Below are positions 1 through 21,743 of a stretch of 21,743 bases of DNA, one piece after another. How positions within the stretch are numbered: position 1 is the first letter of the stretch; every line of letters starts with the position of its first letter. Position numbers and translations under genes: made by a program. Source of the stretch: a virus; IMG/VR virus record IMGVR_UViG_3300020407_000014, positions 1-21,743 of that record; one strand, 5' to 3'. The notes under the pieces were generated by a model that had not been told where the DNA came from, did not search any database, and saw only the letters and a program-made list of their open reading frames with translations.

Positions 1-451
1 CATTTGCCCACGACTTAGTTTGTTGGACAATATCATCAACTGACTCTAACCATGCAAATGCGTATTGACTAATGTAGAAAAATAATTGCTCTGATGAACT
101 GTTATCAACAAGAATTGTTTTATCTGCTTTAATAATATTATCTGGATTAAATAAATTACCACTATAATTACTCCAAACAAAATAATCAAATTCTTCTTTA
201 ACATCATTAAAGGGAGCCATAACATCAATAATGCTTGTTGACTCTTCTAGTAATTTAATTGATTGTTTATGTAGTTGATGATATTTAGATTGCTCATTTT
301 CAATAACAATGGCACCTACATGATGCCCACTGGGTCTACAATAACCTGTGTTAAAATCATATAATTCAGGACCTATGTTAAGTTCCTGTGAAAGCCACCA
401 GTGAATTGCTGGTGCACTTCCTGTGTTATTTTGATATACTGATATGTCCAT
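1..451 (-). CDS. Unknown phage protein, C-terminus cut off by window edge
   Basis: The reading frame opens with ATG at 451 and stays open for 150 codons to the window edge, so the C-terminus is missing. The visible protein begins MDISVYQNNTGSAPAIHWW and is rich in Asn, Ser and aromatic residues. There is no signal peptide or clear membrane segment. I do not recognise a family. The start is supported by an AGGA Shine-Dalgarno about 8 bases upstream. That site lies in the 13-base gap between this ATG and the CCA end of tRNA-Ala, so the gene is probably co-transcribed with the tRNAs and released by tRNA 3' processing. Confidence is high that it is a gene and nil for function. Confidence 0.75.
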   Translation of the reverse strand, partial: MDISVYQNNTGSAPAIHWWLSQELNIGPELYDFNTGYCRPSGHHVGAIVIENEQSKYHQLHKQSIKLLEESTSIIDVMAPFNDVKEEFDYFVWSNYSGNLFNPDNIIKADKTILVDNSSSEQLFFYISQYAFAWLESVDDIVQQTKSWAN

Positions 452-464
452 AGATTATCCTAAA

Positions 465-540
465 TGGTGGAGGATATCAGGATCGAACTGACGACCTCCT
501 GGATGCAAACCAGGCGCTCTCCCATCTGAGCTAATCCCCC
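465..540 (-). tRNA. tRNA-Ala (anticodon UGC)
   Basis: Reading the minus strand from 540 to 465 gives a full 76-base cloverleaf. The acceptor stem GGGGGAT pairs with ATCCTCC (one G-U), the D arm is GCTC/GAGC, and the anticodon stem CCTGG/CCAGG encloses loop TTTGCAT with anticodon TGC. The T-loop is TTCGATC, the discriminator base is A, and CCA is encoded at 465-467. The anticodon reads GCA and, by wobble, other GCN alanine codons. It lies 8 bases from a second tRNA and 13 bases before the next ATG, in the same transcription direction. Confidence 0.97.
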
Positions 541-548
541 ACGTTACG

Positions 549-624
549 TGGTGCCGGCAGAATGATTTGAACACTCGACCTCCTGATTACAAATCAGATG
601 CTCTACCAACTGAGCTATACCGGC
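549..624 (-). tRNA. tRNA-Thr (anticodon UGU)
   Basis: Reading from 624 to 549 gives a complete 76-base cloverleaf. The acceptor GCCGGTA pairs with TGCCGGC (one U-G), the D arm is GCTC/GAGC, and the anticodon loop TTTGTAA has anticodon TGT. The T-loop is TTCAAAT and CCA is encoded at 549-551. It decodes ACA and probably ACU threonine codons, which fits the AT-rich codon use of this phage. It sits between a small gene ending at 639 and tRNA-Ala, so both tRNAs are likely processed from an mRNA started at the promoter near 1160. Confidence 0.97.
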
Positions 625-632
625 TACTGTAT

Positions 633-640
633 TATTTATC
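633..640 (-). promoter_or_regulatory. Possible T4-type late promoter box (GATAAATA)
   Basis: The minus strand reads GATAAATA here, one base from the T4 late consensus TATAAATA and matching the NATAAATA form reported in marine T4-like phages. It overlaps the stop codon of the 58-residue gene and sits just before tRNA-Thr. Initiation from it would fall close to the tRNA 5' end at 624. It could give late expression of the tRNAs and the gene beyond them. A chance match in AT-rich DNA is possible. Confidence 0.35.
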
Positions 641-815
641 AGGCCGCTTGAACTTGCTCGTTAACTCGTTCTACAGCTAATAGCACATCTTGGCCTAACA
701 TAGGTTGCATATCAATAAAGGGGTCAATAATACCCTCATCTTCTTCTGACCAATCTCGATGTTTCATGTAATTCTCAAACATCTCGAAACGCTCATCTTC
801 GGTTTCATGCCCCAT
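639..815 (-). CDS. Small acidic hypothetical protein (58 aa)
   Basis: A frame from ATG at 815 to TGA at 639 encodes 58 residues, beginning MGHETEDERFEMFENYMKH and ending in QVQAA. It is strongly acidic and probably helical, with no membrane segment or cysteine motif. The start overlaps the TAA of the upstream gene by one base (TAATG), the same junction used elsewhere in this window, which argues for a real translationally coupled gene. The frame also fills the gap between the upstream gene and tRNA-Thr exactly. I do not recognise its family. Confidence 0.7.
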   Translation of the reverse strand: MGHETEDERFEMFENYMKHRDWSEEDEGIIDPFIDMQPMLGQDVLLAVERVNEQVQAA

Positions 816-1096
816 TATTGTAACTCTGGGAACATCTGCTTTACATAGTTTCTTACAATGACTTTAGTATCATTATCAACAGATTCAATAGAAATAGATT
901 GTATTCCTTTTTGTTTTACTTCTTCTTTCGCTAATTGTAACAATTCGCGTTTATTAAGTTTTTGTATCTGTGTCAAATCAACGGCGTTATGTGCAAGAGC
1001 ACTAAGTACGTAATTACTAACATCAAGTTCACTCATAGGAACCTCAATCTTAGCCTTTATACGTTTTATTCCATCTTTATATTCTGTTGCTCTCAT
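815..1096 (-). CDS. Hypothetical phage protein (93 aa)
   Basis: This 93-residue protein begins MRATEYKDGIKRIKAKIEV. It mixes short beta segments with Lys/Glu-rich helices and has no cysteine or membrane segment. I do not recognise a family. It is the first gene downstream of the sigma70-like promoter at 1155-1183: the predicted transcript start near 1148 leaves a leader of about 50 bases. The Shine-Dalgarno is weak or absent, unlike most genes here. Its stop overlaps the next start by one base. Position behind a host-like promoter and ahead of tRNAs suggests early expression and a role in host takeover or metabolism rather than structure; this is inference. Confidence 0.75.
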   Translation of the reverse strand: MRATEYKDGIKRIKAKIEVPMSELDVSNYVLSALAHNAVDLTQIQKLNKRELLQLAKEEVKQKGIQSISIESVDNDTKVIVRNYVKQMFPELQ

Positions 1097-1154
1097 TTTT
1101 ATACCATAATTATATAATTAATTAATTTGATAAGATTTTACTCTTATTAGTAAT

Positions 1155-1183
1155 ACTATACTACTAAGATGAGGTTTTGTCAA
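1155..1183 (-). promoter_or_regulatory. Sigma70-like promoter for small-gene/tRNA operon
   Basis: On the minus strand TTGACA (1178-1183), a 17-base spacer and TATAGT (1155-1160) give a perfect -35 and a five-of-six -10 at ideal spacing. Predicted initiation is near 1148. It lies in the only sizeable gap (1097-1218) left of the nrd region. The flank TTGGTTGAC around the -35 is shared with the nrdA promoter. An imperfect 19-base dyad of the form TAGTAnTAnnnTAnTACTA overlaps the -10. No convincing terminator for the upstream protease gene is visible in this gap. Confidence 0.8.
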
Positions 1184-1218
1184 CCAAGAAATACCGGTTT
1201 TTTTATAAAATATGCTAA

Positions 1219-2763
1219 TTATGAAGCAGAAAGAACAAAACTGCTGTTAAAAGGCGTATATAGTAGCTTATTGGGTGCATCTAACAGTGATCTATTATCG
1301 TTATAGTCAATACCGGAAGAAGTACTATGTAACACGTCATTTGGTGCTAAATTCGTCATTTTTTGCTGTAATTGTGCTGTAGTTAGGTGTGGATTTAGTT
1401 GTAAAATAGTTGCTCCTAAGCCACAAACCTGTGGGCTAGCCATACTAGTACCCGAAATACTTCCTTGCCTAAATGATGAGTCTAAATAATAATCAGCGTC
1501 GTTATGTCCATTTGTATCACTAAATGCACTTCTAATATTACTTCCTGGAGCCCATATTGTAACACCTGGACCTCTTGTACTAAAACTACTAATTCTATCT
1601 AAACCACCAGTATGTGTAGCAGAATCTACACTACCTACCATAAATGCTCCATCGCTGTATGGTGAACTACCTCTATGATAATTTCTAGTAGTAGATGAAT
1701 ACGTTAATGTATTATCATAGTCTGTTCCAGTACTTACATCCACTTTAAAACTATTATTACCAGCGGCAATACATACATGTACTCCAGCCGCTATCATTTC
1801 TTCTACATCAGAGTCTACACTTGCCACTCTTACTGGAACTCGAAAATTTCCCCAGACTAGATAAGGAAAAAATCCATACGTTTCAGACATATACGCATTA
1901 CTTTCATTCCATTGTGTATCATTATTTTCATCATATGTTGTTCCTCTATAATTAATACTTGTTATATTATCAAATGAATTACCAATAGATGTACTATATC
2001 CCCAACTCATATTAACTATAGTTGGTCTACCATTTGTTTTATTATTGTGCCATTCTTTGATAACATCAAAACAGTTGCTAATAGGAATACCGCCACTATC
2101 GCCACTACCTTCGAGACCACCTACTTTAACAGAATAAATTCTAGCATTTTTGGCCCATCCATAAGTTAATCCTGTCGCTGTTCCAGCAACATGTGTACCG
2201 TGTCCATTAAAATCTCTATAATGATTGGCACTTTGCGTTCCAGTTAATCCACTTTCGTCATACCAATCTATTTCTTGTACTCTACTAACACCATCCGCAT
2301 CTTCAAATTCTGGATGATCTACTTGTAATCCTGAATCTTGTATTACTACATCAACACCTGTACCATCTAATGTATATGTAAAATCCCCGCCTGGATCAAT
2401 ATTACTTGTACCATATGGATTTGTGCTTTCCATACATCTACGCATACCCCAATTAAGCTGACTCCCACTATCAGATGTAGTTTTTGTAAAATTTCCAGAT
2501 TGAGATGCTAAAAATCCAATTTCAATATCATCTCGTTGATCGGGTGGTATTTCTACATCACGTACTCTAGGGTCGTTTTTTAGTTGTTCTGCTTCTTGAT
2601 CTGTTAATGAGTAGTGTGTGCTTCGTTGACTACCTGGTCTAGGATTGGCTACGTCAACTACTCTATTTGGAATAACACCTGCACCCGTGTTATCAATCAT
2701 TTCTTGATTGAATTGAGCAAAATCTATATCAGGGTTTAAAACAACAATGTATTCTTTTTCCAT
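1219..2763 (-). CDS. Subtilisin-like serine protease (peptidase S8)
   Basis: The 514-residue protein has the full S8 catalytic set in subtilase order: Asp143 (VVIQDSGL), His188 (GHGTHVAG), oxyanion Asn336 (AAGNNS) and Ser440 (SGTSMASP). Residues 1-75 (EYIVVLNPDIDF, then a DPRVRDVE segment) resemble an I9-type propeptide that would be removed by self-cleavage. There is no signal peptide. I chose ATG at 2763 because it overlaps the upstream stop as TAATG; an in-frame ATG at 2781 would add six residues. The gene lies directly downstream of a fibre-like virion protein, so it may act on virion proteins or travel in the particle to digest host surface proteins. Which of these applies is inference. 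Confidence 0.93.
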   Translation of the reverse strand: MEKEYIVVLNPDIDFAQFNQEMIDNTGAGVIPNRVVDVANPRPGSQRSTHYSLTDQEAEQLKNDPRVRDVEIPPDQRDDIEIGFLASQSGNFTKTTSDSGSQLNWGMRRCMESTNPYGTSNIDPGGDFTYTLDGTGVDVVIQDSGLQVDHPEFEDADGVSRVQEIDWYDESGLTGTQSANHYRDFNGHGTHVAGTATGLTYGWAKNARIYSVKVGGLEGSGDSGGIPISNCFDVIKEWHNNKTNGRPTIVNMSWGYSTSIGNSFDNITSINYRGTTYDENNDTQWNESNAYMSETYGFFPYLVWGNFRVPVRVASVDSDVEEMIAAGVHVCIAAGNNSFKVDVSTGTDYDNTLTYSSTTRNYHRGSSPYSDGAFMVGSVDSATHTGGLDRISSFSTRGPGVTIWAPGSNIRSAFSDTNGHNDADYYLDSSFRQGSISGTSMASPQVCGLGATILQLNPHLTTAQLQQKMTNLAPNDVLHSTSSGIDYNDNRSLLDAPNKLLYTPFNSSFVLSAS

Positions 2764-4472
2764 TAATGTAGATCCGCCCATGCTCCGTTTGCGTAGCCTT
2801 GGAATTTATTAGTAGTTGTATTATAAATCATATCTCCATTTTCTGCCAATGAAAGTGCATTACGCTCTGTTGTAGTCATTGTAGCAAGTTTGAATGGAGT
2901 AAGTCCTGTTATTTTTACTCTGTCTGTTGCAGTTAATGATAAATCATTTCCACTTGCGAGTGTTATACTGCCTGTGCCTGTTACTGTTAAATTTGTTGTT
3001 GTTATACCTGTAAATGTTGGACTAGCAGTAGCATAAGGTTGCATAGCTGTAATCGATGCTGTATTAGTTGTAATTAACGCTGAATTTGTATCAATATTTC
3101 CTTGAAGTGTTGCATCTGCTATAGCGAACTCTGTACGTATTACTGCACGATCTGTTGTTGCTGTAGTATCTGCCGCTGTAAACGCAGTTGTTACTACTGC
3201 ATCTGCCGCACCGAATGCAGTTGTTACTACTGCATCTGCTGCACCGAATGCAGTTGTTACTACTGCATCTGCCGCCTGCATTTGTGCTGTAGTAGAATAT
3301 CCACTTAAATCAGCACTACCACTTGATGTAGTTGTTGTACCACCACTTCCTAGATTTGTTGTACTTGCTGGTGGACTACTTACTACTGCACCACTTTCTG
3401 ATAATCCTGTTACACCAGGCTGTACTATGTTTTCTGCTGGGCCACCGCTACTAACTCCTTGTACTGTTTGTATACTTCTTTCAGTATAGCCAGTTATTCT
3501 GTTGCAGTGATCATATACTGGTTCTCTTTCTCCTAATGGAACTGTAGGTGAACCATCATTTTCTAATTGTGCTAACATCTCAGGTTCTAACAAATAAGCA
3601 AAAATATTATTACCGTTAGCATCTACTTCATAACCTTTTAAACTGTTAAATAATGCCTGCAAACTGCCTGCATACATTTGACTTTGTGCTAGTGTCATAC
3701 TACCTATGTCAATTGCTACACCAACACCAGTGTTTATTCTTAAACTAGGAGAAAATATACTACCGCCAACACTATCAGATCCTTTAAAATTATTTTCAAA
3801 TGTCATAAGATTTGTAATATCTGATTTAAATGCATTTAAGTCATTAATAATACTTTGTTTTACTTCCGCTGGCATACCAAGTAAATTACCAATGTTGTCT
3901 CCTAATTGTTTTAATAATCCACCTGTAAATGCATCTGGTCTAAATCCGCTAGAACCAATACATCCACCTATTTCACTGTCAGCCATAGTTCCTAGTGTGT
4001 CAAGTATATCTTTACCTGCGCCTGTGAAACTACCCATTGCGTCTCTAACAACATTTGGTATGGCTTTTGGTACTACTGGTGTTCCACAAAAATTAATCAT
4101 ATTTGCAATAGCGGCAAATTCTGCTACTGCGGCATTTAGTCTTGCTAGTACATTATCAATGTTAGTATGTGAAATAAAATCGTCGAGGGCTTTTTCAGCT
4201 TCTTCAAGTGCTTCTTTTAAATCTTCTAAGCCTGCAGGAATCTCTGGTATTAATCTACCTAAGTTTACTTTTAAACATATCTGTAAGTTTGGAAGTTTTA
4301 TGCCATTTCCGGCTAATAGCATACATATAATTTCTTTTAGGCTATATGAATGAGTTTGAGCGATTACAGTGCCTGTTTTAGCGTCTACTATAACTTCACC
4401 TGTAGGTATATCTACCTTAGTGGCGTTAAGGTATTCACTTGCATCTTTAATACCGTCTGTGAAATCACTCAT
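2763..4472 (-). CDS. Virion structural protein with fibre-like C-terminus
   Basis: This 569-residue protein appears modular. Residues 1-350 contain a helical/coiled segment (about 82-130, LEDLKEALEEAEKALDD) and a Gly/Ala-rich body; from memory this resembles a conserved virion protein found next to baseplate genes in marine T4-like phages. Residues 350-400 are a Ser/Thr/Gly-rich linker. Residues 399-433 hold three copies of an 11-residue repeat (AADAVVTTAFG), followed by more Ala/Thr-rich sequence. The C-terminus (TERNALSLAENGDMIYNTT then WADLH) looks like the tip found on many phage tail fibres. It lies between the PAAR spike-tip gene and the protease, which suggests a baseplate or fibre role. 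Exact function is uncertain. Confidence 0.8.
   Translation of the reverse strand: MSDFTDGIKDASEYLNATKVDIPTGEVIVDAKTGTVIAQTHSYSLKEIICMLLAGNGIKLPNLQICLKVNLGRLIPEIPAGLEDLKEALEEAEKALDDFISHTNIDNVLARLNAAVAEFAAIANMINFCGTPVVPKAIPNVVRDAMGSFTGAGKDILDTLGTMADSEIGGCIGSSGFRPDAFTGGLLKQLGDNIGNLLGMPAEVKQSIINDLNAFKSDITNLMTFENNFKGSDSVGGSIFSPSLRINTGVGVAIDIGSMTLAQSQMYAGSLQALFNSLKGYEVDANGNNIFAYLLEPEMLAQLENDGSPTVPLGEREPVYDHCNRITGYTERSIQTVQGVSSGGPAENIVQPGVTGLSESGAVVSSPPASTTNLGSGGTTTTSSGSADLSGYSTTAQMQAADAVVTTAFGAADAVVTTAFGAADAVVTTAFTAADTTATTDRAVIRTEFAIADATLQGNIDTNSALITTNTASITAMQPYATASPTFTGITTTNLTVTGTGSITLASGNDLSLTATDRVKITGLTPFKLATMTTTERNALSLAENGDMIYNTTTNKFQGYANGAWADLH
3172..3276 (-). repeat. 33-bp tandem repeat, about three units, in fibre-like gene
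   Basis: Three in-frame, nearly identical 33-base units encode AADAVVTTAFG-type 11-residue repeats, the last ending in FTAAD. Units differ by only one or a few bases (for example GCC versus GCT for Ala). The repeats lie in the variable C-terminal half of the virion protein and probably form a repeated stalk. Such near-identical DNA can change copy number by slippage or recombination. Confidence 0.9.
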
Positions 4473-4473
4473 G

Positions 4474-4764
4474 TTATTGACCTATATATACATTAGGGCT
4501 ACCTGAGGTAGCATCTGGACCACAATGTGGGCCTCCTGGAATAGGACATAAGTTGTCTGGTTTGGCTGAATTGCCGTTTAGCACTACTAACTTACCACCT
4601 ACATATACATTTCTGCATTGTGCTGATAAGGCACCATCGCCATGGTTGTTTGGATCACCATTAACGCTGATTGGTTGACTGTTTACATACACGTTTTTGT
4701 GTGCTGATGCTATTGTTACTGCACCGCACTTACGTGAATCATTATTTCTATGAACCTGTGGCAC
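4474..4764 (-). CDS. PAAR-domain spike-tip protein (gp5.4-like)
   Basis: The 96-residue protein starts MPQVHRNNDSRKCG, the usual PAAR opening, then repeats short beta units such as NVYVNSQPISVNGD and NVYVGGKLVVLNG. Conserved Cys/His residues (Cys13, His41, Cys50, Cys73, His80, Cys81) could hold the metal at the tip. PAAR proteins form a pointed cone that caps the central spike of contractile phage tails and helps pierce the outer membrane. The start is GTG at 4764, lying inside the upstream gene with a 17-base overlap. The stop is one base from the next ATG. No better in-frame start is visible, and the GTG gives the expected N-terminus. Confidence 0.88.
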   Translation of the reverse strand: MPQVHRNNDSRKCGAVTIASAHKNVYVNSQPISVNGDPNNHGDGALSAQCRNVYVGGKLVVLNGNSAKPDNLCPIPGGPHCGPDATSGSPNVYIGQ

Positions 4765-5053
4765 TTGCTATTGCTATTCCTGTACTTTGTTTAATATACA
4801 TATCACTAGCATCTTTTGCTGATTTAACTATGCATATAACATTATTTATCTTCAGCCTTATCTTAGCTTCTGGATTAACTGTAAACATGTACGGTGCAAG
4901 TGCAACGCCCTTTTGTGCTGCGACTAAGATATAAGGTTTAAGAACTGTGATGTCATCACCTTCTTCTTTATCTAATCGTGCAATCATTTCTTCTCCTGAT
5001 GAAAGTTTTATACTTATTATATCACCAGATTTATATTGTTCTTCTATTAACAT
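4748..5053 (-). CDS. Small beta-rich phage protein, possibly Sm-like fold
   Basis: The protein has 101 residues, beginning MLIEEQYKSGDIISIKLSSG. The pattern SIKLSSGEEMIARLDKEE followed by alternating hydrophobic residues looks like an Sm-type small beta-barrel. A second half (KIRLKINNVICIV then YIKQSTGIAIA) would complete it. Related uncharacterised proteins occur, from memory, in marine T4-like phages. A strong Shine-Dalgarno (AGGAGG) precedes ATG at 5053. It sits between the glutaredoxin and PAAR genes, the switch from metabolism to tail genes. RNA binding would be one reading of an Sm fold, but nothing in the sequence proves it. Confidence 0.75.
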   Translation of the reverse strand: MLIEEQYKSGDIISIKLSSGEEMIARLDKEEGDDITVLKPYILVAAQKGVALAPYMFTVNPEAKIRLKINNVICIVKSAKDASDMYIKQSTGIAIASATGS

Positions 5054-5077
5054 ATTGTCCTCCTATTTAAATTAATA

Positions 5078-5311
5078 CTATGCCATTGGCGTTTCTTCAA
5101 TGTATTGAATTAGTTGCTCGTATCCGCCTATTTTATCATCATTGACAATAATTTGTGGGAACGTCCTTGCTCCCGGAAATGTTTTAATAATGTCTTCTCT
5201 TGTAAAATCCTTATCAAGTTGTTTATACTTGTACTTGTATCCCCTTGTTTCGCATAATTGTTTTGCTGCATCACAAAAACCGCATGCTGTTTTTCCATAA
5301 ATTGTAATCAT
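5078..5311 (-). CDS. nrdC: Glutaredoxin
   Basis: This 77-residue protein is a complete minimal glutaredoxin. It has the redox motif Cys10-Gly-Phe-Cys13 after the first beta strand (MITIYGKTACGFC), the cis-proline loop TFP (50-52), and the glutathione-binding GG (62-63) followed by YEQL. Glutaredoxins reduce the active-site disulfide of ribonucleotide reductase; T4 nrdC has the same role. Its ATG overlaps the nrdB stop by four bases (ATGA), so the reductant is made together with its enzyme. The symbol follows T4 usage. Confidence 0.93.
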   Translation of the reverse strand: MITIYGKTACGFCDAAKQLCETRGYKYKYKQLDKDFTREDIIKTFPGARTFPQIIVNDDKIGGYEQLIQYIEETPMA

Positions 5312-6435
5312 AAACTTAATCCTGTAAATGTATCTTCTGATACGTCTTTTTTAACACCACCAACAACATATGAACTAATTTCTGTTTCTTGTGGTGCTAC
5401 TTGTACTTCTTTGCCACTAATCCATTTTTGTGTCCATGGGAGTGGATTGGCTTGTGGGGTTGTATAAGGACATTTTATGCCCAGTGATACCATACGCTTA
5501 CAGCAAATCCATTCAATGTAGTCACATAGCAATTGTGCATTTAAACCAATCATAGATCCATCTTGAAACAAATAATCTGCCCACTTCTTTTCTTGTTCTA
5601 CTGCTGAAACAAACATATCACTAACATCTTGTTTGCATTCTTCTGCAATTTTTTTAAAATCTTTATCTTCTTTAGTTAATACTTTTGTCAATAGATACTG
5701 TGTACTTGCCAAATGCAAGTTTTCATCACGTGCAATGAATTTAATAATTTTAGCATTACCTTCCATTTTCTTTAGTTCAGCAAATGCCCAACTACATGCA
5801 AAACTTACATAAAAACGAACACCTTCTAATATATTAACACTATTAAGACACATCCAAATCTTTTTCTTTAACTCATATTTATTAATAGTAATTTTCTTTC
5901 CATTAATAGTATGTGTGCCTGTGCCTAGTAATTGATAGTGCATACTATATTCATTTAAATCATCATAATATCTGGAAATATCATCCGCACACTCCATAAT
6001 TTCTTTGCTATCTGATAGTTCATCAAAAACTGTAGTTGGATTAGCATAAATGTTACGAATAATATGTGTATAACTGCGTGAATGTATTGTTTCACTAAAT
6101 GTCCATGTTAGAATCCAGTTTTCTAATTCTGGTAAACTTACAATAGGACTAAACACTTCTACTGGTGCTCTACCTTGTACACTGTCGAGTAGAATTTGAC
6201 GCTTTAAATTACTAGTAAAGATATGTTGTTCATGTTTAGTAAGATCTTTAAAATCTTTTGAATCTTTACTTACATCAATTTCATCTGGTCGCCAAAAGAA
6301 ACCTAATTGTTTCTCAGTCAATTTGTCAAACTGTTTATATTTTACAGTATCATATCTTTGAAAACCTAAAGACCCATCTAAAAATGCATTTGCTTCTGTA
6401 TGGTATTTGTCAGTTTTTACATTTAAAATTGTCAT
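5308..6435 (-). CDS. nrdB: Ribonucleotide reductase class Ia, small subunit
   Basis: NrdB carries the di-iron centre and tyrosyl radical used to make deoxyribonucleotides. This 375-residue protein aligns from memory with E. coli NrdB without a net gap over the core. The metal ligands Asp84, Glu115, His118, Glu204, Glu238 and His241 and the radical Tyr122 (SETIHSRSYTH) are all present at the E. coli numbers. The C-terminal tail (DTFTGLSL), which docks on NrdA, differs from E. coli. An AAGGA Shine-Dalgarno precedes the start. An out-of-frame ATG four bases upstream is ignored because only the frame from 6435 encodes NrdB. It is the middle gene of nrdA-nrdB-nrdC. All key residues are intact. Confidence 0.98.
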   Translation of the reverse strand: MTILNVKTDKYHTEANAFLDGSLGFQRYDTVKYKQFDKLTEKQLGFFWRPDEIDVSKDSKDFKDLTKHEQHIFTSNLKRQILLDSVQGRAPVEVFSPIVSLPELENWILTWTFSETIHSRSYTHIIRNIYANPTTVFDELSDSKEIMECADDISRYYDDLNEYSMHYQLLGTGTHTINGKKITINKYELKKKIWMCLNSVNILEGVRFYVSFACSWAFAELKKMEGNAKIIKFIARDENLHLASTQYLLTKVLTKEDKDFKKIAEECKQDVSDMFVSAVEQEKKWADYLFQDGSMIGLNAQLLCDYIEWICCKRMVSLGIKCPYTTPQANPLPWTQKWISGKEVQVAPQETEISSYVVGGVKKDVSEDTFTGLSL

Positions 6436-6451
6436 TCATGATTTTCCTTAA

Positions 6452-8788
6452 TTAAAGTACACAACTTTCGCAATAGTCGTCGTAGTCTTTGTCTGACTCA
6501 AAAGATTCTCTATCTAATAAGTTTTCTTCTGGTCTATTTTCTTCATTTTTATCCATTAAATCTATTTCACCTTGCCCATCATTAGTATTAAAGTAATAAA
6601 GCTGTTTGCCTCCATACTTGTAAAACATTACAAGATGCTGTAGCAAAATACTCATTGGTATCTTTTCTTCTTCAAAAAATTCTGGGTTATAACTTGTATT
6701 AACACTAATGCCTTGATCAATATATTTTTGCAATACTGCCATAATTTTTAAATAACCTTCTGGGCTTTTCTGGTCCCACAGTAGGTCATATTTGTTCTTT
6801 AAGCGTGGATAACCTGGAACTACTTGTTTGAGTACTCCGTGTTTACTTTGCTTTACACTAACAAATGCACGTGGCGGTTCAATGCCGTTTGTGCTGTTAC
6901 TAATTTGTGCTGATGTTTCAGCAGGCATAAGTGCCATTAATGTACTGTTACGGATACCTGTTTTTTTAAGTTGATTACGTAAACTTTTCCACGGCATACG
7001 TTCTTTATGTGGTATAAGTTCATCTAATTCTTTTTTATAAGTCATATTAGGTGTAATTCCATCACCATATTTTGTTTCATATATACCATCAATGCTACCT
7101 TTTTCTGCTGCCAAATCTGCACTTGCTTTGATTAAATAATAACTCCATGCTTCTGCCCATTCGTCAACCTTCGCTAAACCTTTTGAATCAATATGTTGAT
7201 AATTTAAATCATTTTTTGCTAACCAAAATGCAAAATTAATAATTCCAATACCTAATGGACGTCTTCTCATTGTGCTACGTTCTGCTGATATTACTGGATA
7301 TCGTTGATAACTTAATAGTTCATCTAATCCACGAACTGATAATCTACATACACGCTCAAAATCTTTTGGTGTTTTAATATTACCCCAATTAATAGCACTC
7401 AATGTACATAGACTAATTTCACCGTTGTTATCATTAAAAAAGTCTAATGGTTTTGTGGGTAAAGTAATCTCACAACATAAGTTACTTTGTTTAATTGGTG
7501 CTACTTCTGGTTTGAATGAACCATGCTCATTTGCATGATCTACGTTTTGTAAATATATACGTCCTGTATTTTTGCGTTCTTCCATAAAACTACTGAATAA
7601 GTCAGCGGCAGAAACTACTGTTTGTCTTTCTACTGTTTTTTCTGCTTCTTCATATAATTCTTTAAATTTTTCCTGATTATCAAAAAAGGATTCATACAAG
7701 CCTGGAACATCACTGGGTGAAAATAATGTTATGTTTCCACCAGTAAGTAATCTTTCATACATAAGTTTATTAAACTGTACACCATAATCCATATGTCGTA
7801 CACGGTTGTCCTCTGTACCTTTATTGTTCTTTAGAACGAGTAAATCTTCTACTTCTAAATGCCATATTGGATAATATAATGTTGCCGCTCCACCTCTAAC
7901 TCCGCCCTGTGAGCAAGATTTTACTGAGCTTTGAAATAGTTTAAAAAATGGAATAACACCTGTGTGACTTGCATCACCATTTCTAATTGGTGAACCGATA
8001 GCACGAATACTGCCTGCGCCTATACCAATACCTGCTTTTTGAGAAACATATTTAACAATAGCACTACTTGTAGCATTAATACTATCAAGACTATCATTGG
8101 TTTCAATAAGTACACAACTACTAAACTGGCGTTGTGGCGTTCTAAGCCCAGCCATTACAGGAGTAGGTAAAGAAATATCAAAATTACTAATAGCATCATA
8201 ATAGTCTTTTACATACTTCATTCTTGTTTCTACTGGATACGCAGAAAACAATGTAGCCGCAATCATCATATAAGCTACTTGTGGAGTTTCGTAAACTTCT
8301 CCAGTTACACGATTTTGAACAAGATACTTGCCACGAAACTGTTCCATGCCAACATATGCAATGTTTTCATCTCTATCGTGTTTAATATAATTGTTTAATT
8401 GATCGATTTCGTCTGTGTTATAATCAGAGAAAAAACTTTTGTCGTAATAACCCTCGTCTACATTTTTACGAGCAATTTCAATAATGTGGGGTGGTTTAAA
8501 TGATTTGTAAACTACTTTTCTTAAATGATAATTAATTAATCTACCTGCTACCCATTGATAATTAGGTGTTTCTTCAGTAATAAGATCTGCGGCAGCTTTA
8601 ATTAATGTTTCTTGTATTTGATCTGTTTCTATGCCATTATAAAATTGTATATGACTCTTTAATTCTACTTGACTTGCACTTACTCCAGTAACACCTTCAC
8701 ACGCATAAAAAACTACATTATGCATTTTTTCTAAATCTAATTCTTCACGTGATCCATCACGTTTTACAATTGTTATGTCTTTGCTCAT
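6452..8788 (-). CDS. nrdA: Ribonucleotide reductase class Ia, large subunit
   Basis: NrdA reduces ribonucleoside diphosphates to deoxyribonucleotides for phage DNA synthesis. The 778 residues include an N-terminal ATP-cone (IVKRDGSREELDLEKMH), then the ten-stranded barrel. Active-site residues are in place: Cys225 (FSSCVL), Asn436, Cys438 and Glu440 (NLCCE), Cys461 (CTLSA), the radical-transfer Tyr pair (LYYFNT) and the C-terminal CESC pair that relays electrons. An ATP-cone suggests allosteric control by ATP/dATP is retained. The start at 8788 has GGA upstream. A strong sigma70-like promoter and a 90-base leader precede it, and nrdB follows after 16 bases. Overall it is very close to enterobacterial NrdA. 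Confidence 0.98.
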   Translation of the reverse strand: MSKDITIVKRDGSREELDLEKMHNVVFYACEGVTGVSASQVELKSHIQFYNGIETDQIQETLIKAAADLITEETPNYQWVAGRLINYHLRKVVYKSFKPPHIIEIARKNVDEGYYDKSFFSDYNTDEIDQLNNYIKHDRDENIAYVGMEQFRGKYLVQNRVTGEVYETPQVAYMMIAATLFSAYPVETRMKYVKDYYDAISNFDISLPTPVMAGLRTPQRQFSSCVLIETNDSLDSINATSSAIVKYVSQKAGIGIGAGSIRAIGSPIRNGDASHTGVIPFFKLFQSSVKSCSQGGVRGGAATLYYPIWHLEVEDLLVLKNNKGTEDNRVRHMDYGVQFNKLMYERLLTGGNITLFSPSDVPGLYESFFDNQEKFKELYEEAEKTVERQTVVSAADLFSSFMEERKNTGRIYLQNVDHANEHGSFKPEVAPIKQSNLCCEITLPTKPLDFFNDNNGEISLCTLSAINWGNIKTPKDFERVCRLSVRGLDELLSYQRYPVISAERSTMRRRPLGIGIINFAFWLAKNDLNYQHIDSKGLAKVDEWAEAWSYYLIKASADLAAEKGSIDGIYETKYGDGITPNMTYKKELDELIPHKERMPWKSLRNQLKKTGIRNSTLMALMPAETSAQISNSTNGIEPPRAFVSVKQSKHGVLKQVVPGYPRLKNKYDLLWDQKSPEGYLKIMAVLQKYIDQGISVNTSYNPEFFEEEKIPMSILLQHLVMFYKYGGKQLYYFNTNDGQGEIDLMDKNEENRPEENLLDRESFESDKDYDDYCESCVL

Positions 8789-8811
8789 TTATTATCCAAT
8801 TTCTTTTGTTT

Positions 8812-8826
8812 ATAGTTAAAAACTAT
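8812..8826 (-). other. Small hairpin in the nrdA leader
   Basis: The transcript would contain ATAGTT-TTT-AACTAT, a perfect 6-base-pair stem with a 3-base loop, ending 23 bases before the nrdA start. Just upstream, at 8828-8848, is a six-codon frame encoding MYAVPW and then stop. Together they could form a leader control element, but the stem is AT-rich and weak and the mini-frame lacks a convincing ribosome site. No known riboswitch or NrdR box was recognised. Confidence 0.35.
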
Positions 8827-8877
8827 TTTACCAAGGTACTGCGTACATTGAATTTGTGCTTACTTCTTTGAATTGAT

Positions 8878-8895
8878 ACTATAATTAATTATAGT
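8878..8895. promoter_or_regulatory. Perfect 18-bp palindrome over the nrd promoter
   Basis: The sequence ACTATAATTAATTATAGT equals its own reverse complement over 18 bases. It covers the whole -10 box of the nrdA promoter and reaches the predicted start near 8881, that is about -14 to +4. A dimeric repressor bound here would block RNA polymerase, so it is a candidate operator. AT-rich DNA makes palindromes commoner, but 18 exact bases exactly over a -10 is notable. Confidence 0.55.
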
Positions 8896-8916
8896 TTATA
8901 ATGTGAATATCGTCAA
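8888..8916 (-). promoter_or_regulatory. Strong sigma70-like promoter of the nrd operon
   Basis: The minus strand carries TTGACG (8911-8916), a 17-base spacer and a perfect TATAAT (8888-8893), giving a start near 8881. Upstream AT-rich sequence (8919-8933, dyad AAAACTA-T-TAGTTTT) could act as an UP element or a weak terminator for the gene ending at 8970. The -35 context TTGGTTGAC is shared with the promoter at 1155-1183. It would drive nrdA, nrdB and glutaredoxin with host polymerase early in infection. Confidence 0.85.
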
Positions 8917-8969
8917 CCAAAACTATTAGTTTTATTTCATTGTTTTCCACATTTTGTACAAGTCATTAA

Positions 8970-9764
8970 TTATTTAAATGACTTTTGAATATATGTAAAT
9001 GTATGTGCATTTGTTATATCTGTTGAATCAAATGTAAGATACCACTTAGTGTTATTCACAGAGTCTGCTTCTAACCCAAATATAACTGGTACTGTTCCTG
9101 TTGATATGTCATATTCATCTTTTATAGATGCATTAGTAGGAGTACCTGTTTCGTCTATAAGAATCTTTATAGTTCCATGCCTAAATCCAGTAGTAACTTT
9201 AAGTGTGTAGTCAATTGTTACACTATTTTTGTTTGCTATTAAGAAAGCTACTTCCTTACCAGTATTAACATCGTCATTTAATACTTCAGCTGTGCCTGCC
9301 GCTTGTGATTTAGTAAAAGTAATCTGTTGTCTTGGATTCGGGAATGCTTCAGCATGATAGCCAAATTCTCTATTATAATTAAAATAAACTCTATCAACAT
9401 TAGTTACTATTGAAGGTACTCTAGCTAAGCCACTATCGAACTGTGCCATACCATCAATAAAAGTAATATTAGAACCGTCTATTATTGTATCAGTTGCACT
9501 ATCATGTGGATCAATTGTAACCCAATATGTAATTTCATTTAATAACTCAATAAAATCTTCAGTAATTGGAGTATTTCCAGCGGTGAATTCTACTTTCCAT
9601 AATGATGCTGTACTGTTTGTTACATCAATAGAACCTTGTGCAGGTTCCATTCCCATAAAAACTTTCTGTTCATCTGATGCTAGTCCTAGTTCACCTGGAA
9701 GTAATCTTGGCAAATCTGCTAGATTGCCTTTTCGTGCTGTCATTCGTGCTGTAATTGTTGCCAT
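8970..9764 (-). CDS. Putative virion structural protein
   Basis: The 264-residue protein begins MATITARMTARKGNLADLPR. The segment LLPGELGLASDEQKVFMG (about 21-38) is the short motif seen at the start of many phage tail and receptor-binding proteins. The rest is Thr/Asn-rich beta sequence with few charged blocks, as expected for a beta-sandwich tail or decoration protein. A good Shine-Dalgarno (AAGGAAG) and a NATAAATA late box lie just upstream, supporting late, structural expression. The specific role is unknown. A nine-codon frame (MTCTKCGKQ) begins three bases after its stop and is noted separately. Confidence 0.7.
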   Translation of the reverse strand: MATITARMTARKGNLADLPRLLPGELGLASDEQKVFMGMEPAQGSIDVTNSTASLWKVEFTAGNTPITEDFIELLNEITYWVTIDPHDSATDTIIDGSNITFIDGMAQFDSGLARVPSIVTNVDRVYFNYNREFGYHAEAFPNPRQQITFTKSQAAGTAEVLNDDVNTGKEVAFLIANKNSVTIDYTLKVTTGFRHGTIKILIDETGTPTNASIKDEYDISTGTVPVIFGLEADSVNNTKWYLTFDSTDITNAHTFTYIQKSFK

Positions 9765-9787
9765 ATTTCTTCTTCCTTATAATAAAG

Positions 9788-9795
9788 TATTTATG
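9788..9795 (-). promoter_or_regulatory. T4-type late promoter box (CATAAATA)
   Basis: CATAAATAC on the minus strand overlaps the stop of the nuclease gene and lies 23 bases before the ATG of the virion-like protein at 9764, followed by AAGGAAG. Spacing and position match T4 late promoters, where a TATAAATA box stands alone without a -35. It would uncouple late expression of the virion gene from the early nuclease. Confidence 0.6.
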
Positions 9796-10480
9796 ATAAA
9801 TTATAAAATTTCTCTAATCTCTCTGCCCATTTTAATTCATATTCTGGAAATTCATCTGGTCCACATTCAAACAGTTGCCATTGACAATCACCACTGCACA
9901 TAAAGATAGCAATACGGCTAATATCAGTGCCATACATCTCATTATGTGCAATTGCATAAGCGGCGCCTTGTAGGAAATAATCGTCAATCCATTCACGCTT
10001 CTTAGGCTTATTAGTTTGTTTAAAGTCCATAATAGTAGGCTTTCCCTTATACACACCAACTAAGTCTGTTGTACCTGCATATAATTCTTTTGCTACTAAA
10101 TTTACTTCTGTACCCCATAATTCATCAATATCATTTTCAATGTTTTCAACAACAACTTGCGCCATTGCTTTAGCCTGCCTATGTACTATATTGTTACCAG
10201 GATTATAAGTTTCGTATTCTCCAAGAGCCCAATGTTCAAGTATATTGTGCATTACTGTTCCACGATTTGCGGCAGTAGTTGTAATGCGTTGTGCTTCTTC
10301 TTTACCTACACGTTTTCGCCAAGCGGCAAGTCCAGCACGTTTTTCTGCTGGTTGTGTATCACTTAATATTGTTGTGACACTTGGAACAGGGTCGCCCCAA
10401 GGGTTTTGATATAGACGTTTACCATCTACACTTGTTCTTTTAAATTTTTTGTAATGGTAAGGACTATTAATTTCTGGCAT
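9791..10480 (-). CDS. PD-(D/E)XK nuclease, Cas4/RecB-like exonuclease
   Basis: The 229-residue protein carries the motif series of the RecB/Cas4 nuclease branch: RGTVMH with His78, GTTD with Asp139, IMDFKQ with Asp152 and Lys154, and FLQGAAYAI with Gln171 and Tyr175. These bind the metal and form the active site that cuts DNA. There is no helicase part and no iron-sulfur cysteine cluster, so it is a stand-alone nuclease as found in many marine T4-like phages. Likely roles are degrading host DNA or processing phage recombination ends. The start at 10480 has no Shine-Dalgarno, and the promoter at 10487-10515 places the transcript start on the A of this ATG. Confidence 0.88.
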   Translation of the reverse strand: MPEINSPYHYKKFKRTSVDGKRLYQNPWGDPVPSVTTILSDTQPAEKRAGLAAWRKRVGKEEAQRITTTAANRGTVMHNILEHWALGEYETYNPGNNIVHRQAKAMAQVVVENIENDIDELWGTEVNLVAKELYAGTTDLVGVYKGKPTIMDFKQTNKPKKREWIDDYFLQGAAYAIAHNEMYGTDISRIAIFMCSGDCQWQLFECGPDEFPEYELKWAERLEKFYNLS

Positions 10481-10486
10481 AGAGTA

Positions 10487-10515
10487 AGTATACTATTATT
10501 CTGACAATATGTCAA
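10487..10515 (-). promoter_or_regulatory. Sigma70-like promoter, apparently leaderless
   Basis: TTGACA (10510-10515), a 17-base spacer and TATACT (10487-10492) form a near-perfect promoter. Six bases separate the -10 from the ATG at 10480, so the expected +1 is the A of the start codon. The -35 is embedded in the last codons and stop of the upstream hydrolase gene. With no Shine-Dalgarno before the ATG, a leaderless mRNA is predicted. Confidence 0.7.
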
Positions 10516-11239
10516 CGACTCTGGGCAAAATATAATTGTCAAATACCCATTGATTAGCAAACGGACTCCAGTGACTATCTGTTTCAGAAACAGAAAGTCC
10601 TGCATCAAATATTTTTTTGCTTGGTTCCCATGCAACCTTTGCAGGATTAATTCCAAAAGCCCTTTGAAGTTGTCTACATGCACTTTCGTCAGCTGACCTG
10701 TTAACTGAGTCGACTTCTAGTAATAAACTAAGTTTTAATATATGCTTAAAATTATAAAGTGAAGCCATATTTTCATACCATTTATCATTATGATCACGCT
10801 GAGCACCAGACAATGCTTTATTGCTCAATGATTCAGTTATTGAATTCTTTACAACTTGCGGTATTAGATTGGTATCATTGCCTGTGAAAAAAACGTTTGT
10901 ACCACTAGCAGTGCTATGTGGACTAAACCAAGCAAGATCTTCTAATATTAATTCAAAATACCTATTATTGACTTCTTTTAATTTGAAATTAAATTCATTA
11001 TCAGAAATTAATTGTAATGCTCTATGATTAAATGTTGCATTAATAATAATAACATCTATATTTCTTATTTTTGCATCAAGTAAACATAATTGATAATAAT
11101 CATATCCTCGACCGCCAGAGGCATAATTATAATATTGATGTTGTGGGAAGTGTTCTGACAACAAATAGGTCCAACTATTTTTCTGTTGTCCTTCTTGATT
11201 GTATGCTAAATAACTATCACCAATGAATGCTACACGCAT
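10496..11239 (-). CDS. SGNH/GDSL-type hydrolase-like protein
   Basis: The 247-residue protein has the blocks of the SGNH fold. GDSY at 7-10 supplies the nucleophile Ser9, ASGGRG (40-45) the block II Gly, INATFNH (66-72) a block III Asn, and DSHWSPFANQ (221-230) the Asp-x-His of the triad; the DxHW form resembles the AlgX/DHHW branch that handles acetylated sugars. There is no signal peptide, so it would act in the cytoplasm or in the virion. Possible roles are removing or adding acyl groups on surface glycans or phage components. It lies between speD and the nuclease. AGGA precedes the start by about 10 bases. The fold is a motif-based inference. Confidence 0.68.
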   Translation of the reverse strand: MRVAFIGDSYLAYNQEGQQKNSWTYLLSEHFPQHQYYNYASGGRGYDYYQLCLLDAKIRNIDVIIINATFNHRALQLISDNEFNFKLKEVNNRYFELILEDLAWFSPHSTASGTNVFFTGNDTNLIPQVVKNSITESLSNKALSGAQRDHNDKWYENMASLYNFKHILKLSLLLEVDSVNRSADESACRQLQRAFGINPAKVAWEPSKKIFDAGLSVSETDSHWSPFANQWVFDNYILPRVVDILSE

Positions 11240-11251
11240 AATTTTATAGTC

Positions 11252-11647
11252 CTATCGTAATTTATTTTTTGATTCTATTGTAGTTAGACTTTTTTCTCTA
11301 TCTAAGAATTTGTATTCTAGTTTTACTGGTTCAAATGCTTCATCAATCATATCGAATATAGTTTGTGGGTTAAATTCAGCACATGAATAAACATCCATTT
11401 GCAATAATCCAGGATCAACTTCGTCCCAAATATGTACTGCAATGTGTGATGTTTCTATAATTACTACGCCAGTTAGTCCTTTATTTCCTGGTACATCAAC
11501 ATATGCTGTAATAGGGCCTTGACATATGTCCATTTTTATTTCTTGTACTACTTTTACTAGCCATGAATGCAACCACTTAGGATCAGTTGGTGTTTTGTTG
11601 GTTTCTGCTCTTATAATAAGATGCTTGTGTTTTATTATGTCAGCCAT
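11252..11647 (-). CDS. speD: S-adenosylmethionine decarboxylase-like proenzyme
   Basis: SpeD makes decarboxylated S-adenosylmethionine, the aminopropyl donor for spermidine. The 131 residues match the short bacterial/archaeal class: GVVIIETSHIAVHIW covers the self-cleavage site with pyruvoyl-forming Ser67 and His72, and MDVYSCAEFNP carries Cys89, equivalent to the catalytic Cys of the Thermotoga enzyme. The residue before Ser is Thr66, where bacterial proenzymes usually have Glu, so processing may differ. Marine T4-like phages are known to carry speD, perhaps to supply polyamines for DNA packaging. It sits one base after the upstream stop. Identity is likely; activity is unproven. Confidence 0.85.
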   Translation of the reverse strand: MADIIKHKHLIIRAETNKTPTDPKWLHSWLVKVVQEIKMDICQGPITAYVDVPGNKGLTGVVIIETSHIAVHIWDEVDPGLLQMDVYSCAEFNPQTIFDMIDEAFEPVKLEYKFLDREKSLTTIESKNKLR

Positions 11648-11648
11648 T

Positions 11649-12266
11649 TTACCAATAGATATACCATTTAAACGTTCTATTAGTAGACGAATTTGTTAAT
11701 CTTTCTATTTTATAACCTAAGTTATTGAATTCTCTAATTACTTCTTCCATTTGATTTTGAAGAGCACGATCTGCTGTAGTACCTTGCCAAACTTCAAAAT
11801 AACTTACACTAGTTGGGTTTGTTAAACTGTATACACCTGCTGTAAAACCTAAAGAAGCATTTGCTGTTCCAGCTCCTATTTCATATGTCCATGTTTGGCC
11901 TGCGGCATCTTCTACAGTTAAAACTAAGTAGCCACCAGCTTTTGATGCTGTTAATCCTGTAACACCTGCATCATTAATATCTGCAATAACTGCATTAAGT
12001 GATGTTCCTGTTGTTCCTAAAGTTACTGTTTGACTATCAATAATAAGAGTTTCACCTACAGAAATTGTGGGGTTGATTACTGTACCAGTGTTTGCTACAC
12101 TTGGAGTAGAGATTGTCATTGTAGTACCGTCATCTACGTATGCTTCAAACTTTCCTAATCCGCTTTCAGTGATGACTTTTTCCATGATAGCTTGTGTTTC
12201 TTTATACACAATCATGTCTTGTGATGCTTTTGCTCTTGCCTGTGATGCGTTTAATCCTACACTCAT
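11649..12266 (-). CDS. Putative virion protein with bacterial-adhesin-like middle
   Basis: This 205-residue protein begins MSVGLNASQARAKASQDMI. A helical N-terminus (to about 45) is followed by a Gly/Thr/Val-rich beta domain (about 45-150, including ASKAGGYLVLTVEDAAG). It ends in a helical, charged tail (RALQNQMEEVIREFNNLGY) and an aromatic C-terminus (WYIYW). The middle resembles repeat domains seen in flagellin/hook and phage surface proteins. I do not recognise a named family. It overlaps the upstream gene by four bases (ATGA) and is followed after one base by speD. A structural role is inferred from composition and neighbours. Confidence 0.65.
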   Translation of the reverse strand: MSVGLNASQARAKASQDMIVYKETQAIMEKVITESGLGKFEAYVDDGTTMTISTPSVANTGTVINPTISVGETLIIDSQTVTLGTTGTSLNAVIADINDAGVTGLTASKAGGYLVLTVEDAAGQTWTYEIGAGTANASLGFTAGVYSLTNPTSVSYFEVWQGTTADRALQNQMEEVIREFNNLGYKIERLTNSSTNRTFKWYIYW

Positions 12267-12589
12267 TTGCTTAACTCTTTATCAACTTGCTTCTTAGCCA
12301 TTGCTTTAACCTTTTTCTTATTTTTTTCTGGATCTACTTTATTTAGATTTGAAGCTTGTAAACTTGCTGTATTAAAATAAACTGTACCATCTTTAATATT
12401 ATTAACAATTGGTAGATTAGTTATCTCATCAAATAGAGACTCGTCATCAACATCTACACCCATTGACGTTAGTTCTTTGACTAATGCATCAAGTGGTATC
12501 TGGTTAACTCCTTCACTACTTAATATCGATAATAGATCAATAACCTTTGAATCTACTACTGAAATTTCAAAAAGATCAGCGTATCTCAT
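12263..12589 (-). CDS. Hypothetical protein (108 aa)
   Basis: The protein begins MRYADLFEISVVDSKVIDL and has two parts. A compact, mostly helical acidic region (to about 80, with DALVKELTSMGVDVDDES) is followed by a Lys-rich tail (KNKKKVKAMAKKQVDKELSK). No known motif is present. The first part could be a small winged-helix-like domain, which is only a guess. It starts five bases after the upstream stop and overlaps the following gene by four bases, so it belongs to a coupled late gene block. Confidence 0.65.
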   Translation of the reverse strand: MRYADLFEISVVDSKVIDLLSILSSEGVNQIPLDALVKELTSMGVDVDDESLFDEITNLPIVNNIKDGTVYFNTASLQASNLNKVDPEKNKKKVKAMAKKQVDKELSK

Positions 12590-12593
12590 TGCT

Positions 12594-13343
12594 TTACTTC
12601 TTTAATACCGCGAATGCTTGTTTTAAGACTTCTTTATTAATTTTACCATCAGCCTGTGCTTCTTTAACTAAACGTAATGCATTAAGATATTTGTCTTCTT
12701 TCATCTCTCTGCCGTCTATGTCTGTTTCTGCACTTGCAGCGTCTGCGCCTTCAAAATCATCAACAGGAGTTTCTATGTCATCTAATGGAGCGTCCATTGG
12801 AGCGTCCATAGGTTCTTCCATACCCATATCTGTTGCTGGTGCTTGGCCTTGAGCTACTAAAACTGCATCGCTTACTTGTGCGTTTGCTGATTTAACTGCT
12901 TCTAGAGCTGAACCGATTGCCGCTTCTGCTGATGCATTAAATGTATCTGCTTCTGCTGTACCAACTTCTTCTTTCATTGCGTTAGTAATGCTCATTAGTT
13001 CTTCTACTTGCATACTGGCTAAATTTTCAGCCATTTTTTGTAGATCGTCTGCCATGTTTTTCGCTGCTAAAAGGACTTCTGCTGAATCTAATTCGTCTTC
13101 CATTATTGGATTTTGTGCCATAACTGTTTCAATACCTTCTAGAACTAGCAATAACTTCTGATATTGCTTATCGTTTACTGCAACACCACTTTCACGTAGT
13201 GCTTTAATCTTTTGTTCAGTAACAGTTTTTACTTTAGTTAATTTTGCATTACCTGCATTAAAGTTAAAACTCGTACCAAATACTTCTTTAAGAACAGAAT
13301 CTAATTTGTTTAGACTGTTTACTTGTAAATGTTTTAATTCCAT
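12594..13343 (-). CDS. Acidic Ala-rich protein, possible head-core or scaffold
   Basis: The 249 residues begin MELKHLQVNSLNKLDSVLK. A basic helical N-terminal region (about 1-60) precedes a long Ala/Glu/Met-rich helical region (about 80-165). A strongly acidic linker (about 170-210) includes a duplicated MDAP (a tandem 12-base repeat), and the protein ends in a basic helix (DGKINKEVLKQAFAVLKK). This composition resembles prohead core proteins such as T4 gp22, but I see no direct match. A GGGG Shine-Dalgarno precedes ATG at 13343, and a CATAAATA late box lies 34 bases upstream, so late expression is likely. Confidence 0.65.
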   Translation of the reverse strand: MELKHLQVNSLNKLDSVLKEVFGTSFNFNAGNAKLTKVKTVTEQKIKALRESGVAVNDKQYQKLLLVLEGIETVMAQNPIMEDELDSAEVLLAAKNMADDLQKMAENLASMQVEELMSITNAMKEEVGTAEADTFNASAEAAIGSALEAVKSANAQVSDAVLVAQGQAPATDMGMEEPMDAPMDAPLDDIETPVDDFEGADAASAETDIDGREMKEDKYLNALRLVKEAQADGKINKEVLKQAFAVLKK

Positions 13344-13377
13344 ATCATTACCCCACTAGAGTTTTTATTATATATTG

Positions 13378-13385
13378 TATTTATG
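13378..13385 (-). promoter_or_regulatory. T4-type late promoter box (CATAAATA)
   Basis: CATAAATAC starts within a few bases after the TAG stop at 13387, in a 43-base gap between genes, and 34 bases before the ATG at 13343. The rest of the gap is AT-rich up to the GGGG Shine-Dalgarno. The match to NATAAATA and the intergenic position support a late promoter for the acidic head-core-like protein. Confidence 0.6.
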
Positions 13386-13386
13386 C

Positions 13387-14004
13387 CTACAGGGCTGATT
13401 TGATTTGGTTTTTAATGTCTCTCATCTTATAAACCGCATGACTTTGCTTTGCCATAGCAATATCTAACTTATTAGTTTCAGTAATTGTCTTACATCTTAC
13501 TCTATGTTCAGCTGCTTCTGTCAATGCACTTCTATATTTACAATCAAGCTCTAATAATCTATCAACCTTACTATTATTATCAAATAATAAACCTTTTACA
13601 ATAGCCATCGCTGTTTCAAACAATGCTATTTGCTTGTATAAAGTTTTATTGCCTTCTTTGATGTTATAAAACGTCTTTTTTATACCTGGTACAACTCGCG
13701 CCTTTTCTAACACAATTTCAAATTTCTCTACTTTTACTGAATTACCTTTTTTACTCATTGCTGTTAATTCAACATCGTTACGTGATTCTTCTATTATATC
13801 TTTTGTAACTTTTGTCGTTGTTTCATCGAGTTTTTGCAAAATTTTTAGCATCCCCTGAGCGTTCTTACTCACACTACCTAATACAGTAGGAGATGGTTTG
13901 TTTTTTTCATTTTTTAATTTTTGAGCTGCTGTTGGCTCTTTTGATGCAGATTCATTAAGTTTGTTAATAATATCCATCATTCCTTGCACTTCTTTTGTTG
14001 GCAT
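13387..14004 (-). CDS. Hypothetical protein with duplicated N-terminal motif
   Basis: This 205-residue Lys-rich protein contains the same motif twice: VQGMMDIINKLNE (6-18) and AQGMLKILQKLDE (49-61), fitting QGMxxIxxKLxE and separated by a Pro/Lys-rich linker. The remainder (about 75-205) is helical and basic, with two Cys residues. Both motifs end in LxE, the cleavage pattern of T4 gp21 prohead protease, so an internal head role is possible but unproven. Two copies suggest binding to a repeated partner such as a capsid or scaffold. The start overlaps the upstream stop (TAATG). Confidence 0.68.
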   Translation of the reverse strand: MPTKEVQGMMDIINKLNESASKEPTAAQKLKNEKNKPSPTVLGSVSKNAQGMLKILQKLDETTTKVTKDIIEESRNDVELTAMSKKGNSVKVEKFEIVLEKARVVPGIKKTFYNIKEGNKTLYKQIALFETAMAIVKGLLFDNNSKVDRLLELDCKYRSALTEAAEHRVRCKTITETNKLDIAMAKQSHAVYKMRDIKNQIKSAL

Positions 14005-14213
14005 TATATGCTCCCTTTCATTCGTTCAAAATAAACTTTATTATTCTCCACTATCTTTTTAACAATATTCTTGTTAACTAGGCTTTGAATTAGGTATACT
14101 TCACGTTCAGATAAATCATCTTTACATGTACGTTCTAATAAATTCTCGTACATTTCGCATTCGTGAAGCGAAATAAATGTTGGTATGCCGCCGGGAGTTT
14201 CAATGCTTTTCAT
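14004..14213 (-). CDS. Hypothetical protein (69 aa)
   Basis: This short protein, MKSIETPGGIPTFISLHECE at its start, has a central charged helix with two Cys residues (HECEMYENLLERTCKDD). It ends in VNKNIVKKIVENNKVYFER, a shape that would fit a small winged-helix or helical-hairpin domain. No family is recognised. It begins two bases after the upstream stop, following GGTGG as ribosome site, and overlaps the next start by one base. Its coupling on both sides argues that it is real. Confidence 0.65.
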   Translation of the reverse strand: MKSIETPGGIPTFISLHECEMYENLLERTCKDDLSEREVYLIQSLVNKNIVKKIVENNKVYFERMKGSI

Positions 14214-14215
14214 TA

Positions 14216-15799
14216 TTAACCACCCATTGCTAATTGTTTTAATCGTTCAATTTCTTGTGCATTCATGTTGGCTTGTTCTGCATTAGCGTTAGATTGATTT
14301 GAGTTATGAGCTCTTTCTATATCATCTGGATCTTCACTTCCAGCTCTTACTGCGCCTTGCCCTGTTGCTTGTTTTACGCCACCTGCTACTGTTCTTTCTA
14401 TTCCTTTTGCATCTCTGTTCTGATCTTGTACTGTAATATTGTAACGTCTATTTGCTACGTTTGAATTCTGTTTGTTTACTGTTGCTCTACTAGATTGTGC
14501 TGTGGCTGCTGTTCCATATCCAATTTCTTTTAATTCTTCTTCTGATTCATTAGGATGTCTTTTATACAGGTCATCAAAGTATTCGGCATCTGTTTCTTCT
14601 CTATGACCTAGTTTATCTAATTTTTCATATAAACTTGCCACTAATTCAAGTATTGCTTGGTCACTTAAATTCATTGTTTCTCTTTGAGCCTGTAAACGAT
14701 AATCTGGGCCTTCTACTACTTTTTCTTCTGTGACACCTGCTAATACTTTTATTTGATCTGCTGTCATTGTTTTTGATCTTTCAAAATCATCACCTTGTAA
14801 TCTGTGTTGGTATGGACCACGTCCAAGACTAATATCTTCTTTTTCTAGTTCGTTTCCTAAATCATATCCTAAATCTTCACTATTTTTGTAAATGCTAAAG
14901 TGGTCATTGCCAATATAAACATCATTATCGCCAATTTGTACGTCTAGCATATCATCACCTGTTTCAGCGTGATAATAGTCTTCAATTTTATCCATTAGTC
15001 CATGCATTGTTGAATCTTGAAGATCATCACCGTGTGGCGTTTCTGTTGAATACACATCTGCTGGTGCTTCTTTAATTCCTGCTAATTTTTTTAGTCTACT
15101 TGTATCTTCACCTGCCATTATTGGCTCACCCATTGGTTCACCTGCGTAATAATTATTAACAGTTGTGTTGCCATCTTTTTCTTTTTCCTTATCACGTGTC
15201 ATGTAATCTTTAAGTTTTTTGCCACCATATATCGCCGCAATAACGGCTGCAACTGGAAGTTTATGCTTCCATATGGCCTTTCCAAGCTCATCAACAGATG
15301 CTGCATCTAACCACCCGCCTACAAAGTCTGTAAGCATATTAAACACTTCAGCTAGGCTTGTAAACGTTAAACCAGCTGAAAACCATTTTAAAGTCTTGCC
15401 TGGGTTATTTAGAACCTTTGTACTTGTTGACACTACGCTCTTAGCAACTTTATCGCTAGTTTTTGTGACTATAGGTGTCGCGGCTTGTTTGCCTTTCCAA
15501 ATCTTCTCCCAAACCCACTTTAGAATCTTGACTTTTCCTTCGTCTAATTGTTGTATATCAAATTCGTCTATTCGTCGCATATCAAGTTCAAATGCATTTT
15601 CTGATACAGCACTTAAATCCATAATTTCTGAAAATGCATCATTGTCGTCTGCTTTTATTGAGTTAATAAGTTTTAATGTTTCTGAAAAGGATAAATTTCT
15701 TAATTGTTCTGATACTTGATCTTTTGTAAGTTCCATTCCGAACTTAACATTTGCAAAGTCTATTACTGTATCAATTGTGCTATTATTTATTACGTCCAT
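14216..15799 (-). CDS. Large hypothetical virion/head-associated protein
   Basis: The 527-residue protein is a mosaic. Residues 15-70 form an acidic helical domain (FGMELTKDQVSEQL, LKLINSIKADDNDAF) of a type I recall from other marine T4-like phage proteins. Residues 90-135 are basic. Residues 139-165 and 181-193 are hydrophobic and may be membrane-active. Residues 200-360 are acidic and carry two copies of a short motif, LKKLAGIKEA (236-245) and IKVLAGVTEE (350-359). The C-terminus is Asn/Gln-rich and ends ERLKQLAMGG. Hydrophobic segments inside a large late protein could mean an ejected or internal virion component. GAGGG precedes the start at 15799. Function is unknown. Confidence 0.65.
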   Translation of the reverse strand: MDVINNSTIDTVIDFANVKFGMELTKDQVSEQLRNLSFSETLKLINSIKADDNDAFSEIMDLSAVSENAFELDMRRIDEFDIQQLDEGKVKILKWVWEKIWKGKQAATPIVTKTSDKVAKSVVSTSTKVLNNPGKTLKWFSAGLTFTSLAEVFNMLTDFVGGWLDAASVDELGKAIWKHKLPVAAVIAAIYGGKKLKDYMTRDKEKEKDGNTTVNNYYAGEPMGEPIMAGEDTSRLKKLAGIKEAPADVYSTETPHGDDLQDSTMHGLMDKIEDYYHAETGDDMLDVQIGDNDVYIGNDHFSIYKNSEDLGYDLGNELEKEDISLGRGPYQHRLQGDDFERSKTMTADQIKVLAGVTEEKVVEGPDYRLQAQRETMNLSDQAILELVASLYEKLDKLGHREETDAEYFDDLYKRHPNESEEELKEIGYGTAATAQSSRATVNKQNSNVANRRYNITVQDQNRDAKGIERTVAGGVKQATGQGAVRAGSEDPDDIERAHNSNQSNANAEQANMNAQEIERLKQLAMGG

Positions 15800-15803
15800 A
15801 ATA

Positions 15804-16091
15804 TTACCCTCTCGCTTTATTTAGCCTTGCTACAATACGACTTGCTGGATTTAATCGTTTTGTTCTCTGTGCTTTCTTCGTCATTCTTGCGCCTTTGGCT
15901 GCTTTTGTTCTTCGCATTACAAATCTCTTTTTGAGATTTATCGGAGCCGCACATTGCGAAGGATTCGCAACTGGCCTCCCTTTACGTGGCCCTACTGTAC
16001 AACGAAATGCTCGTACAACTTTATTTCCTCTTTTACGAAATATTACTTTCGCCTCAGAAATAATAGTATTGTATGATTCATTAAGTAACAT
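15804..16091 (-). CDS. Very basic protein, likely internal head protein
   Basis: The 95 residues are extremely rich in Arg and Lys (for example MRRTKAAKGARMTKKAQRTK), fitting a DNA-binding protein packed with the genome. The N-terminus SYNTIISEAKV (6-16) closely matches the capsid-targeting peptide of T4 internal proteins, TYQEFIAEARV in IPIII as I recall it. Cleavage after the IxE motif (Ile11-Ser12-Glu13) by the gp21-type prohead protease would release the basic body. A conserved-looking core (FRCTVGPRKGRPVANPSQC) has two Cys residues. The start lies 6 bases after the upstream stop, with a GATAAATA box just before it. Confidence 0.75.
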   Translation of the reverse strand: MLLNESYNTIISEAKVIFRKRGNKVVRAFRCTVGPRKGRPVANPSQCAAPINLKKRFVMRRTKAAKGARMTKKAQRTKRLNPASRIVARLNKARG

Positions 16092-16094
16092 TAC

Positions 16095-16102
16095 TATTTA
16101 TC
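16095..16102 (-). promoter_or_regulatory. Late-promoter-like box (GATAAATA) at start of basic gene
   Basis: GATAAATAG overlaps the stop codon of the coiled-coil gene and ends only three bases before the ATG at 16091. If used as a late promoter, initiation would fall at or inside the start codon region, so the mRNA would be nearly leaderless or the box may serve another role. It matches NATAAATA exactly but the spacing is abnormal. Confidence 0.3.
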
Positions 16103-16388
16103 CACCACTTATAGCCAACGCACCGGCTGCATTTAAATTTAATAGCAATACCACTACAGTTGAAAGCAATCCTGCAATAACTGTTGCTGCCGCACCAATA
16201 ACTAGTTTATTACTAGATAATGTACTTGCTGTTTGTTTATCTGCTACTTTAGTAAGAGCTTCTGTAAGAGAATCCATTTTGGCTTCTAATCTGTTTAATT
16301 TTTCTTCTAACACGCGATATCTCTCCGCACATAAATCTACATGTGCCTCTAGATTTTCACGCTCAAGTCTTGACTGATTCATTGCCAT
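16098..16388 (-). CDS. Coiled-coil protein with C-terminal membrane segment
   Basis: The 96-residue protein begins MAMNQSRLERENLEAHVDLC. Residues 5-50 are a long amphipathic coiled coil (RYRVLEEKLNRLEAKMDSL). Residues 62-85 form one hydrophobic membrane helix (VIGAAATVIAGLLSTVVVLLL), followed by a short small-residue tail. This layout recalls haemolysin XhlA-type and similar phage membrane proteins, which can take part in lysis or in anchoring to the inner membrane. No catalytic motif is present. A tandem late-promoter pair and a hairpin sit upstream in the 85-base gap, so strong late expression is likely. Holin function is only a possibility. Confidence 0.7.
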   Translation of the reverse strand: MAMNQSRLERENLEAHVDLCAERYRVLEEKLNRLEAKMDSLTEALTKVADKQTASTLSSNKLVIGAAATVIAGLLSTVVVLLLNLNAAGALAISGG

Positions 16389-16434
16389 ATTTTGTTCTCA
16401 CAATCTTTAGCAGCGTCTTATTAGAGCTGATTTA

Positions 16435-16460
16435 ATATAAGTACATCATTGCACTTATAT
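16435..16460 (-). other. Stem-loop at predicted 5' end of a late transcript
   Basis: ATATAAGT and ACTTATAT form a perfect 8-base-pair inverted repeat, extended by G-U and C-G to 10 pairs around a six-base loop. There is no run of T after it, so it is not a standard terminator. It begins where transcripts from the late boxes at 16462-16478 should start, so it may protect the 5' end or control translation of the coiled-coil/membrane gene. Confidence 0.55.
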
Positions 16461-16461
16461 G

Positions 16462-16478
16462 TATTTATCGTATTTATA
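16462..16478 (-). promoter_or_regulatory. Tandem late promoter boxes
   Basis: The minus strand reads TATAAATAC then GATAAATAC, two boxes nine bases apart. The first is the exact T4 late consensus. The pair overlaps the TAA stop of the gene ending at 16474 and precedes an 85-base gap before ATG 16388. This is the best late promoter in the window and marks a new late transcription unit. Confidence 0.75.
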
Positions 16479-16929
16479 TATTTTCGCTAAATTTAAAGTA
16501 TGTATTAGTCTTTACTGTACTTGTATCAACACTTTCAGGATTAATAACTGCTGTTTCATCTAAAGTTATATGAATAGGCATTGTATCAAAGTCTTGTTTT
16601 AGAAAATAAACATCATCATTGTCTTTTTTCCAAGCATCTGCTGTTTCACTAGCAAATTTAAGAACCCATACGTTATGTAAACCGGTAAAATTACTACCAA
16701 ATTCATAGTCAGATAAATCTTTTGCAGTTAATATCGTAACACTGCTCAATACAGGTTGAGATCTTAAACTTACACTTTGAATAAAAGTATTTAAATTTTG
16801 AGCTTGAAAGAATCCGTTAGCGTTAACTTTAGGACTAACTATACCTGAATCGGTGATATCTATTAGTGTATAAACTGTATAAAAATCTGTTGACCCTGTT
16901 AAAACCTCTACCGGTCTACTAATACCCAT
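16474..16929 (-). CDS. Hypothetical protein, probable virion component
   Basis: The 151-residue protein begins MGISRPVEVLTGSTDFYTV. It is acidic and beta-rich, with segments such as YTLIDITDSGIVSPKVNANG and VWVLKFASETADAW and no Cys. From memory similar proteins occur in cyanophage and pelagiphage T4-like genomes without known function. Two bases separate it from the upstream stop. A structural or assembly role is inferred from composition and location only. Confidence 0.65.
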   Translation of the reverse strand: MGISRPVEVLTGSTDFYTVYTLIDITDSGIVSPKVNANGFFQAQNLNTFIQSVSLRSQPVLSSVTILTAKDLSDYEFGSNFTGLHNVWVLKFASETADAWKKDNDDVYFLKQDFDTMPIHITLDETAVINPESVDTSTVKTNTYFKFSENI

Positions 16930-16931
16930 AG

Positions 16932-17666
16932 TTACATACCAGTCATTTTACCAGCTGTATAACCTGCTGCGAAAGCCGCTGCTCCACGTACAATACGTTG
17001 CTTGATTGTTTTCTTTTCTTTTCCATCAATATTTAATCCACCATCTTCAGAATACTTTTTAAATGTTGGCATTAAATCACTACGCCTAGCATTTATTCTA
17101 TAATGTTTGTTTATTTGTGTGGCCGCTAGTTTTTGTTGCGTAGTACTTAGATTAGTCCAATCGCCAACTAACCTTCTTGCTGCTCTCAATTTTGGATCTT
17201 GAATGGCTAACTGTTTTTCTAGTTTATAAAAGAATGCTCTTGCTTGTCCTGGCATTACTTTTCCAGTTTCTAGTTGTTTTAAAAACTGTCTCATCTTAGG
17301 TTGATTTATTTTTATTTTAGCGAGTAATAACTTATCTGCTGGTGTACTGTCAACTAATCCTTCAGGTTTTACAAGTGCAAAAAGTGTTTGGTATACATCT
17401 GTACCACTTGGACTAGCTCTTCCAAACCCGCCATACATACCTGTTCTTCGTGCATATTTTTGTGCTTCTGGAGCATATTTATAATCATTTGCCATAGCAT
17501 AAAGACTCATCAATCCTACAAATAAATGATCTGAGAGCTGTCTAACACCTGAACCTTGTAGCTGATGTTTTGTTTTAAACATACGAGCTTCACCTAGGGA
17601 TTGCATAAATTCTAATCCCTTTTTATTGCTTTCTTCTGAATATTGTTTTACTATATCATTACTCAT
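16932..17666 (-). CDS. Hypothetical basic protein (244 aa)
   Basis: The protein begins MSNDIVKQYSEESNKKGLE. It is helical and basic, with a Tyr/Gly-rich region (about 60-90, YARRTGMYGGFGRASPSG) and a C-terminal Ala/Gly segment (VRGAAAFAAGYTAGKMTGM) that could contact membrane or pack as a glycine-zipper helix. Near the N-terminus, SLGEAR (23-28) contains LxE followed by Ala, a possible prohead-protease site, but such triplets also arise by chance. The start overlaps the upstream gene by four bases (ATGA). No family is recognised. Confidence 0.63.
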   Translation of the reverse strand: MSNDIVKQYSEESNKKGLEFMQSLGEARMFKTKHQLQGSGVRQLSDHLFVGLMSLYAMANDYKYAPEAQKYARRTGMYGGFGRASPSGTDVYQTLFALVKPEGLVDSTPADKLLLAKIKINQPKMRQFLKQLETGKVMPGQARAFFYKLEKQLAIQDPKLRAARRLVGDWTNLSTTQQKLAATQINKHYRINARRSDLMPTFKKYSEDGGLNIDGKEKKTIKQRIVRGAAAFAAGYTAGKMTGM

Positions 17667-17860
17667 ATATTATTCTCTGTTACAATCTTTTTACATGTAT
17701 TTGTTGCATACTTTTTAAACCATCTTGGAAAAAAAGCATGAATAAAAACTGCACATGCTGCCATTTCCATATGGAAAGCAATACTTACTGCATGTTTAAA
17801 GTGTTGCCAACGAGTCATTCCAGCTTCTTCTAAGTGCTGTTTACTCGATTTACTAAACAT
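17663..17860 (-). CDS. Small membrane protein, DUF6356-like
   Basis: The 65 residues begin MFSKSSKQHLEEAGMTRWQH. A short charged head is followed by a moderately hydrophobic segment (about 23-45, ending AVFIHAFFPRWF) and a basic tail with Cys. The signature HxEEAGMTxWQHFxHA, then VFIHAFFP, matches from memory the small DUF6356 family (HPxSVGExYxEH, then HALFP) found in bacteria and marine phages. The function of that family is unknown. AAGGAAAG supplies the ribosome site, overlapping the end of the upstream gene. Inner-membrane location is likely. Confidence 0.7.
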   Translation of the reverse strand: MFSKSSKQHLEEAGMTRWQHFKHAVSIAFHMEMAACAVFIHAFFPRWFKKYATNTCKKIVTENNI

Positions 17861-17861
17861 T

Positions 17862-19058
17862 TTATCTTTCCTTTGCCATATTAGCCGCTGTAAAGCCGGC
17901 TCTATTAACTAATTTAACATCTTTGTCTACTACATACCCTTCGCCGCCTCTTTGGCCTGCTGTGTATGCTTCTATGTCTGCCTTCTGTGCATCCAATGCC
18001 TTAATAACTTCATTTTTTACTTTTTTAATTCCTTTGATAAAATTAAATGTTGCATTAAATCCATCTATATTACTATTTATGTATTCTCCTAGACGTTGTT
18101 TCTTAGGTGCTGACAATTTACTATTATCAACCCATTGCATGAAATCTGAACCTAAGTTATCTAGCCCGCCTGTTTTAACTGATGAATTAATGTATGCATA
18201 TAGTACTTTACCAAAGTCTGCCATTTTTAATTCAGGTGGTACATTAAACAATTTATCAATTGCTCCTGCATTTTTACTTAGGTAATTTTCTAACTCGTCT
18301 ACTGCTGGAATATCTACACCTGGTGATTTTGTTACCATTGCTGGTGGCATAATATAAGTTTGCCCACCTTGAAACTGGCTCATATCTACATTACTTTTTT
18401 GACCGTCTAGTCCAATGGATTGATGTACTACTACGCCAACATCGCTGTTTACTATTTTTTTACCAATGTCGCTTTCAGCATTTACTGCATATGTTGTAGT
18501 ATTTGGCGTGAATGTTATTTTGTTATCTTTTACTTGAGGTTTTGTTAACCAAAGTAAGTCACCATGTACATACCCTCTAAAGCCTGTAGGTACAGTACTT
18601 TCTACTCTGTCCCATATATTTCTCATTTTACTTGCAAATTCTTTACGATCTGGATCTGGTTTTCCTGTACCTCTACTCAATAGCATGTTTTCTAATGCAT
18701 CACTACTAGTAACTTTCCCATCATATCCTTTTGCAGTAAATCCACTTTTGTCAGTGAGTACAAATACACCGTTTTCATTTCGCCCAAAAATAACAGCTGG
18801 TGAGCCGTCCCATTTAATAGTGACTGAATTAGGTTGTTGTTCTACTTGGTGTAATGCGGCAATGGCTTTTTTAGCACCTACACTGCCTGCCTGGCCGTCA
18901 TCAAGGCCTAGAATAAGGTCTTCTAAATGCTGAATTCTAGCATTCTCATTTAGATTTTTTGCTGTTGGAGTATATAAACCTTTACCTTTTAGTCTAATAT
19001 TTCGTAAAATTCTAGGTTTACGTTTTTTAGTTCCGGCTAAAATGTCTTCTATTTTCAT
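17862..19058 (-). CDS. Ligase-like nucleotidyltransferase-fold protein (DUF6267-like)
   Basis: The 398-residue protein carries motifs of the covalent nucleotidyltransferase (DNA/RNA ligase, capping enzyme) superfamily. Motif I is TIKWDGSPAVIFG with Lys82-x-Asp84-Gly85, the usual adenylated lysine. A motif III-like RGYVHGDLLW lies at 161-170, a motif IV-like GEGYVV at 372-377, and a motif V-like VKLVNR at 381-386. Between III and IV are about 200 residues, far more than in simple ligases, so there may be an inserted domain (about 190-360). The basic N-terminus (KKRKPRILRN) could bind nucleic acid. It may match the phage family DUF6267, from memory. Neighbours are late genes, not replication genes. 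Enzyme activity is inference from motifs. Confidence 0.72.
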   Translation of the reverse strand: MKIEDILAGTKKRKPRILRNIRLKGKGLYTPTAKNLNENARIQHLEDLILGLDDGQAGSVGAKKAIAALHQVEQQPNSVTIKWDGSPAVIFGRNENGVFVLTDKSGFTAKGYDGKVTSSDALENMLLSRGTGKPDPDRKEFASKMRNIWDRVESTVPTGFRGYVHGDLLWLTKPQVKDNKITFTPNTTTYAVNAESDIGKKIVNSDVGVVVHQSIGLDGQKSNVDMSQFQGGQTYIMPPAMVTKSPGVDIPAVDELENYLSKNAGAIDKLFNVPPELKMADFGKVLYAYINSSVKTGGLDNLGSDFMQWVDNSKLSAPKKQRLGEYINSNIDGFNATFNFIKGIKKVKNEVIKALDAQKADIEAYTAGQRGGEGYVVDKDVKLVNRAGFTAANMAKER

Positions 19059-19303
19059 TTAGAGCCTCTAATTTTCTTAACACCGCGGTTAAATCTCTCT
19101 GGGTCTCTATTTTTTATACTTAACATGATACGTTTAGTTAGGTCCTGAGCGGTATCATCGTCATAATTAGATTCTATCATTTCTAATATGTTAATAATAC
19201 TACTAATAGCATTATTACCTTTACTTTCTAGTATTGCTGTTTTAGATTTAACAGGTGCTAAAGAATTAATTTCTTCTAATAAGCTACGAGTACGTTTTTT
19301 CAT
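19055..19303 (-). CDS. Hypothetical protein (82 aa), first gene of late block
   Basis: The protein begins MKKRTRSLLEEINSLAPVK and is a basic helical N-terminus followed by an acidic helix (INILEMIESNYDDDTAQDL) and a basic tail (RDPERFNRGVKKIRGSK). From memory similar small proteins occur in marine T4-like phages beside the ligase-like gene. SLLEE at 7-11 includes an LxE triplet. GGGG precedes the ATG at 19303. It overlaps the ligase-like gene by four bases (ATGA), so the two are probably coupled and may work together. Confidence 0.68.
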   Translation of the reverse strand: MKKRTRSLLEEINSLAPVKSKTAILESKGNNAISSIINILEMIESNYDDDTAQDLTKRIMLSIKNRDPERFNRGVKKIRGSK

Positions 19304-19315
19304 GTCTATATCCCC

Positions 19316-19330
19316 AGGTAATAGTTACCT
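19316..19330 (-). other. Hairpin before the Shine-Dalgarno of the first late gene
   Basis: AGGTAA-CTA-TTACCT is a perfect 6-base-pair stem with a 3-base loop. It begins at the expected 5' end of transcripts from the late box at 19337-19344 and ends directly before the GGGG ribosome site of the 82-residue gene. It may stabilise the mRNA end or keep the ribosome site open. Confidence 0.45.
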
Positions 19331-19336
19331 ATATAG

Positions 19337-19344
19337 TATTTATC
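19337..19344 (-). promoter_or_regulatory. Late promoter box (GATAAATA) at replication/late boundary
   Basis: GATAAATAC overlaps the TAG stop of the helicase gene and lies 34 bases before ATG 19303. It matches NATAAATA and stands at the switch from primase/helicase genes to the late block, as expected for a late promoter. Confidence 0.62.
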
Positions 19345-20753
19345 TAACTATTGCTTCTTTTGAGCATACTACGTAATTTGTCATGCCCTTCAATGGTACT
19401 TTCAACAACACTATTTTCTGCAATATTCTTTTCTTGATGTGAAACTTTGTTTTTTGCCTTAATCTTTTCAAACATAGCACTAGAATTACTCATAGTATCG
19501 TGTTTCTCATCTTCGTCTAAGTCACTAATACGTAACCCTGCTATATCAAATTTAAGATCTACTTTATGCCCAACACCACTGCTACTACGTGTTTTCATAA
19601 ATTGTACTTGATAACGCCCACGTTCACGCATCGCTTGACTTGTAAAGATACCAATTACATTATCTGCTGTTTGTACTTTACTTAAACCACCTGCAATGTG
19701 CGAATGATCGTATTCTACTTCTTCTACTGCACCTCTATTTAACTGTGATGCTGTTGCAAACAATATATCATGTTCTACTGCAAAATTACGCATTTCTTCT
19801 GATACAAACTTATCTTTAATATATAAATCACTTGGATTAACTTTACTTTGTGCTGGCATCATAAGATCTAAGTAGTCAATACACATTGCATCAACTTTAA
19901 CATCATTTTTAACTTCGTATTCACGCAAATAACTAGTAATGTTATTAATTGTAATACCGTTTGGAAGTTGTACAATTTGTAGTTTGCCTGCTTTCTTGCC
20001 TTTCATACGTACTTTTAAATCTACATCATCTGCATTTTTAAATACTGTACGAGTATCATATCCAGTAATCATGCTGTCTAATCGCATACTAGATAATTCT
20101 TCACTAAGTTCCAAAGTAATGTATACAACATTTAATCCTGCAACCGACCAATTAAGTGCTAAATTCTGCAAGAACAAACTCTTACCACCACCCGATGGTG
20201 CAGCAAATATGTTTAGTTCGCCTCTATTAAATCCACCAAAAAGTTTTTTATCAATATCTTTCCAACCTGTGCTTACACCACCACGCAAATTACGAACACG
20301 TTCAATACGCTCTGCTGGTGATTCCCAATAGTCAGTACCCATATGTTTAGCCAGTCCAATTTGAACTGCTTCTTTGATTCTTCGTTCAACTGGGCCATAC
20401 TCACCTCGTTCTAGCATGTCTGCACTTGCTAAAATTGCTGCTTCTAATGCTTTATGTTTACAAAATGTTTCAAATTCATCAATAAACCATTTATGATGTC
20501 TATCATCTACATCTTTAAGTTCTTGTAACTCGAGCCCTGTTGCCGCTAGAATTTGCTCACGTGTAGGCAATGCACTATACCCAGTAACATGTTCTTGTAT
20601 AAATGCTACTCCTTTACGTAATTCTCTATCAAAATATAATGGATCTATAATTCCATTAACTCTAGCGAATAGATCTTTATCTTGTGCTAGAAATTCAACA
20701 AACAATCGTTGTAAGTCTACATTATACTCTTTCGCTTGTGACTGTTCTCTCAT
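19344..20753 (-). CDS. 41: Replicative DNA helicase, gp41/DnaB-like
   Basis: This 469-residue protein is a DnaB-family hexameric helicase that unwinds DNA at the phage fork. The N-terminal helical domain (1-140) is followed by the RecA-like motor. Walker A is APSGGGKS (185-192, Lys191), the catalytic Glu215 is in TLELSEE, Walker B is CIDYLD with Asp293, the sensor is SQLNR (336-340), and an arginine finger region is MKTRSSSG (386-393). The charged C-terminal tail is typical for interaction with primase or loader. Its ATG overlaps the primase stop by four bases, so the two primosome subunits are translated together. A possible own promoter lies inside the primase gene. Confidence 0.96.
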   Translation of the reverse strand: MREQSQAKEYNVDLQRLFVEFLAQDKDLFARVNGIIDPLYFDRELRKGVAFIQEHVTGYSALPTREQILAATGLELQELKDVDDRHHKWFIDEFETFCKHKALEAAILASADMLERGEYGPVERRIKEAVQIGLAKHMGTDYWESPAERIERVRNLRGGVSTGWKDIDKKLFGGFNRGELNIFAAPSGGGKSLFLQNLALNWSVAGLNVVYITLELSEELSSMRLDSMITGYDTRTVFKNADDVDLKVRMKGKKAGKLQIVQLPNGITINNITSYLREYEVKNDVKVDAMCIDYLDLMMPAQSKVNPSDLYIKDKFVSEEMRNFAVEHDILFATASQLNRGAVEEVEYDHSHIAGGLSKVQTADNVIGIFTSQAMRERGRYQVQFMKTRSSSGVGHKVDLKFDIAGLRISDLDEDEKHDTMSNSSAMFEKIKAKNKVSHQEKNIAENSVVESTIEGHDKLRSMLKRSNS

Positions 20754-21743
20754 TTACAATATTTCCTCATTAATAATTCAATTTTTGTTGGATTAGTTTC
20801 AGCACTATTTATTATACTCTTTATTGTATACAATCTTCCGTGTTTTGTCAAGGAATCACTTGCATCTTTACAATCTTTCCATTCTGGAAAAGAAACACTC
20901 CAACCGTGCTTTATTGCCGCCTTACACATTAACTTACCTGCTTCATCTGCGTCTGGTAATACAATAATTCGTTTGTTCAAACTGTGCAATATATCTGCTT
21001 GGTCATCATTTATGTTATTACTGCCTATTGCACATCCATCTGTTACTATTGCATCAAGTTGTCCTTCAGATACAATAACAACTTCTTTATTGTGTGTTTG
21101 TCTATCTAAACCATACACAAAATCATTCTTAGGTTGCTGATTATAGTATTTAGGCATTTTTGCAGGAATATTGTCTCCTGCCCATCTTGCTGTATAACCA
21201 ACTACTTTACTTTTATATGTAAACGGCAAAATAAATCTTTTGTTAACTCTACCTTGTTTTTTACTAGGGCTCCACATAAACCTATCATCAGTAATATCAA
21301 ATCCACGATCAGTTAAGTATGTTACCGCGGCTGTCCAATCAGCGTCTGGTTCAGTGAACTCCATAAATGGCTTGGCATCTTCTGGTAGTTCTTTTTCGTC
21401 CCAATCAATAACTAAATTTTTACGCCTTTTAGTTTTTATTAATAAGGTTGCTACATCTTGTTCACGTAACAATTCAAGTTGTATACGTTGTATATCAGCT
21501 TCATCGGCACCTAATGTTGTTAATAGTTGCTTTAATCTTACTGATATTCTACTTTGTGGACTCCAACCTGTTTTAAAGTTACAATTAAAACAATTATACT
21601 GAAACTTTCCTTCATCAAAATGAAATCCGCCTCTGCCTTTTGTATCTGGTCTACTTTGCCCATTCCTTACACACATTGGACAGTTACCACTAATCCAACC
21701 ACTAGGATTAGATCGCCAGTTAGTAGGAACCAGGGCTCTGACG
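20750..21743 (-). CDS. 61: DNA primase, gp61-like (N-terminus outside window)
   Basis: The frame is open from the window edge (first complete codon at 21742-21740), giving 330 visible residues. The ATG at 21676 is internal: the Cys residues of a zinc finger lie on both sides of it (CPMC at 21-24 and CFNC at 51-54 of the visible part), so the true start is beyond 21743. A Toprim domain follows, with Glu226 in VVIVSEGQLDAI and Asp264/Asp266 in VLPDADEAG. Such primases make short RNA primers for lagging strands and pair with the gp41 helicase, encoded next. The stop overlaps the helicase ATG. Confidence 0.94.
   Translation of the reverse strand, partial: VRALVPTNWRSNPSGWISGNCPMCVRNGQSRPDTKGRGGFHFDEGKFQYNCFNCNFKTGWSPQSRISVRLKQLLTTLGADEADIQRIQLELLREQDVATLLIKTKRRKNLVIDWDEKELPEDAKPFMEFTEPDADWTAAVTYLTDRGFDITDDRFMWSPSKKQGRVNKRFILPFTYKSKVVGYTARWAGDNIPAKMPKYYNQQPKNDFVYGLDRQTHNKEVVIVSEGQLDAIVTDGCAIGSNNINDDQADILHSLNKRIIVLPDADEAGKLMCKAAIKHGWSVSFPEWKDCKDASDSLTKHGRLYTIKSIINSAETNPTKIELLMRKYCK
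20823..20851 (-). promoter_or_regulatory. Possible sigma70-like promoter inside primase, for helicase
   Basis: TTGACA (20846-20851), a 17-base spacer and TACAAT (20823-20828) lie within the 3' part of the primase gene. Predicted initiation near 20816 gives a leader of about 63 bases before the helicase ATG. The ten bases TTGACAAAAC are identical to those in the promoter at 1155-1183. Being inside a coding region lowers confidence, but spacing and both boxes fit the other three sites. Confidence 0.5.

Follow-up and report, generated by a model that had tools for sequence, protein, structure and literature searches.

A small basic protein of marine T4-like jumbo phages is predicted to be a gp21-processed, DNA-associated internal head protein

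The window, a stretch of 21,743 nucleotides from the IMG/VR virus record IMGVR_UViG_3300020407_000014, encodes a small basic protein that is well supported as a predicted gp21-processed, DNA-associated internal head protein. With a probability of about 0.62, we place this small protein inside the head of a marine T4-like jumbo phage, where it would be cut by gp21 and retained on the packaged DNA. The proposed mechanism is as follows. By comparison with T4, the 13-residue leader would join the basic protein to the prohead core, and the phage gp21-type protease would then cut after Glu13, a step for which conservation argues well. The released Glu-free basic domain would not be cut further and would stay in the head on the packaged DNA. 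The mature domain may help to organise the core or the DNA and to neutralise charge; its DNA binding is suggested by charge. The protein may also enter the host together with the DNA. The features are collected in Table 1.

Table 1. Features of the window discussed in the text (a slash within a sequence marks a predicted cut).
Feature	Position	Strand	Remarks
Gene for the 95-aa basic protein, candidate internal head protein	15804..16091	(-)	ATG 16089-16091, stop 15804-15806
Leader, residues 1-13 (MLLNESYNTIISE), up to the predicted gp21-type cut E13/A14	16053..16091	(-)	P1, P3 and P1' conservation; pLDDT
Predicted mature protein, residues 14-95: beta hairpin, then helices; invariant Cys31 and Cys47	15807..16052	(-)	
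C-terminal basic stretch with KKAQRTKRLNPAS, residues 64-86; weak likeness to T4 gp68 tail	15834..15902	(-)	
Shine-Dalgarno-like GGTGGA, 9 bases 5' of the ATG	16101..16106	(-)	Sequence reading only
Neighbour gene, 244 aa, second candidate processed head protein, site LGE26/A27	16932..17666	(-)	
Leader of the 244-aa neighbour, residues 1-26	17589..17666	(-)	
Syntenic block: primase, helicase, virion proteins, PD-(D/E)XK nuclease, virion protein	8970..21676	(-)	Common to PA5oct and family loci

The earlier note had described a 95-residue, Arg/Lys-rich protein with SYNTIISEAKV at residues 6 to 16. The open reading frame and its translation agree exactly, and the basicity is confirmed: residues 14-95 (82 residues) hold 27 Lys/Arg and no Asp/Glu, and leader residues 1-13 no Lys/Arg and two Glu. 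The putative site reads ISE13/A14. Internal proteins of T4 are likewise basic, having leaders of 10-19 residues that are cut after L/I-x-E (PMC9026906). The peptide TYQEFIAEARV, attributed in the note to T4 IPIII, is actually that of T4 IPII; IPIII has TYQEFIAEASV. An AlphaFold2 model (38 sequences) reached a mean pLDDT of 85, with residues 1-11 below 50, strands at residues 14-21 and 24-31, and helices at 44-48, 53-80 and 82-94. The leader is thus predicted to be disordered and the body to be folded from residue 14. Fold searches yielded no convincing match among solved structures (PDB E no better than 2.5, VIA Z at most 2.5), and the one strong match in a viral structure library was A0A248SJ00 (108 aa, 45% identity, TM 0.83), which agrees in length and identity with a protein of Salicola phage SCTP-2.

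The first scan of viral contigs found 116 relatives, and profile scans found at least 527 and at least 555. The protein has no family match in Pfam, PHROGs or PDB sequence searches, and a profile search revealed no homologue in PA5oct, Atu_ph07, Phosso, CBB, RaK2, XacN1 or T4. Among the matches listed for annotated phage isolates, the sole one is SCTP-2 gene 12 (ASV44027.1, hypothetical protein), a true homologue with 45% identity over 80 residues that lies in the corresponding block; it differs in lacking a leader (its first residues are MAK) and in carrying an extra acidic tail at the C-terminus. A single scan of bacterial genome contigs matched three marine MAG contigs, which carry the same gene block and are probably misbinned phage. 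Across 35 representatives, the invariant body residues are R30, C31, G34, R36, V41, C47, P50, K54, K78, S84 and N91. The net charge of the body ranges from +23 to +33 across the family, and 91 of 93 unique members have no Glu in it, a depletion that may reflect extreme basicity alone.

The strongest evidence for processing comes from the way the site is conserved. Glu occupies P1 in 91/91 unique leader-bearing homologues (93 unique sequences in all) and in 35/35 representatives, which answers the earlier proposal to align homologues for an IxE site, though P3 is mostly Val (70, with 15 Ile and 6 Leu among the 91) and two homologues have no leader. P1' is Ala in 76, Ser in 11 and Thr in 6 of all 93 unique sequences. 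Sixteen frames fell outside the cut-site count, the search pattern having been too strict, and those printed also have Glu at that position. Mean identity among the 35 representatives is 32% in the leader, aligned backwards from the cut site with P4-P1 excluded, vs. 65% in the body. Leaders as dissimilar as MLLNESYNTIISE, MRLDEVTDDLITE, MNLNELTSEEPVVE and MKLGQLSEEAVTE all end at one common point; homologue starts were set at the nearest upstream ATG, and a few leaders may exceed the listed length. The two leaderless homologues, in SCTP-2 and contig L215, open with M-A-K, precisely where the mature protein is predicted to begin, and since both do without the leader, it appears to be dispensable in some members. 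The earlier note had also seen a T4 IPIII-like targeting peptide. The cut site of that peptide is conserved, but beyond it only the window's own clade resembles the IPII/IPIII peptide (Tyr at P7, hydrophobic P4), whereas members outside that clade have MNLNELTSEEPVVE/AQ or MKLGQLSEEAVTE/AK. As judged from these sequences, the part in common with T4 is therefore the cut site and not the entire targeting peptide.

A motif of this kind in one protein means little, because a lax [ILVM]xE[AGST] occurs near the N-terminus of about 6% of proteins by chance and conserved N-terminal sites show no genome-wide excess between two related genomes, G001 and G002 (16 seen vs. 17.7 expected, in a list from which the gene of the 95-aa protein is missing, probably dropped by a simple gene filter). 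The bare motif was accordingly rejected as a diagnostic, and a generic M-x-[IL]-[ND]-E N-terminal tag was set aside, its enrichment being only weak. What stands above chance is the conservation of the site while the rest of the leader drifts. Most control genes of the block score 0-0.57 for an N-terminal site; the gene at 19055-19303 reaches 0.75, but its protein is strongly conserved and has no variable leader. In window gene 13387-14004, an LNE/[SA] site that seemed a good candidate in three genomes turned out not to persist across the family.

The window is a 21.7-kb fragment that itself lacks gp21 and gp23, and both gp21 (PF03420, Peptidase S77) and gp23 (PF07068) are present in 7/9 related records. 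One relative, G002, has the T4-like order 20 - 64 aa - 306 aa acidic - 21 - 22 - 23 at 50-56 kb, in which two small core genes separate 20 from 21, with the gene of the basic protein at 122 kb, outside the head cluster. The predominance of Val at P3 counts against gp21 cleavage when set beside the L/I-x-E motif of T4. However, the relatives' gp21 carries IITE/T, IVTE/A or IIVE/S near its own N-terminus, and their capsid proteins have LSE/S or LTE/S where T4 gp23 has LTE65/A. Val at P3 and Ser, Thr or Ala at P1' therefore fit these phages, on the premise, drawn from T4, that these sites of gp21 and gp23 are themselves cut. In giant phages of the phiKZ/SPN3US type, a prohead protease likewise cleaves head proteins after Glu (PMC9026906, PMC10052503); these phages belong to a different lineage with a diverged protease, and the likeness is one of description.

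The block of primase, helicase, small-gene set and nuclease is kept across the family and corresponds to 145.9-160.1 kb of PA5oct, where most genes of the small set are annotated ESI-MS/MS, i.e., as MS-detected virion proteins. Because the gene of the basic protein itself was not detected in PA5oct and the other isolated jumbo phages, we infer its virion location from the neighbouring genes. Its SCTP-2 counterpart has homologues of window genes 16474-16929 and 16932-17666 close by. N-terminal sites in PA5oct are commoner in MS-detected proteins (11/93 vs. 14/360, p=0.005), a list that also includes enzymes, possibly contaminants. The earlier proposal of a processed, DNA-bound internal protein thus gains from the invariant site, from gp21 and gp23 in relatives and from the virion-gene block, while its DNA-binding part stands as a suggestion drawn from charge.

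Several other genes of the window deserve mention in their own right. Directly upstream, the 96-residue product of 16098-16388 (-) contains the very conserved stretch LERxNLEAHVDLCAERY, has a membrane-like helix at its C-terminus and belongs to no clear family. An S-adenosylmethionine decarboxylase (11252-11647 (-); Pfam AdoMet_dc, E=7e-17) is an auxiliary metabolic gene within the virion-protein block; its homologue in G001 and G002 lies elsewhere in the genome. A subtilase (1219-2781 (-); Pfam Peptidase_S8, E=2e-32) is close to structural genes, and a PAAR-motif-like protein (4474-4764 (-); E=1e-4, below the curated cut-off) is a possible tail spike tip.

An unlikely alternative is that the protein is a prohead core protein like T4 gp68, acting on the core or on head size or shape while the prohead is built and mattering less once the virion is complete. 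Its C-terminal stretch KGARMTKKAQRTKRLNPAS resembles the tail of gp68: a C-terminal profile put T4 gp68 at the top of 830 T4 ORFs (E=9e-5 without and 0.22 with composition correction), and only 3/2000 shuffles of the gp68 tail reached the observed score (uncorrected). For four other non-Vibrio phages, including Acinetobacter and Aeromonas phages, 1-13/2000 shuffled tails scored as high (uncorrected), whereas gp68s of Vibrio phages showed no excess over shuffles. An hhalign comparison with the gp68 family (phrog_1049) gave P=0.0013-0.0017 over 20-23 columns, but a probability of only 15-18%. The profile similarity is limited to the C-terminal 20-25 residues, which are Lys/Arg-rich. Both proteins have an early Glu/Ala site (IPE21/A in gp68) and a basic C-terminal tail, with the segment KAQRTKRLNPA in gp68; gp68, however, has 141 residues with an extra acidic middle part, and its gene lies between 67 and 21 rather than outside the head cluster. 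Neither the relatives nor three cyanophage/pelagiphage genomes gave a match to phrog_3503, another head scaffolding family. We treat the gp68 link as a lead rather than as membership, and the weak likeness fits a core- or DNA-organising role. The expected fate of the two bodies also differs. T4 gp21 degrades gp22, gp67 and gp68 (PMC9958956), whereas a body free of Glu in nearly all members offers the protease no site, which favours a retained, DNA-associated head protein.

It is rather improbable that the protein enters the host with the DNA to serve in counter-defence or takeover, as T4 IPI does in blocking a host restriction enzyme, a role the earlier note had considered possible. Leader and processing do resemble those of T4 internal proteins, of which IPI blocks a restriction enzyme (PMC3012670), and the basic protein shares with IPI, IPII and IPIII a small size, basicity, a short N-terminal leader, a hydrophobic-x-Glu/Ala site and a phage with gp21. 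On the other hand, the internal proteins of T-even phages are diverse defence proteins having only the targeting sequence in common (PMC3012670), i.e., a shared peptide and divergent bodies. Here the arrangement is reversed, with a body conserved across hundreds of marine contigs and a variable leader, so that a constant head task fits better than a host-specific one. The gene also has a fixed place in a core block and not in a variable accessory locus. The protein is, moreover, much more basic than the T4 internal proteins, differs from them in its mostly Val P3, and has no detected body similarity to them, Pfam/PHROGs searches with the window protein having found no homology to the IPII/IPIII families (phrog_7857, phrog_5341). 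A conserved housekeeping role in the head seems more likely than host-specific counter-defence.

We give very little weight to a position in the virion but outside the head, e.g., in the tail or neck, with the conserved Glu site serving other processing: the location is indeed drawn from a block in which the PA5oct proteins detected by MS mostly bear no label beyond structural protein, but the cut site looks like those of gp21 and gp23 in these phages, and a body so basic and almost free of acidic residues suits the DNA compartment. Equally slight are the odds of a non-virion nucleic-acid-binding protein whose N-terminus resembles a cleavage site by chance. Small basic proteins are common, the lax motif arises by chance in about 6% of N-termini and packaging is something we infer, yet the site is invariant despite leader divergence, leaderless homologues start at the cut point, and the neighbourhood is one of virion genes.

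The 244-aa neighbour behaves in a comparable way. Its homologues have leaders of widely differing length ending in [LI]xE/[AS][RK]M[FY], and the site is kept in 94/104 unique N-termini. The SCTP-2 homologue starts MMFRS, adjoining the cut, so that in the SCTP-2 branch the homologues of both proteins are leaderless and begin at or next to the cut. A tentative idea, which we think more probably wrong than right, is that the two form a co-packaged pair whose leaders are exchangeable targeting tags, and that the SCTP-2 branch implies a second, leader-independent way into the head. The 244-aa neighbour also ends in a Gly/Ala-rich tail (RGAAAFAAGYTAGKMTGM).

Further candidates for processing were noticed along the way in related loci. 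The proteins of L108:12954-13451 (-) and L116:5115-5615 (+) start MKSYTEYLTE/AKK or MKTFKQYLTE/SNK, very like T4 MKTYQEFIAE/A, and match the PHROGs virion structural protein (7e-8) and internal head protein (1e-3). Three enzymes, a cytidylyltransferase-like (L112:18959-19567 (-)), a 5' nucleotidase-like (L121:6645-7529 (+)) and a zeta-toxin-like kinase (L106:2664-3353 (-)), have short N-terminal extensions with possible Glu cuts (MLINEILKE/S, MKINQIINE/A and MKIHDILEREQVLE/G, respectively) and are possible packaged enzymes. The peptide [IL][KR]xLAG[IV] ends the scaffold protein in the gp22 position (NLKKLAGISN, ELRRLAGIK) and turns up again, in small counts, in the next window gene downstream and in a virion protein of PA5oct; the loci are window 14216-15799 (-), L113:15505-16608 (+), and PA5oct 84724-85830 and 155221-155847. 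It is possibly a shared core-binding peptide.

These data suggest that marine jumbo phages, too, process proteins of the DNA compartment by T4-type proteolysis. They also suggest that the head, rather than an arms race with the host, can be the reason why a packaged protein is conserved. The leaderless homologues provide a natural experiment on the need for such tags. In general, the analysis offers a testable role for an unannotated protein family with more than 500 matching contigs in environmental viral sequence.

Follow-up and report, generated by a model that had tools for sequence, protein, structure and literature searches.

What does a protein do that is catalogued as a family and found in hundreds of marine viruses, so far without an assigned function? 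The question is raised by a gene in IMG/VR record IMGVR_UViG_3300020407_000014, of which we analysed a stretch of 21,743 nucleotides (the whole stretch is called the window below). The first-pass annotation had delimited its open reading frame exactly (Table 1) and had brought up DUF6267 as a family name, which the Pfam model bears out: PF19782 matches the protein over its full length (residues 41-396, E 5e-34) with 118.7 bits against a gathering cut-off of 27. The protein also matches phrog_455, a group of unknown function (E 1e-23), and annotated cyanophage records call the gene T4-GC 71. With the homologue from phage HTVC008M as query, relatives are found in 471 phage records, nearly all of them from cyanophages, with pelagiphages and methylophages in addition, and a pattern search finds the family in more than 600 IMG/VR contigs. 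Matches in cellular genome bins are nearly all to metagenome-assembled bins. DUF6267 is a widespread gene of the Kyanoviridae, found in most ocean T4-like viruses; a literature search for DUF6267 returned no paper that mentions it. Family membership, motif invariance, gene order, fusions, leader statistics and the presence or absence of other ligases, on which the following discussion draws, were computed directly.

Table 1. Features of the DUF6267 gene, its product and its upstream neighbours in the window.
Feature	Position in the window	Strand	Remarks
DUF6267 / T4-GC 71 protein, putative lysyl-nucleotidyltransferase of ligase fold	17862..19058	-	ORF of 398 aa
Basic disordered leader, residues 1-38, ending L36-N37-E38↓N39; candidate prohead-protease (L/I-x-E) and capsid-targeting site	18945..19058	-	pLDDT <50 at residues 9-29
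Motif I KWDG (residues 82-85; K82, predicted nucleotide-accepting lysine)	18804..18815	-	100% conserved in 100 homologues
Motif Ia-like TDKSGF (K104 invariant)	18738..18755	-	100-homologue alignment
Motif III HGDLL (G166 99%, D167 100%; Asp for the usual Glu)	18552..18566	-	100-homologue alignment
Family-specific PNTTTY (P185, N186, Y190)	18489..18506	-	100-homologue alignment
Motif IIIa-like strand VGVVVH (H212 invariant)	18423..18440	-	model and alignment
Helical segment, residues 251-357, between motifs IIIa and IV	17988..18308	-	secondary structure of the model; length varies in the family
Motif IV EGYVV (E373)	17928..17942	-	E, G and V 100% conserved
Motif V VKLVNR (K382, R386; Val for the second Lys of KxK)	17901..17918	-	alignment
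82-aa partner, phrog_11854 virion structural protein	19055..19303	-	ATGA overlap with the DUF6267 start
gp41-like DnaB helicase	19344..20753	-	phrog_19 E 2e-68, DnaB_C E 5e-19; upstream, same orientation
DNA primase, overlapping the helicase ORF	20750..21676	-	phrog_47 E 1e-27, Toprim_2

The proposal that the protein belongs to the ligase and capping enzymes came from four short matches, KWDG at residues 82-85, HGD at 165-167, GEGYVV at 372-377 and VKLVNR at 381-386. All four lie where they had been placed and are far above chance, and the full order of motifs in the protein is I-Ia-III-IIIa-IV-V. We aligned 100 diverse homologues that are 22-79% identical to the window protein, many of them only 22-28%. 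The residues K82, W83, D84, G85, P87, G92, K104, D167, P185, Y190, H212, N291, K348, E373, G374, V376, K382, F389 and N393 are identical in every row, including Lys82 and Glu373, whose conservation had been named as one test of the proposal. H44 is also unvarying, and together with P185, Y190, H212, N291, K348, F389 and N393 it makes up the invariant positions that are specific to the family. The HGD motif holds in part: its glycine and aspartate are conserved, but its histidine is not, being replaced by Q, M, I, V or L elsewhere. The catalytic positions are also kept in mini-homologues of 303-324 residues, including those of P-SSM2, S-SM1 and Syn19.

Measured against the superfamily as a whole, the alignment has KxDG in motif I, an acidic residue (Asp) in motif III and EGxVxx in motif IV. 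Motif V reads K382-x-V-x-R386: the first lysine of the usual KxK is present in all homologues, and the second is absent from all 100, its place being taken by Val or Ile. Both departures from the textbook pattern, the Asp in motif III and the Val or Ile in motif V, are invariant or nearly so. Only 12 residues follow motif V, which leaves no OB fold or any further domain at the C-terminus, and the window protein has neither a PF01068 match nor a C-terminal OB domain with motif VI. One could imagine that the motifs are merely inherited, in a non-catalytic protein that binds nucleic acids or builds the head; the 82-residue partner belongs to a family annotated as virion structural, and the leader suggests a location in the head. 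However, the catalytic positions do not vary over homologues of which many are only 22-28% identical, and since K82, K104, D167, E373 and K382 are held fixed, a purely structural role is not expected. We regard this explanation as very improbable.

The ranking of the predicted structures leans in the same direction as the motifs. AlphaFold2 modelled the window protein with a pLDDT of 89.3 and a pTM of 0.83, and a mini-homologue of 324 residues with 88.0 and 0.84. When the mini model was compared with the PDB by Foldseek, 33 of the 50 best matches were DNA ligases, mRNA guanylyltransferases or RNA ligases, the last including an RNA editing ligase, the Naegleria ligase and the Pnkp/Rnl/Hen1 complex; the other 17 were carbonic anhydrases and MCM/CMG helicases, at a probability of at most 0.04. 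For the window model 10 of the 50 best belong to the superfamily, with a tRNA-ligase adenylyltransferase and DNA ligase 1 in the top list, and in BFVD the next match below its own family is a phage RNA ligase (probability 0.87). By this ranking the models side with ligases rather than with a fold unrelated to nucleotidyltransferases, which would have spoken against the proposal. Nevertheless, neither model has an individually significant match in the PDB (best E 0.12).

Comparison at the level of profiles added little. Searches of the PDB sequences, whether by the protein itself or by a profile built from the 100 homologues, returned nothing but noise (immunoglobulin epsilon, ribosomal eS8). 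In hhalign, motif IV was paired with EGYVAVMKDG of T4 Rnl1 at low probability, over motifs IV-V only (P 0.075), and comparisons with PF09511 and PF09414 or their T4 subfamilies were not significant (P 0.075 and 0.25). Pfam RNA_lig_T4_1 (PF09511) is matched by two of the 100 members, with a best E of 0.01, and a Pfam scan of the window protein up to E 10 yields DUF6267 alone, with no PF01068 and no match to the capping families. For the superfamily assignment itself, the order of the motifs and the ranking of the predicted fold stand, without a significant individual match. On these motifs and this fold we consider that the window protein very probably belongs to the covalent (lysyl) nucleotidyltransferase superfamily, and the best reading of sequence and model is that it represents a divergent, minimal variant of it.

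The long gap between motifs III and IV had been taken for an inserted domain of 200 residues. The distance is indeed 206 residues in the window protein (160-251 across the family); however, the model has ordinary core strands at residues 180-183, 188-193, 207-215 and 234-237, so that the added part comes to about 110 helical residues and not 200. The helical segment is shorter in the natural minis.

The gene had also been assigned to a late block away from replication genes, and here the gene order says otherwise. On the minus strand the order is primase, gp41-like helicase, 82-residue protein and DUF6267, with 41 bp between the helicase frame and that of the 82-residue protein, so that DUF6267 lies directly behind primase and helicase. 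In most isolate phages examined it is likewise near gp41, the exceptions being P-SSM2, whose 303-residue mini is encoded away from the replication block, and C48C1, which shows no gp41 within the stretch that was read. In most of these isolates a cytidylyltransferase-like gene adjoins DUF6267 or lies within a few genes of it. The coupling to the 82-residue partner, which had been inferred earlier, is real as far as the overlap of four nucleotides goes, and this overlap recurs in several relatives; but the partner is confined to part of one clade, and elsewhere a protein of 72-77 residues or a pol-beta enzyme takes its place. Directly downstream of DUF6267 the window encodes a small DUF6356 protein (17663-17860, minus strand; E 2e-13). 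In HTVC008M and DSL-LC02 a variable gene is found just upstream of DUF6267 (L045 4926-5984 and L049 4134-4943); by eye its products carry a pattern like that of PD-(D/E)xK enzymes (KTD...ISLKSG and KTD...CSMKWG), with no support from Pfam.

The position near gp41 raises the possibility that DUF6267 is the missing replicative ligase of marine T4-like phages and joins Okazaki fragments as gp30 does in T4. According to a 2010 review, cyanomyoviruses lack g30 homologues and most of those of rnh, but remote ones might have been overlooked (PMC2984593), and a ligase fold would make DUF6267 a concrete candidate for the ligase missing from these phages. The isolates are in line with this: 14 isolate genomes that carry DUF6267 gave no match to PF01068, PF01653, PF09414 or PF09511, whereas T4 scored for gp30, Rnl1 and Rnl2. 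In isolates DUF6267 may therefore be named a candidate for the missing ligase. However, in four window-type records (G002, G003, G007 and G011) DUF6267 occurs together with a PF01068 DNA ligase of the ordinary kind, and because of them DUF6267 is not solely the missing ligase in the window's clade. The mini of P-SSM2 lies outside the replication block, there is no OB domain, and the same review held the host ligase to be sufficient (PMC2984593). We therefore think it unlikely that the protein is this replicative ligase, and replicative ligation as the general function of the family is weakened by the four window-type records.

The genes that accompany DUF6267 offer a different context. An enzyme of the pol-beta type, with the motif GSxGK...GDID followed by a third Asp, is fused to the N-terminal side of DUF6267 in L235-L242 and L244, and in L215-L217, L220, L234, L243 and L245-L248 it has a gene of its own, which lies upstream and overlaps; its match to the Polbeta model is weak and to the general model only (E 0.004). 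A fusion of DUF6267 with a cytidylyltransferase also occurs; phrog_455 covers both parts, and S-PM2 provides an example. The cytidylyltransferase, which is of the HIGH type and has NMN adenylyltransferases as its best named (weak) relatives, is itself fused to pol-beta-like or PNK/zeta-like kinase domains. Phage sets that combine a pol-beta enzyme, a kinase (PNK), a phosphatase and a ligase have been proposed to follow an RNA-repair logic (PMC7824862). The neighbours thus favour nucleic-acid end processing, and because the partner set resembles this logic, the sealing of nucleic-acid ends is the leading and most likely function, with about an even chance of being correct.

Several observations on these fusions are recorded here in their own right. 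The pol-beta domain that is fused to DUF6267 or encoded beside it in window-type phages has the form GSxGKxxFSGDIDxA (L215-L217, L220, L234, L235-L248; L331, L332), and in G002 and G003 it ends a large Pro/Glu-rich protein and is preceded by [LI]xE↓GG. In S-PM2 (NC_006820.1, 103000-104900; L249) the DUF6267 region consists of two overlapping frames, the second of which runs into the cytidylyltransferase; BFVD entry A0A0M6VVW4, which is from S-PM2 and 591 residues long, matches the DUF6267 model and bears the name cytidyltransferase-like. In L114 (1139-2779) an in-frame domain of about 130 residues (FTRHFMDRVNDARN...) precedes DUF6267 and has a FLAE↓D site of its own where the two meet.

An alternative explanation is that the enzyme is of the capping type, or transfers a nucleotide to a protein or a small molecule (as an AMPylase or NMPylase), and serves the takeover of the host in a role like that of T4 Alt; the NMNAT-like partner would then provide or consume NAD+. 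The Asp in motif III, the single lysine in motif V and the lack of a C-terminal domain make a protein- or small-molecule-directed activity possible; moreover, the NMNAT-like partner, either fused or encoded alongside, has been found in virions, and the protein is predicted to be injected, as with T4 Alt. On the other hand, the company of PNK-like kinases and pol-beta enzymes and the location next to replication genes speak for nucleic acids, and no capping family is matched by sequence. We give this explanation a small chance and retain the sealing of nucleic-acid ends as the preferred reading.

How the protein might reach its substrate is suggested by the N-terminus. Of 49 unique window-type sequences, 48 have [LI]xE immediately ahead of the core, compared with 9% expected from shuffles, a comparison that is not a probability because the sequences are related. 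In one relative the neighbouring pol-beta enzyme begins with a leader identical to that of the window protein at 21 of 37 positions; the local score is 73, and the highest reached by 2,000 shuffles was 51. Pol-beta neighbours have this [LI]xE as well, followed in their case by a domain that is unrelated. When the group is widened to 114 unique N-termini, 25 of them fall in the exact register M..[FYW]..[FYWL][LI].E, that of the T4 IPIII capsid-targeting sequence. With DUF6267 excluded, the register is found in 22 of 856 other neighbouring proteins, including cytidylyltransferases and kinases, where 0.16 would be expected. In T4, gp21 cuts after L/I-x-E, and the first 10 residues of IPIII, among which positions 4, 7, 8 and 10 matter, suffice for packaging (PMC9026906). 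IPIII-like capsid-targeting starts or close variants are also present in proteins near DUF6267 that resemble adenylate kinases, PNK/zeta kinases or HAD proteins (L062 4801-5388, L064 1244-1831, L089 5186-7924, L128 5194-6498 and L133 5785-6537). The window itself encodes a very basic protein of 95 residues (15804-16091, minus strand; start MLLNESYNTIISEAKV; no Pfam match), in which IISE↓A resembles a prohead-protease site.

A natural check is available in two cyanophages. Virions of S-SZBM1 and S-SM1 contain the cytidylyltransferases of these phages (PMC9146016, PMC3037559), whose N-termini read MRFRQFIIE↓A and MKKFSAFLNE↓A, respectively, whereas the DUF6267 protein of S-SZBM1 starts directly at the core, has no leader and is absent from the virion table of that phage. 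This agrees with a link between leader and packaging. However, S-SZBM1 _139 was detected in the virion and has no such leader, and a looser N-terminal pattern is not enriched over the HTVC008M genome (3 found, 2.6 expected); the leader signal was seen among DUF6267 neighbours in uncultured phages. Packaging cannot be universal, since ITE is replaced by ITK in one DUF6267 clade and the cyanophage members lack a leader altogether. A search for virion proteomes brought up none from the window's clade. By analogy with T4 and from the related sequences, there are perhaps equal chances for and against the protein being packaged in the capsid in the window's clade. That the capsid carries a whole end-healing set, with the pol-beta enzyme, the PNK-like kinase, the NMNAT-like adenylyltransferase and the DUF6267 ligase sharing a cleavable leader and being injected with the genome, is a tentative and rather doubtful extension. 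If true, such a set could repair incoming DNA or host-cleaved tRNA from entry onward. A T4-like leader ending in L/I-x-E would also serve as a simple rule for predicting the enzymes that ocean phages carry in their capsids.

Taken together, the protein could be a divergent end-sealing nucleotidyltransferase that is delivered by the capsid in the window's clade, a proposal which may equally well be right or wrong and in which catalysis, substrate, packaging and injection are what we infer. Lys82 would take AMP, or less likely GMP, from a nucleotide, with D167, E373 and K382 holding the metal and the phosphates; the nucleotide would then be handed on to an end that bears a 5'-phosphate, most probably that of a broken nucleic acid, which would be sealed. 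Marine T4-like phages would draw on a mix-and-match set of DUF6267, the pol-beta-type nucleotidyltransferase, the HIGH-type NMN-adenylyl- or cytidylyltransferase and PNK- or AK-like kinases, in which, in parallel to known repair logic, pol-beta may restore lost bases, the kinase heal 5' ends and the ligase seal. In the window's clade the leader would send the protein into the prohead and be cut off after L36-N-E38, and the packaged protein, entering the cell with the DNA, could act at once.

Compared with known systems, the window protein belongs to the same family as PF19782, T4-GC 71 and phrog_455 over its full length, although the window type adds a leader of about 38 residues to what is seen in cyanophage members, and identity to these falls to about 25%. 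With T4 gp30 (PF01068) it probably shares the nucleotidyltransferase core fold, as judged by Foldseek rank, but it has no OB domain or family match and coexists with a PF01068 ligase in window-type phages. The order of motifs is like that of T4 RNA ligase 1 (gp63, PF09511), whose spacing between motifs IV and V equals that of the HTVC008M homologue (13 residues), and like that of the adenylyltransferase domain of Trl1-type tRNA ligases, and tRNA ligases are among the top structural matches; from both it differs in a longer helical region between motifs IIIa and IV, in KxV for KxK, in having no C-terminal domain and in the lack of a significant profile match. The RlaP, Pnkp and Rnl sets (PMC7824862) likewise combine pol-beta, a PNK-like kinase and a ligase-like enzyme, fused or neighbouring, but DUF6267 is not a known Rnl family and the match of its pol-beta partner is weak. 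The window-type leader, a candidate capsid-targeting signal, is basic, about 38 residues long and of a different sequence from those of the T4 internal proteins. Nevertheless, it resembles the capsid-targeting sequence and gp21 site of T4 IPI-III and Alt in being N-terminal and ending in L/I-x-E, and the exact capsid-targeting register of IPIII is common to many DUF6267 relatives and neighbours.
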